Positions 1 to 64,000 of a stretch of 64,000 nucleotides of DNA are shown here, piece by piece. Both the position numbers and the translations under genes were made by a program. Source of the stretch: Effrenium voratum (taxonomy: Eukaryota > Sar > Dinophyceae > Suessiales > Symbiodiniaceae); NCBI GenBank assembly GCA_963377175.1, contig CAUJNA010002835.1, forward strand, positions 127,001 to 191,000, written 5' to 3'. How positions within the stretch are numbered: position 1 is the first letter of the stretch; every line of letters starts with the position of its first letter. A model generated the notes under the pieces. It saw nothing but the letters and a program-made list of their open reading frames with translations. It was not told the DNA's origin and did not search any database.

Positions 1-193
1 GGGCGTCGCCCTTCGCTTGCGAAGCAAGGTACACGTATCACCGGCTCTTCCACATGCTCACCAACCGCTCGGTGCCCGTGGTGGCTTTGAACCCTTGCCG
101 GAAGCTGGAGTTCCACGAAAGGCGTCTCAAAGCGCTGGGGCGGCGCCTTAGCGGCAGGAATTTGGGACCCCCAAGGCAGGGCGTGGCGCGGAG
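1..193 (+). CDS. Partial exon of an unrecognised Arg-rich protein
   Basis: The frame starting at base 3 is open to the putative GT donor at 194. It has coding character, including the stretch YHRLFHMLTNRSVPVV followed by a basic, Arg-rich run. The true 5' edge of the exon is not visible because the window starts here. The frame continues into the exon at 335 if the GT-AG intron 194-334 is removed (AG+T gives Ser and keeps the frame). I recognise no family. The joined product would be strongly basic, so a nucleic-acid-binding role is possible but is only a guess. Confidence 0.5.
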
Positions 194-334
194 GTGTGTG
201 TGTGTGTGTGTGTGTTGGTGAAGCTACGGGATCCCCAAACACTTGATCACTTTGTGTGTGTGTGTGTGTTTTTTCAGAAGCTTGCAATGCAATCAAGAAT
301 TTAGAGGGATTCCAGGCTATTTCATTGCTTCGAG
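194..334 (+). other. Intron flanked by a 10-bp direct repeat
   Basis: This stretch begins with (GT)n and ends at AG 333-334. The 10-mer GTGGCGCGGA occurs at 183-192 and again at 336-345, in the same reading frame on both sides. This looks like a target-site duplication left by an inserted intron. It contains (GT)n at 196-214 and 253-270. Confidence 0.5.
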
Positions 335-470
335 TGTGGCGCGGAAGGGTCCAACAACCCAAACACGACGTACCGAGCCCTCGGCCCTCGGCCCGCGAGA
401 GCTGAGGAAGGAGTACGAGTTCATCTACTCCCCGCAGTATGTGTTGAACTGCCTCATGAGCAAGGCACGG
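335..470 (+). CDS. Second exon of the Arg-rich protein
   Basis: The frame reads ELRKEYEFIYSPQYVLNCLM near its end and is followed by GCAAGT at 471, an ideal GC-type donor. The exon is 136 nt: one leading base plus 45 codons, which matches the two bases left by the exon ending at 193. The charged and aromatic composition is unlike the surrounding noncoding DNA. Function unknown. The next exon is not identified with certainty; the terminal exon at 1154 has a different phase, so at least one exon between them is missing from this list. Confidence 0.5.
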
Positions 471-1153
471 GCAAGTGTGGAAACCCCCACGCAACACCCA
501 ACTACCCATGGACCCCAACTTCGGTGTGGTACCCATGTTGGAGTTGGTACCCGTGGTGTGGGTGAAGGGTTGGCCCCCGATTTGCAAGACCCAGTCTGGG
601 GCCGCGAAGAACCTAGTTGCCACCTGCCCCTTGAAAAAAGAGAGGTTGCTCGACATTTCCTGTTATTTCTGTCTAAGTTTCATGCTCATGGTAGTTGCGC
701 AATCAGGGACACTTAACTGGCCATGATTTCCTCCAAAAATGACCCCTCGTCCAATGAAATCACTCACCCGAGGGAAGCTTTCTCTCAGTGGGTGAACCAT
801 GTTTCTATGAAGCCTATAGGGAATCCATTCTTTCGGTAGACATTTGGGGCCATCTCCTTGTGGTTCCTGCAGCTGGTTCTCCATGTTCCGCCCTTAGCCA
901 GGTCTTCTTTGGCAAGCCCAAGTGTGGGAGCCTGATGCGGGGGGGGGGGGGGGTTGGGCAGCCAGCCACCACGCAGGTATCCGCGGTAGCCGCAGGCTGT
1001 GTTTCCTCGGTTAGGGCTTTGTTCTGTGGTGAAATCCATGTTGCACCACTTTACCATCCCTGGAACTGAAACGACATAAGGGTTCTCGGTAAATAGCGTC
1101 GGGGAAGCGAAATCCAAAACCCTGGGTTTCTTAAGTGGTCATAGCGAATCCAG

Positions 1154-1274
1154 GATTTCGCATCCGGATCGCTCGGGCCCACCAAAACCCACCAAGCCCA
1201 TCAGCCCCGGTGCCCGAGGCCGTGCGTACTTGGTGGACCCTGAGAAGGTGAAGCAGGCCAAGGCGGATGGATGA
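1154..1274 (+). CDS. Terminal exon, short basic/Pro-rich C-terminus
   Basis: The exon starts after AG (1152-1153) followed by G. It has one leading base and 40 codons including the stop TGA at 1272-1274. The tail reads RAYLVDPEKVKQAKADG and then stop. The upstream part is Pro/Lys-rich (PPKPTKPISPGARG). It may close the gene that starts at the left edge, but the intervening exons are not resolved. No family is recognised. Confidence 0.5.
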
Positions 1275-1514
1275 GTCAGAGAGCCTCTGACTCCATCCAG
1301 ATTTGGACCAGTTTCTAAGGGCCGTGGGTTTTCTTTGGCGGGCTTTAAGGTGGAAACCCGGAAAACCAACGCCAGTTTGGGGGTTCCCTAAAAGAAGAGG
1401 CACATCTTTCGAGGGTACTTGGACGTTTGGGGTTGGTGTAAAGGTGAACAACGAAACCTCTTTGGAGGGTTCCCTAATTTCGAGACAAAGCCTTTTGTGC
1501 TTGTCCTTGCCAAG

Positions 1515-1565
1515 GGCAATGATTCAGTTCCCTACAACCAGAAGAAGAGGCGATGCTTGGTGTGA
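1515..1565 (+). CDS. Possible small terminal exon
   Basis: After AG at 1513-1514 the frame reads GNDSVPYNQKKRRCLV and stops at TGA 1563-1565, 17 codons in all. The sequence is coding-like but very short, so chance is not excluded. A 264-codon ORF overlapping it in another frame is poor in coding character. Confidence 0.28.
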   Translation, partial: GNDSVPYNQKKRRCLV

Positions 1566-2736
1566 GGCATTTTTGAGAGAAATGAACCCCCAGCGTCAAG
1601 GGGGCGAGCTGTGGGAATCTTGGCCGGGTAGGGTTCCTGGGGCCTTTCTTCCTGGGAAGCTTTCAGAGCCGCGAGGTTTTCGGGGACTGGGATCCCCGAT
1701 CCCTTTTCGGGTTGGGCAGAGGTGGCGTTTCGAGACATGTTCTTACCCCAAGAAAAAGGAGTCTCAGCTCCCTGGACATTGCTGGGGGTCATTCTTTTGG
1801 CTGCTGGGGGCTATCAAAGTCCGCAAATGGGGCTTGTTTCCCGAAAAACCCACCACTCAGCGGGTGACTTTGATCATGGGCAAACAAAGAGCCCAGTATA
1901 TTCTCGGAATTTCAGAAGGCTTCACCGGACCCGGATCCCGCCACCCGCGGGCTCCTGGGCTCCTTGCCAGGCGCGGGAGGGGGCGGCCTTTGTGTCCACG
2001 AGCCTTGGGCGCTTTTTTTCTTCTTCTTTTCTTCTTCTCGGAACGGATCGCGCGTCGAGTTGTGTTGAGTCAGGTGACCTCAAGATCCGTTTCCTGAAGT
2101 TGAGGTTGTGTTTTTTGGAACAAGATATGAGGATAAGGGGATCTTCTGCAACTCTTTTTTTCTGAGGTTAACATGGAGCTGGAGGGGATGTGTTTTGGCA
2201 GTTGTGATGCACAACCCAATCGCTCTGGGGACCCGGGGCATGGGGGGGTGGGGGGGGGTGGATAGGGAACCAGCGCAATGGCGAGCTCATTTGGGCGACT
2301 CAAATGGCTGTCCTTTTGCTCGATTCTTGGAGGGATGTTTTTTGTCAGATTGATCCAGAGATGCAAAGGAAGGCAGGCCTTTCTAGGCATTTCATGCGAC
2401 GATTCCAGCAGGGGTTGAAACCAAGGAGTGCTTGGTGTCCTTCTAAGGTTAGATTGGTTAAAAGTAGATGGCACTGCTTTAGATGGTTTTGTTTCAGTTT
2501 CCAGGGCCATCTATATTTCCGCAAGGTTATATCTATGGCAAGGTGGATCACTTCTTGCCAGGCTTAGGACACCCGGACCCGGGTACGCAGGATACGCAGG
2601 ATTGGAAGGGCTCAGGTTCAGAGGCTGTACTTGCAATCCACCTCCAGATCATTCTCAGGCAGCAAATGACAGGCTTCTGTGGGTCAACTGTTGTTGAATC
2701 ACAACCATTGGCCGCTCCGATTGATCGGCCACCCAG
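1566..2736. other. Exon-poor stretch
   Basis: No convincing exon is seen. The stretch holds pyrimidine runs (about 2009-2040), a G-run near 2246-2262, and at 2477-2522 a copy of a dispersed motif (CAGGGCCATCTAT) that also occurs at 8767 and 37917. Confidence 0.4.
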
Positions 2737-2782
2737 GAACGACATTCTCACCTCCATGTTTGCCAACGCTGTGGGTGCCCGC
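2737..2782 (+). CDS. Possible internal exon
   Basis: After AG (2735-2736) followed by G, one base and 15 codons read NDILTSMFANAVGAR. A GC dinucleotide at 2783-2784 can serve as donor. The hydrophobic/polar pattern is plausible for a real exon. No gene is assigned. Confidence 0.4.
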
Positions 2783-2863
2783 GCTTGGGCCTCAACTGGG
2801 CCACAGGAGGGGTGGGCTTAAAGTGTGCAGCTGGGTAGACCCCAAATGGAGTGGGTCTGGGTG

Positions 2864-3020
2864 TAGTGGGGTATGTGGGGTATGTGGGGTGTGTGGGGAA
2901 TGTGGGGAATGTGGGGAATGTGGGGAATGTGGGGTATGTGAGGTATGTGGGGTACGTGGGGTATGTGGGGCATGGGTCGGTGTGGAGTGTAGGTTGGGGG
3001 CGTGGGGTATGTGGGGTAGG
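2864..3020 (+). repeat. 9-bp GGGGTATGT-type minisatellite
   Basis: Imperfect tandem copies of a 9-mer of the type TGTGGGGTA, with GGGGAATGT variants clustered around 2893-2930. It is strongly G/T-biased on the + strand. Confidence 0.85.
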
Positions 3021-3059
3021 GCAGGGGAGATTTTGGGGTCCACGAACCCTTTAGAGCTA

Positions 3060-3175
3060 TGAATCGGGATTCGGGATTAGGGCTGGTTTGGGGATGGTTT
3101 AGGGTTGGTGTAGGGCTGGATTGGGGTTGGTTTAGGGTTGGTTCAGGGTTGGTCTCGGGGCTGGTTTGCAAGCTC
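3060..3175 (+). repeat. Degenerate telomere-like TTTAGGG repeats
   Basis: Loose repeats of the form GGTTTAGGGTTGG and GGATTAGGGCTGG. The TTTAGGG core occurs several times at irregular spacing. It is the opposite strand orientation to the larger tract at 49552-50150. Confidence 0.6.
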
Positions 3176-3270
3176 GTCCAGCGAGCATAAGAATGTGAGG
3201 AGCAAAGATGCCAGAACATGTAGCGGTACGATCCTAGGGCGGTGACCAACAAGCAACAAATGAACAACAT

Positions 3271-3502
3271 GTGTGTGTGTGTGTGTCTCTGTGTCTCTGT
3301 GTCTCTGTGTCTGTGTGTCTGTGTGTCTGTGTGTCTGTGTGTCTGTGTGTCTGTGTGTCTGTGTGTCTGTGTGTCTGTGTGTCTGTGTGTCTGTGTGTCT
3401 GTGTGTCTGTGTGTCTGTGTGTCTGTGTGTCTGTGTGTCTGTGTGTCTGTGTGTCTGTGTGTCTGTGTGTCTGTGTGTCTGTGTGTCTGTGTGTCTGTGT
3501 TG

Positions 3503-3594
<92 letters not shown>
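3271..3594 (+). repeat. (CTGTGTGT)n then (CTTT)n microsatellites
   Basis: About 230 bp of an 8-mer CTGTGTGT array switches at about 3501 to about 93 bp of pure CTTT repeats. All ORFs read through it are low-complexity artefacts. Confidence 0.95.
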
Positions 3595-3674
3595 TTGTGT
3601 GAGTTGGTCACCTATTTAAGGCGTGGCGCTTGGGACAGGACCGGTCCCCAGCCTCTCCGGTGACCGGCCGCGAG

Positions 3675-3737
3675 GTGTGCTCCATGGCGGTGAACTTCCG
3701 CGGCCGTTTGCCCGGCCTCACGGAGGCGCCTGTTTCG
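3675..3737 (+). CDS. Internal exon of an unrecognised gene
   Basis: There are 21 in-phase codons between AG (3673-3674) followed by G and the donor GTGAGG at 3738. It reads VCSMAVNFRGRLPGLTEAPV plus Ser. Both splice signals and the GC-rich composition fit the other exons here. Function unknown. Confidence 0.5.
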
Positions 3738-3869
3738 GTGAGGTGGGTCGGGAGGAGTTGGTCGTGTCCAGCTGATTGCCCCTTTTCTCTCAATTTTTTT
3801 GGGCAACGAAACCTTGTTGGAGGTGTCCTTTTTTGTGGAGACAAGCCCGTTTGTGCTTGTCTGGGTCTT

Positions 3870-3981
3870 TTCAGTAGTGCCCTTTTACCCTTTTTGGGTG
3901 AGGAGTAGGGTTTTTCTACCTACTAAAAGAGAGACAAAAGTGGGTGGCAACTTATTCTAACCTCTCTACTGGAGGACCTAG
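3870..3981 (+). mobile_element. Family A TIR element, diverged copy
   Basis: It begins CAGTAGTGCCCTTTTACCC and ends with the full right terminus CTACTGGAGGACCTAG. The left TIR bases CTAGGTCCC are lost or mutated. Its middle differs from the copy at 30375. Confidence 0.7.
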
Positions 3982-4718
3982 TGGAGGTTGGTCGGGCGGG
4001 GGTTCGGTGATTTTAGCAGATGTTCACCCATTTGTTTCAGATCATATCTTTTCATAATTTTACAGATCTTCGTTTTTGCCACTCTCGATTTGGGATTTGA
4101 GTTCCCAGCCCCGGTTTCCAGGCTTCTCCGAACTTCCACTCCGAACCTCCAAAGACAAATCTGGGTCCGTTGGTCTTCTATCTTGGTTTGGTCGTCTCTG
4201 GGGGTTGGTTGAATCACGTGCTCACAGTCCTTTGAAAGGGGTCCTCTCATGTTTTATCTCGTATTCAAACACATTTAGCTGCGAGAAGCTCTTTTGTGTT
4301 TCTCAGCGGCGTAAAAAGGGGCAGGGGGGGGGGGAGGGGAGCGAAACCGGGGGGCGCAACGCGAGCGCCAGGTCGCCGGGGCGAACGGAGATGCCTGCGT
4401 GTTCCAATTGGCCTGTCCTGTTTTGAACTGGTGCCGAGTTTGGCATCTTGAATCAAAGGGAGACCAACATGAAACTGGCCGGATCGATCTGGGGCCCATT
4501 TTAAGACGACCCCATCTTGCCTTTGGCCTCAGTTTCCCAGGGCCGGCCTGGTCTGGCCTCTTGGTTTGTTTCGGATTTGGCCTCCAGTTTTAGGAAAGGG
4601 CCCAGAAGGTGATCACCTTTTTTTATATCCAGGCCCTTTGAGCAAGTAAGCGGCAGAGAATGTAAATGATGCTCATACCATTCATACCTCCATCCCTCCC
4701 ACCGAAAAGCAGCCCGAG

Positions 4719-4763
4719 GCGGAGGCTGGCAACTACGAGGCGCCGGTCCCCGATCTGTTCGGG
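4719..4763 (+). CDS. Short internal exon
   Basis: There are 15 codons (AEAGNYEAPVPDLFG) between AG (4717-4718) followed by G and a GT at 4764. Acidic and Pro-rich. The exact reading frame is supported only by composition and the splice context. Confidence 0.42.
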
Positions 4764-5182
4764 GTTTGAGCGGGGGATCCACGACATGGTCTTTGTCTCT
4801 CTTGGTCACTGGCCCTGCCAGTGCCCATGGCCCTGCCATTTGTTTCCGTTCCCCCCCCCCCCCCCTACTGGGTGCGACCTGCTTGATGCCGACTTCATAT
4901 TCCGGCGCCTTCCGTCAGAACGCCAGAACGCCCGCGAAATGTGGGGAATAGGGCCACCCCCCCGCCCTTCGGTGGATCCCAGTTACCTTGATAGCGGATA
5001 ACCAGACCTTTTCATGTTGGGAAGGTGGTTCCCTCGGTTCCGTTTCACTAACCTGGAACCTCCCGAAAGGTCCAGAAAAAAAAGGACGGGACCTGTGGTG
5101 GGTTCCACGGCAACGTGCCTGGAAGGCTTTTTTTTTTTTACAGGGACCTACTGGGTTCCAGGGCACCGTGGACAGGCGGCCA

Positions 5183-5390
5183 CAGGTTGTAATCACTGCC
5201 GCCAGTTCTCCACCCAACTTCATCCCTGCAGAATCAGCTCATCCCCCCCAACTCAGGTTGTAATCTCTGCCGCCAGTTCTCCGCCCAACTTCATCCCTGC
5301 AGAATCAGCTCATCCCCCCCAGCTCAGGTTGTAATCACTGCCGCCAGTTCTCCGCCCAACCTCATCCTTGCAGAAGCCCCAACTCCATAC
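5183..5390 (+). repeat. 71-bp tandem repeat, about 2.9 copies
   Basis: Units start with CAGGTTGTAATC at 5183, 5254 and 5325. The first two are nearly identical. The third diverges after about 50 bp. It lies just upstream of the exon at 5441. Confidence 0.9.
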
Positions 5391-5440
5391 AGCTCGGAAT
5401 TCGCCCCCCGACCTCCCCCCCCCCCCGACTCCCCTTGCAG

Positions 5441-5540
5441 GGCCTGATGTGCCTGGGCCCCGAAGCTTTCGCCGCGCCGGGCGGCGTGCGCGCCCGGCTG
5501 CGGAGCCTGGCAACGCCTGCAGCTCCAAGCGAGGCGCGAG
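5441..5540 (+). CDS. Internal exon with GC donor
   Basis: After CTTGCAG the frame reads GLMCLGPEAFAAPGG, then an Arg/Leu/Ala-rich run. The frame meets TGA shortly after the GC donor GCGAGT at 5541. A long C-tract precedes the acceptor as a pyrimidine tract. The function is not recognised. Confidence 0.55.
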
Positions 5541-7149
5541 GCGAGTGAGCGAGCTCTCCGCGGGCTGCTGGGGAGGTCTGGCGGGTCTTTGTTAGCCAAA
5601 CTTTTGGAGATGGGGGTCCCCTAAACAAGGGTGTCTTTGTACCCCTGTTGGGTCTTTGGGGTCTTTTTGTCCCCTAAATAAGGGTGTCGTGTCTTTGGGG
5701 TACACGTCTTTTAGCAGGGGCCAAAGCCAGACGCGAGTCTTGCGGCGGAATTCGATGGGATCGGGCCAAGGGACAGGGGTCCAGCTATAGTTCCCTTTTG
5801 GCGATTTTGAGCATCACCTTCTTGGCCCATTTAAGGCGAGTTTCCCTTCTTTTCAGGGGAAGCATGGGGAACCCTGCTTAACATTTGGATACAAAATTAA
5901 ACAGCCAGGGTTATGCAGGTTTCAGTGTTTGGTTCCATCCAGGTGCCATGTTGATACATCTTTTTGAGCCACAGCCATATTATTGTTGTGTCTTTTCTGT
6001 TTCGACAAGATATGCTCACCTTTAGCTCTTTGGAAGAATGAGTGCTTCCTGACTATAGAAGAAGCAAGGGATGGATCAACTACTTCAATGGAGGTCAGCA
6101 AAAGGTGGATCCTAAATAATTAGAATCGGGCGCTGGGGGACTGAAAAGAACACGTTTTGTGACAGGAGGGAACTGCTAGTGGCAACTAAAGCCCATATCT
6201 TTTGTTTGATCGTTGTGCAACCGCTTATTTTCGCAAACATTGCGAGGAACCAAGGTTCTTGACTTCTTGGTTGCGCCGGGAACGACCTATTGGTTGGTCA
6301 CACATTGTGGATTTCCTTTCGGGACTTTCTGAAAGGTAGGGTTTACTTTTCACCAACACGGAAATGCCTACAGTTTCCCGGGGCCCTGATACAACCCCGG
6401 CGCCCAGAATCCAAACCCTTCGCCCGAATCATTTTCTCCTGAAAGGGAGCCTCTGCGCTCCCTGAGTTTCTGGACTTCAGTCACTTTTTGTTGGGTTTAG
6501 AACATTTCTTGCTGGTGCTCAGTACGGAATGAGGGAATGAACCTGGGGGTCCCCTTAAAGGAAACCACCAGTTGGATGGTTTTTCAGAGTTATACCATTT
6601 TGCCTATCACATGAGCCAGTTTAGGTGGGGATTTATGTTGACTCCATTCACGTCTGGAGATTGATGTCCGCAAGCCACAGTGTCTGGAGTTGAGTCGCTT
6701 TTGAGGTTAGCACCTTCGTGGTCAACAAGTTTGGGCCATCGGGGAACATCCAGTTTCTTTTTTTCTAGATCTTCCCCCATCCATTCGATTTTTTTGCTAT
6801 CTTTGGGGCTCATCTGGATCGGACGTGCGTCTTCCCTCTACAAGCCGCAGCTTCTGGAGTTTTGAGGTTTGGAGCATTTTCGTGGCAGACAACAACTTGT
6901 TGGTGCCCAGCAGGGATGAGAAGCAGAATGACCCCAAGAAGAAACCATCCCTATAACTTGGTCACTATCTCTGGGCCCTGGATCGGACGTGTCTTTTTGC
7001 CTTCCGCCAGAGGCCCTGCCCGGGTTTTGGGAGTGCCTCGGAGCGCGCCTGGCGGCCGGGGCGCCCGGGCAACAGAGCGGGAGGTTTTTACATGCGGTGA
7101 GGTGAGGCGGCGTGAAGTGTTTTTTTTTTCCCCCCCAGAGTCTAGTGCT
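5541..7149. other. Exon-poor stretch
   Basis: No convincing exon is seen. It holds a near-tandem duplication around CCCCTAAA(C/T)AAGGGTGTC at 5620-5700, one family C copy at 5890-5975, and a family K-like motif at 6510-6580. GC content is lower than in the exon-bearing parts. Confidence 0.4.
5890..5975 (+). mobile_element. Family C TIR element, left end decayed
   Basis: The interior GGTTTCAGTGTTTGGTTCCA and the right end TTTTTGAGCCACAGCCAT match the copies at 27412 and 42854. The left TIR is degraded to ACAAAATTAAAC. Confidence 0.6.
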
Positions 7150-7265
7150 ACCTTACCCATTTCCATTCTTTCGAGGGATCCAGATCTTTCTAGAAAACCT
7201 CCGCAAACCCAGGAAAAAGGATCCGGTTTTGGGAAAGAAGAATGGTTGAAAATAATGGTTGGAAT
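7150..7265 (-). mobile_element. Family F TIR element
   Basis: Starts CCATTTCCATTCTTTC, has GGATCCAGATCTTTCTAGAA inside, and ends in a GGTTGAAAATAATGGTTGG arm. It is in the opposite orientation to the copies at 20648 and 54158. Confidence 0.65.
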
Positions 7266-7850
7266 CAACCCTTAGAGTTGTGCGTGTTTTTTGATTTTGT
7301 TTTTTTTTTGGAGGGTAGCCGGTTTCACCCTGGTGAAAAAGGGAGGCCAAAGGAGAAGCCAGAGGAGTTTTTCTTGGGGGGGGTGCCCACCGAGTTTGAC
7401 ACCGGACCTGGTTTTTGTTTTTGCTGCACTCTGGAAAGCTTACGGTGTTTTAGGACCAATTTCTGTACCAGAGGAACCCCGTAAATAAATAAGTACGAAG
7501 TAGTCATGGCCTACACTGGAGAAGTCCTGTCCATGACCTCGAGACGCCGGAGCGCGAGCCAAAAGCCGGTTTCGGGACACTCGGAGCGCATGGTTTTTCC
7601 TCGGACACCCATCTTTCAATTGATTTTAAAGGGTTGCGCCAACAGGAACACTGAAGCCATTCTGAGGCGCAACCTTAAGACAGCTCCGTGTATGGGAAAA
7701 ACGTTTGCTAGACAACTCCAACGTGACATCCCTTTGGGCGAGCTACCTGGATGAAGAATTGAGAAGCCCTCCAAGTCCGCTGGACCACCTTTTTGATGTC
7801 CAAAGGGCTAATCAAACATCATAGGGCCCAAAGGGTGAGCCAAACATCAT

Positions 7851-7983
7851 ACCGTGGATGGAAATCCATTTCGCACCACTTTGGCGCCATGGGAAGCCAT
7901 TGCTTGTTGGTATTTGCAGGGGAATCATCATGCCGTTGGGTTTCTTAGGTGGTGCGAAGCGGATTTCGCAACCATCCACAGTA
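7851..7983 (+). mobile_element. Family E TIR element
   Basis: The termini are ACCGTGGATGG and CCATCCACAGT, imperfect inverted repeats. The interior holds TTGGTATTTGCAGGGGAATC, shared (inverted) with 28523-28646. Confidence 0.75.
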
Positions 7984-8017
7984 GGTCCAAAGCGTGAATT
8001 CCAATTCACAGCAATGT

Positions 8018-8148
8018 ACTAGGCCCCCCGGTAGTGCCCTTTTCAACCCCTTTTTTGGTTGGGAGGGTTCCCCTACGAACATAGACAAAGCAGAAACCAA
8101 AAAACAAAACGTTGGTAGCAACTTCTTCTAACCAAGTTGGAGGAGCCA
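8018..8148 (+). mobile_element. Family A element, strongly diverged
   Basis: The left end CTAGGCCCCCCGGTAGTGCC and the motif GGGAGGGTTCCCCTAC identify it. The right end (GTTGGAGGAGCC) is a changed version of CTACTGGAGGACC. Confidence 0.55.
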
Positions 8149-8262
8149 ACTTTGGCACCTCCTTCTATTTGGTACCTACTTCTACTTGCTACTTCTTCTA
8201 ACCTACTTTGGTACCAACCTCCTCCTATCAAATCTGGACCTGGTGTCGCCCCACCTGAAAAG

Positions 8263-8320
8263 GTGAAAACCCCCGAGGTCATCACCAGCTGGGCCTTTGA
8301 GGGGGACCCCTCCCTGGAAG
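8263..8320 (+). CDS. Internal exon
   Basis: VKTPEVITSWAFEGDPSLE is encoded between AG (8261-8262) followed by G and a GT donor at 8321. A Trp and acidic residues give it a coding look. The gene is unknown. Confidence 0.48.
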
Positions 8321-8609
8321 GTGCGGAGGGGACTCGGCGACCGACCCGGGAGTCGAGTCCGGTCCGGCCACACGAAGAATGACCCGAAAAGGATGCGGCG
8401 GTTCTCTGATCTGAAAGAAGAAAACAGGCAAAAGGGTTGTCCAGTTGTTTTCTTTTTCTTTTTTTGGTTGGATTGAGAGCCACACATGTGTGAGGTATTT
8501 TTTTGGGCGTCTCTTGGAGAAGCGTGCTTAAGCCAAGAATCGGTTGCTCCGCCTTTGGGGCCACAAGGGTTTCGACGAAAACGTGTTCCAGCTTACGAGC
8601 AGGTGAGCA

Positions 8610-8698
8610 TCTTTGCCAGGCTACCCTTAGTCGGTGGTTTGGATTCGAATTTGGCTCTTGCAGAGGGCACTCCTTCACCACCAAGCCACTAGACATAG
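8610..8698 (-). mobile_element. tRNA-derived SINE-like sequence
   Basis: On the minus strand, TGGCTTGGTGG (near 8680-8690) resembles a pol III A box with one mismatch. AATTCGAATCC (8641-8651) resembles a B box with two mismatches, at roughly tRNA-like spacing. The downstream motif CTAAGGGTAGCC has loose counterparts near 54760. No tail or duplication is defined. Confidence 0.35.
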
Positions 8699-8699
8699 G

Positions 8700-10883
8700 T
8701 GTCCTTTTTGGTTGATGTGGTTGAAAAAGAGGACCCTGGTTTTCCTGGTGGTTCAATCATCTACCAGGGCCATCTATTTTCCCAAATTGGACACCGATGC
8801 CACTCGAGGGAAGCCGAGTTTGCGTTTCGCGCTGTAGCCCGGCTCTTGCGCCGAGTCGAGTCGAGCGGAGGTTTCCCACTTTCATGGGCTTAGGCCTTCG
8901 GCCCACGTCAAAGATGTCTCAGCAATCCGCAGAAAACCTTGAGGTTGGCCCCTCAAACATTGAGGTCAGTCTGGGCCGTTCTTGTTTTTCTCTTCTTTTG
9001 TTTTTCTTCTTCTTCTTCTTCTTCTTTTCCTATTTTTTTCTCTTCTTTTTCTCCTGCTCACATGTGACCATCAAAGACTCCCCACGCTCGCCCCTCACCC
9101 CGAAAGCGCCTTCGAAGGTTGACTTAACATATCCAGTCTATGGTCCATGTGCCGTTCGCCCCTCTCTAACTTTCCGATGTTTTCTGGCTGTAAGGCCACG
9201 TGTTGCGCAAGCCCGTTTTGCTCGTTCTCCCAGGCCCCGCGGACTTTGCCCTAGGCCCAAAATGACTGCCGTTTTCAGCCTCTGAGCTCTCACGCGGTCT
9301 TAGCGCGAGCTTTTTCGCTTTAAAACTTGTGCGTGTGTTTTTCTCGTTCTCCCCCCCCCCCCCCTGGTCGTTTTTGAGCCTTTTGAGCCTGGACTGGTAA
9401 CCCACGTCTTGTCCATAGACATGGCGCAAGGCGTTTGCGCCAGGATGCCAGATGCTGTTGCACCTCCCGCACTTCGACTTGGGTGAGGCCCGGCGGGTAC
9501 TATGAGAGTGGCGAATTTCTGTCCATGAAGGCCCCTGACTTTCGGCAACTCCCGAAATCAGGTTGGTGAACGTAGGCGTCCTTCTTGGTGGGTTTTTGTG
9601 AAGACAATCAATGGCCCAGCTGGTTGTTTCATGATTTACCGCGGCCATCGATGTTCCCAAAAGGACACCTATGATTTTGCAGATCTAGGCTTCTTGCTTG
9701 TCGCAGTATGACCAGCGAGGAATTTCGTTTTTGTTTTTTGTCTTTGCCCCGAGCTTTCGGTTCAAAAGTAAACACCCCCTGCCCTTTGCAACCTATAGGG
9801 GTCCTTAAGAGAAGCTCATGAAGGCCGAAGCCTCCCCTCATAGGCGGTGCCTGGTGTTTTGCGTTCCTCCACCTTTTTGGTAGGTTTCACCAGCCCAACC
9901 CTCCAACACACTTCCCTCAGAGTTGGTAGCCCCCTTTGTTGGTAGGTCTCACCGGGGAAGCCAACCGGAAACGCCGCAAAACCCATCTCGGGAATGCCGC
10001 CGAAGGTGAACTCGGACATGGCGGTCGTGTTCCGGCCGGGCGCCGGGCGCCTGGCGGCCGGGGGCCCAACAATTCCAAGATTCGGGCGGCGATCTGGGGC
10101 GGGTGGGGGGCCGGGAAGGGGGGGGGGTCCGGTTCTCGTTTTTTTTCTTCTTTTTCTCCGGGTCTCCCGTGGAGAGACCTGGCCAATGCGGCTGCTCGAG
10201 GTTGCAAGAGATGATCTTTGAATGCGTGCAAAGGGGTTTTCTTTTTCCGGTTTGTCCAAACATGTGAGTTATGTGCAAGATACGTCATACATGTGTTCAA
10301 CAACGAAGTGTAATATGTGTATATATACGTATATTGATCATGTATGATGTACATTTTGCCGTTTGGGTCATTTGGGGAGGGGTCGGATGTAGTTTTGCAC
10401 CCTGGCTTGCTTTTGGGCGTGGGAATGGGGACCCAAGCGGGAACATCGGCGTGAGCTGCAGTTTTGCAATCCGGAGCAGCCAGGGCAGAGACACAGGGTG
10501 GTTGTTTCTCTGCAAGCCAACCAGCCCCGTGTCCCCATTCAAAATAAAAACCAAAAGGCTTTCAGAGTTGTTTAAGCATGCTGGCCCAGCTCTTTTACCG
10601 ACACATGAGCCACTTGCTCAAAACTCAGGTAGATGAAGGTTGAGAGATAGTCCCCTTGCCATAAATGGGGCAGCTACCTTTTGGATTCTTTACATAGTTT
10701 TGGGTACAACGTTTGAATGCCGGGTTTGTTCACCGCCAGCTTCAAGTGGTTGAGCTGAAGCAAGGATGGCTGCCCCTTGACCCATTGCGACATCTCCAAA
10801 TGGGTGAGGGGGGGGGGGCAGTGGCATTCTTCAGTTGGTAGCTGCAGGAAGCAAACAGGAACCCCGGCTGGGGGACGGATGCG
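8700..10883. other. Exon-poor stretch
   Basis: It holds copies of the CAGGGCCATCTATTTTCCC motif ending in GGACACC (8767, 9640), TTC runs (9004-9030), C- and G-runs (9351, 10120) and one ambiguous GC-rich block at 9990-10090. That block is open in several frames on both strands, so no exon is called there. Confidence 0.4.
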
Positions 10884-11085
10884 TCTGTTGGGCCTTTTGG
10901 CTGTCGAAGCACTCGAGGTGCTGACCTTCTCCAAGGAGCTGGACATGGATCGCGCGCTCGGCTCGAGCGTGGGAACGCCGCTGTGCCGCGAGGTCTTCCG
11001 AGAGGCGGAGGGCGCAAAAAAGGCGCAAGGCGCGGGCGGGCGTTGCGAGGCGCATGTCTCGCTCCCTGAGAAGCGTTTCGGGGAC
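10884..11085 (+). CDS. Probable exon, frame supported, ends uncertain
   Basis: The frame reads LLAVEALEVLTFSKELDMDR, then a Lys/Ala-rich stretch ending around PEKRFG. The alternation of acidic and hydrophobic residues suggests an amphipathic helix. Clear splice sites are not resolved. No family is recognised. Confidence 0.38.
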
Positions 11086-11357
11086 CTTTGGCTCCACTCT
11101 TCTTGTTGGTTTGGGGAAATTCGTCGCGGGCAAAAACAACGGCCGGTTCTGACTTGTTTTTTTGGGGGTGGGCCAATCCACAAACATACGAAGAAAGCGG
11201 TCGCTTTTTTGGGTTTGGACCAGTTTTGTGACTGGTAAACACCCCACGGCTCCAAATCTCTTCTTTTTTGGCCCATCGCCGCTCCGACTCGTCCGGCGAG
11301 ATGCGGCCGCGCCTGGACGCCGGTGGGTGGAGTCACCGCTAGTCGAAGTCCGCTGAG

Positions 11358-11426
11358 GCGCTGCTCATGTTGGAGCAGGGCCTCACCTTTGAGGAAGCCT
11401 GGAGTTTCTGCGAGAGGCGGCGCCGG
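11358..11426 (+). CDS. Internal exon resembling a DUSP C-terminal helix
   Basis: There are 23 codons between AG (11356-11357) followed by G and GT at 11427: ALLMLEQGLTFEEAWSFCER plus Arg residues. The pattern x-YLM-x5-L-(S/T)-F-x-E-A-x-x-x-V-x-x-R-R is typical of the helix after the catalytic loop in dual-specificity phosphatases. No HCxxGxxRS exon was found next to it, so the family call is weak. Confidence 0.45.
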
Positions 11427-11429
11427 GTC

Positions 11430-13167
11430 CGGGGTGGGCGCCACTGGGGCTCGGTGTCGGGGGCTGTTTTTGTTTTTTCTTCTGCTTTTTTCTTCTCCAT
11501 GTGTTTCTCTTTGTCTTGTCTTTCTTATTTGTGTTCTTCTGTTTTTCGGGTGTTTTCGTTTTGCATTTTTGGTTGGGTGTGTTTTTCCCGGGCGTTTTGT
11601 TTTGTGTCAGTCTGAGGGCTCTGATCGCGCGCTTCAAGAACTTTTCGCCAACACGGAGGTTTCTGTCAGGCAGTGTCTGACAGGTGGGCTGGTCGAAAAA
11701 GCTGAACAGCTGTAAGCCAAAATAGGGGGTGGGTGATGGGGGATGTCACACTGGTCAAAGGGCACTGTCTTTTTGGCAACAAAAACAGCAACTTGATGGG
11801 TGAAAGTCGCCGTTTTCATCTTGGCCCTTGGCTTATCGGCGGAATCCACGGATTCTTCCAAAAAAAGGCTTAGGCAGCGGGCCGTTTCATATACCGCCTC
11901 TATACTCTTCCCTGAAAGAGAGAAAACTCATCACCCCAAAGGCCAAGTTATCTAGGGGTTTTTCTTTGCTTGAGGTGATGTTCAACTGGACCATCCCGCC
12001 GCCATGCGGATGCGACACGAGCAACGCGTTGGCTTCAATTTGGATTCGTGGATTCCCATGGCCCCCAAGGGCCGTACCGGCGGTCCATGTGGGTGTCTCG
12101 TCTTGTTTGAGGGTATCCATGTTGGAAGGTGTGAAAAAAAAGGAAGACCCGGGCCCGCCGTTTTTGGTTTTGGGCCCGATTCCTTCAAAAAGAAACAAGA
12201 GACAGACCCGTAGAGTGGCAAAAGCTGGGACCTGCTGGTTGGGTTCGTTTTGTTCCCGTACACCCCCTCCCAAAGGGTCAATAAGTTCGGACACGACAGC
12301 CCCCTAGGTAGAGGGAGCCGCCCATAGTCCCCGATTTTTGTCCGTACGGGTTTGTGCCTATGTTGAGGGTACCCCTTTGGCCTTGGTTTAAAGGCAAAAA
12401 ACTGGCTGATCACCCTTGTTTGGGCCCCACCCTATTCTGACGTACATATGGCAACCTCCCAACATGTATGTTTTTTTTGGTTTCCCTTTGTATAATCCAT
12501 CCCGCTCGAGCACGGATGCCAGAAAGCGGCCCATCGTGTACCCCAACGCGTGGCTGCCAAGATGCGAACCGGGTGCCGGCAAGCCGGTGGTGTTCTGCAT
12601 GCCCTTAGCAGGGCCACTTTTCTTTGCGGATGCCCAAGGAATCCCCAACAAACAGAGATGAAGCGTCATTGCGATGGCCCACTTTGGCATTGGTCTGTCC
12701 CCTGGGTTTGGTTGAGGGAAGGCCGAAGTGGACACTGCGGGAGTCCTAGTTTGCGACAATGTCGCATGGCGGTTTGCTGCTGAGACACCAGTGTTTCTGG
12801 GCGGTGGGTTGGGATTTTCCCGAGTCTTTGGAAGTCCATAGTTGTTGGCTTAGAATGCCCTTTCCTTCGTGGCCAGCTGAATCAGGAGAGACAGGCGGAC
12901 AGATTCCGCCTCGTCGAGGTTCCGGGTTGGGACCCGTGAGGCGGTTGGTGAGCCAATGCCAGAGCAATCGGAGGCAAGCAGCCGGAGGGTTTTTGGTGCG
13001 ATTGTTCCAGCCCTCAGCTCTGGAAAGGAGGCCCTACCTATTTCGAAGGTTTGCGGGGGAAACCGCGATTTGCAAAAAGCTGGGCCCGTCCGATAGAATC
13101 CTCTCGCGTTTTGCGCGCGCGCGCGGGGGTTTTGCGGGGTTGGTGAAACGTTGAGGTGGGTTTCCAG
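11430..13167. other. Exon-poor stretch
   Basis: Pyrimidine- and T-rich sequence at 11460-11610 looks like intron. The rest shows no supported exon; open frames between 11830 and 12760 lack coding character or splice context. Confidence 0.35.
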
Positions 13168-13218
13168 CAGCAGCTGAAGCACCTGGAGAAGATCATGGGG
13201 AAGGTGGTCGACTTCAAG
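13168..13218 (+). CDS. Short internal exon, helical
   Basis: There are 17 codons (QQLKHLEKIMGKVVDFK) between TTTCCAG and a GC donor at 13219. The heptad-like spacing of Leu/Ile/Val suggests a helix. The unknown gene is followed by G-runs and then by the satellite at 13739. Confidence 0.45.
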
Positions 13219-13738
13219 GCTCCGGGAAAAAAGGGGGGGAGGAGGAGGGGGGGGTGGGGGGTTGGGGGGTTCGAATGCGGAGCTGCGCTTACCTTCTTTT
13301 TTTGGTTGGGGCGGGGGGGGGGGGGAGGGGTTTAGCAAGAAGGCAGGGTTGAAACGTTGAAGGTGTGACGGGACCCGTTTTTCCCACAAATGTAGGGTTG
13401 AACAAAAAAGTCCCACACCTGGGAGACCGCCTTGGATGTGTTGAACGAGGGAAGACTAAAGGAGCTTCGTTGGAAACATCCCAGCTTGCGTGCTCAGACG
13501 ACGCTTGCGGGCTTCATGCACTCGTGGTCCTCACGATCGATCAGCATTTGCGGGCGCCAAATGTTGATCGTCATGATTGACTTCCGCGCGACGCGTGTTG
13601 TGCAATGAAAACCACGCGGGGGTGACTTGATGCCCCTGAAAAAGCACGCGATGGGTCTTGCGCCATGCGCTTGTCAAGACTCCTCGATGGTCTGCGTTGA
13701 CGAAGGGCCCATTTGTTTCCTTCGACTTGCCTTGAAGC

Positions 13739-14255
<517 letters not shown>

Positions 14256-14355
14256 NNNNNNNNNNNNNNNNNNNNNNNNNNNNNNNNNNNNNNNNNNNNN
14301 NNNNNNNNNNNNNNNNNNNNNNNNNNNNNNNNNNNNNNNNNNNNNNNNNNNNNNN
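14256..14355. other. Assembly gap (100 N)
   Basis: Exactly 100 N between two CA/CG-rich repeat types. The true size is unknown. Confidence 0.99.
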
Positions 14356-16383
14356 CACGCCCACGCGCACGCGCACGCGCACGCGCACGTTCACGCGCAC
14401 GCGCACGCGCACGCAAACGCACACACACACGCCGCACGCCACACGCGCACGCGCACGCGCACGCGCACGCGCACGCGCACGCGCACGCGCACGCACGCGC
14501 ACGCGCACGCGCACGCGCACGCGCGCACACGTACACGCACACGCACACGCACACGCACACGCACGCGCACGCGCACGCACACGCACACGGACACGGACAC
14601 GGACATGCGCATGCACACGCACACCCACACACACACACACACGCACACGCACACGCACACGCACACGCACACGCACTTGCGCACGCACACGCGCACGCGC
14701 ACGCACACGTGCACACACACACACACACCCACGCACGCACGCAGGCACGCAGGCACGCACGCACGCAGGCACGCGCGCACGCACGCGCAGAAGCATGCGC
14801 GCGCACACACACACACACACATGCGCGCGCACATGCGCGCACACACACACACGCACACACGCAAACAAACAATCAATCAAACAAACAAACAAACAACCAA
14901 ACAACCAAACAAACAAAACAATCAAAACAAACAAACAAGCAATCAAGCAAGCAAGCAAACAAGCAAGACACACACACAAATTCAATCAAACAAACAAACA
15001 AACCAACAAACAAGCAAGCAAGCAAACAAACAAACAAACGAACCAACCAACCAACCAACAAACAATCAAACAAACAAACAAGCAAGCAAACAAAAAAAAA
15101 ACAACAAAAAAACAAAAACAAAAACAAGCAATCAAAAGCAAACAAAAGCAAACAAACACAAACAACAACAAAGAAAAACAGTCAACACAATCAAATACAA
15201 ACAAAGAAACAAAGAAACAATCAAACGAAGAAACTAAGAAGCACAGAAGCAATGAAACAAAGAAACAAAGAAACAAAGAAACAAAGAAACAAAGCAACAA
15301 AGAAACAACGAAACAAGGAAACAAGGAAACAAGGAAACAAGGAAACAAGGAAAGAACGAAGAACGAAAGAACGAAAGAACGAAAGAACGAAAGAACGAAA
15401 GAAAGAAAGAACAAAAGAAACAAAGAAACAAAGAAACAAAGACACAAAGAAACAAAGAAACAAAGAAACAAAGACACAAAGAAACAAAGACACAAACACA
15501 CAAACACACAAACACACAACCACACAAACACAACAGCACACAAGCACACAAACACACAAAAACTCAAACACACAAACACACAAACACACAAACACACAAA
15601 CACACGAACACACGAACACACAAACACATAAACACACAAACAAACAAACCAACCGCCAAATAAACAACCAAAAAAAGACAAGAAAATAAGACAAAACAAA
15701 CACACAAACACACAAACACACAAACAAACAAACAAACACACACAAACACACACACACACAAACAATCACACACACAAACACACAACCACACAAACACACA
15801 AACACACAAACAAACAAACAAGCAAGCAAGCAAGCAAGCAAGCAAACAAACAAACAGACAAACAAACATACAAACACGCAAACACACAACCACACAAACA
15901 CACAAACACACAAACACACAAGCGCACAAACACACAAGCACACAAACACACAATCATATAAATACGACAGCACACAAACACACAAACACACAAACACAAA
16001 AACACACAAGCGCAAGAGCACACAAACACACAAACAACCAACCAACCAACCAATCAAACACCCAACCAACCAACCGACCAAACAAACACAAACAAACCAT
16101 CAATCAAACAAACAAACAAACAAATAAACAAACAAACAAACAAACAAGCAAAGAAACAAACAAACACACAAACCCACAAACACACAAACACACAAACACA
16201 AAACACACACAAACACACAAACACACAAACACACAAACGCACAAACACAAACACACAAACACACACAAACACACAAGCGCACAAACACACACACACAAAC
16301 ACACAAACACACAATCACACAAACACACAACACACACAAACACACAAACACACAGACTTAAAGACACACACACAAGCAAGCAG

Positions 16384-16415
<32 letters not shown>

Positions 16416-17653
16416 ACAAGCAAACAAGCGAGCAAGCAAGCAAGCAATCAAGCAAACACACACACACACCACACACACACACGCACGACACACCACACAC
16501 CACACACACCACACACACAGCACACACACACACCACACACACACACCACACACAACCCACACACACCACACACACACACACCACACACACCACACACACC
16601 ACACACACACCACACACACACCACACACACCACACACACCACACACACCACACACACCACACACGCACCACACACACCACACACACCCCACACACCCCAC
16701 ACACACACACCACACACCACACACACGACACACACACACACACACCACACACACCACACACACAGCACGCACACACACACACACCACACACACACACACC
16801 ACACACACACCACACACACACACCACACACACACACCACACACACACACACCACACACCACACACACACGCCACACACGCCACACACGCCACACACGCCA
16901 CACGCGCGCCACACACAGCACACACACACACACCACACACACACCACACACACACACACCACACACACCACACACACCACACACACCACACACACCACAC
17001 ACACACACCACACACACCCCACACACCCCACACACACCACCCCACCCCACATACCCCACCCCACCCCCACCACACCCCACACACCACACACCCCCACACA
17101 CACACCCCCCCCACACACACCACACACACACACACCACACACCACACACCACACTCACCACACACACACACACCACACACACCACACACACACACACACC
17201 ACACACACCACACACCACGACACACCACCACACACACACACCACACACACCACACACATTCCACACATTCCACACAATCCACACATTCCACACACCCCAC
17301 ACATTCCACACACCACACACACCCCACACACCCCACACCCCACACACCCCACACACCCCACCCCCCCCACCCCCCCACATACCCCACCCCCCCCACAGAC
17401 CCCACACACCCCACACACCCCCCACACCCCACACACCCCCCACACCCCATACACACCCCACACCCCACACACCCAACACACACACACACCACACACCACA
17501 CACCACACACACCACACACACACACCCCACACACCATTCACACACACACACACACCACACACATCACACACGCACACCACACACACACACACCACACAGC
17601 ACACAGCACACAACACACAACACACACACACACAATACACACACACACACACC
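14356..17653 (+). repeat. A/C-rich compound satellite, right part
   Basis: Sub-blocks in order: CACGCG (14356-14860); AAAC/AAGC units (14860-15230); GAAACAAA with GAAC variants (15230-15480); CACAAA (15480-16440); CACACC and CACACCCC (16440-17653). T is almost absent from the + strand, and G occurs only as variants. It holds no gene, although it is open in many frames. Confidence 0.95.
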
Positions 17654-17806
17654 CAAACCCAAATGGGCGTTGATCAATATTCCGTTCGGCGCCCAAATGA
17701 CCACGGGAAGCTTTTCCCGTGTGGTTGACATATCAAATGTGTTTTGGTGGTTTCAAAGGTCATCCCATGTTCGTGGGACCTTTGGGTGAACGCCGCAAAT
17801 CGCCAG

Positions 17807-17880
17807 GCACCCTGGCCGCAGCAGATCAAACAGCTGCGCGAGGCCGGACACCCGGAGAGGGAAACCCGGAAGCGTTTCGC
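17807..17880 (+). CDS. Probable exon, basic helix
   Basis: After AG (17805-17806) followed by G the frame reads APWPQQIKQLREAGHPERE, then TRKRF. The right splice site is unclear because a G-run follows at 17886. The gene is unknown. Confidence 0.42.
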
Positions 17881-18592
17881 AAGTCGGGGGGGGGGGTTCC
17901 GATCGGCCATTACATTGTGTGTTCTCACTCGGCAAGAAGTTCAGACGTAATTTGGGCGAAATTGACTTTCTCCCTTCGTGCTTGGTGGGCCAAAAAAGGC
18001 TGGCGTACGGGACGCACGTCAGAAATGCAGCCTTAGGCATTCCCGACGGAAGCCACGTAAGTGTTTCGGGCGAAGTGATCTCAACCTTGCCGAAAGTCGG
18101 AAGTGCGGAAGAGAAGGGAGCAAGCATGGCAGGGCGCGCTCTTGGTCCTTGTTCGGCCCAAGAAACAGCTGGGGGTTGTCAACGCTGCCGAAGGCCAAGG
18201 TGGGTTTGTCTCGAAATAGGGGACCCCCAAAAAATAGTTGGTTTCTTTTTGGTGGCCCTTTTCAACCGCCCCAAATTGTGCGCGATCACAAAAGGACTGA
18301 CACACCCCAGACCCCAGCTACCGGCTTTTCAAGCGTCAAAAAGAGTCGGTTTCGGCCGAGAGTCAATCGGCCGCGCCTCGCCCCCCTGCAAATACAGTTT
18401 GCGTTTGGCGCATCTCGAGACTCGAGGCAAGTTTGGATTTTGAGCCTAGGTGTCTTTCTTTGATACTGAACTTGTACTCATTTGCGGGTGTGTTTTTTTG
18501 AGGCCACTTTTTTGTTTTGTTTTGCGCGGTTTTGAGCCGAGAAACCAACAGGACAACCACCCATTTTGGGGGGGGCCCTAAAACAAGACGAT

Positions 18593-18717
18593 GTGGCTGT
18601 GGGTCAACAGATCCGATGTTTGGTTGGTAGGTGAATTCACCACCCATTTTAGGACCTATTCTAGTGGTTGGATCGGGATGTTCACTGGGGGGAACCGGGG
18701 TTTTGACCCATGGCCAT
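18593..18717 (+). mobile_element. Family D TIR element
   Basis: The left end TGGCTGTGGGTCAA and the right end TTTTGACCCATGGCCA are inverted repeats. The interior GGTGAATTCACCACCCATTT recurs at 29621 (inverted) and, with differences, at 37409. Confidence 0.8.
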
Positions 18718-19779
18718 GCGATGGGCCGCTTTCTTCGACTTCGCCAGGCCTTGCCCAAGGGTGATTTGGAGGGCCCCAAGCCCGGGGCCTCAACATGGCA
18801 CCCAAGAGGTCACACGTGTTGATGTTTGGGGCGGTTCTTTGGGTGGTTTTGAAGGGAAACCAACAATAAAACACGCAGCATTTTGTGGGTTCCTATAAAA
18901 AGACACGCCCAAACCACCTGAAAGTGGCTGGTGGACCATGAACGTCTGCTAAAGGGTCCCCCATTCAATTTCACATCCATTTGCGAGACGTCCGAGCCCA
19001 GTTGTCCCTTTTGCAACCTGCGCCCTGCTCCCAAGAGCAAAGTGGTTGTACGTTTGCCATTCGCGCCGCAATCAAAATCTGGGTAGATGAAGGGTAAGGG
19101 GTCCCAGAAATGAGGTGCCGGGTTCTTTACATGGCTTCCCTCGCACCAGGTTTTAATGAGGTGCCGAATTCTTTACATGGCTTGGTTTTGATGACTTATT
19201 TGCGGCTACAAAAGATACTGTAGGGAGATGAATGGACTTCACAGGTGTTAGTGTGGCCCGTTCTCATCCGGGACTCGACTTTTTTGTGCAGAGGACACCT
19301 GGGGATGGTTCAATCATCGACGCGACGGGTTTTTTCGGGCTTGTTCAAGCTACTGGAGCCACACAAGTTTGTGTAATTCAAGGTTACCAGACCATTAGGA
19401 TTGACTTTTGGTTATTGATTTTTTTGCCGGGTTTCTGCGGGGACCCCCCCCCTCAAAAGAAAAAAGAGAAGGGTGGTCGTTTTCCTTTGGTTTTCCCCGA
19501 AACCAACCCAGAGGGTACTCTCGACAGACACAGCATTTCCCCCCCTCGAGTTTTGGGACCCATTTCATTCCCAGGGTTTGTGTGGCTACACGGATTTGAA
19601 AAAAACAAATCGAAGATTTCTCTTGGGAAGTCTCGTAGCTACGTGGAACCTGGAAAACCATTTGTTTTTGGTTTTTCTTTCGTGGATCCATTCTGGCCGG
19701 CAAAACCGCAAAACCGCTGTTTCGGTTTCCTTTTGGTTTCCCAAACCAAGGCCCAACAATCAAGGTTACGGTCGCAACA

Positions 19780-19876
19780 CTAGGTCCCCCAGTAGTGCCC
19801 TTTTACCCTTTTTTGGGGGAGGGTTTCCCTACAATAGACGACAGAAAAAGGGTATTCTCTCCTCTGGAGGACCTAG
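19780..19876 (+). mobile_element. Family A TIR element
   Basis: The left end CTAGGTCCCCCAGTAGTGCC is intact and the right end CTCTGGAGGACCTAG is nearly so. The middle is shortened compared with the 112-bp copy at 30375. Confidence 0.85.
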
Positions 19877-19997
19877 CCAGGGGGTTGATCCAAAGTTTCC
19901 ATCTAGGGGCCATGGGGAACTTGTCCTATGGTCAAAACACACACCCATGTTTTTCCTTCGCAGGGGAGTTGTTTTTTTTCTTCCCCTTTGTTTCCAG

Positions 19998-20099
19998 GTC
20001 TCCGCTGCCCATCCGGGAAGCCATCGGCTCGGTCATGGACGATGCCGCTGGGCCCAGAGAGAAACGCGCACGCGCCGCTCACAGTTCAGCGGGTGACGC
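19998..20099 (+). CDS. Internal exon
   Basis: After TTTCCAG followed by G the frame reads SPLPIREAIGSVMDDAAGPR, then a basic/Ala-rich run. A GC donor near 20100 is possible; the frame stays open a little further. The gene is not recognised. Confidence 0.5.
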
Positions 20100-20199
20100 T
20101 CGGCGCACCTGGAAGCAATTCCGGCATTGCCAAAGGGTACCCGACAGAGGCAGAAAGTGGTTTGAGGGCTTCCAAAAGTGGTTTGAGGGCCACTTTTGC

Positions 20200-20252
20200 A
20201 ATCAGACCACTTTTGTTTGAGCAAGTTTGGGGCTTCCAAAAGTGGTCTGATT
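20200..20252. repeat. 16-bp perfect inverted repeat
   Basis: AATCAGACCACTTTTG (20200-20215) is the exact reverse complement of 20237-20252, with a 21-base spacer. Upstream, AAGTGGTTTGAGGGC is also repeated directly (20156, 20175). Confidence 0.85.
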
Positions 20253-20647
20253 CCAACCACTCAGCCCATCGGACACCCCCAAATTGATACACTGGGGTTG
20301 ATCAACATGGGGTCAGCATGGATTTTCCGGAAACGCTTTGTGTTAGTGGGAGGAAGGGTAAATGCATCGATTCGGATGTGGAGGTCCCATAACAAGGATA
20401 GATTTGGGCTTTCAGAACCATGCTTTCCGGCTGATGGAGGTTGGGAGATGTGTTTATTGTTGAGGGGTACCCTTTTTAGGATTGGTTTAGAGGGAAGCCG
20501 AAAGGAACGCCACATTTTTTTGGGCATACCTTGTCTAACACGAACTCTATTCTGACTCCCTGAGTTCCTGGACCTTACACTTTCCGGCTTTTTTTTGGGG
20601 GCCGACCCACTCAAGAAGTGAGTATTTCTGTTGGTTTATTCCCCATT

Positions 20648-20755
20648 CTTTTCAACCATCGTTCTTTCCAAAAAATCCGGATCCGTTCTCCCTGGGTTTC
20701 CAGAGGTTTTCTAGAAAGAAGGACACCTGGAAAGAATGGAAATGGAAGGTACCCC
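20648..20755 (+). mobile_element. Family F TIR element
   Basis: CATTCTTTTCAACCATCG at the left, AATCCGGATCCGTTCTCCC inside, and GGAAAGAATGGAAATGG at the right. The two ends are inverted. Confidence 0.75.
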
Positions 20756-20833
20756 TAGAGTATTGGCTACTGTGCGTAGACAGTCCATGCCGGGCTGCCG
20801 AAGGCACGCTCGGGTCGTTTTTTCTGGGCGCAG

Positions 20834-20879
20834 GCCTTGGTCGAGCTGGAGAAGCTGGTGGAGAAGGTGCTTTGCGGAG
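20834..20879 (+). CDS. Short internal exon
   Basis: ALVELEKLVEKVLCGG lies between GGCGCAG followed by G and a GT donor at 20880. It has a clear leucine-heptad look. The gene is unknown. Confidence 0.5.
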
Positions 20880-21783
20880 GTTTGTCGTCAAGCAAACACC
20901 TCCTCAAAGGTTGTGTTTTTGGTGTTCTTTTTTTGCTTCTTCCTTTTTTCCTTGCCCGGGTTTTCCTGTTGGTTTCCCTTCAAAGCCACCCCAAAAAGGA
21001 ACGTTCCAACTCATTAAGAAGGAAGGACACGCCCCAGGGGTTCGGTTTTAAAAAAAAGGGGGTCCAACTCAAAGAAAGAAGGACACGCGTGTTGAGAGCT
21101 TTGGCAAGGAGGGCCGTGGCAAGATTCGCCGCGAGTCGCGTTTTAGGCTGCTCTCGTGCGTCAGCTCTGAATCATATGACCCTCCTGCCAGCATGGAAGA
21201 CTTGATGTCAGGTGAGGATTGAATGTTGACAGCTGCCCACATGACGGCCAGGGAAAATGTGTTCAGCTCATGTGCAGCTTGGTCCCTTTCTGCCCATGTT
21301 GTCTGGGCTTGTGCAAGTCCACGTCGGCGAGCAATTCTTCCTACCACTTCGATTTACTCAGCTGCCTTTTGAGCCAATGGCGCAGATCTTTTCATCAGCG
21401 AATCTGGATATGGACCGATTTTGGACCTTGGTTCCAATTCCCCAATTTTGGACCAGCCATCTGCAGTCTGGCGGTCTGGTTTTTTATTTGTTCCACATGG
21501 TTGAGCTCGGGGCTTTCTCTTTCTGGGCTGTTCAAAAGGAAATCAGTCCTGAATCCTCGGGTTGCGCAGCAGCATCCCTTTGTAGTGGCTTCCCTACAGA
21601 GATCATGGAAGAATGGCTTGGCCAACCCTCCCTTTTGAACACAGTCATTGGCCCCACGAGGGAAAAAGGCTTCCAACAATCGGATTCCTTCTGAACAGCT
21701 CAGTCATTGGCCCCAGGGAAAAAGAAACCTTCCAAAAATTCTTTGCGGATGCAAAGGACTGCCCTCGGTTTCCGGAGCTCGCA

Positions 21784-21870
21784 GTCGGATCTGGATCCGC
21801 AGGTGCTGGACCAGCCGCAGCCGGGGGCTGAGGCCCCTGCGACGGAGCGGCCCGAGCGAAATCCCCCCGG
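21784..21870 (+). CDS. Probable exon, acidic/Pro-rich
   Basis: The frame reads SDLDPQVLDQPQPGAEAPAT and continues acidic/basic up to about 21870. The splice sites are not fixed; AG at 21782-21783 is one option. Low-complexity composition limits confidence. Confidence 0.42.
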
Positions 21871-22731
21871 TTTGGTGGGCGTGGTGGGGTCACAGCGAAA
21901 TTGTGCCCTGAGGTCCCCTTGTTTTTCAAGCAAGCTGTTCATGTGCAGTTCATTTCCCATCTTTTTGCTCAGCGGTTTCTTTCCCTTCAGTTCTACCAGG
22001 GTCACTGGGCAACTGGAAGGGGGGGGGGCGCTTGCTGGCTGGGCCAATGAGTTGTGTGCTCGGTTTGTTGGTACTTTGGCTTCGCGGCAATCATGGACAT
22101 TGGGCAAGATACGGAAGCGATGCATACCAAGGGCGGGAGCAATAGAGTTTGTTTGCTTGGAATCGTGAGCTGCGAGCTTCCACACACCATATGAAGCTGA
22201 TCACATGTGAACCTGTGCCAAGTAGTGAACATGTCGCTTCCGTGCGCACTTGGGTTGTCAAAAATAGCGCCCTTTGGCGTCTGGCTACGTGAGCTTCTTT
22301 CGCTGGCAACATCCGTACCCCCCCCCTCCTCCAAAAAAAAGAGCACACAATATAATATTATTATATAAGTATGTATAGACATATTCGGCGGACCCTCGCT
22401 CGTTTAAAAAAAAAACCCTTTGGACCCAAAACCATCCCAGACCAGGTTCGAGACGAGCCCATGTGGCACGCTTTTGGGGCTGCCAGTTGCGAAAATCCGC
22501 CGCCGGCTTGCTAAAAGGGGAGGCGCAAGAGAAGGGCGGCGGCAGCGGCAACAAATCATCGTTCAAATGATTATTGAATCACAAGTAATTATCGTCAAAC
22601 AGACCTTTTTTAAACTGAACAGCATTGGATCATTTGTCGGAGCGAAGTCCTGCTGGTGATGCTGGGGATGTTGCTGCTTTGCATTCTCATCTTTATATAT
22701 ATATATATATATAGAGGATTCAACAGTGACA

Positions 22732-22880
22732 TTAGACCTTGGTGGTGATGCCGAGATGCGAAAGACGACGTGTTTTTTGTACGGAGACCCCCAGCATCGC
22801 CAGTGTTTCAGTAGAGGAGATGATTTTCCGCCTACTAAACGCAGACACCATATTTTGTATGAAGTGGTCCACACCCCCCA
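22732..22880 (-). pseudogene. Possible DNA-methyltransferase-like C-terminal remnant
   Basis: The minus strand reads SRRKIISSTETLAMLGVSVQ and ends at TAA (22732-22734). The (R)R-x4-(S/T)-x-x-E-x-L-x-x-(Q/L)-G pattern resembles the last conserved motif of C5 DNA methyltransferases, which some dinoflagellate retroelements carry. Only about 45 residues are open and upstream stops break the frame, so this is a weak call. Confidence 0.18.
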
Positions 22881-23143
22881 GATCACCAGTGCATGCTTTA
22901 GTGCAAGCATATCATTGTCATGACTCGAACGGCGGCGTGAAAGACAAGGTAACCCCAAGATGCTTTGCCCTGATTCCCATTCCATTTACCAGAACTAAAA
23001 CTCCTGCGGTCCATACCTGAATGATGTCATCATAGTGTCCCCGATGAAAGTTCATACCCACTATTACCCGCTGAAAAGGGGCGCGACAGGTGAGTTTTTT
23101 GTGCATCCGCTCGGACAAGCGCCTGGTTTCTTGGCAAAACATG

Positions 23144-23262
23144 ATTGTTGTTGGGACACATTTTCACATTTTTGCTTATTGCGGTTTAGTGGTTGAACTC
23201 CAAATCCACCTAACTGCTATTTTTTCCCCAATTTTTTGCGGCCCTTCCAAGGTCAACCAAGA
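23144..23262 (+). mobile_element. Family B introner-like element
   Basis: Starts TTGTTGTTGGGACACATTTT, has GGTTTAGTGGTTGAA inside, and ends CCAAGGTCAACCAAG. Its right edge abuts an exon-like frame (23263 onward), as at CSN3 intron 5. Confidence 0.75.
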
Positions 23263-23370
23263 GAAGGGGCGCTTGGAAGTTTTCTCCGCCGCCGAGGCTG
23301 CTCCAGCAGCGGGAGCTGTGGAAACGCCAGGGGCCGGCGGGCCCTGGATCGAGGGTTCTGGTGGATCACC
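23263..23370 (+). CDS. Probable exon following a family B element
   Basis: The frame runs KGRLEVFSAAEAAPAAGAVE and then Gly/Pro-rich to about 23370. It starts at the AG that ends the repeat copy, which suggests the repeat is its upstream intron. The product is unknown and of low complexity. Confidence 0.42.
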
Positions 23371-23561
23371 CGGGTTTCTCTCCCCACCCACTCCTGTGGT
23401 ACTTTTTTGGGAAAATCCCCCTGATATGAAGAACATGGGGCCTTTGGGGTAAGTTAGGCCCCTTTCTGTTGTGCCACGGAAGTGGTCATTCCATTCCGCA
23501 CAGCCCTGTGCCAAGATTTGGGACAACACTCGGACCCGGAAAGCCGGGCGTAAAGAGCCCC

Positions 23562-23917
23562 GGCTCTTTTTGAGCGAAACACCCATATCCCCCTGAAAGG
23601 TTTGACTGAAAAGGATCCCTTCCAGCTCTTTTTGAGCGAAACACCCATATCCCCCTGAAAGGTTTGACTGAAAAGGATCCCTTCCAGCTCTTAACACCCA
23701 TATCCCCCTGAAAGGTTTGACTGAAAAGGATCCCTTCCAGCTCTTTTTGAGCGAAACACCCATATCCCCCTGAAAGGTTTGACTGAAAAGGATCCCTTCC
23801 AGCTCTTTTTGAGCGAAACACCCATATCCCCCTGAAAGGTTTGACTGAAAAGGATCCCTTCCAGCTCTTTTTGAGCGAAACACCTATATCCCCCAGAAAG
23901 GTTTGACTTGGATCCCA
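23562..23917 (+). repeat. 62-bp tandem array, about 6 units
   Basis: The CCCATATCCC units start at 23582, 23644, 23697, 23759, 23821 and (diverged) 23883. Unit 2 is 53 bp, a 9-bp deletion. Copies are otherwise almost identical. Confidence 0.95.
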
Positions 23918-24267
23918 CTAACTAACCACTCACTGCAGACGAGAGGCACACGGAAGCACAATCAATTCAGGGCTTGGATTCTCTGGACATTTTATCGAGG
24001 TCAGCGGTGGTGCGAAATAACCTACGGGGTGTGTCTTTTCTTAGTTTCCCTTCAACACCCACAACAAAGGGGTACCCTTATAGCGAGACACAACAACCAC
24101 ACACACCCATATCATGGATTTAAGGTCACTTTCTGCCATGCCAAGGGAATCCCTAAACAAAACACGTTTTCCACCAGGTCGAGGTCAGCCAAGATTTGAT
24201 TCGACCGAAATGGGGCTGGGCCGAGGGGTTGGAAGGGAGCGTACCGGCGTGCCATCGAGGGCATTTG

Positions 24268-24378
24268 GCTGGTGCTCAGGGAATGAGAAATGGAATGGTC
24301 CTTATAAAAGCATCCAGCTGGTGGCTTCCTTTAAGGAAAATCCTGGGTTCATTTCTACATTCCCTAAGCACCGGCAAG
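24268..24378 (+). mobile_element. Family K TIR element
   Basis: GCTGGTGCTCAGGGAATG at the left pairs with CATTCCCTAAGCACCGGC at the right (16 of 18 inverted matches). It ends with AG right before an exon-like frame. Related pieces lie at 6510, 46125, 47660 and 62230. Confidence 0.75.
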
Positions 24379-24480
24379 CTGTTCGTTGCTTCCGAAGTTC
24401 CAGTGCAGCCATCATCAGGCCCCAAGACGCTCGCCCAAGCTGGACGTGGCAAGCCTGCAGGCGAAGAGATGCTCACGAGG
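24379..24480 (+). CDS. Probable exon
   Basis: Continuing from AG 24377-24378, the frame reads LFVASEVPVQPSSGPKTLAQ, then AGRGKPAGEEMLTR, before a (CA)n run at 24484. The right splice site is unclear. Unrecognised. Confidence 0.42.
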
Positions 24481-24756
24481 CGACACACACACACACACAA
24501 AACACATTGCTTTCCGTTGATTGGCAGGGTTTTGCTTGGACCGACCCAGATTCTTCTGCAAGGTGTTGGCTACGAGAGCTCCTCCCTTTTCCTAGTTTTT
24601 TGCCCAAGATGATCTGTCGACCCTTTCCCCCGCCCGAAAAAGAACTGCCTGGATGGCCAGTTGCTGCTTTTTTCCATGAAGTTTACCCCGAAAACAACAG
24701 TGGCTGAAAAAGGCAGCAAAAATTGGCTATCTAGGTGTTGTTGTTTAAAAAATAAC

Positions 24757-24925
<169 letters not shown>

Positions 24926-24955
24926 AACTGTTGTTGTTCCCCCCCCCCCGGCGCC

Positions 24956-26045
24956 ATGGACGAGCAGCTGGCGCTGCTGGCGTCCATCACCAGCTGCGAT
25001 GTGGAGGAGTGCCGCGCGGCGCTGGCGCGCTGCGGCGGCGACGTGGAGGCCATGGTTGTGGTTGGGAACATATGTTACATTTGGTGGTTTAGTCGCTTTT
25101 TCCCCATACATTTTGCATTTTGCTCTTTTTGGTGGGTTGAAATTTTGGTGCTCATTGTGGTCTGGTGGTTGAAATCCCACCGCTGAACCGGTTCCTTCCA
25201 ACGTCCACGAGGCGGCGGCCCAGCGCCTGGTGGCCGCCGCGGAGGCGCTGACGGCCGGCAGATGCGGCGAGTGCGGGCAAGACCCGGCAGGATGCGCGGC
25301 GGGGGGGGGGGGGGGGGGGGGGGGAGCTTGGCCCTCGACCTGGACTGGTTCAAGAGAAACGAACCCCCGACAAGACGAGAATCAAGAACAGACCACCCCC
25401 AACATATATATATATATATAATCCCCGCCAAAAGACGGACACAAAACAAGGACCCCCTCAAAAAAAATAAATAAATGAAGAAACAAAACAAGTTGTTTCC
25501 GGTTTGCTTCCTGTAGCTGCCAACCGGGGAAGGGGCCCCGCCCTAAAAATGGTTGCTGTTTGGCTTCCCTCGTCATTTTCGCCAAAATGGAGGTTATCAA
25601 AAGGAGGCGGACATGAAGAGCCCACTTTGGGATGGCTTCTCCTTCGTGTTTCAGAAAGGAAACAAACCAGTTGGAGGAGTCTAGGTTGAGAAACTGGTCT
25701 TGAGGTTCCCACTCAAACAGCAACCAAAAAGCTTTGCACACAACTAAGCCCTGATTGATAAAAAGCCCTGACAATCAGGGCTTAGAGGAGCTTGCGTGCT
25801 GCTTGGGGGGCAATTGTTTTCTTGGCCCAAGTCTGCAGTATCCTCGCTCGCCAGGATACTACGGCCAGGGCTCTTACGGCTCCAGCTTCTTCTGCAAGGC
25901 GTGCTGGCGGCGCTGGGACGAGGCCTCCGGACCCGCGGTGGAGCTGCTGCGGCCGGCGCCGGAGGAGGGGATGCTGCAGCGGGATCTGGGGCTGTTGGAG
26001 GCGGAGACCCTGGAGGAGCTGGGGCGGTTGCGCCTCGGCTTCGGG
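24956..26045 (+). CDS. UBA-domain protein, partial three-exon model
   Basis: Exon 1 (24956-25048) starts at ATG and gives MDEQLALLASITSC, then DVEECRAALARCGGDVE. Exon 2 starts at 25212 in the same phase with AAAQRLVAAAEAL. The join gives GGDVEAAAQRLV, the usual end of a ubiquitin-associated (UBA) three-helix domain, so the domain fills residues about 1-42. Exon 2 continues with CGECGQ and runs into a 22-base G-run at 25301, so its end is unresolved. Exon 3 (25839-26045) carries SSFFCKACWRRWDEASG, then a Glu/Leu-rich helix. The two CxxC pairs could form a zinc site, which is inference. The role would be ubiquitin binding; the family is otherwise unknown. Confidence 0.6.
25049..25211 (+). mobile_element. 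Family B element forming intron 1 of the UBA gene
   Basis: The intron carries GGTTGTGGTTGGGAACAT at its left, GGTTGAAATCCCACCGCTGA inside, and CCTTCCAACGTCCACGAG at its right. GAGGC flanks both sides (25046-25050, 25208-25213 region). The best domain join uses a GC donor (GCCATGG). A GT donor at 25055 also keeps frame. Confidence 0.75.
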
Positions 26046-26214
26046 GTTGAGCCGCTTCCGACCCGAAGCATCCCGGAAGCAACCGGGAGCGACCCGAAGC
26101 ACGGCCCGAAGCGCCCCGGAAGCGACCCGAAGCGACCCGAAGCGCCCCCCAACCACAACCCTCCCACTCGACTCTCTCTTATGTCTCTGGTTCCAATGAC
26201 TCTGCCTGGTTATA

Positions 26215-26300
26215 TTGGTACGGGTCAAAACTAAACCACCAAAAAACCGCGGGTTTTTAGTCCACGTTTCCATTTTGGGTACCTTCTGACCCGCAGCCAT
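26215..26300 (+). mobile_element. Family C TIR element
   Basis: GGGTCAAAACTAAACCACC at the left, ACCGCGGGTTTTTAGTCC inside, and CTTCTGACCCGCAGCCAT at the right. This is the subfamily closest to CSN3 intron 3. Confidence 0.75.
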
Positions 26301-26379
26301 AATGATGACTCTGCCTGGTTCAGCAGGGCTCCTTAGAAAAGACATTTTGCCACCATTTGAAACGTGGCAATTTTTCAAT

Positions 26380-26461
26380 ACCAACATAAAGTTGGTGGTT
26401 GAAATCCAACCACTGAACTGTAAAACATATTTTTTTTGCTCCCCTTCCAACGTGAATCAAG
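26380..26461 (+). mobile_element. Family B element, 5'-truncated
   Basis: GGTGGTTGAAATCCAACCAC through CCCCTTCCAACGTGAATCAAG. The left third is missing or unrecognisable. Confidence 0.7.
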
Positions 26462-26489
26462 AAAAGGAGGGGGGAAGAGATGTTCAGCC

Positions 26490-26611
26490 CGGCCCCAGGC
26501 TGATGCAGCGCACCTGCGCCAAGTGGCGCCTGCCTTTGCGCCGCACTGGGGCCACCTTCGCCGCCTCCGCCGCGGCCAAGCGCGTCTGGCAGGCGGTCTT
26601 GGCGGTCTTCC
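26490..26611 (+). CDS. Probable exon, frame ambiguous
   Basis: A GC-rich block follows the family B copy. Two frames are open. One gives ADAAHLRQVAPAFAPHWGHL and the other TCAKWRLPLRRTGATFAASA. The second has more aromatic and Cys residues and might continue the UBA gene. The end runs into G-runs at 26611. Confidence 0.35.
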
Positions 26612-27104
26612 GGGGGGGGGGGAGGGGGGGTGGGGTGGGGGGTTCAAGGGGACACTGGTTCGATTTTTACCTCCAAGCCGGTTGTCTTGGGCGAACCAGC
26701 AGGTAAAAAAAATGGGGGTCAACCAAGTGGCAGGTCTGGATGGGTTTTGCTTTGAATAGAAGGGAAATCCAGCTTTCCAGGTGGGTGTGTGGGTTGTTGG
26801 AGGCGAAAAGTGTGCGTTTTGGGGTAGTTTGAAGCAACACCAAAGGCAAACCACTTGAGTGTCTGTGTTTGTTTTACAGGGGTTCCCTAGTAGAATTTCA
26901 AAATAGGGGTTCCTTTTAGCATGGTAGAGGACAACCAAAAGGAAACCAACCAACTGAAGGAATTAGGCCTAATTCTGAGAAACACCAAGATGGAACAAGC
27001 AGGTTTTAGTTCCACACAAGCATTGCTCTGGGCAAATTACAACGAGCTCACTTGGGGGTAAGCGAGCTCACCCGTGGTGAACAAAAGTTCGTTTTAGGTC
27101 GCCA

Positions 27105-27215
27105 CACACTGCTGAACAATTTCCGTGCTACGTATCTTGGTGGCTCGCAGCCATTCCCTTAGCTTGTTTTCTTAGTTTTTAGTGGCAGTTTCGATTTAAC
27201 CCACTAAAAGTTATT
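27105..27215 (+). repeat. Family G dispersed repeat
   Basis: CTTGGTGGCTCGCAGCCATT with CCCTTAGCTTG matches 37279-37312. The TTTTTAGTGGCAGTTTC part is shared in diverged form. Confidence 0.55.
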
Positions 27216-27411
27216 CACTTTTAGCGGGGGGTCAGAAAACAGGCAGCCCGGGTATTTGGTTTCTTGCTTTGACAGTGATGCTCATGTAGGGCATGTTTAA
27301 TTGAGCAACCATTGCAACAGGCTTGAATCAGCTGCTGAGCTCCCACCCGAGAAAAAGGTAAGATAGAACATAAACTCCGACTCTGGAACAATCGAGCTGG
27401 AGAGTAAATGG

Positions 27412-27504
27412 GTGTGGCTCAAAATTAAGGATCTAGGGTTAGGCAGGTTTTAGTCTTTGTTTCCATTTGCCAAGGTGCTATTTTAGGTGACATTTTTGAG
27501 CCAC
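27412..27504 (+). mobile_element. Family C TIR element, best-preserved copy
   Basis: GTGTGGCTCAAAATTA and ATTTTTGAGCCAC are inverted at the two ends of a 93-bp unit. The interior CAGGTTTTAGTCTTTG is shared with four other copies. Confidence 0.8.
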
Positions 27505-28522
27505 CCCCAAATAGGGGGGAGGGGTTCCTACACAAAGTGAAGGACCTTCTGTTAGATGGACACCCCTTCGACGTGAGTTCATGTAGTCACAAAATCGATT
27601 GGCCATGTTTTCTCACACCATTTAGGTGTTTCCTGAAACAGGAAGACCCACACACTCAAATGGTTGCGATGTTGGTAGTATTTTTGTTTACCCTTCCTCC
27701 TCACATGGCACCTGTGGGGAGGCTGGAGAGTTTTCTCTTGACGGGACCCATAGGCCTGTCAGGTGCCGGGGCAACGTGGAAGGCCGTGTGCTTGGTATTT
27801 GTTTTGGTTGCCCTTCCAACTAATGCTTCCACCTGTGGGGAGGTACCTGGAAGATGAACATTTCCTTTCTGGGACCCTCTCAGTTGCCACGGCGCGGCAC
27901 CAGGCTTAATGCCGGTGTTAGCGGTTGGTACCGTTCAGCTGAGCCCAAAAGGCCCCGCAGCTTTTGATCGTGGCTTCTGGCCTTTCCAGCCCTTCCTGTG
28001 GCCTCTTTTTGGCCGGTGGTTTCTCTCTTTTTTTTTGGGGTTGGACGGGTTTCAAAGCAACCTCTGAGTTGCGAGCTTGGATGGATTTTGGGATTTGCAC
28101 GCGTCCCTGGTTCTGGAGGGATAGGAAACCACCAATCCGGAAGACCAAACCAGCGATGTTTTTTTGGACCCAAACCAGGGGGGAAGCTGCAGCAACGTTT
28201 TGGAGCGTTCAACCGAGTCGCACACCTGCCGGCGACCAGGTCTTTTGGCGAACTGAAAGGGGGTGGTTCAAATGGACCAAAGGTTGGCCCTGCTTTTGGG
28301 ACCTCTTTTCGAATCCGAGTCTTACATTTTTCAGATGTGGATCTGGGAAACGTGCCCTACAACAAGAAACACCTGTTTGGGTATGTGTGCCGAACTCATC
28401 CATTTTCCCAAAAGGACATCCATGCTGGTGAGACACCCTGTTAGTGACCCCAGATCAATAAACCCTGGCCAATCAATGCGGGTGTGTCCCCTCCAAAAGT
28501 GATGAATTCCCAAAAGGACACC

Positions 28523-28646
28523 CACTGTGGATGGACGAAATACTGCACAACCGTTCAGAAACGCTGGAATGATGATTCTCCTGCAAATACCAACCTTCGT
28601 TATGGTTTCCCACGGATTCGAAATGGATTTCGCAACCATCCACAGC
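28523..28646 (-). mobile_element. Family E TIR element, inverted orientation
   Basis: CACTGTGGATGG and CCATCCACAG form the ends. The interior is the reverse complement of that in 7851-7983. A second CCATCCACAGTG end lies at 28657, as if an extra terminus had been added. Confidence 0.75.
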
Positions 28647-28904
28647 GTTCACGCACCCATCCACAGTGTTCCAGCAAACAGATCGGATGAGCTTTCCGTG
28701 GTTTCCCCCTTGTTCTACCAGTTCGTCTTTGAATACTCTTTTAGTACCCTTTTGCTATCCCACAGGGGTAGATCCACAAAAAGTCGTGCCACTATCACCA
28801 CCACCACCACCCCCCATCTCAAGTAGTTTGCTTCGCGTCCTGACCACCCCCCCCATCCCATTCTTTCACTCCCTACCCCCGCCCCCCTCTGCCCCACCAC
28901 AAAG

Positions 28905-28975
28905 TTTGCTTGTTTTAGTCTTTGGTTCCATTTATCAGGGTGCCATTTTTCGTTCATCTTTTTGACCCACAGCCA
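28905..28975 (+). mobile_element. Family C element, right half
   Basis: TTTTAGTCTTTGGTTCCATT and TTTTTGACCCACAGCCAT match the other copies. The left TIR is absent. Confidence 0.6.
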
Positions 28976-29140
28976 TAGTTGGTGGGAGGGTATGTTCCTG
29001 CAGATCTGGAGTTAAAGTTTTAAGTCACAGAGCTAAATGCCAAAAGCAAAGAGGAGCTTTATCTCGAATAGGTCGGCAGAGGAACAAAAATTGCCGCTCA
29101 AAACGAAGCAGGTCTTGGGCAAACCGCAGAAATTTTGGTC

Positions 29141-29224
29141 CCCATGTTTCCACTTACCGATCCGGGCGGCCCAGTTTGGAGAATTTCCAAAATGGGTTGC
29201 CCGATCGGTAAGTGGAAACATGGG
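29141..29224. repeat. Near-perfect fold-back element
   Basis: The left arm CCCATGTTTCCACTTACCGA and the right arm TCGGTAAGTGGAAACATGGG are inverted. Pairing continues imperfectly to the centre, so the whole 84 bp can fold into one hairpin with almost no loop. The right arm contains GGTAAGTGG, a strong splice-donor-like string. Confidence 0.9.
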
Positions 29225-29284
29225 TATAAAATTCTTTTGGCTTCGCCCGCCGCGAAAGCTCGCCGTTTTTCGCCTCTTTGGCAG

Positions 29285-29411
29285 GGCCTCGCGGAGGGCG
29301 CCGAGGCGGCGCTGCGGCGGCGCCGATTTCAGCTGCCGGCGGCCTGGGCGTTCCTGGCGGGGGCGGAGGCGGAAGTAGGCGCGGCAGATGGTCCCGAAAC
29401 GGAGCCCATCG
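29285..29411 (+). CDS. Internal exon with strong splice sites
   Basis: TTGGCAG followed by G precedes the exon and GGTAAGAAA follows it. The 42 codons begin GLAEGAEAALRRRRFQLPAA and end acidic (DGPETEPI). Leaves one base. Upstream neighbour of CSN3; the family is unknown. Confidence 0.62.
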
Positions 29412-29532
29412 GTAAGAAAAAGAACAGAAAAAACATCGGTAGACTTGGTGGAGCCTGGTAAAGATCCAAAATTTAGTCACCCTGGCAAATGGAGAGGTAC
29501 ACTAAAACCTTAGATTGTCTTGCCCCAGCTTT

Positions 29533-29681
29533 CAATCTTTGACCCAAAGCCGCATGGTGGGCCAAGAGCCAAGTCGTGCCCCCAGTCAACATCCCAATCC
29601 AACCACTAAGATAAAGCCTAAAAATGGGTGGTGAATTCACCCGCCCATCAAAATGGGATCGATCCCACGGTTTTGATCCAC
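29533..29681 (-). mobile_element. Family D TIR element, inverted
   Basis: The interior GTCAACATCCCAATCC and AAATGGGTGGTGAATTCACC is the reverse complement of 18593-18717. The right end GGTTTTGATCCACAG is recognisable and the other end is rearranged. Confidence 0.65.
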
Positions 29682-30102
29682 AGACTCCAAAAACGTCTGA
29701 GTGCCCTCTTGGAGGTGGAGCAACGTGTGAGGTCATTACTTGGAGGTGAACAGGAGAAAGCAAGAATGGGTGCATATATTTCAGACATACCCACGTGCAT
29801 CTTTTGATCCACAGCCACATAGCCCAAAATGGAATCCCAAAACGGTGTTGACAACCACCACGGCCACAGACCCTATCTTTGAGCCACAGCCATGTCTGAA
29901 AACAGGGGCCCGAGCCCTGAACATGGTGGGTTTTCTTTTGGTTTCCCTTCAACCCGAAAAAGGGTAGCATCGCAAAAAAGACACCCGAACAGGGGGACCG
30001 GATTTTCTTCTTTAGAGAGCTTCGACCCCAACTGGAAACGAGCCACGCCAGAGGTGTTTTGGTTCGCAGGTGCCCGAAGTACTATGTTACTGTGAGCGTG
30101 CC

Positions 30103-30200
30103 TTCCCCATTCTTTCCAGCGATCCTTCTTTCTAGAAAGCCTCCGGACACCCAGGGAAAGCAGCGATCGTTTTTGAAAAGAACGATGCTTGAAATGGTCA
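30103..30200 (-). mobile_element. Family F TIR element
   Basis: CCATTCTTTCCAGCGATCC, TTTCTAGAAAGCCTCCGG and GAAAAGAACGATGCTTGAAA match the family F copy at 57408. Confidence 0.65.
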
Positions 30201-30231
30201 GAATCAGCCACTGGTTTCCCTGGAACTCCAG

Positions 30232-30347
30232 GAGAAGGGTACCAGCTCGACGCCCAAATGCCCGTGCCTTCCGACGTCAGGCGAAGAAGTGTGGCAGCTC
30301 CTGACCATCTACGAAGCGCAGGCGGGCCGGTGGGCCGGTGCTGGGGG
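30232..30347 (+). CDS. Internal exon
   Basis: Between AG (30230-30231) followed by G and a GT donor (30348) the frame reads EKGTSSTPKCPCLPTSGEEV, then WQLLTIYEAQAGRWAGAG. The Trp/Tyr-rich helix argues for real coding. It may belong to the same gene as the exon at 29285, but the phases do not join directly. Confidence 0.55.
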
Positions 30348-30374
30348 GTAATGAACCGTGCCAACGCTTGGAGA

Positions 30375-30486
30375 CTAGGTCCCCCAGTAGTGCCCTTTTA
30401 CCCTTTTTTCGGGGAGGGTTCCCCTACTAAAATAGAGTACAGAAAAAAGGGTACCCTTATTCTAACCTCTCTACTGGAGGACCTAG
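30375..30486 (+). mobile_element. Family A TIR element, 112-bp complete copy
   Basis: CTAGGTCCCCCAGTAGTGCC at the left and CTACTGGAGGACCTAG at the right are inverted repeats (one mismatch in 16). Interior: ACCCTTTTTTCGGGGAGGG, AGAGTACAGAAAAAAGGG. No clear duplication of the flanks. Confidence 0.92.
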
Positions 30487-31349
30487 GTTAAGGAACATGT
30501 TCAGCCAATATCCATAAGAGGGCTTTGTAAATAGAGCCCAAGTGTCCATCATATAGTGGGGGCGTACCCCCAAGATAGAAGACAGGGCCCTTCGCCCGTA
30601 CGGGGGTGGGCGGGCCACGTATTTTTTCTTTGGGCGAGTTGGGTAAATATTGGTTTAAGCTTCTTCTATTTCCTAACGCGTTTATCCAGGTTACCCTCAA
30701 ATTTGGGCCAGGCTGCAGTGAGTTTCAAAACCACACATATCTCCTTGATTTTGGGTCGAGTTGCAGGTTTTTGGTTTGTCCATTGTGCGGTTTGCGCGTT
30801 TGGTACATGCTGAGATCTATATCCCTTGCGAGGCTTTAATGACGCCTGAGACTCGAGCTGCTGGCCTTCGCGTTGGCTTGCTTGGGCGGCCCTTTGCGCG
30901 TTTGGTTACTTCCCGATTTTTGCGGCTGCGTGTTTGCTTGCCTTGCTTGCCTTGCTTTGAGGTGCACGATGGTTTGCTGTGCCAACAGGGCGTTTTTGCT
31001 CGCACCTCCGTTTCAGCGGCTCGGAAGGTTCACCAGTGTTCAAGTCTCGGTGCATGTAAGGTGAGCTTGAACCAATAGCTTAGCCGTAGTCTACTAACCC
31101 AATTTGCCATAGGCCAGAAGCTGCAAAGGATATTAGGGGTAGTCAAACATGAATCCACAAACATGAATCCACTTGTAAACCACAAACCGCAACCATAGCC
31201 AGGTGGCAAACCATGGCCCGATTACAGTTATCCACCCTTTGTTAAGTGATGACATGCGTCAAAGACAGCACCCGTCTAAAGAGAGCACCGCCCGCCGCGT
31301 AGCTTCAAGCGCACCACGAAGTCTATCACCCCGTCGAGATCGGACTCGG

Positions 31350-33543
31350 ATGGATAGCATCGTGCATCAGATCCACACGCTTTCGACGCAGAACGAGAGC
31401 GATCTGAAGAAGCTCAAGGACTTCCTAAGGCACGAGCAGGAGACCCTGAAGGCCAATGCGAGCCAGATACTTCGAACTTTGAAAATAGGCTCCTCCTTTC
31501 TTCTTCTTCTTCTTTCTCGGTATTTTTTCCCCCTCTTTTTTGGAGGGTCCCCCGTTTTTTCTTTTGCAGAAAGCAGGGAAAACATAGAGTTTCTTTTTTT
31601 AGCTGGGTTCCTACTTCCAGCCAAGGATAGATCAGGCTCTCCAAACGCTGGATCCTGTGCAATGCACCCTGGGAACGGCATTCCTTCTGCAGGCGCAGCT
31701 GAGTGCATCTTGCTTCGCCAATCCCCGGGCCACCTTCGCCTTCATCTGCAACTTCCTGCAAGTTGCTGACCCGCAGCAGGCGAAGAAGCTTAACTATTGG
31801 CTTGGATCTTTAGACTTTAGCTTTTTGGTTGAGATTTCAAGTGACGTTTCCCACTGAACGAAAACAACAAGCACTTTTTTTTCGCAGGGGGGTCGTTACT
31901 GCAACCAAGGAAGGCCGCCTCTCCCCTGACCGCCGTGTGCAAGAGCTTCTCGCAGATGGCCATCGACCTGGGGCAGGAGGCCATGCTGAAGAGCCTGCGG
32001 CCGCTGCGTGCGGCGCTTGAGAAGCTGCAGGACACCCCGGAGACGCTGACCCCGGTGCACGCGGAGTTCTTGCGGGTGTGCCTGAAGGTGGGGGTGGGTC
32101 AAAAATAGGTGCCCAAATGAAAAACATGACGAAATTCCGCGGTCTGCTGGTGGTTTAATTTTGACTCATACCCAGGTGAAGGCGTACCACATCGCCGTCC
32201 AGCTCTTGGAACAGCCGATCTTCGACATATCGACCAGTACCAAGAACGGCAGCAGCAGTAGCAGCCCCGCGCAGGTGACGCCGCAAAGCTTTCTCAGCTT
32301 CTTCTACTACGGCGCGCTGGTGCGAATAGGTACTCGGGAGTATGGGAATGCAATTCAATTGCTCCTAGTTGCTCTTACATGTCCAGCATCATGTTTGAGC
32401 GCCATCCAAGCTGATGCGTACAAGAAGTACGTGCTCTTGTGCCTCAAGGTGCATGGTGAAGTCAAGCCGCTGCCAATCTACAGCTCTCATATTCTCCAAA
32501 GGTACGCCAAAAGCCCCAGCTACGTTTTGGATCTGGCCGAGGCGTTTCGCGCTGCAGACGCAGCTGCGTTCCAAAGGACCATGGATGACAAGCAGCCGGC
32601 CATAGAGGCGGATCAGAACATGGGCCTTGTTAAGCAGGTGCTGTCCTCGATGCGGCGGCATAAGATACTCACACTGACCAAGACCTACTTGACCCTCTCC
32701 TTGGCTGAAATCGCCAGGGAGGCTGGGATGCAGGAGACCGACACCGCGGCGGCGGAGGCCATTCTGTTCGACATGATCTCCGAAGGGGAGATCAAGGCCA
32801 GGATCGACCAGAAGACGGGCAACGTGTCCTTCGAGGATGCGGAGGACTTCCATTTTCTGAAACAACTATTTGTTTTTTTCCTTGTTGGTTTTAAAAGGAA
32901 TTTATGACTACTGGAAATAGATATATATATATATATATACATCAAATACATTAAAACAAAACAAATCCAGGGGTCTTAGCCAAATCTTTGGTGCATTTTG
33001 CTTGGATGTTAGGACTTCAACTCTCTGCCAACTTTTAGGAGTTTTCCGAATAACACCCGCTAAAAGTGCGTCACTTGTAGCCGGGCTTCGCAGATTTCGC
33101 AACCGAGTGTTTGTAGAACTAGTTTTTTTTTTGTTTTTTTTTTTTAATCCAGGGCTCTCGGCCAAATGGGAGAGGAGAACATGGATGCGGAGATGATGGC
33201 CAAGCTGGAGAGCCAGCTGGCCCAGATCCTCCAGCTCTCTGCTCGGATCAGCTGCTCCGAGCAGGAGGTGGTCACCTGCGAGGCCTACGTTCGCAAGACC
33301 AGCCTGCTGGAGACGTGGTTGGGGCACATTTTTTACATTTGGCGGTTTGGTTGTGGTTCCATAGATTTTGCATTTTGCATTTTTGGTTGGGAACATTTTT
33401 TTTTTGCGCATTTTGTGGTTTAGTGGTGGACATTTTGCCACTCAACTGCCAACAGTTTGAGACTTTTGGCTCCAACGTCAAGCAAGGAGATGTCCGAGCG
33501 GCCCGTCGCCGGCGCCGTGAACTACGACCTGATGGACATGTGA
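31350..33543 (+). CDS. CSN3: COP9 signalosome complex subunit 3 (CSN3)
   Basis: CSN3 is a PCI-domain scaffold subunit of the COP9 signalosome, which removes NEDD8 from cullins and so tunes SCF-type ubiquitin ligases. The six-exon model is 31350-31465, 31626-31784, 31910-32087, 32176-32858, 33153-33309 and 33487-33543. The lengths sum to 1,350 nt: 449 aa plus stop TGA at 33541, close to the roughly 420-440 aa usual for CSN3. Every junction keeps frame. The N-terminal helical repeats include LKDFLRHEQETLKANASQ joined to IDQALQTLD. Exon 4 holds the PCI core with NMGLVKQVLSSMRRHKI and LTKTYLTLSL (about residues 299-330) and the winged-helix part ISEGEIKARIDQKTGNVSF. Exon 5 carries the C-terminal coiled helix. 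Donors are GA (introns 1, 4, 5), GA or GC (intron 2) and GT (intron 3). All acceptors are AG followed by G. The start is the first in-frame Met before conserved sequence. Exact ends of introns 2, 4 and 5 could shift by a few bases. Confidence 0.9.
32088..32175 (-). mobile_element. Family C element forming CSN3 intron 3
   Basis: The whole 88-bp GT-AG intron is a reversed family C copy. It starts GGGTGGGTCAAAAATAGG and ends TTAATTTTGACTCATACCC. Its reverse complement shares TCAAAATTA.ACCA, ACCGC.G, TTCATTT and TATTTTTGACC in order with 56353-56450. AGGTG flanks it at 32086-32090 and 32174-32178. Confidence 0.82.
33310..33486 (+). mobile_element. Family B element forming CSN3 intron 5
   Basis: It starts with GAGAC, then GTGGTTGGGGCACATTTTTT, has GGTTTAGTGGTGGACATT inside, and ends CTCCAACGTCAAGCAAG. 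GAGA occurs at both edges. It holds an inner duplication of the left part (TTTTGCATTT..GGTTGGGAACATTTT). Confidence 0.8.
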
Positions 33544-33917
33544 GCCACGGGTTTTCTTTCGATGTGCAAAAGCGGTAGACCGTGGCAAGTGAGCTGCGAG
33601 GGAGGCCCCAGGTCCGAAAAACAAAAAGAGGAAAGGGTGGGAGAGATCGTTTTTGACTTGAGCCGCAAGTTGGGCAAACTGTGATGAATCATATACGCCA
33701 AAGCCCATAGTTTGGCCATAGACCATGAGAAGTACAGGTCGACACAAGCCCCCCTAAAAAAGACAACAGAACAAAAGCAATCAACACATACAAAAGAACA
33801 AAACACACACAAATAAATAATGATGCTTCTGAAAAACAGACCCCCCAGCTGGCGGTTTCGGTTTCCTTTCCGCTTTCCCCAAAGCGTCGAAGGCTCGCTC
33901 GCGCCTTCGACGGCCAG

Positions 33918-34019
33918 GTGTCCTCGCAGCTGCCGCGGCGGCGGCGCACGGTGCCGCCCGGGTGCACGGGGTTGGCGTGCGAGGCAGGGCTCGGGCAGAC
34001 GGAGGAGGCCGGGCCGCGG
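33918..34019 (+). CDS. Possible exon
   Basis: After AG followed by G the frame reads VSSQLPRRRRTVPPGCTGLA, then CEAGLGQTEEAGP. Arg/Pro/Gly-rich, with other frames open, so the call is weak. Confidence 0.35.
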
Positions 34020-34442
34020 TGGCGGGGTGGGTCCGGTGGCGGGGCCCGTGGGTGGCGGGGGGGTGGGAGGAGCCAAAATTTGGTTTGTTTCACGCTTTTT
34101 GGCCGGCTGGAGATGTAAGGGGCATTCTTTTCGAGGTGTTCGCGTTCTTTTTGAGCTGTTCGGGATTTTAGTGTTTGTCGTTTGGTGTCGTTGGCATGCT
34201 TTGAACATCTGACGGAAGTCTTTGAGGATATTGGTGCCGTAGATGGTGTAACTAGGTATGTTGTCACGAATGTCTTGCGCGATTGGGGAAATTTAAAGAA
34301 GGGCCCAGTGAGTTGGGGCTCCGGAGCTCTGGAGAGATGAAGGCTAGGGGCAATCCCCTTGCCAGAAATGGCGGAGATCCGCCTTCTGAATTCTTGAGGC
34401 ATGGTTCTGGGATTACCATCTCAATGGGTTTTGAGTACTCAG

Positions 34443-35168
34443 GTGGACGTCTACATCTACGACTATGGGAACTTGGACGTGGTGGCGCGCCTGCGCCAGC
34501 GGCCGCCCCCAGCCGCCGCGACAGCGCCACCCGCGAAAGCGGCGGCGCTGGTCTACGATCCGGGGTGCACGCTGTGCCCCATCGGCATCGGCGTATCCGG
34601 GCTGCGCCTTGGATTGACCGAGGGCCGTGTTGACGCTGAAAAGGGGAAGGCGCGCAAGCTCCGCCCTTCGTGCTCCAACTAAAACAGCCGGGTTTCTCTC
34701 TACTTCGCAACCCCACGGCTTCCTGGTAAGCCAACGTAAACAGCACTTTTTGGCAACTAAATTGAGTCCAGCTCCTTATCGTGGGGCGATGTGTGCTGTT
34801 CATGCTGTTTGCAGGGCGGACATCCAAATGGAGGCCTTGTTTTTTGGTGGCGCTCCAAAGACGACCCATTTTTGGCGGGGTGATGGGTCCCCCGCATTTT
34901 GAGACTTTCGCAGGTGCGTCAGCCGCTTCACGCTGTACCCCCGGGAGGACGTGGCGTCCGCGGCGTCCGTTTCGGCGGGCGATTCGCCGGAGCCGCTGCT
35001 GCCACTGGCGGCGGTGCTGTGGGAGCTGCTGCTGGGCGGTCGGGACCTGCCCGAGGCGCTGGCGATGCTGAGGCGACAAGTTGCACGCGTTGCGCCCGTT
35101 GCGCTTGGCGCTTGGCGCTTGGCGCTTGGCGCTTGGCGCTTTTGGGCGTTTTCGGAGATGGGCAAAGA
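34443..35168 (+). CDS. Two exons of an unrecognised gene
   Basis: Exon one starts at 34443 after CTCAG and reads VDVYIYDYGNLDVVARLRQR, a Pro/Ala linker, then YDPGCTLCPIGIG. Its donor lies near 34620 and is unresolved. Exon two starts at 34914 after TCGCAG: CVSRFTLYPREDVASAA, then LAAVLWELLLGGRDLPEALA. It ends in a tandem GCGCTTGGC run (35101-35140) and at the family B element. The mix of beta-like and helical segments and the CxxC in exon one are clear, but I know no matching family. It follows CSN3 on the same strand. Confidence 0.55.
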
Positions 35169-35284
35169 TGGTGGTTGTTGGGAACATTTTTTTTGCATTT
35201 CTGCTTATTGTAGTTCAGTGGTTGAAATCCAAGCACTTAACTGCTAGAATTTTTGATTTTTGCTCCCCTTCCATCGCCAACCAA
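35169..35284 (+). mobile_element. Family B element with 7-bp target duplication
   Basis: TGGTGGTTGTTGGGAACATT at the left, GTTGAAATCCAAGCACTTAA inside, and CCATCGCCAACCAA at the right. GCAAAGA lies directly on both sides (35162-35168, 35285-35291). It is the clearest target-site duplication of this family. Confidence 0.85.
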
Positions 35285-35384
35285 GCAAAGACGGGGGCAG
35301 GCTGGGGGTGCAAAGTTTTTTTGGGCACCCTCGGAGGTTCGGGGTTGGATGCAGATGTGGGAAGAAGTGACGATCCTCTCTCTG

Positions 35385-35950
35385 TCTCTCTCTCTCTCTC
35401 ATACATAGATATATATATATATAATACATATTTGTATATATCTATCTATCTATTTGATCTGATCTGATCTGGTCTGTTCTGATCTGACCTCTGATCTGAT
35501 CTGATTTCTGATCCGATCCGACCTCTTATCTGATCTGTCTGTCGGTCTGTCTGTCTTTCTAACTACCTGTCTATCTGTCTATCTATCTATCTATCTATCT
35601 CCATCCATCCATCCATCCATCCATCCATCCATCCATCCATCCATCCATCCATGCATGCATGCATCCATCCATCCATCCATCCATCCATCCATCCATGCAT
35701 GCATGCATCCATCCATCCATCCATCCATCCATCCATCCATCCATCCATCCATCCATCCATCCATCCATCCATCCATCCATCCATCCATCCATCCATCCAT
35801 CCATCCATCCATCCATCCATCCATCCATCCATCCATCCATCCATCCATCCATCCATGATTTATCGATTTATCCATTTATCTATTTATGTATTTAGCTATA
35901 TATATATATATATACACATACATATTTGTATACACACACACACACACATT
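35385..35950 (+). repeat. Compound microsatellite block
   Basis: CT, TA, GATCT (35455-35535), ATCT (35560-35600), then about 255 bp of ATCC with two CATGCATGCATG interruptions (35650, 35694), then ATTT, TA and CA. Confidence 0.95.
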
Positions 35951-35969
35951 TGGGGCGCCTTGACGTCAG

Positions 35970-36060
35970 GAGCCTCTTCGCTGGCTCGGCCACTATGGCG
36001 GCGGGGGCGGCGCTTCTGCTGATGCAGCCGGGGCACGGCATGGTGGTGGTGGACGCCCGG
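35970..36060 (+). CDS. Internal exon
   Basis: After GACGTCAG followed by G the frame reads [20 protein letters not shown], then [10 protein letters not shown]. It may be a small hydrophobic helix plus beta strand. The frame stays open beyond, and the donor is unclear. Unknown. Confidence 0.48.
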
Positions 36061-36231
36061 AGTTGCGTTCTTCCGGAGTTGCGTTCTTCGTTCTTCAAAC
36101 GTCAAGCTTTTCTGGCTGTGGCTCAAAAAGCCGGTACTATTTAATGGCCTGCGGCCTGGTTCCGCCGCCCCCACACACCTTAGAATTTCGGCCCGGGACG
36201 AGAGAAAGCACGCGTGCACAGACTCTGTCGC

Positions 36232-36625
36232 GGACACGAAGACAGACGCAGATACGTAGACAGACACAGACAGACACAAAGACACGCAGACAGACACGCA
36301 GCGGGGGAGGGTCTTCGCGGACACGAAGACAGACGCAGATGCGTAGACAGACACAGACAGAGCCAGACAGAGACAAATAGACACACACACACACACACAG
36401 ACACGCAGGGGGGGACACGAAGACGGACGCAGATACGTAGACAGACACAGACAGACACAAAGAGACAGAGACAGACACGCAGGGGGTCTTCGCGGACACG
36501 AAGACAGACGCAGACAGACCCAGGCAGACACAAAGAGACACAGACAGACACGCAGGGGCAGGGGGGTCTTCGCAGACACGAAGACAGACGCAGATACGTA
36601 GACAGACATAGACAGTCACAGGGGG
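36232..36625 (+). repeat. AC/AG minisatellite
   Basis: Imperfect units of about 80 bp containing GACACGAAGACAGACGCAGA and CACGCAGGGGG, repeated about five times with internal ACAG and ACAC runs. Confidence 0.85.
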
Positions 36626-36784
36626 GGGGGGCGGCGGAGGGGTGGGGGAAGACTACCCGAAGCCTAAGGGAAGAAGCCCGAAAGCACAGGACACGCGATT
36701 GAGTCCTAACGCGCGTTGTTTGGTCGAGGGGGGGGGGGAGGAGGGGGGGGGGGGGAGGGGGGCGAGGGGGGGGGGGAAGGGGCC

Positions 36785-36990
36785 GGAATCCAAAGATCCA
36801 GAAATCTAGAAATCCAGAGATCCAGAAATCCAGAAATCCAGAAATCCAGAGATCCAGAGATCCAGAAATCCAGAGAGCTCAGAAATCCAAAAATCCAGAG
36901 ATCCAGAAATCCAGAGATCCAGAAATCCAGAAATCCAGAAATCCAGAAATCCAGAGATCCAGAAATCCAGAAATCCAGAAATCCAGCCGA
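36785..36990 (+). repeat. 9-bp AAATCCAGA tandem array
   Basis: Runs of AAATCCAGA and GATCCAGA over about 205 bp, preceded by a G-rich block (36728-36780). Confidence 0.95.
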
Positions 36991-37257
36991 CGTAGAAACC
37001 AGCCCCAAGAGCCGCCCCAAGGGACATATATATACAGAATCATATTCACATTCAACTTACAGAAGGCATATCAACAAAAGCAACACAGAACACACCGCCC
37101 CCATGCCGAAAGCATGGTCCATTCTGGACCAGGCAAGGGGTCGGCGGAGTACCAAAATGGAACCCTGGTAAGTGGAAACATGGACCAACACCTGCGTAAC
37201 CCCTCCTGTTTAATTTTGAGCCACACCCTTCTGGAATCTGAGGGGCTTAGTAGTTAC

Positions 37258-37352
37258 TAAACATTTTGCTCCTATCATGACCTAACTTGGTGGCTCCCAG
37301 CCATCCCCTTAGCTTTTTGGCTTTTTAGGGTTTAGTGGAAATTTCAAGCACC
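37258..37352 (+). repeat. Family G dispersed repeat
   Basis: AACATTTTGCTCCTATCATG then ACTTGGTGGCTCCCAGCCAT. It shares its left part with 37505-37530 and its right part with 27139-27165. Confidence 0.6.
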
Positions 37353-37367
37353 AAGTGTTTTGCAATC

Positions 37368-37486
37368 TGGCCGTGGGTCAAAACCACTGGGATCCAACTT
37401 TGTGGTGATTCGCCACCCATTTTAGGCTTTATTTTAGTGGGGATTGGGATGTTCACTGGAGGTAGGGGTTTTGACCCATAGCCATT
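37368..37486 (+). mobile_element. Family D TIR element, best copy
   Basis: TGGCCGTGGGTCAAAACC and GGTTTTGACCCATAGCCA are inverted ends (17 of 18). The interior GGGATGTTCACTGGAGG matches 18593-18717. Confidence 0.88.
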
Positions 37487-37496
37487 TGAGGGGGTC

Positions 37497-37640
37497 AGTG
37501 GTTGCTAAACATTTTGCTCCAATCATGATTTAGGTTGATCTTAACTGGGTGGTTCTTAGCGAATCGTCCGATTCCTGAAGTTTTTAGTTGGTTTTTAGGT
37601 TGAGTGGTTGGGTTTCCATATTTCGCCCAGAAGTTATGCT
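37497..37640 (+). repeat. Family G dispersed repeat
   Basis: GTTGATCTTAACTGGGTGGT with AGCGAATCGTCCGATTCCTG is shared with 52583-52630, as is the following TTTCCATATTTC. Confidence 0.7.
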
Positions 37641-38780
37641 CGCAGCCCAGAAGCAACAGGGCAATGAGGCTGGGTCCCTGCGGGTTTTGCGGATGGCACT
37701 TGAATGGACCTAAGGGTGAGGCCAAGGTCGGCCTCGATCTAGAGGGTTGAGGCAGCCAGGGGGTCCCCTGGTTTAGTGGGGTTCATCACTTGGGGGGGGC
37801 CCCCCCCTATTACTAGGATGGGTTTGTTAATCTGGGGTCAACAGTCGCCTCACTTTTTAGGTTAGTTTGGCTAAACATAGATGGCACTGGTTTAGGTGGG
37901 TTTTATCCCATTTGCCAGGGCCATCTATTTTTTCAAAAGGCCACTTCTGGCGGCACTTTGAATTGGAACTTCCTCCATTTCGATTCCAAGAGAGCAGGGC
38001 CAATGAGCTCTGAGCTGATGGAATGCAACGCCAGCACCGTCACTTCCATCGGAACACGCATAGCTGGAATTCCATGTGGCCATGAATTTTAAGAGTTGGG
38101 CAATTCCTGGAAAGTTGCCGGACATAAATCCCCACCTAAATGGTGTCCAACGGGTCCCTCATGAAGATTCATGCCCATTGCAGAGGGATGTTCTGCGCAG
38201 AGGAGCCCTTGATTGAACATCACCGGTTGTTTGCAGCTTGGGCTCGGGTTGGTTGCGGTCAAGTTGTGTCAATGGGGCATATGAAATTCCGAATCTAAGA
38301 TACACACACACACATAGCACAAGTTTTTCCAAAATCCGGCTGCGCATTGTTTGGAAGTCGTTTGAGCTGTTCATGTTGACACGGATGATGAAAGAACCAT
38401 GGGTTGCCCCCCCCCCCGCTCCCAACCCCGCTTCCCACCCCTCCACACAGACCCAAACCAGGAGTTTGTTCATCAAATGGGTCTCCATGACCCTCTTTGG
38501 GACTTCAAAGGGAAACGCGGAATCGAACCCCGCCCAGGGTCCCCCTTCTGTTGATGACCCAAGGCTGCAAAAATACAAAACAGAACCTCCAGTGTCCTGA
38601 GCTTTTCAAAGCATTTCTTGGAACATCCCACAATGATTCTTGAAACACACAGGAAGAACAGTACATTTACTTTACAAGAAGCAAACGCTGGGAACCGACC
38701 TTTTCACCGTTTCGGTCCCCGTTTGGGTTTCCTTTTCTGGCCAGAACAGGTGATCACCTCTGATTTCTGGGTCAACCGAG

Positions 38781-40320
38781 GGCTGAGAATGGAGCAGCCC
38801 GCGCCTCGTCTGAGGAGTGGTCCCGGTGCCGGCTGTCGATTTCGGCGGTGGCCGCGGAGGGGGTGTTGGTCCACGCCAACCACTGCGTCAGCGAGCTGCA
38901 GGCGGGGGGGGGGGGGCTGAGCGCGGGGGAGCGGATTTCTGTAAGAGCATGTGTAGTTTTTTTGGGTGGTTCCGAGCCAACGGTTTGAGCCAACAGACAT
39001 GCAGGTCAAGGGACAGGTTTGGGGCGGAAAAAGCAGGGTTTGAGGGTGAGCCCCAAACACGGGCTGGAAAGCCGGTGGGGTTGGTGTCAAGAGCTGAGGG
39101 AGGAAACAAGGTAGACAGGCAGACATCGTACTTGTTTCTGCTTCGGGTGCAAAGAAGCGGGGAGAAGGACTGTTCCGGCTTATGGGGAGCAAACAGCTGT
39201 GACTCCTGGTTACATCTAGGGAGTTGCGGCCATGTCACAAGAGGGCTGGTCCCAAAGGGAAGGCGCAGATCCTCGTTTTTCCTCGTAATTAGTCAACTGT
39301 GTGTGTGTGTGTGGTGTGTGTGTGTGTGTGGTGTGTGTGTGTGTGTTGTGTGTTGTGCTGTGTTGTGTTGTGTTGTGTTGTGTTGTGTTGTGTTGTGTTG
39401 TGTTGTGTTGTGTGTGTGTGTGTGTTTTGCTGTGACAGCCACTTGTTTCGGGGGGAGGGTTCCCGTACTAAAATAGACTACAGAAAAAAGGATACCCTTA
39501 TTCTAAAAATGGCCACCCCAAAGGGAGGTTCCTTTAGAACGTTGTTTTCTTTTTTGAAGGTGGTTTTAATCAAACATGGCTACCCAAACCTCAAAGGGAG
39601 GTTCCTTTAAAACATTTTTCTGATTGATTGTTGGGGGGGTGGGGGTGGTCGGCCCAGGATGAGTCGCATGCGGGCATTGCCAAGCTCCTGGCGGAGAGCA
39701 AGCAGCGCCAGGCGGAGGTGGAGGGGCGCTATGCCGACGACGCCGGGCGAGGGCGATCGATTTTTCCCGCAGTCGCGGGGGGGGGGGGGGCGGGGGGAGA
39801 AAAAACCGCGGGACGCGGTTTGGGTTTTCCAACTTAATTCAAAGCGTCGTGTTCCTCGGCACAAGAAGTTGGAGATCGATTTCGGATGTGCTTTTAGTAC
39901 AAGTGGACATGGAAGGGTCTCGAACTGTCCCGAAGTTCCATTTGCCGAGATTCTAGTTTTGAAGATTCGCTTTCTCACTTGGCTTTCAAGGGATTTGGCG
40001 ACTCATAAATGTGAACATTGTCCATTAGTGGCACTCAAACCGCGGATGGCAGCAAGAGGTTCAAATCCGAATCCAAATCTACCCCTTCCATTTTTTTTTT
40101 TGGTTTGAGACAAGGCGCTTCCCTTCCTTCGAGTCTCGAGCCTCGAGTCTCGCGCGCTGAGGAGCTGGTGGCTGGGAAGTTGCCCCTGGAGCTCAAGCAG
40201 ATCCAGTCCTTTCTCTCGGGGGCCGTGCAGAATGACGACGCTCGATGGATCAAAAAGATGGGGGCGATGGCGGCAAGCGCTTGAAACCCTGCCCCAAGAA
40301 GGGGAAGTCTCGACTTGGTC

Positions 40321-40351
<31 letters not shown>

Positions 40352-41099
40352 TTGCGGGGTGGGGGTGGGGGTTGGGTGGGTGGGTGGGATGAGTTTTGTT
40401 GTTCTCCCATGGCTGTTTCTTGTTTTGCCCTGAGGTCTGGTTCCCTGGCTAGTTGGAGCTGGGGTCACCGGTTCCATCTTCGCGTCATTGGTGAGTTTAA
40501 TGCTCTTTTGTGACTGCCGCTGGCTTGCAAAAAGGAAGGAAGCGAAGGGGTTTCTCTAAACCGACCTGTTTTGGCCAGGGCAAGCACTAAGCGCAAGCCC
40601 TTCGTTTTGGATTTTGGGGCTGAGAGCCTTGGTCCTGACAGGATGGAACACCTCCAATCCAACTGGGAAAGAATACTCAGGTAACCCCTGGGTTGTGATT
40701 TGGATTGGTGGTTTGGGGGTTTGGGGACTTGAACCCTGGGTGTTTGTTGAGTAGCCACACCACCAATTCATCCAACCCACCGATTCGTGGGATACCTTTG
40801 TGCGGATGAACCGTGGCATCTAAAAAAATCCGGGGGGTTTCCCCTCCAGAGCCTCAAGAAAGCACCCAAACCCACCACGAGGCACGCCCGGGCCTCCCGC
40901 CTTCTTCGGACGCCCTCCGAGGGGCGGCTTTTGTGGGGGGGCCTCGCGGGCTCGCTGGCTCGCTGAGGACGTCCTGGCCACGGTGGTGAGCTGCCCGCAG
41001 CGCCGGGAGCTGTACGTGAGGTTCAGGCTGCAGGTGCCGGGAATGGAGCTGGTGGAGGACACGGTGGCCTGCGATTTCTGGCAGTGCTTCGAGGCCTAG
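38781..41099 (+). CDS. Four-exon gene, 3' end, unrecognised
   Basis: The exons are in compatible phase: 38781-38940 (donor GTAAGA), 39658 to about 39741, 40162-40272 (donor GCAAGC) and 40968-41099 (stop TAG). Segments: EEWSRCRLSISAVAAEGVLV then HANHCVSELQ; DESHAGIAKLLAESKQRQAE (coiled helix); LELKQIQSFLSGAVQNDDAR then WIKKM; and RRELYVRFRLQVPGMELVED then DFWQCFEA. If the GCAAGC donor is not used, exon 3 stops at TGA 40282-40284 instead. The last exon looks like a beta-rich domain edge. I cannot name the family. Exons lie upstream of 38781. Confidence 0.58.
39299..39426 (+). repeat. (GT)n and (TGTTG)n microsatellite
   Basis: Three GT runs, then thirteen or so GTTGT pentamers, then GT again. 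It sits inside an intron of the gene at 38781-41099. Confidence 0.95.
39450..39506 (+). mobile_element. Family A element, both ends lost
   Basis: GGGGGGAGGGTTCCCGTACT, AAAATAGACTACAGAAAAAA and ACCCTTATTCTA match the middle of 30375-30486. Both TIRs are missing. Confidence 0.65.
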
Positions 41100-41666
41100 G
41101 GGCCCAGGAGCCTCTGGGAGTCGTGTCCTTTTGCTCGGTGAAATTTCTTGTTGGGACAGAGGTGGATGGGCTCGGATTGAACCGGTCTGGAGGGGGTTTG
41201 GTGCCCAGGTAGGGAAACCCAGCTAGGGGAACCAAAAGGACACTGGGCATGCGCCTAGGTGTCCCGTTCAGAAAAGGCGCCTCAGCGCAGAGTTGGTTGA
41301 TCGGCCAAAACTCGAAATCCTTCCCTTGGGAGGTGTGGAACATCTTGCCACTTGTGCTGAGTTTTTGAAAAAAAGGGGGAACACTGGTGTCCTTTTTGGT
41401 TTGCTTAAAGAATAGAGACGGGTTTGTCCTGAAAGGGTCAGGTTGGTTGAACATAATAGACGGATTCCATGGGTGCCAGGTTGGTTCAAGTCATTTACTG
41501 ACCAAGGGACACCAGCATACAGCTTTAAGACGCCGCTTTTTTGGGTGGAAAGTGGGGTTTGGTGAAGAGGGGCCAACAACAATGTACATAGAGATGGCCT
41601 TTGATCCATCCAAGCCTTGCAGCTTCGCAGCTTGGAGTGGCAAGGGCTGCTCTCTCACAAGATGTG

Positions 41667-41816
41667 AGGGCTTGTCGTCAGCGCAAGTTGGTCGTTCCAA
41701 AGTCGGACGACCAGAAGCGATCGGGAGACGGTGACCGCGTGGCCGCGTTTGCAATGCTGCAAGTCATGCTTTGGGGAGTCGAATATTCAAGATCATCCAC
41801 TCTAGCAAAGGGGTAG
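41667..41816 (+). CDS. Possible terminal exon
   Basis: The frame reads VRACRQRKLVVPKSDDQKRS, then GDGDRVAAFAMLQVMLWGVE and stops at TAG 41814-41816. It has mixed charge with a hydrophobic helix. The upstream acceptor is not firm. Confidence 0.38.
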   Translation, partial: RACRQRKLVVPKSDDQKRSGDGDRVAAFAMLQVMLWGVEYSRSSTLAKG

Positions 41817-42637
41817 GGAAAAGGCAGGTGCTATCGGGGAAAAATGGATCGGATCCCCAAAGCCCGGCGCCATCGCGGGAGACGCGCAGAACATTGATCA
41901 TGGCTATCGAGCGACTGAGGCTCTTCTTTGAGAACCTTCACAAGTACAAGCCCGGGGGCCCCAAAAGAGGTTGCCGACATCTCGCAAGAGCGCTTGGGGC
42001 TCTCAAAGCCAGGCTGTTGCCTTCCTTGTGCGCGTTGTTTTCTTTTCTTTTCTTTTTCCTCCTTTTTTCTCCTGCTCTGAAGCCTAGGGCGTTTTCTTTG
42101 CTCCCTTTTTTTGCTCGGTTTGCGGCCGGGCAAGTTGTGTATCGCATGGACGCTTGGTAAGATGGCGAGGCGAGCTTTGGGTCTGGGGGGCCGATCTGCA
42201 ATCGGTTGCTTGCAAGGGCGCCCTTCCGTTTTTTATCCGGTGCCGCGGAACTGTGAATTGCCACCCATGCAACCATCTGGTTTTTTTTTGAGCGAGACAA
42301 AATTGGGAACATGGTGCACATGTTTCACTTTCATACGGTAGACCTTTTCTATCCAGATACATTGAGTGGGCCGCTGGTGAAAGTCTCACATGGGAATAGC
42401 CCCCCCCCCCACAAACTGGTGGTTTTCCTTTTGGGTTCCTTCTAAACCAACCCCCACAAGGGCAGCCTCTATTTATTTTTTGGGAGGACCCCCCCGCAAA
42501 AAAAAAGAAGAAGAACAGGCACAGACCCAAGACCAAGCGATTGGCTTCGGCTTTTCTTTTGGTTTCTCATTGGAGGCCAAAACCAGGTTGCCTGCTGAAA
42601 AAAAGAGACGAGCACCCCCACCTGGTCTCTCTCGCAG

Positions 42638-42720
42638 CAAAGCGGCTCCAGGGCGATCCCGGGGGACCTGGCGCTGCTGGGCCGTGCCAAGACGGCGGCG
42701 GAGCAGCTGAGGAGCGATGG
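42638..42720 (+). CDS. Internal exon
   Basis: After CTCTCTCGCAG the frame reads QSGSRAIPGDLALLGRAKTA, then AEQLRSDGG. A GC donor at 42721, at the edge of the family E element, leaves two bases, which would fit the exon at 46372 across a 3.65-kb intron. That join is inference. Confidence 0.5.
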
Positions 42721-42722
42721 GG

Positions 42723-42846
42723 GGCCATGGACGGAGTCCACTTCGCACCACTTTGAAACCAGGGGAAGCCACGTGGGTTGGCATGTGCGGGGGAATCGTC
42801 ATTCCAGGGTTTCTTCGGTGGGGCAGGATTTCGTCCATCCACAGTA
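42723..42846 (+). mobile_element. Family E TIR element
   Basis: The left end CCATGGACGGAGTCCACTTC is mutated and the right end CGTCCATCCACAGTAG intact. Interior GGCATGTGCGGGGGAATCGT. Confidence 0.65.
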
Positions 42847-42853
42847 GTGAATT

Positions 42854-42996
42854 GGGCGTGGCTCAAACTTGAAGAGTCAGGGTTGCGCAGGTTTTGGTCC
42901 TTGTTTTTCCATTCATCGAGGGGCCATCTTGGGTACCATTTTCTGAGCCACAGCCTGTTGCGAGGGGCCATCTTGGGTACCATTTTCTGAGCCACG
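42854..42996 (+). mobile_element. Family C element with duplicated right end
   Basis: GCGTGGCTCAAAC at the left and TTTTCTGAGCCACAGCC at the right. The last part (GAGGGGCCATCTTGGGTACC to GAGCCAC) then repeats at 42961-42995. Confidence 0.75.
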
Positions 42997-42999
42997 GGT

Positions 43000-45900
43000 C
43001 GGTCCTTGTTTTGAGCTGGTGCCCCTTTTTTGTGGTTTCAAAAGGAAACCAAAAGGATACCCAAAAGGAGACCCCCAATGTCCGATTATTTCATCCAGGG
43101 AATCTTCCAGTTCAACGTGGGTACCCCATCACCAATCAACATGAGTTTCCCTGCAGAAGGAAGATTGTGTTCCAGCACCCCCTGTCAGGTTCCATGTCAA
43201 GCGGTGGGAGGGTAGTTGGTTCATGGGGGTTGAGACCATGGGGTAACTGAAATCCACGTGCTTGACAACCACTGGCCATCCCACGGAAAGGGAACTTTCT
43301 GTCCTTCTTTCAGCTTGGACCCCCACCCCAACCAAAAAAAAAGATAAGATAATAATGACGCAATGGTTTTCCTTTTTGTTTCTCGTTAAACCCATCAGCA
43401 AAGGGGTACCGACTCAAAAAAAGACAGACCCATGTTGACTTCGGATTAAGAAAACTCTGGCTAGTTAATACTTTTGGTGTGTGTCCTTCAAAAGTGATGA
43501 ATCCCCACTAAAAGGGGACACCCTCTATTTAGTAGCCAGGGGTTTATTAGTCCGAGCTTCTCCTTAATCTCCTGCAGATGGGTCTATTTGCTCTATTGGT
43601 CAAAGGGATGGGTGTTTTTTGGGTTCCAGGTTAATCTGCAGGAGAGTAAAGCATGCTACAAGGGTATGAGAGCCGAGTGATAAAATGTCCTTGGTATTTT
43701 ATAACGAATGCTATGAGGGTTGAAACTCAACATGCTTAGAATGGGCTTGGGGTACTTTAAGAACCATATTTCATCATGATTGTTGGAGAATAATGCGTGT
43801 AATTAGATTGGCGGTCTCTTGTATTGGCCCTGTGTTTTACATGTCAGCCACGCGTTGTGGCAAGTCAACCCTTGGGACATTGGGGACAAACCTGGTGAAC
43901 CAAATGTGATGCTGGTTAGAACCTTCTCGCTTTCGTAGGGAAATCATGGGGGGAAACCCTCATTCCCTGGGAAGAAGTTTGCGGCCAAAGCCGAGAGCCC
44001 GAGGTCGAGGGCAGTGGGTTCTCGAGGGGTGTCCTCCATTTCCCTTCTTGACACCTCCAAAAAGTGGCAGTTTCAATGGACGCCACCAGTAGATTGATCA
44101 ACTTTTGATCTGGAATCCAGTGATTTTTGGTTTTGGCAGAAGTTCCCTCGCGTGACTGAAGTCAGAGACACCCCATGGTGGTGGGGGCTGTGGGAAACCC
44201 CCTTGGCAGGATACAATTTTCTGCGACAAGGGAAGCCCCTCTTTTCAGTGAAGTCGTGGGGATGGGCCTGGTAACCGTGACGAGCTGTGCCGGAATGTCA
44301 TGATGTCTCTTCCGGGGATTTAGCGGGACATACTTCTCTTGAGTTTTGTCTGTTGAGAAGAAAAGAGGTTGTGGGACATGGTGGGAACTTCTTCAGCAAA
44401 GAGCGCGGAGCAGTTTTCCAAGTTCGAGGCACTGAGGCAGTTGGAACGGTGCTCTGTGAGTTAGCGAGGTAGATGCAGATACCCAGTGGATTTCCCGAAG
44501 CGAACTCCATTTCCCGGCGGTTTAGTCTAGGATCTCAAAAGCGAGACGGACTTTCGGTGGCCATTTGAACGCCGCTTGTGCCGGTTGACGTCTTTTCATT
44601 GGGAACCTCTGGGTTTGAACTGCCATGGCTTGGAGGGCTTGCTGCCAGGTCGCTGCAGCGTGTCTACAGTCAGTCCTTGAAGGGGGCCAGCGACTCAGTT
44701 GTCATAAAGATGTTTCTAGAGGGTTGATCGAAAGGTTCCCTGATACATGGGATGACCATTGGTTGGAAAACAAGCAAAAAGATGAGATTTGAATTACTAA
44801 ATGGGAAAAGATACCCACGGTCATTCGGGGGTCAGGCATATTGATCAACCCCCATATATATCTATATATATATAAAGCCACTTGCTATGTACATACTTAT
44901 CCATCTACACACATCTTATGAGCCGAAATCAACACCCGGGCAAGTGACAACCGTTTACGGGTGGTTTCCGCCTTTCTTTTTCTTTCTTTCCATGCTTCTG
45001 GGCATTCTGTCAGGTCTTGATCAATAGGTGGATCAATCGGTTGGCCCTTCAGTTTTGACCATGGCTCACTTTTCCCAGGTCACACCATCTTTCCGGTGGC
45101 GAAGCCAACGGTCCCATGTTCGTGGGCCATGGGACTTTTTGATCAACCTTTAGGTTTATGTGGGATTGTGACTCGTTTTGAGGTACCCTCAAAAATGGGT
45201 GGGTTCCACTATTTGCTCTATAAAACGACCTCCCCATGTGTTTAGTCTTCCTTCTGCTTTGTTCTCTTTGCATTTCTTTGTTCTTTCTGGCTTTCCTGCT
45301 GCACTGGGGCAGCTTCCAATGAACTGGCGTCTTCTGAAAGCCAAGGGCTGAATGGTTGCGGATGGGATCGGTTTTGGGCGACATTCGTTGGGGTTTTATC
45401 CTAACATCAGCATTGCGCCGTTTTTTGTTTTTTGTTTTTTCCGCAACCTACATTCCTTGGGGTTTTATGTTAAAATCAACCTAATTTTTACAGCAACCTG
45501 ACATTTTTTACAGCAACCCATTGGATCGGTGGTTTTTATCACAGCCCAATTTGGTTGTTGAACCTGATGCCAAGGGAATTTTCCGATGCTTCAAGTTGTG
45601 TGGGCCAAGCGGAAAGGTTTCGCTACCCGATGGACTTGGCATAGGTCACCGCCACATGTGAAGAGACTGGCTTGTCCACCTTTTCATTCTTTTTTTAAAT
45701 ATATATTATTATTAATATTATTTATTATTATTAATTATTAATTTATATTATTATTATTATAAATATTAGTTATTATTATTATTATTATCATTAGTATTAT
45801 TATTATTAGTATTATTATTATTAGTATTATTATTATTAGTCTTATTTATTTTTGTTTAGAGAGGCCCTGCCTTACAGAGACCCCCCTTAGTTAAAGGATG

Positions 45901-46260
45901 TACCTTTCCGAAGGAGAACACTTGTGCCTCGACAAGCAAAGGGAGGTCAAAGACCAGCCACTTCTCATGGACATGGCTCCAAACTCGAGGCCAGCTTTTC
46001 TTAACTAACCTGAACCAGCTGTCAGATTACCCTTACTTGGTGTGCGAAGGTGCCCTGAAACACGTCCACCAAACCACCAATTAAAGGGAAGCAGAAGCTG
46101 TTTGTTTTGTTCAATGTTTCCTTCTCTTGCTGGTGCGATAGGCAGGGAATGTGGGAATGAGCCTGAAAAAGAACGATGGTTTATTTCGGGGTTTCATTCC
46201 CTGCTGAGACTCCGCAAGTTTAGGTGGGGATGTATGTTGATGACTCCATTTACGGAGCAT
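43000..46260. other. Exon-poor, AT-richer stretch
   Basis: No exon is supported over 3.2 kb. It holds GGTTTCCNTTNAAACC-type motifs (43030, 43366), weak family I ends (44715, 45140), TA at 44849-44873, (ATT)n at 45685-45850 and a family K-like piece at 46125-46205. It may be the large intron between 42720 and 46372. Confidence 0.45.
45685..45850 (+). repeat. Imperfect (ATT)n tract
   Basis: About 165 bp of TTA/ATT repeats with AG and AAT interruptions. Confidence 0.92.
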
Positions 46261-46264
46261 CCCA

Positions 46265-46332
46265 ATCCCCTCCTAAAATAGCTTCTAGAATGGGTGGCGA
46301 ACTTACCTACCCTTGGTTTTGGCCCACAGCCA
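46265..46332 (+). mobile_element. Family D element, right half
   Basis: CTAGAATGGGTGGCGAACTT and GGTTTTGGCCCACAGCCAT match the family D interior and right end. Confidence 0.55.
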
Positions 46333-46371
46333 TTTATCGTCCACAAGCCGCAGTTGAGGGAGCCTTCTCAG

Positions 46372-47393
46372 TTCGATGGACTTACCCGAGGTCCAGCTGG
46401 CGAATGCTGTCGCGCAGGAGCTGGAGGCGCGGTCTTGCGGGGTTTGGTTTTCGTTGGTTTGGTTTGGTTGGTTGTTTGGTCTGGTTTGGCTGGTTTTGTT
46501 TGGTTTGGTTGGGTTGGTTTGGTTTGGTTTGGCTGGTTTTTGTTGGTTTGGCGGGCTTGGTTTGGTTTGTTGGGTTGGTTGGTTTGGCTGGTTTTTGTTG
46601 GTTTGGTGGGTTTGGTTTGGTTTGTTGGGTTGGTTTGGTTTGGTTGGGTTGGTTTGGTTTGGTTGGGTTGGTTTGGTTTGGGTTGGTTTGGCTGGTTTTT
46701 GTTGGTTTGGTGGGCTTGGTTTGGTTTGTTGGGTTGGTTGGTTTGGCTGGTTTTTGTTGGTTTGGTGGGTTTGGTTTGGTTTGTTGGGTTGGTTTGGTTT
46801 GGTTGGGTTGGTTTGGTTGGGTTGGTTTGGTTTGGGTTGGTTTTCTGGTTTTTGTTGGTTTGGTGGGTTTGGCTTGGTTTGTTGGGTTCGTTTGGTTTGA
46901 TTGGTGGTGCTGGTGGTGTTGGTGGTGTTGGTGGGGTTTGGTTTGTTGGGTTGGTTTGGTTTGGTTGGGTTGGTTTGGTTTGGTTGGGTTGGTTTGGTTT
47001 GGGTTGGTTTTCTGGTTTTTGTTGGTTTGATGGGTTTGGCTTGGTTTGTTGGGTTCGTTTGGTTTGATTGGTGGTGCTGGTGGTGTTGGTGGTGTTGGTG
47101 GGGTTTGGTTGGTTTGGTTGGTTTGGTTGGTGGTGTTCGGGTTGGTTGGTTTGGTTGGTGGTGTTGGTGTGGTTGGTTGGATTGCCAGTTGTTTCTGGTG
47201 TTATTTCTGCGAGGAGGCCGTGTCTTTCTCTCCACATCATCCAGATCAGCATGTTGTTTGGCAGTTGCCAGGAACGCTCCAGAGTCAAGCAACCCTGGAT
47301 TCGGATTCGGATGGTTGGATTCGGAGTTCAGTTCATTCGGAGCTGAAGGAGTCCGGCCGGGCCTGGCGGCCTCCGAAAGCTCTCCTGAAGTGA
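46372..47393 (+). CDS. Last two exons of an unrecognised gene
   Basis: Exon one (46372-46441) starts after TTCTCAG: MDLPEVQLANAVAQELEARS, then CG. It ends in phase 0 before GT at 46442. Exon two (47214-47393) is 60 codons in phase 0: EAVSFSPHHPDQHVVWQLPG, then a Ser/Asp-rich part (DSDSDGW), ending RPPKALLK and stop TGA. The join across the G/T satellite intron is exact in phase. No known domain is recognised; the Ser/Asp tail looks disordered. Confidence 0.62.
46442..47213 (+). repeat. GGTTT/GGTTG satellite forming an intron
   Basis: About 745 bp of the intron is GGTTTGGTTTGGTTGG-type sequence with almost no A or C on the sense strand. Higher-order units of about 180 bp recur (46520, 46690). 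A (TGGTGGTGT)n part occurs twice (46905, 47070). Confidence 0.9.
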
Positions 47394-48041
47394 GCCGGGG
47401 GTTGAGAAAAACCAATCTCCGTGGGGCGCAAAGGCCCTGACCATGGGGTCACGTTTCAACCCATGTCGTGGATGTTTTTCTTTTCTCAGTGGATTCCCAA
47501 CCAATGGTCATGCCATGTTCATCAGAGCTTTTGACCAACCTCCAGCTGCTTGGATTTGGGTTCCTCTAAGATTGTTCCATGGTGGCTTCCCATCCTTCAA
47601 ACCAAGAGGGATTTCATCTTGAGGATCGCCACTTGAAGGATCAGTTTTCTTTGCGCAGCGCCAGTTTCTTGCTGGTTCTCAGTAATTAGGGAATGGTTTT
47701 GCATGTGATTTGTTTTAGGGATCCCTAGCACACCACAAGTTGGATGGTGAATGTTCCTGGTCATGTCCTTATTCCCTGCCCAGGCAACCCAAACAGCAGT
47801 GAAGCAGGTTTCAAGAAGCATAGTTGTGCATGGTCTCAGGTTTCCGAGAGCCTTTGGGTCAGAATAAAACCCCGGTATTTGCCACAAATGGTTGCGGCCG
47901 CCTTTTCATTTCGTTACATGGCTCTGGGTTCACCATTTTTGTACCAGGTTTTGATTATGTCTAACGGAGTCATCAACATAAATCCCCACCTCTGGCGGTT
48001 TTTCCCCTTCAGAGAGCCTTTGGGGGGCTTCTCACTTCCAG

Positions 48042-48896
48042 GACTGGTCCCGCGTGGCCGCCCCTGAGCTGCAGCGCCTGGAGGACGCGCCGGCCAGAGC
48101 GGAGGCGCCGCCGAAGGACTGCCATGGCCGTGGCTTGGCATGGCTTCATGGTTGTTGTCTCAGAAATAGGAAGTTCCCCCAGCATCTCCATCAAACATCA
48201 TTGGACATGTCATGGTGGTTGTCGGAAACTTTGTTTTTACACTTTTGCTTAATGTGGGTTAGTGGTGGAAATCCAACCACTTAGCTGCTAAAATTCAAAA
48301 TTTTGCTCCACTTCCAACGCCGACCAAGGCTTGGCAGAGGTGGCGCCGGTTTAGATGGGACTGATTTAGATGCCAGGTTTCACATGTCTCTCACCAATAG
48401 CTGTCAGACGCACACTTGTCGACAGACATTGGGTGTGGGCTTTGTTCCATGAAGGGGGAATTGACCCACCTTGAGCCAGACAAAAAGTCTTCGTGGGCGA
48501 GTTTGGTTGGGGTAGGGGTTTTGCATCATCACCTGATGAGCGCTTCCACATGTGAAGGATAGAGCTGTGGCGCAATGGTAGCGCGCTACCCTCCGTGTAG
48601 GGGAGGTAGAGGTTGAGGGTTCAATTCCTTTCAGCTCTAGCCTCATGAGAATGTCCAATGTTTGTTGATATGCGGCTTTGCAACGTCAAACACAAGCACA
48701 ATGCAGTAACCAAACCAACAAAAAAGTGGTGCAAACATGCATGAGTTTGAGTGTGTCTTGAATAGAGCCAACCTGAACATGGGCTGGAGATCAATGCTGT
48801 TTGGAGGATCTACAAGTTGCCGTTTGCTCACCGCAGGAGCTGAGCAAGAAGCAGAAGAAACAGCTGAAGAAGGAGCATGCAGTCATGCACAATTAA
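48042..48896 (+). CDS. Last two exons, Lys-rich C-terminus
   Basis: Exon one (48042-48116, 25 codons) follows CTTCCAG: DWSRVAAPELQRLEDAPARA, then EAPPK. Exon two (48837-48896) follows CCGCAG: ELSKKQKKQLKKEHAVMHN and stop TAA at 48894. Both are phase 0, so they join directly if the donor is GA (GACTGCC). The K/Q-rich amphipathic end resembles nuclear or ribosome-associated protein tails, but the family is unknown. The intron carries a family B copy and the tRNA-like element. Confidence 0.6.
48166..48328 (+). mobile_element. Family B element with 5' extension
   Basis: AAATAGGAAGTTCCCCCAGC to GGACATGTCATGG (48165-48214) precedes GTTGTCGGAAACTTTG. It ends CCAACGCCGACCAAG. The extension is identical at 60613-60665. 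Confidence 0.8.
48560..48638 (+). tRNA. tRNA-like gene or tRNA-derived element head
   Basis: The acceptor stem AGAGCTG/CAGCTCT pairs in all 7 positions. The D arm is GCGC-AATGGTA-GCGC and the T arm GAGGG-TTCAATT-CCTTT (with G-T pairs). The A box TGGCGCAATGG and the B box GGTTCAATTCC fit pol III promoters. The anticodon region (48585-48609) does not fold cleanly: a CTAC/GTAG stem with loop CCTCCGT leaves a 14-base variable part. It could be a tRNA, a decayed copy or a SINE head. Confidence 0.45.
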
Positions 48897-49551
48897 AGGT
48901 GGGCACTGGTTCTGACATTTGTTTTCGAACTCACCTACAGACTCGTTTGCCTTCTCTAATATGTGTAGGTCCATTTGTATTGTTGGCACATGTTTACCAG
49001 AGACACCAGCTCTCGTTTTCTTTGAGGTGGACGTGCTGGGGGGGTTAGTGGGGTTTGTGTGGTAGGCCAGCGGATCATGACACTTCTTTGTGTTCGGGTC
49101 CCCGCCCCAGAGCCTTTGCCTGAGCATGACCATGCATGAAGAGACCCCAACATCATGCAGGGGTTTTCGTCGGCGAGTTCCCCTTGACCGAACTGGGGAC
49201 CGCTACGATCGGCTTTCTGGATCCAACTCCAGTCCTTCTGCAACCTCTGTTGGCTTGTAAGATGTCCAGGAGCAGTGATGTGTCAGGGTTGGTTTTCAAA
49301 ACCACTGGCCATGAATTTCTGTAGAACACCACCTCAGAAGTGGTTGGTGGACGTGACCCCCCACCAAAATGACGTCCACCAAAGTCCCCAAATAAAAGTC
49401 ATCCCCAATCCGAGTTTTATGAGATTGTTGTGCCTTCTTTCCTTCCTGGGTTTGGGTGGAAGGATCCCCGGTGTCGGTCAGTCGGTGGGTGGGTGGGTGT
49501 TTTTTGGCTTTCGCGGCTTTGAGTGCTTTTGTGGCTTTGGGCACTTCCTAA

Positions 49552-50150
49552 ACTAGCACCACTGTCAGGATAGTGTTTGCAACCCACCCTGAACCAGCAT
49601 CCTAAACCACAAAAAACATCCCTAAGCATGCCCTAAGCAACCCCTCCTAAACCAACGTACACCCACCCGAAACCAATCCTAAACCCACAGTAAGCAAGCA
49701 CTCAAGCATCCCTGAGCCAATAACCCCCCCAAATCCGCCCCAAACCAGCCACCCTAAACCCATACACCAGCCCTAAACTGTCCCTAAACTTATCCAACTC
49801 TAAGCTCCCACTGCACCCAGCATAAACCGCACATAATCCCCACCCTAAACCCATGCTAAACCCGCACTAAACAAGCCCTACAGAAACCTTAAACTCGCCC
49901 AAAACCAAGCCTAAACCAACCCTAAACAAACCCTAAACAAACCCGAAGCACGCTGAACAAAACCTAAACCCACCCTTTTCCAACCCTAACCAACCCTACC
50001 GAACCCTAAACCAACTCTAAACCAGCCCGAACCTCCAGCAACCCTAAACCAACCCTAAACCACCAGCCCTAAACCCACCGTAAACCAGCGCACGACCTCA
50101 AACCCACCCGAAATCAACCTAAACCCATCCTAAACCGCCACTAAGCCGAC
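49552..50150 (+). repeat. Degenerate telomere-like CCCTAAA tract
   Basis: About 600 bp of loosely repeated CCCTAAACC, with AACCAACCCTAAACC spacing and many point changes. On the other strand it reads TTTAGGG, the telomere repeat type reported for dinoflagellates. Confidence 0.8.
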
Positions 50151-50159
50151 TCACGAAGG

Positions 50160-51770
50160 GCTTTTTGTTTTTGATCCGTGCGGCCATTTGCGATTATGCA
50201 GGTCTGCTAAAACTAGAAAGCGAGGAAAGTAACCAAAACAACAGACGCCGAAAAGACACTAACCCGAAGACTCAAGAAAGGAAAACAGCCAGGCGCGAGG
50301 GCGACGGCTGTTTTATCCAAGTTGAGTTGTTTGCAGCTGTTCGCAGTTCACAAATTGCTTCGGCGCGCTTTGTGGCATGACTTCGGAGCCGTCGCTGCCT
50401 TATGCGTTGCAAGCCTTTTCTTCATCGCCCACTCTCCGCTCAGACTCGCAGAGCTCACGTCGCGCCCGGCGAAGGTCTTGCAGATGCGATTTGTTTTTCT
50501 CTGTCTCGGATGAAGAGTGGCCCAGTTCGACGCCGTTTTCTTCACCTTGAGAGACGCGAGGTGTTCAAGACAGACGCTCAAGGCTGTCATGGTTTGGCGA
50601 CGCCAGGAGAGCACGTTCTAAATCAAACGTGCGGCGACTACTGAAAGTGGGGCTGGCCAGTGAGCTTGGACGAAGTGGTTTATTTTGCTCGCGGGCCACG
50701 CCGAGCTGCGGGTTTTTGAGCCTTGGTCGTCGGCTCAGGTGTCCCTGGCCTATGAAGACGGGATGCCGCCCGGGACACTGGAGCTGCCGCGGGCAGCCAG
50801 GGGCGAGGGACCGTGCGCGGGGGCGGCTCGGCCAACCTCTGCGAGCGACGGCGGCTGCGCCGCGCAAGTTGTGTTGGCAACGCCAACCAACACTCTTCTC
50901 GTAGATCCGTTGGTGCGCGAAGCCCGACAGGCGCATAAGAAAATGCCCCAGATGCAGCGCTGCTTTGAAGCGAATTTGGCGGCGCTAAAGCGCGACGAGC
51001 TGCCGCAAGCGAATAGCGAAAGAACGAAGAGAGAGAAAATGCGCAAAGTGACAAAGTTCGCAAAAGCTTGGCGCGCCAATGACGTCCGTGTCTTGCCGCA
51101 GCTGCGAGTCTTCTCAGCGCACCGTCTGCGACGTCTTGCTCAGGATCAAAGCCTAAGTTTGCGCTTCAGCGACTCTTTGTGACTTTCAGGATGTCGGAGA
51201 GCAGGCGGACGGAAAGATTTGTTTCACAGCCTGCAGTTGTCGGCAGTTCGATCAGGATTTCTGGCGGCCGCGCTCGCCGACTTTGTCATGGCAGAGGCTT
51301 CGGCCACCTGAGGCGAACATTTTCTTTGAAATTGTTTGACTTAGGCTTTTCGCAGCAAGAGCGTCTCAAGGTGGGCCTGACAAATGTTCGAGCTCCGTCT
51401 GAGTCGCCACTTGTCTGTCAGGCCGGGCAACGGCCTCGCGATTGGCCCTCTGTGCAAGCACGAGCGGATTCTCCTTCGCCCGACAAACTCGCCCAAAGAG
51501 AGAAAGCTCTTGTTGCGCGTCAAGCCCAAGGTGGACTACGCGTTTCGCAGAGAACAGTCGGCCTGGCCTTTCTAGAACGTGGTGTCCGCGAAACACGACT
51601 TTCCAAAGTGGCTTCCCGCGCACTTCGGCGACGCCGGCGTCAAGGCGCACGCGGCAGTCCAACACAGCGAGCAAAGAGATCATTGGCAACGAAGATTGCT
51701 TGCTCCCATTTTGTGAGATTCCAAGCGCGGCGCAATAACCCAGTTGATTTGATCGATTAGCATGGATGTA
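50160..51770 (+). pseudogene. Repeat-free block of broken same-frame ORFs
   Basis: In one + frame, segments 50685-51182, 51183-51311, 51384-51575 and 51576-51716 are open in turn, split by TGA or TAG. Pieces look protein-like: EDGMPPGTLELPRAA, SERTKREKMRKVTKFAKAWR, AVRSGFLAAALADFVMAEAS, FPKWLPAHFGDAGVKAHAAV. Some stops sit just before AG-G strings (51188), so introns are possible. The alternative is a decayed retrocopy or transferred gene. Another frame (51179-51760) and a minus ORF (51366-51944) are also open. No family is recognised. Confidence 0.35.
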
Positions 51771-52184
51771 TGTTTTGGGGTAGGCGGAATGTGAAACAGA
51801 ATGTGACATTTTTTTGAGAACTTCGGACGCAGTGGTTGCAGCTCGCGAGGCGCTCAAAATTACTTTTGGGTGGGCGGGTTCGGGGGGAGTTTTGGCAGTT
51901 TCATGTTGGTTCTTTTTAGACTGCTCCCCTTGTTTTTGAGACACACTGATTTGAAAAGTCCATCAATTCCAGGAACTGACCGCCCCGCCACATCTCGCTG
52001 CCTTTTGCCCAAAGCGCCCAAAACCCGTTGCCATTGTGTAGCCAAGGAGGCAAAGATGCGCTCATCGCAGGCTGCTTAGTAACGTCCTGGGCCAACCAAG
52101 AGTTGGATTAGGGAAGTTCACCTCTCGTGACAAAGCTTGAACGCCTCTCAATTCGTGGTTGGAATATGGGTGACCAAGCAACGC

Positions 52185-52370
52185 CTAAACTGCCCGATTC
52201 CAACCCTGAACCAACCCTACTAAACCAGCCCGAAGCTACCCGGAGCCGCCCGAAGCCAACCCTAAACCCCAAGCCCGCCCTCAACCAGCACCAAACCAAC
52301 CCTGAACCTGGCCAACCTAAACCAACCGAAAACCCCCAAGCCCAGCTCAAAACCACCCCAAACGATGGTT
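52185..52370 (+). repeat. Second telomere-like tract, more decayed
   Basis: AACCCTGAACCAACCCTACT and CCAACCCTAAACCCC-type repeats with many CCCGAAGC variants. Confidence 0.6.
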
Positions 52371-52481
52371 TCTTCGAACGGTGAACCTTCTGCGGCTTTT
52401 CTGGGTCGGCGCCCCGCCAGAACCCAGGCCGCGCCGAACCTGGGAAGAGAAACCCCTTTCCGCCATGAGCCCGGCCGGCAG

Positions 52482-52547
52482 GACAAGAAGCGCGAGAAGA
52501 AGGCGATGAAGGCTGAGAAGAAAGCAGCCAAGGCAAGCGCAACCTGA
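52482..52547 (+). CDS. Terminal exon, Lys/Ala-rich tail
   Basis: After GCCGGCAG followed by G the 21 codons DKKREKKAMKAEKKAAKASA plus Thr end at TGA 52545-52547. It is similar in style to the tail at 48837. Upstream exons are not identified. Confidence 0.55.
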   Translation, partial: DKKREKKAMKAEKKAAKASAT

Positions 52548-52559
52548 GCGGCGCACCTG

Positions 52560-52692
52560 AACACTTGGCTCCTATCATGACTTCAGTTGATCTTAACTTG
52601 GTGGTTCACAGCGAATCGTCCGATTCCTGCAGCTTTTACTTGTTAGTTCTTCGGGCTTCCATATTTCACCCTGAAGGTCTTCACTTTTGGCA
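52560..52692 (+). repeat. Family G dispersed repeat
   Basis: GGCTCCTATCATGACTTCAG, GTTGATCTTAACTTGGTGGT, and AGCGAATCGTCCGATTCCTG followed by CTTCCATATTTCACCCTGAA match 37497-37640. Confidence 0.7.
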
Positions 52693-53261
52693 GATCAGCC
52701 CAGCTAAGGTATCAACCAGAACCCCATGCATTGTGACTACTCCGCTTGGTTCCACGTTGCTTGTCAAGACTCAGAGGACCATAGGCTCATTGGCTTGGCT
52801 GGATTCCCACATCCTTCGTGAAGCATCGTTGTGTGTCACCAACTTGGGTGTTTCTCAAAATTCGGTGGACCGACCCCTCCAGGCGGGTGGTTTCCTTTTG
52901 GTTTCCTTTTTTTGCCATCCGAAAGGGGTCCGGTTCCTATTTGATTCCTATTTTGAGAGCCCCGGTTCAGTTGAATTGTTGGGTTCGTACAACCACCATG
53001 GTTTATCCAAAAAATCAAAACCGCCAAACAGGGGAAGCTAAAAAAAGGGGGGGGGGTTGTCGCTGGCCAAGCGCCAAGGGCTCCGTCCAACGTTCCCGTT
53101 AATGTCTATGTGGATTTGTTGGGGATCCTGAACCAACCCTTGGCCTTTCTGTCCATTTACCAGAATTTCCCCATTTCGGGGCTTTTTTTTTGGCAGCCCT
53201 TTCTTTCCATGCACCAGACATTCCGAAATTCCCCATTCTTTTGCTACCCATGGGGTTCCAA

Positions 53262-53372
53262 CCGCCCGGGCTTCGCGGCCCAGACCCTCGCGAAGATCGA
53301 GGAGGCCGCCAAGCAGGCGATCCGGCGCGGCGCGATGCCGAAGCGCCGGCTGGAAGCCGCACGAAGGGCCGA
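53262..53372 (+). CDS. Internal exon, Ala/Glu/Arg helix
   Basis: The frame reads GFAAQTLAKIEEAAKQAIRR, then GAMPKRRLEAARRADQ. It may start after GGCCCAG at 53283 or earlier. First of a run of coiled-coil-like exons on this strand. Confidence 0.5.
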
Positions 53373-53589
53373 CCAGGGGCCCTCTGGGCTCGCCTTTTTT
53401 TGGCTTCAAGAAGCGAGCTTCCTTTTTTTTTGAGGACATGTTAAGTTGCAAACGGCGGGCTGTTTCACTTGTTTCGGGGAAGGTGGAATAAAAGAAGTGC
53501 TTTCGACCTCTTCTTCTTCTTCTTCTTCTTCTTCTTCGTCTTCTTTGTTTTTGAGGAAGACGCATGCGCACCAAAACACTTCTCCTTTG

Positions 53590-53822
53590 TGTTTTTGAAG
53601 GACTTGCACCACAAACAAAAGCAAGAGAGCGAAATCTCCAAGTGGCTTTTGCGCGAGTGGCACACACAGGTTTTTCTGAGCGCGGGCGTTTTCTTGCGAG
53701 TTTTTTTCGAGGCCGAGATGGTGACCAGCCGCGCGAAGGAGGAGGAAGCCGAGGCGTGGACCGTTAAGCGAGAAGTCGGCCCGGGGGGCGTCCTTCTCGC
53801 TTCGTTTGGGGACAGACATTGA
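53590..53822 (+). CDS. Exon, helical, ends at a stop
   Basis: After a TTC tract (53511-53547) the frame reads DLHHKQKQESEISKWLLREW, then VFFEAEMVTSRAKEEEAEAW and VKREVGPGG, and stops at TGA 53820-53822. An internal donor before the stop is likely if the gene goes on to the exon at 54342. Confidence 0.5.
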
Positions 53823-54157
53823 TGGGTGGCCGTCTGGTTTGGATGGGTTGTATTGCCCAGAAAACCGAAGGCACCCATCCATTTTACCGAAAGCGTTCAG
53901 CCCGAAAAACCACTGTTGTGGCCTAACCCTTTGTTCGGAGGAGCCTTGGTCTCTTTCTCACCCTTCGGTGGTCTGGATGGGCTCTCCTGTTCAACGTGTG
54001 TGTGTTTTTTGCCGCGTTGCAGGGGTCCCTATATTTCCGTGTTTTTGCAGTCTTAATCACCTTGTTTGCCCATGGAAGGTGAGTTTCCCTTGGCAGTGGT
54101 GTTTTGAGGGGACAAGAAAGGGAGCCCTGTGTTCCAGGGGCTGATTCCCCAGTCTGT

Positions 54158-54258
54158 TCAACCATCGTTCTTTTCAAGAACCAGATCCGGTTTCCCTGGG
54201 TAAAAACCGGAGGTTTTCTGGAAAGATCCGGATCCCTGGAAATGGAAATGGAAGGTAC
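54158..54258 (+). mobile_element. Family F TIR element
   Basis: TCAACCATCGTTCTTTTCAA, CCGGTTTCCCTGGGT-like interior, and GATCCGGATCCCTGGAAATG at the right. Confidence 0.7.
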
Positions 54259-54341
54259 CCTCAGATGTGTTGCTTCCGTCGGGTTTGTCCTCGGTTTTTG
54301 TGGTGTTCTTCTGGGCTCCGCCCTCCTTCGCCTGCCGTGAG

Positions 54342-54400
54342 GCGTCGCAGCGCATCGCGGAGGTGGAGGCGGAGCTGGAGGCTGCAGAGGCGGAGTGTGG
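54342..54400 (+). CDS. Coiled-coil exon
   Basis: After AG followed by G the frame reads ASQRIAEVEAELEAAEAECG. It has clear heptads with Ile/Val/Leu at a/d. The donor is near 54398 and unresolved; a 218-bp GT tract follows. Confidence 0.52.
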
Positions 54401-54489
54401 AGTTGGCTCAGCGGGTTTCCGGACATTGTCCGCTTTCGTGGGTGTGGGGGGTGATGTGCTTCCTTGTTTGTGCATGTTTTGCTTTTTGG

Positions 54490-54711
<222 letters not shown>

Positions 54712-55064
54712 TTGCTGAGGGGTGGTCTCCCTTCAAACCCACAGAGTGAGTACTCAGGTTACCCTTCATTGGTGGTGGTTTGAACCCCCGCCAATAGTCA
54801 CCTTACCCCGAATGGGTGGTTTGGTTTGGTGGTTGGACGTTCAAATCTGAATCCAAGCCACCACTCCAAAGCACCAATTAGTGGGAAGGTGAAAAGTATG
54901 GGGGGTCCTTTCCGTGCCAATTGACACTTGGCTTGAAAAACTCTAAACACGGAGAAACATGTGGAGCAGCAATTTCCCCTTCAATTGGAGCTGACAGAGA
55001 TCTTCTCTTGAATAACAGCACAACCATGTGGAGCAGAGAGAATATTCAATTGGAGACCGAGAGG

Positions 55065-55515
55065 TTTTCCCCTCTCCTTGGGGGGACCCATTTCCCCGCC
55101 CAGTGTTGGGTCGACTCGGGGAGCTGAAGGGGTCCCTTTTTCCAGGCAGAGGGGCTCGAGTCCGCATTCCACCCATTTTTTCAGGGGAACCTTTCGGCGC
55201 CCATTTTTATCCTTCCCATTTTCCCGGCTGTGCTTCAGCGCCCTTCTTTTTTTTGGTCGTCTCGGGGAGCTGAACCTGTCTTCCCAGTGGAGGGTCCTCC
55301 TTCCACCCTTTCAGCGCCCATTTTTATTTGGTCGACTCAGGGTTAGCTGAAGTACCGCAGTCGTTTCCCCGTGGGGTATCAGCGCCAAAACAAGTTGGTG
55401 AGACAGAGATTCTCCCCTTCACTTGGGGGGACCCATATCCCCAGACAAAAAAAACACCTTTCAGCGCCAACACTTTTTTTTGGGTCGACTCGGGGTTAGC
55501 TGAAGGGTTCTCTCC
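55065..55515 (+). repeat. Complex tandem repeat
   Basis: GGTCG.CTCGGGG.(TT)AGCTGAA recurs at 55118, 55256, 55329 and 55483. TTTCAGCGCC recurs at about 55310 and 55459, and TTGGGGGGACCCAT at 55079 and 55422. Copies are spaced irregularly. Confidence 0.75.
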
Positions 55516-55517
55516 AG

Positions 55518-55630
55518 GCAGAGGCCGCTGCCGCTGCGGAGGAGTCCTCTGAGGACCCGGAGACGGCCCCTTGGAGAAGCACGGAGCCGACGGCTTGCGC
55601 CGTTGGGGGGCGGTGGAAGGGGAGGAGCCA
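55518..55630 (+). CDS. Acidic Ala-rich exon
   Basis: After TCTCCAG followed by G: AEAAAAAEESSEDPETAPWR, then a basic part (GGRWKGRSHR). The donor is unclear. It may follow the coiled-coil exon at 54342 in the same gene. Confidence 0.48.
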
Positions 55631-56352
55631 CAGGTCAAACACACCAAAGCAGACTTGCATGTGCTTATTATTATTATTATTTTTCTTTAAGGCTGTTGGG
55701 TTTGAAAGTGGAATTGATTTCACTACTGGACAACATTTTTTGTTTTTTCCAGTGGACTTTTGCAAATGGAAGCATAGGTGGTCGGTTTGGTTGAAACATG
55801 ACTGGTTTTCCTGGTTCGATCATCCAGGGCCGTCAATTTTCCAATCCTGGCACCTATGCACACAACGGTTCCGTGGGTGTCCCCTTTCAAGAGAGAGGCA
55901 CCCGCCATTGGCTACGAAACCTCAATGAGAGTCCTGATGTTTGGGATGGGAACTGCCAGTGGAGCCAGGGGCTTGAAGCCACTCAAAGGGGGAAAATATC
56001 AAATGCTCAGCACCAAGCTTTGCTGCAAACGCTTTTGCTCACGCGAAAGAGTCCTCATGCTTTTTTTGTCAAGATCTCAACTGTTGACTCAAACAAACAA
56101 CCGCAACCTTCAAACTGTCCTCAGTCGTTGTGTTTAACATTTGCACACTCTCTGGGCATGCAGTCATAATTGTTGACTCCCTCAGATCTGCTGGGCCCTT
56201 TTTTGTTTGCCTGTCTTGGGCGCCAAGCCAACGGCTCTGGAAGGATTGCCAGTCGGAAGCTGACTGGCATGGGTCCCCACGCCGCTCTCGGTTGATGCCT
56301 GGGAGGCTTACGGTTTGGCAAGGGCGTTGCATGCCAAGCGCTGACATGGGCA

Positions 56353-56450
56353 CGGGTCAAAATTAGACCAGGACTTGGACCGCAGGTTTTAAGTCCTTGG
56401 TTCCATTTACCTGGGCTCCATTTAAGGTACCTATTTTTGACCAGCCACAT
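56353..56450 (+). mobile_element. Family C TIR element
   Basis: CACGGGTCAAAATTAGACCA, ACCGCAGGTTTTAAGTCC, and CTATTTTTGACCAGCCAC. Closest relative of CSN3 intron 3 in the window. Confidence 0.8.
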
Positions 56451-56452
56451 GA

Positions 56453-56935
56453 GTGATCGCTGCTTGCGCAGCCGGGCGCTCGGGTTTGTCCTGTTGGCGC
56501 ATTGTTTTTAATGACTCGGTGCTGAGCGCTGTGCTTTGTGATTGCCACGCAAGCAAAAACACTCCGGCACCTGCCTGGACCACCGCACCAAGATACCGCC
56601 ATGACAGTATCGGGGGCGGCCGGAACGCCACGCAACCGCCAGCAAGACGCAACCAAGTCAATATCCAAGACTCTCGGTCACAGCCAAACCAGCAGGACGC
56701 AACCAAACTTGGGCACGGGACACCGCTGGGGCTCCACTTGGGCATGAATTACAACAACGCAAACCGCTCAGACGCCGCCAAGCGTTACCGAGCCAAGCCA
56801 AAGGCCACCAAAACACACCGCCGCACACCCGCTGCCCCCCAAATAAGGACCTCGTGTGTGTGGACTGTGCTGGAAATTGCCTTTGAGAAAGGAGGAGGGT
56901 GGGGATTGGAGTGTTTTTCAAAGCCCCTACACAAC
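56453..56935 (+). other. Open segment between two TIR elements
   Basis: A 182-codon + ORF runs from here into the next element. It includes HDSIGGGRNATQPPARRNQV and NNANRSDAAKRYRAKPKATK. No splice signals fit. GACGCAACCAA is repeated at 56646 and 56697. It may be chance or a decayed larger element. No function is claimed. Confidence 0.25.
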
Positions 56936-57039
56936 CTAGGTCCCCCAGTAGTGCCCTTTTACCCTTTTTTGGGGGAGGGTTCCCCTACTAGAATAGACTA
57001 AAGAAAATATGGTTCTAACCTCTCCACTGGAGGACCCAG
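56936..57039 (+). mobile_element. Family A TIR element
   Basis: CTAGGTCCCCCAGTAGTGCC at the left and CCACTGGAGGACCCAG at the right. The interior AGAATAGACTAAAGAAAATA is shortened. Confidence 0.88.
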
Positions 57040-57078
57040 CGGAAGGGCCTGACGTGTCGGATCTCTGCTCGGCTTCAG

Positions 57079-57162
57079 GTTGCCCGGACGGAGCGCTTGC
57101 GCGCGCAGCTGAGCGAGGCCTACGAGCAATCCGCCCAGGCACCGTCTGGGGCGCGGGGGAAG
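57079..57162 (+). CDS. Coiled-coil exon with clean splice sites
   Basis: There are 28 codons between GGCTTCAG followed by G and GTTGGTGG at 57163: VARTERLRAQLSEAYEQSAQ, then APSGARGK. Phase 0 both sides. It likely belongs with the helical exons at 53262-54400. Confidence 0.6.
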
Positions 57163-59180
57163 GTTGGTGGATTTTTGTCTCCAAGTCTGCAAGCGCCCGA
57201 AACCCACAAGGGTCTACACTTTTTTTGGGGGTACCTGGTTTTTAGTAGTTTTGAAGGCGAACTCACAGGAGCACCGCCGGTTTTTTTTTGGGCGTCCCCT
57301 ATTTTGAGACCAGATTTCAGGCGACTCCCAGCGCCCCTTCCGCTGCTTTCTGGGCGGTTGGCGCTCCTTTGAGCCAAGCGCAAGCTCGTGGATTCCCGTC
57401 CTCTGAGGGCTTCCATTTCCATTCTTTCCAGGGATCCGGATCTTAGAACACCTCCGAAAGCCAGGGAAAACGGATCTGGTGGTTGAAAAGATCGATGGTT
57501 GAAAAGAATGGAAAAGGAATCAGCCCGTAGACCTCTGGGGTGTGTTCGCCAGCCGGTTCCGGCTTTTAGGTTTCTAGTTGGTTTCGTAGTCTCCACTAGA
57601 CCGCGAGGAGTCGAGCCTTTAGCCGGGGATTGAAGGGGAACAGCCCAGTCAATGAAAGACAACTTGCCCAGAACGTCCGGAGACCTGTTGAAACGCCAAA
57701 GAGAAGCCAACGCGGAACCAAGATTAGGGAGAGCTCATTTGGGCTTGTAGTTTGAGCTTCGGCCCCCACGAAGTGTCTTGAAATGTCTCTTGTTTTGGTG
57801 GGTGAATTATAGTAATGAGTGCAGGCATAGGGGTTGTAAGGGTCAGCGTGCATAGATGGGTTCCACACGACCTGCCTGCTTCAGCCCCCCTCACCCCGGC
57901 TTGATGTCTTTGACGTCCCCGGGCAAAGTACCGAAGGAGTGATGAAGAACAAATCAATCGTATCCACTCCCACAGAGGAAATCAACTGAGAGACACTGTG
58001 GTGGAGCATCCATGTGCGCGTGTCTGTTTGTGAAGATACCCCTTTGTTTGGTGGATACAAAGGACAATTCAAAAGGTAAACCACAGACCACTTTTTGCGA
58101 AAGGAAACCCCTTTTCTTCCAAAAGGACACCCAAGGTTCCCCACAGACCTGAGCAGCCGCCCATTCCAAGCTTCTCGACCCAGTTCCTTGGGGGGTCCAC
58201 CCACATATTCCATGTTCCGAGTTGGTTTTTTGTTTTTGCTGGCAGCTCCCAGCAAAGCCTCCGGTTCCTTAGGTGAATTGTGTTGGTTTCGTGGGGGGTT
58301 TCGTTATTTTTCCACCAAAAGTTAAAGTCTTTTGGGCAGGGGCGCTGAGGACAGCCCAGTTACGAAACCACTATGGCGCCCGAAAAGGTGCCAAGCAATT
58401 CGATTCAATTTTTTCCAGTCCGGACTGAGTGCTAACCACCTGGGCTCTGAAAGCGAGCAGGTCCACCTTTGGTGTTGGTGGTCGACATCACGGGTTTGGT
58501 GCACAGATTGAAGTTTAGAGCCCACGCCCAGCCTTTATTGCACCTGCTCCACCTGGTGCCCCTCGTTTGAAAGCCGCTGCGTTTTGGATTTCGGAAGGTA
58601 CTCCGCTGCAATCTGCTGCAACAAAAGGAACTTGAAGGAAGCCCAACAAAGGGAGTCCAGCAAAAGAAGATTCCTCTACCCCTTGGAAGGGATCCTTAGG
58701 CACAGTTTGGCCATTGAAAGCATGGCCATTCCAGAGACGGAGGAAACAAGATGACGTGGTTGATCTAAGATCGGCTGAGCCAGGGTGGCGGTTGCTTTTC
58801 CCCATTTTGGGTAAACCCTGGCATGTGATTTAAGAAGCTGAAGCCTCCGAGGGACGTGGTTGCAACAAAACATTTTGAGCTTTGCGGACCTTTGGACTCA
58901 CGGACCGAATTCCCTGGGGCTTTGTGTACTTGGTGGGCGGTGGTTTGGTGGCCAGGAAGCGAGTGGATTGGACTTTGCAAGTCAACAACCCTTGGGTCAT
59001 AATTGGATTTGCCCGCGTCTCACCACCACCACCCCCGGACTTTTGTCACTTTTTGGGTTTGGAATGTTTTGGTGGTCAGCCACACGCTTGCTGACTTGTT
59101 TTGCCCAATCCAGTCGATTGGAAGTGAGGGGATGGGTCCAATTCCAATCTTGGGGAACATCGGAAGCTGAGTGGCCGCAG
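57163..59180. other. Exon-poor stretch
   Basis: It holds a family F copy (57408-57520) and otherwise no supported exon. Open frames at 58860-59100 lack splice support. Confidence 0.35.
57408..57520 (-). mobile_element. Family F TIR element
   Basis: TTTCCATTCTTTCCAGGGAT and GATGGTTGAAAAGAATGGAA are inverted ends. GATCCGGATC lies near the left end. Confidence 0.75.
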
Positions 59181-59225
59181 GTAGCTCTGAGGTCCGCAGA
59201 GCAGGCTGAGGCATCCGGTTTCGTC
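59181..59225 (+). CDS. Possible short exon
   Basis: After GGCCGCAG followed by G: VALRSAEQAEASGFV. Consistent with the Ala/Glu-rich exons upstream. The donor is not firm. Confidence 0.35.
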
Positions 59226-59561
59226 TTTTTGGTTTGGGGGGGGAGGGCACCTGTGGTCTGTGAACTCAGAACCTCCTGTTTTGAGTTGGTTCCCCCTTAT
59301 AGGTGGTTTTAGTGAAACCAGAAGGAACACCGTGAAGCGCCATCTTGGGCGGTCCAACCTTTAGCCTCGTGGTTGTCAGGGTGCCCTTGGCCTCTCGCTC
59401 TCTTTCTCTCTCTCGCAGCCGAGCGCACGTCTGTGAGCTACAAACTGAGCGCTCCAGGGCAAAGTAGGCAGCTTGCTGAGTCAACGCCCCAAGTCGCGCT
59501 ACAAATCGGCAGTCTGAAGTAGCGCAGACGGACACCAGCTTGAGAGTCGCAAGCAAGACCA

Positions 59562-59671
59562 GGGGTGGTTGATCAAATTTCCATCTAGGGGCGCCCCGGC
59601 CAGACCTTGGGTAACTTGTCCTACATGGGACATCATCCCATGTATCACGGACTTTTGACCAACCCCCACCC
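59562..59671 (+). mobile_element. Family I TIR element
   Basis: GGGTGGTTGATCAAA at the left and TTTTGACCAACCCCCACCC at the right are inverted. Inside, CATGGGACATCATCCCATG is a small palindrome. Related pieces lie at 19887, 45140 and 47530. Confidence 0.7.
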
Positions 59672-60286
59672 GTTTCAGTTCAGCTCTGAGATCAACTTTT
59701 GTTTTGCTGGTCCTATGTCATAGACTCGCAATGGTCTCTGGCACAAAGCGCGCTGGTTGCAGAGGATTTGTCATTTTGGCCCCCTTGTGTTTTTCTTTGT
59801 TTCATCACTACAATTCCAAGCGCCTTGCGGATTCAGGGATAAATCTGGGTGAAGCCCGTTGTTCTTAAGGTACCTCGAGCTTTTGTTTACCTGCAAGTCC
59901 CTACGTGAAGCTTGAGTTGTGGCCCGATGTCCCCGCTGAAATCTCCGAAAGGCGTTCTAACTGTATGTCCTTCCCCAGAATTAGTTCCCCTTTCTTATTT
60001 TTTTGTTTTTTGTTTGGGTCCCCTTTGTTTTCCACTGACCAGGCAAACAAGATATTTTTGCTGGGGTCCGCGACTTCCAGCCAAGTGTCTTGGTCGGGGT
60101 ATGCCTCATATTCCTTTGGCGGGCTTCCTCGCAGCCATTCGGGCATCTGTACCTCCAGAACGCGCAGCCAAACGTGGGTGTGTAGACAGAAAGCTCGGGT
60201 TTCGGTTTCCCCTAAAGGTCTTCCTTTTGTCTTCCACAAAACGGGGGAACCGGCACTCCCAAAACGACCTGCAGCCATTTGTTTGA

Positions 60287-60425
60287 CTAGGTCCCCCAGT
60301 AGTACCCTTTTACCGTTTCTTTGTTGGGGGGAGGGGTCCCCTACTAACATAGATTGCAGCAAAAAGTTGGTACCCTTATTCCAACCTCTCTACTGGAGGA
60401 CCAGAAACCGCTCTGGAGGACCTAG
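60287..60425 (+). mobile_element. Family A element with TTGA duplication
   Basis: CTAGGTCCCCCAGTAGTACC to CTGGAGGACCTAG. TTGA lies on both sides (60283-60286, 60426-60429). The right end is duplicated (CTACTGGAGGACC and CTCTGGAGGACCTAG). It abuts the exon at 60426. Confidence 0.85.
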
Positions 60426-60527
60426 TTGAGCCGGGTGCCTCAAGCGCTGAACCGCAGGCGGCGGTGTCCGCGGTGCGGAAGCGGAAGAGGCAGTTGGAAT
60501 GGGCTTGGTTTCGTCTTGGGCCAGCGG
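60426..60527 (+). CDS. Exon next to a family A element
   Basis: Two leading bases, then EPGASSAEPQAAVSAVRKRK and RQLEWAWFRLGPAE. The acceptor AG is the last two bases of the element. RKRKRQ could be a nuclear-localisation-like cluster. The gene is unknown. Confidence 0.5.
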
Positions 60528-60612
60528 AAGACACCAGCTCTCGTTTTCTTTGAGGCGGACGCGCGCCTAGGGGGGGTTGGTGGGGTTTGTCGGAGCGCAG
60601 CGACAAAAGTCT

Positions 60613-60779
60613 CAAAATAGGAAGTTCCCCCAGCATCTCCATCAAACATCATTGGACATGTCATGGTTTGTTGTTGGGAAGCCTTTACATGCTTCCTTAT
60701 TGTGGTTTAGAGGTTGACATACAACCACTGAACTGCAACAAATATATGTGTTTTTGCTCCCCTTCCAACGTCAACCAAG
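60613..60779 (+). mobile_element. Family B element with 5' extension
   Basis: AATAGGAAGTTCCCCCAGCA to GGACATGTCATGG, then TTTGTTGTTGGGAAG, ending CCAACGTCAACCAAG. The extension is shared with 48166. Confidence 0.82.
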
Positions 60780-61192
60780 AAAAGGGGGGAAGAGATGATC
60801 AGAACCTCTCTGGGAGGTTTCTCTTGGTATTTGTTCGACTGTTGTTGCCAAGCCTTTTGTTTTTTCCCCCTCTGTTCATTTCTGGCAGGGGGCTGCAAAA
60901 GACAAAAGTTGCTTGCAAGCCCATACCGAGTGTGGAACAGTTTCCTTGTACTGTTTTCCCGGTTCCAAGGATTCTGCCAGTCAGCGTGCTAGCTGACTGG
61001 CTGGCTGACTTCTAAACTAGAGACCTTTGTTCACATCTCCACGACAAGATCCATGAGTGAATAAAGATGTGCTGATACCTCCCAGTCCAAAACCGTGTGC
61101 CGGATGGAATGTGGCTGTCTTTTTGAGTTTTTGGGGTCCCTCCTCCGATTTTGGGGCGCTTTGGAACTTGCGCAGGTCCTCCTCCTCTGCAG

Positions 61193-61276
61193 CGAGCTCA
61201 GACGCTCGCGAGCCGGGGGCGGCTCAGATGGCGATGTTTTTGTTGGAGGGCTCAAAGTTGGAGAAGGTGGCCCAAG
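61193..61276 (+). CDS. Probable internal exon
   Basis: After CCTCTGCAG and before GTAGCC at 61277. The frame DAREPGAAQMAMFLLEGSKL, then EKVAQ, is preferred; a second frame is open. Confidence 0.42.
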
Positions 61277-61901
61277 GTAGCCCAAAGTTGGAACGAAGTG
61301 CCTGGTTTTGGTTCAGCCCACCCCCGATTTTGAGAGGCAAGCGGCCAGCGCATGTTTTTTGTGGTTTTCTGGTGTGGGACTCCGACGCATTTGGGGCAAA
61401 TCTCTGGCAATTGGGGCGTGCTCGCCAATTTTTTTGCCAAGGACAGCTCGGATTCCTGAGATGGCAGGAGCTCGCGAGGTGCCAATGAAAACGGAGCTTG
61501 CGCATGCGGGCTGCTTGCCGCCCGCGGGGTTGGGGGGGTCGGGAGGGTCGGGGGGGGCGGATCTCCCGGCGGCATAGTGGAGGTGCCTTGACTTTCCGAT
61601 GGGTGCCTTGAAAGCACCGATCGGAAAGGCCGGAGTCGATCATCCCGCTGCGAATCTATTTCTGTTTTTTTCTCATATTTTTTGAGTGCTAAGTTGTCGC
61701 ATGCTCGGGATCTTTGGAGGCTGAGATTGGTCGTGGCCTTGTGGGACCCGTTCGGAGTGATTTGACCCTTGTCTTTTGGGTTATCATTGTATCACACGAT
61801 TCATACTTCAAAGTGCATACAACTTTTAGCGGGGCGACATGGGGCCCGTGCGTACAGCCTGGATTTTACCTCACCTAAAATCGCTCCTGTTCCTTTTTTA
61901 G

Positions 61902-61996
61902 GGCCACCAAAACGGGAGGATTCTCCGCGCCCCAAAGGATACGTCTTCGGACTGGCGAAAAAGACTCGGCGGCCTCGACCTGGGGCTCCTGGCTAG
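61902..61996 (+). CDS. Terminal exon, basic/Pro-rich
   Basis: After TTTTTTAG followed by G: two leading bases then PPKREDSPRPKGYVFGLAKK, TRRPRPGAPG and stop TAG at 61994-61996. Strong coding character and a typical acceptor. It may end the gene that includes 60426 or 61193. Confidence 0.55.
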
Positions 61997-62058
61997 GGGC
62001 CAAAGAGCGGGGCGGCGGCTTGGGGCACCCGCCCTCCTGCCGCCTTCTTCTCGCCATG

Positions 62059-62166
62059 GAGGTGGGGGGGCGGGGGGCGGGTGGGGGGGTGGGGGGTGGG
62101 GGGGTGGGGTGGGGGTTGGGGGTTGGGGTGTGGGGGGTGTGGGGGGGGGGTGTGGGGGGTGGGGGT
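62059..62166 (+). repeat. G-rich GGGGTGGGG tract
   Basis: About 108 bp that is almost only G and T, with G-runs of 4-10. It could form G-quadruplexes on the + strand. Confidence 0.9.
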
Positions 62167-62819
62167 CACTTTGGGCTTGGCGCCAGGTTCGTCTCGGATT
62201 TTGTTTGGAAAAGAAGCCCAAGACTCTTGTTGTGTGCGATAGGTAGGGAATTGCCCAGTCGGGAATGAACCGGAAAAGATTCCCTTTAAGGAAACAGAAG
62301 ACTAGAACCAGCAAGAAACGCGGGAGATTCCTTTTGGGTCCAAATTGAGACGGGTCCCTCGAAAGGGAAGATGTTCCTTTGTTCTCGCCCTTTGGCAGGA
62401 ACCGCCGACTTAGCATTTCTTCCTCCAAAGTCGAGCTTGTTTCCTTTAGGGGGGGGGGAGGGGGGGGGCGGCGAGCGAATCACAACCGACATTGCTAAAA
62501 CAGAGCGCTTTCACCTACAATCCGCAACTAAATGGTACTGGCAATGCCAGACCGATTCGCCGTTTTCCATTTCGGCCATCTGTTGTTTTTGTCTTGCAGC
62601 ACGTGGCTGTTTGCGGGTTCTTTGGTTTGGCCATCTAGAAAACGGTTTGGGTTCGCACTTTGTGTAGATTTCACCTCTTCTTCCCCATGCTGGTCCTTTC
62701 TTAGCACTCTTTTAGGTACTCTTTTTCTTGGATCCGGAAAGTTCCGCGGCATCGCCGGGGCTTATCTTGCTGGTGCTCAGGGTATCCCAACACCCGGACT
62801 GCAAAGGTCAATCCGAATT

Positions 62820-63020
62820 CGCAACAAGTGAATTGGCCCCTTGACAAAACAAGAACCATTCCCTACCAAACGCGCCAAGTGAACTGACCCCAGAGACCCC
62901 TTACAAAACAAGACTATTCCCCACCTATCGCGCCAAGTTAGCTGACCCAAGGAGCCCTTGACAAGAGAAAAACCTCTATTCCCAACCAAACGCGCCAAGT
63001 GGGCCCCTGACAAAACCAAA
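62820..63020 (+). repeat. About 60-bp imperfect tandem repeat
   Basis: Units starting CGCGCCAAGT at 62870, 62928 and 62990, with a diverged first unit at about 62820. Each carries CTGACCC and TTGACAA/TTACAA motifs. Confidence 0.85.
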
Positions 63021-64000
63021 GCTTCCAACTTGGGCGCCTTTTTTCTTTTTTCCTTTCGCCCGAAGTGGGGCTTGGAAGCTTGAGCTTGAGGCGAGGCGTG
63101 GGGCCGGGGCATGGGCCCGGGGTCTCAGAGTCCGAAGGCTGGTCACTTGCAGCGCGCGTTTTTTTCTGTTGCCGCGCGAGAAGTGGCCGTTGTCCAGTGG
63201 ACAGTGGTCATTGTATGCATATATAAATGTGTACAATATATATATATATATATATGTATAATCATATTTGTATGTATGTATTGGTGAGGGGTCGTCAAGG
63301 GTTTGCGAGGAATCCACAATCACCCGTTTTCGATCGGTCATCGCTTGCAGCTCCACTACCTTCTGCTGGGTCATTGGAATGCTTTCAGCAAACCTTGCCT
63401 GCGGACTCTCGCACAGGCGGGCAAGCGCTGATCTCAATGCAGCTCAGCCCTGTCAGACGCCACGGGCACAGGCAATGACGGCCAATAGCCGCAGCCTCCT
63501 TTCCGCGGAAGACTGCTCAGACCCGAGCTTCCAAATTGCGGTGTGCGACTCTCAAAGTCTGGCGCCCAGTTGACCTTCAGCCGGAGCCTTCCGAGCCACG
63601 CGCGTCTCCGCGATGCCATGGGCATGCAAATGACAAACATGCTCACAGCTGGAAGTCTTGGCAGGTCTACGCCCCTAAATCACTCAGTATATCTATATAC
63701 ACAAATACATATGTGCGTATGTAGTTTTCTTCTCTTCTTTTTTTCGGGGGGGGCCGAAGGGAAAGCAACAGGAAGGTTGGCACCCATCGCATTTGGAGAC
63801 ACGTGAGCAAAAAGGGGCCGGCGAATTACACACTTATCTTGTGATGTCTGAATTTGATTCTAAAGTCCCTCACAACCTATGCGGGTGTTGTTGTCCTTGC
63901 CTTTCCTTTCCTTTCTTATCGTGGTTTCCCTTTAAAACCACCAAGAAGGAGTTTTCCTTGTGGTGTCCCTCCCAGCCCCATAGCTCAGGTGCTCGCCCTC
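63021..64000. other. No supported gene
   Basis: It has TA repeats (63233-63257), open frames on both strands at 63290-63650 with no splice support, and a truncated tRNA-like start at 63977. Confidence 0.35.

Follow-up and report, generated by a model that had tools for sequence, protein, structure and literature searches.

A single repeat family, here called family B, fills whole introns in two unrelated genes of Effrenium voratum (a free-living dinoflagellate with coral symbionts among its relatives), CSN3 and a UBA-domain gene, within a 64,000-nt stretch of genomic DNA (the window). Family B is a short, non-autonomous, MITE-like DNA transposon of about 120 bp. Its insertion, with duplication of 4 bp of target, very probably made both introns and left noncoding repeats elsewhere. 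The result is two introns from one transposon family, resolved base by base, in a genome reported to hold introners. It further indicates that one family recruits splice sites in two ways, and the copies that are not introns provide a denominator for intron formation.

Gene structures

Gene models were obtained by spliced alignment of four proteins (P0001, P0078, P0080, and P0095) to the window, which yielded 44 introns. The aligner permitted GC-AG, GA-AG, and GT-AG introns only, and these classes accounted for 28, 12, and 4 introns, respectively; GC and GA donors are known in dinoflagellates, as mentioned in PMC11453091. A draft CSN3 protein, translated by eye from the window, served as query for a homology search; of the 77 proteins retrieved, the top ones were mostly from dinoflagellates. 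The best match, P0001 (437 aa; longest contig, 1436 bases), agreed with the draft at 94%, and the named organisms after it were Durusdinium and Symbiodinium. P0001 presumably derives from cDNA, because a 1436-base contig with 437 codons has no room for the introns of the gene. The UBA-gene protein retrieved P0078 of E. voratum (99%), and a third protein search retrieved P0080 and P0095, both of the same species. Spliced alignment recovered identical residues at 437 of the 437 positions of P0001, 199/201 of P0078, 332/334 of P0080, and 284/284 across residues 1 to 284 (of 382) of P0095. The structure of UBA-gene intron 1 rests on the public gene model P0078. For two diverged proteins, P0087 and P0088, spliced mapping to 33.6-38.9 kb produced chains that were implausible, and these mappings were dropped; those of P0085 and P0081 concurred on an intron at 35073-35969, which was retained. 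P0095, a public E. voratum model, joins exons of regions 2756-23333 and 42650-48893 while omitting the genes between, and is probably a wrong gene model.

In relatives of the UBA gene, the last exon is left at 30321 and continued at 33918; P0078 instead reads to 30348 and stops. Six related proteins run LLTIYE-Q-V-SQLPR straight across, matching the exon that ends at 30321 and the exon that starts at 33918, which suggests from homology that the E. voratum gene may be joined in the same way. The UBA gene would then possess a GC-AG intron at 30322-33917 enclosing the whole CSN3 gene on the same strand.

Two introns made of family B

The original prediction placed CSN3 intron 5 at 33310-33486 and UBA-gene intron 1 at 25049-25211 and attributed both to one element. 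Spliced alignment bore out both introns to the base (Table 1). In either gene the assigned class was the sole G[T/C/A]-AG choice, for CSN3 among the junctions that yield the P0001 protein and for the UBA gene at its junction. Their common identity was likewise recovered: self-comparison of the whole window aligned a 135-nt stretch of the introns at 71.9% identity (25058-25188 with 33315-33446; E 6e-13), and a profile built from four non-intron copies with 20-nt flanks still detected both, scoring 45.0 and 23.2 bits when no match in 10 two-base-shuffled windows exceeded 5.3 bits. Forced global alignment of the two loci gave identity at 111/153 positions inside versus 33/60 and 30/59 in the flanks. 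The full extents given by a two-copy profile of the intronic copies were 25051-25211 and 33314-33486; the six-copy profile covers the right portion only, i.e., 86 nt in UBA and 103 nt in CSN3. Element ends met intron ends on both sides within 10 nt twice, the intron ends lying at element or duplication ends. Among 200,000 random placements tested against 49 introns, at least one such both-ends match arose in 0.24% and two matches in none.

The two introns obtain their splice sites differently. CSN3 intron 5 consists of the long-form element plus the left copy of the target-site duplication (TSD); the TSD contributes the 5′ GA and the element the 3′ AG, the splice running GA...CAAG. In UBA-gene intron 1, the family end CCAAG reads CCACG, and both splice sites come from the AGGC duplication. 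The notion that the element carries intron signals into genes thus holds for the CSN3 acceptor, but the CSN3 donor and both UBA sites lie in duplicated target. The anticipated end sequences needed revision as well: GGTTGGGAACAT, taken for the left end in CSN3, occurs at 33385, at a distance of 75 nt from the intron start, and the left end there actually reads GTGGTTGGGGCACAT; the right end in CSN3, CCAACGTCAAGCAAG, is close to, but not exactly, the expected CCAACGTCNACNAG.

Table 1. Positions of genes, introns, duplications, and repeat copies in the window
Feature	Positions	Strand	Basis or remark
CSN3 gene	31350..33543	+	6 exons, stop in last; spliced alignment
CSN3 exons 1-3	31350-31465, 31626-31784, 31910-32087	+	Spliced alignment
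CSN3 exons 4-6	32176-32844, 33175-33309, 33487-33543 (with stop)	+	Spliced alignment
CSN3 intron 3, 88 nt, GT-AG	32088..32175	+	Antisense copy of MITE-like family F5
CSN3 intron 3 AGGT duplication	32086-32089, 32174-32177	+	Direct repeat; gives both splice sites
CSN3 intron 5, 177 nt, GA-AG	33310..33486	+	P0001 exons, 437/437
Family B long-form element in CSN3 intron 5	33314-33486	+	Profile extent
CSN3 TSD copy 1, GAGA	33310..33313	+	Direct repeat with 33487-33490; gives 5′ GA
CSN3 TSD copy 2, GAGA	33487..33490	+	Direct repeat; opens next exon
UBA-domain gene	24956..30348	+	Public gene model P0078
UBA gene exons 1-3	24956-25048, 25212-25290, 25855-26029	+	P0078
UBA gene exons 4-6	26499-26592, 29285-29378, 30281-30348	+	P0078
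UBA-gene intron 1, 163 nt, GC-AG	25049..25211	+	P0078, 199/201
Family B long-form element in UBA-gene intron 1	25051-25209	+	159 nt
UBA TSD copy 1, AG/GC	25047..25050	+	Direct repeat with 25210-25213; gives 5′ GC
UBA TSD copy 2, AG/GC	25210..25213	+	Direct repeat; gives 3′ AG
Family B short-form copy	23140..23261	+	Inside gene A intron 21820-23296; right end 35 nt short of acceptor
Family B right half	26392..26461	+	Inside UBA-gene intron 3 (26030-26498)
Family B short-form copy	35167..35285	+	Inside intron 35073-35969; flanks CAAA/CAAA
Family B short-form copy	48211..48328	+	Inside intron 48117-48836
Family B short-form copy	60662..60779	+	Probably inside intron 60490-61175; weak mapping
Six-copy profile matches 1-4	60665-60779, 35168-35285, 48212-48328, 23141-23261	+	E below 1e-12
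Six-copy profile matches 5-7	33384-33486, 25126-25211, 26392-26461	+	E below 1e-12
Family F1 copies 1-4	3847-3993, 8018-8096, 19775-19890, 30373-30493	One strand	Repeat listing
Family F1 copies 5-7	39442-39506, 56932-57046, 60275-60402	One strand	Repeat listing

Family B is a MITE-like transposon

Family B is bounded by C[A/T]TGG...CCAAG, i.e., C[A/T]TGGTTGTTGTTGG...CCAACGTCAACCAAG, with imperfect terminal inverted repeats (TIRs). The consensus ends, which were anchored by hand with a gap, skipped base, or padded base in three of the six copies, are inverted at 13 of 18 positions (P 0.0007 against shuffled ends; P 0.0015 against element interiors). The TIR rests on this consensus because matches within single copies are weak (six copies, P 0.004 to 0.56, mostly not significant). 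Searching the 1.156-Gb assembly with CSN3 intron 5 returned 62 candidates; 40 were scored and all 40 matched, the window's own two included. Our genome sample comprised 31 further matched loci together with 20 stretches of 10 kb each, placed at even spacing along five long contigs. From 58 profile matches in the fetched loci we left out the window's own CSN3 copy (L001), 16 that belong to a tandem array (L018/L019), and 12 whose ends were incomplete. The 29 intact copies that were analyzed are no random sample, because 27 come from loci chosen as best matches to CSN3 intron 5. The 4 bp immediately preceding C[A/T]TGG recurred exactly right after CCAAG in 16 of these 29 copies at zero shift, against 0 or 1 exact at six other shifts and 0.9% agreement for mismatched ends; five copies had none of the four flank bases in common. 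This duplication and the inverted consensus ends identify family B as MITE-like. MITEs are short elements with TIRs and short TSDs that occur in many copies, and coding capacity is not expected at such length. Family B has these traits in common with them and differs from MITEs in general in that some of its insertions are spliced.

The evenly spaced stretches (200 kb, with 12,164 N) held three family B matches, one partial, versus seven in the 64-kb window as counted with a profile trained on window copies, so the window is probably rich in family B. The tandem array extends over C2591:136900-139006 (L018) and C2591:139672-141778 (L019), where 16 copies follow one another head to tail, one every ∼230 bp. 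Some copies are alike beyond the element ends, over ∼50 nt to the left of two copies and ∼25 nt to the right of two (stretches 48157-48328, 60609-60802, and 26391-26487), as if family B were carried inside a larger repeat at these places; the similarity of the copy at 48211 to that at 60662 begins already at 48157. A SINE or tRNA-derived origin was rejected, with no tRNA-like match at family B copies by Rfam (gathering score) or ARAGORN. Over the whole window these programs reported only a tRNA-Gly (TCC) gene at 48560-48642, which lies on the same strand within a protein gene's intron (48117-48836). A tRNA-derived origin had been suggested by GTGGTTTAGTGGTTGAAAT, which resembles a tRNA A box. 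A conserved hairpin was also discarded, since only one of three copies folded as single-stranded DNA beat its shuffles (z -2.86, -1.00, and +1.56). The right-end pattern of the family had no matches in viral and prokaryote collections.

Most copies examined are not introns

The six-copy profile located seven places in the window at E below 1e-12, all on the + strand. One weak + match occurred at 37308 (E 0.04), and minus-strand matches were weaker (E 6e-4 and worse) and fell mostly over the same copies because the element is partly self-complementary. The copies listed in the original prediction did not include the right half at 26392-26461, and the expectation that the other copies likewise make introns was not borne out. 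The ends of the copies at 23140, 26392, 35167, and 48211 do not match intron ends, each lying within a longer intron, and the copy at 60662 probably lies within one too. When flanks were joined across the element, the coding score was 33.5 for CSN3 and 55.9 for UBA, both in-sample because the coding model was trained on the same genes, and the 5th percentile of the 44 true junctions was 7.6. By this score of the flanks only, none of the 29 intact copies elsewhere had coding-like flanks: the highest value was -4.9 (-3.3 with the best splice), with random flank joins at -4.2 (95%) and 4.2 (99%). The four short window copies scored 2.1, -7.7, -26.6, and -19.4. The value of 2.1 belongs to the copy at 23140, with an exon beginning 36 nt to its right, and exceeds the 95% level of random joins without reaching the 5th percentile of true junctions. 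Whole introns account for 2 of the 36 family B copies examined, in two genes, as judged by gene structure for the seven window copies and by flank score for the other 29.

Origin of the two introns

We infer from these sequence features that insertion created both introns. Family B, probably moved by a transposase acting in trans, would insert with duplication of 4 bp of target. An insertion would turn into an intron only if it lay in sense orientation within an exon and its target offered a usable G-A/C/T donor. Duplication of GAGA in CSN3 would let splicing run from the GA of the left copy to the terminal AG of the element; in the UBA gene, after duplication of AGGC, the left copy would supply the GC donor and the right copy the AG acceptor. 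As the element would be spliced out together with one target copy, both mRNAs would be unchanged. Elsewhere in the genome, family B would stay ordinary noncoding repeat DNA, a donor-less target or a noncoding landing site being the likely reasons why most copies are not introns. Counting against the insertion model, the two intronic copies have diverged to 72% identity, and their long form was not seen elsewhere.

Both introns are T- and G-rich, and T-rich introns could look alike by chance, but we take this explanation as refuted, with a virtually nil probability, by the four-copy profile scores of the two introns relative to shuffled windows and by the at least 40 genome places that match CSN3 intron 5. 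The introns might instead be older than the element, if family B entered short introns that were already present and everything but the element was subsequently lost from between the exons. Such a history would be in line with the location of four further window copies, and probably of one more, within longer introns. A MITE in an old intron would, however, leave unrelated intron sequence on either side, whereas the element and one 4-bp target copy fill both introns exactly, with a direct repeat at the exon junction, and we consider this order of events very unlikely. Spreading via RNA, by reverse splicing and reverse transcription, is expected to place copies in the direction of the gene, as is the case for all seven in the window. 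It hardly accounts for the 4-bp TSDs at copies in general or for the consensus TIR, and copies with TTTT or TATA duplications have the same ends, yet no donor is possible in the duplication; an RNA route thus appears extremely improbable.

A further explanation, which is not exclusive of transposon insertion, is that the intronic pair goes back to a single local event, be it a segmental duplication, a gene conversion, or a local hop, with no genome-wide seeding of introns. The intronic copies are indeed peculiar in their length, 159 and 173 nt versus 118-122 nt for the four short window copies. Their long form starts with an extra left part of ∼75 nt that resembles the element's own left half and is missing from the other copies. 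Many family B copies align weakly to this left part from the same start, at best with 16.7 bits, versus 70.0 and 54.6 bits for the two intronic copies themselves. When the 81 opening bases of CSN3 intron 5 were searched against the genome, two candidates emerged, both scored and both in the window, 8 kb apart; the 29 intact copies elsewhere are of the short form and devoid of coding-like flanks. Nevertheless, diverged copies may have escaped this search, which also passes over common words; a local hop would itself count as transposition; and the two long-form copies look like two insertions rather than a duplicated segment because their flanks are unrelated and their duplications differ (GAGA versus AGGC). 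All in all, we give a single local event somewhat less than an even chance. Under the insertion model, either a local hop or a rare variant would have given rise to the long-form pair, and a rare variant hopping locally would be the simplest reading. Rather doubtful, in our estimation, is the more specific scenario in which an already-spliced intron element hopped locally, so that one intron reseeded a neighboring one while the parent MITE family rarely makes introns. Relatives suggest that the pair resides in overlapping transcription units, CSN3 being inside a UBA-gene intron, and the sense-only placement of all seven window copies would fit transcription-coupled insertion. With the long-form copies 8 kb apart, nearby intron reseeding becomes testable in the three sequenced E. 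voratum isolates.

Comparison with known introners

Introner elements have been reported in 5% of E. voratum genes (PMC11114475); this count concerns the same species, and the passage that gives it names no family, sequence, or splice-site mode. In Symbiodinium microadriaticum, introners are described with 4-bp TSDs, TIRs, element-borne 3′ splice sites, and TSD-borne 5′ splice sites (PMC9860276), and the arrangement in the legend to Fig. 2B of that paper is that of CSN3 intron 5 in all four respects. Family B introns follow an introner mechanism already printed for S. microadriaticum. The two are likened by description, and they differ in that the UBA intron takes both splice sites from the duplication and in that 34/36 family B copies are not whole introns or are without coding-like flanks. 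Florenciella introners, which derive both splice sites from the insertion site (PMC9860276, legend to Fig. 2E), are like UBA-gene intron 1 (AG/GC) and CSN3 intron 3 (AG/GT), where both sites come from the target duplication. They nonetheless represent another lineage and another element family, and the UBA copy ends in CCACG instead of the family CCAAG. No description of family B was found in the passages on introners and Effrenium covered here.

A second introner and other repeat families

CSN3 intron 3 represents a second introner and derives from F5, a different family with 4-bp TSDs. Bases 2-85 of this intron match an antisense F5 copy almost end to end. F5 ends near GGGTGTGGCTCAAAA...TTTTTGAGCCACAGCC, and of the 17 copies in which both ends are present, 10 carry a 4-bp repeat (search slack, -2 to +4; null, 3.7%). 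Across the 44 introns, end-to-end matching bases averaged 3.57, compared with 2.94 in shuffled pairings (P 5e-5). At least four end bases matched in 22/44 introns, with 13.4 expected from shuffled end pairings (P 0.0009), and the excess resided chiefly at the second donor base (57% versus 32%). This excess agrees with more introns having begun as insertions with duplication. CSN3 introns 1 (31466-31625) and 2 (31785-31909) are GA-AG introns with CCAAG ends and exact 4-bp end repeats, GATA and GAAG. Both were kept out of family B because they had no matches elsewhere in the window, and they are perhaps introners of unseen families. The copies of family F1 are all on one strand (7/7), like those of family B, and the better ones have inverted ends, CTAGGTCCCCCAGTAG/CTACTGGAGGACCTAG. 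Among eight other repeat families of the window, two small ones are confined to one strand (5/0 and 3/0) and six are mixed (6/2, 3/2, 1/4, 2/2, 2/1, and 2/1).
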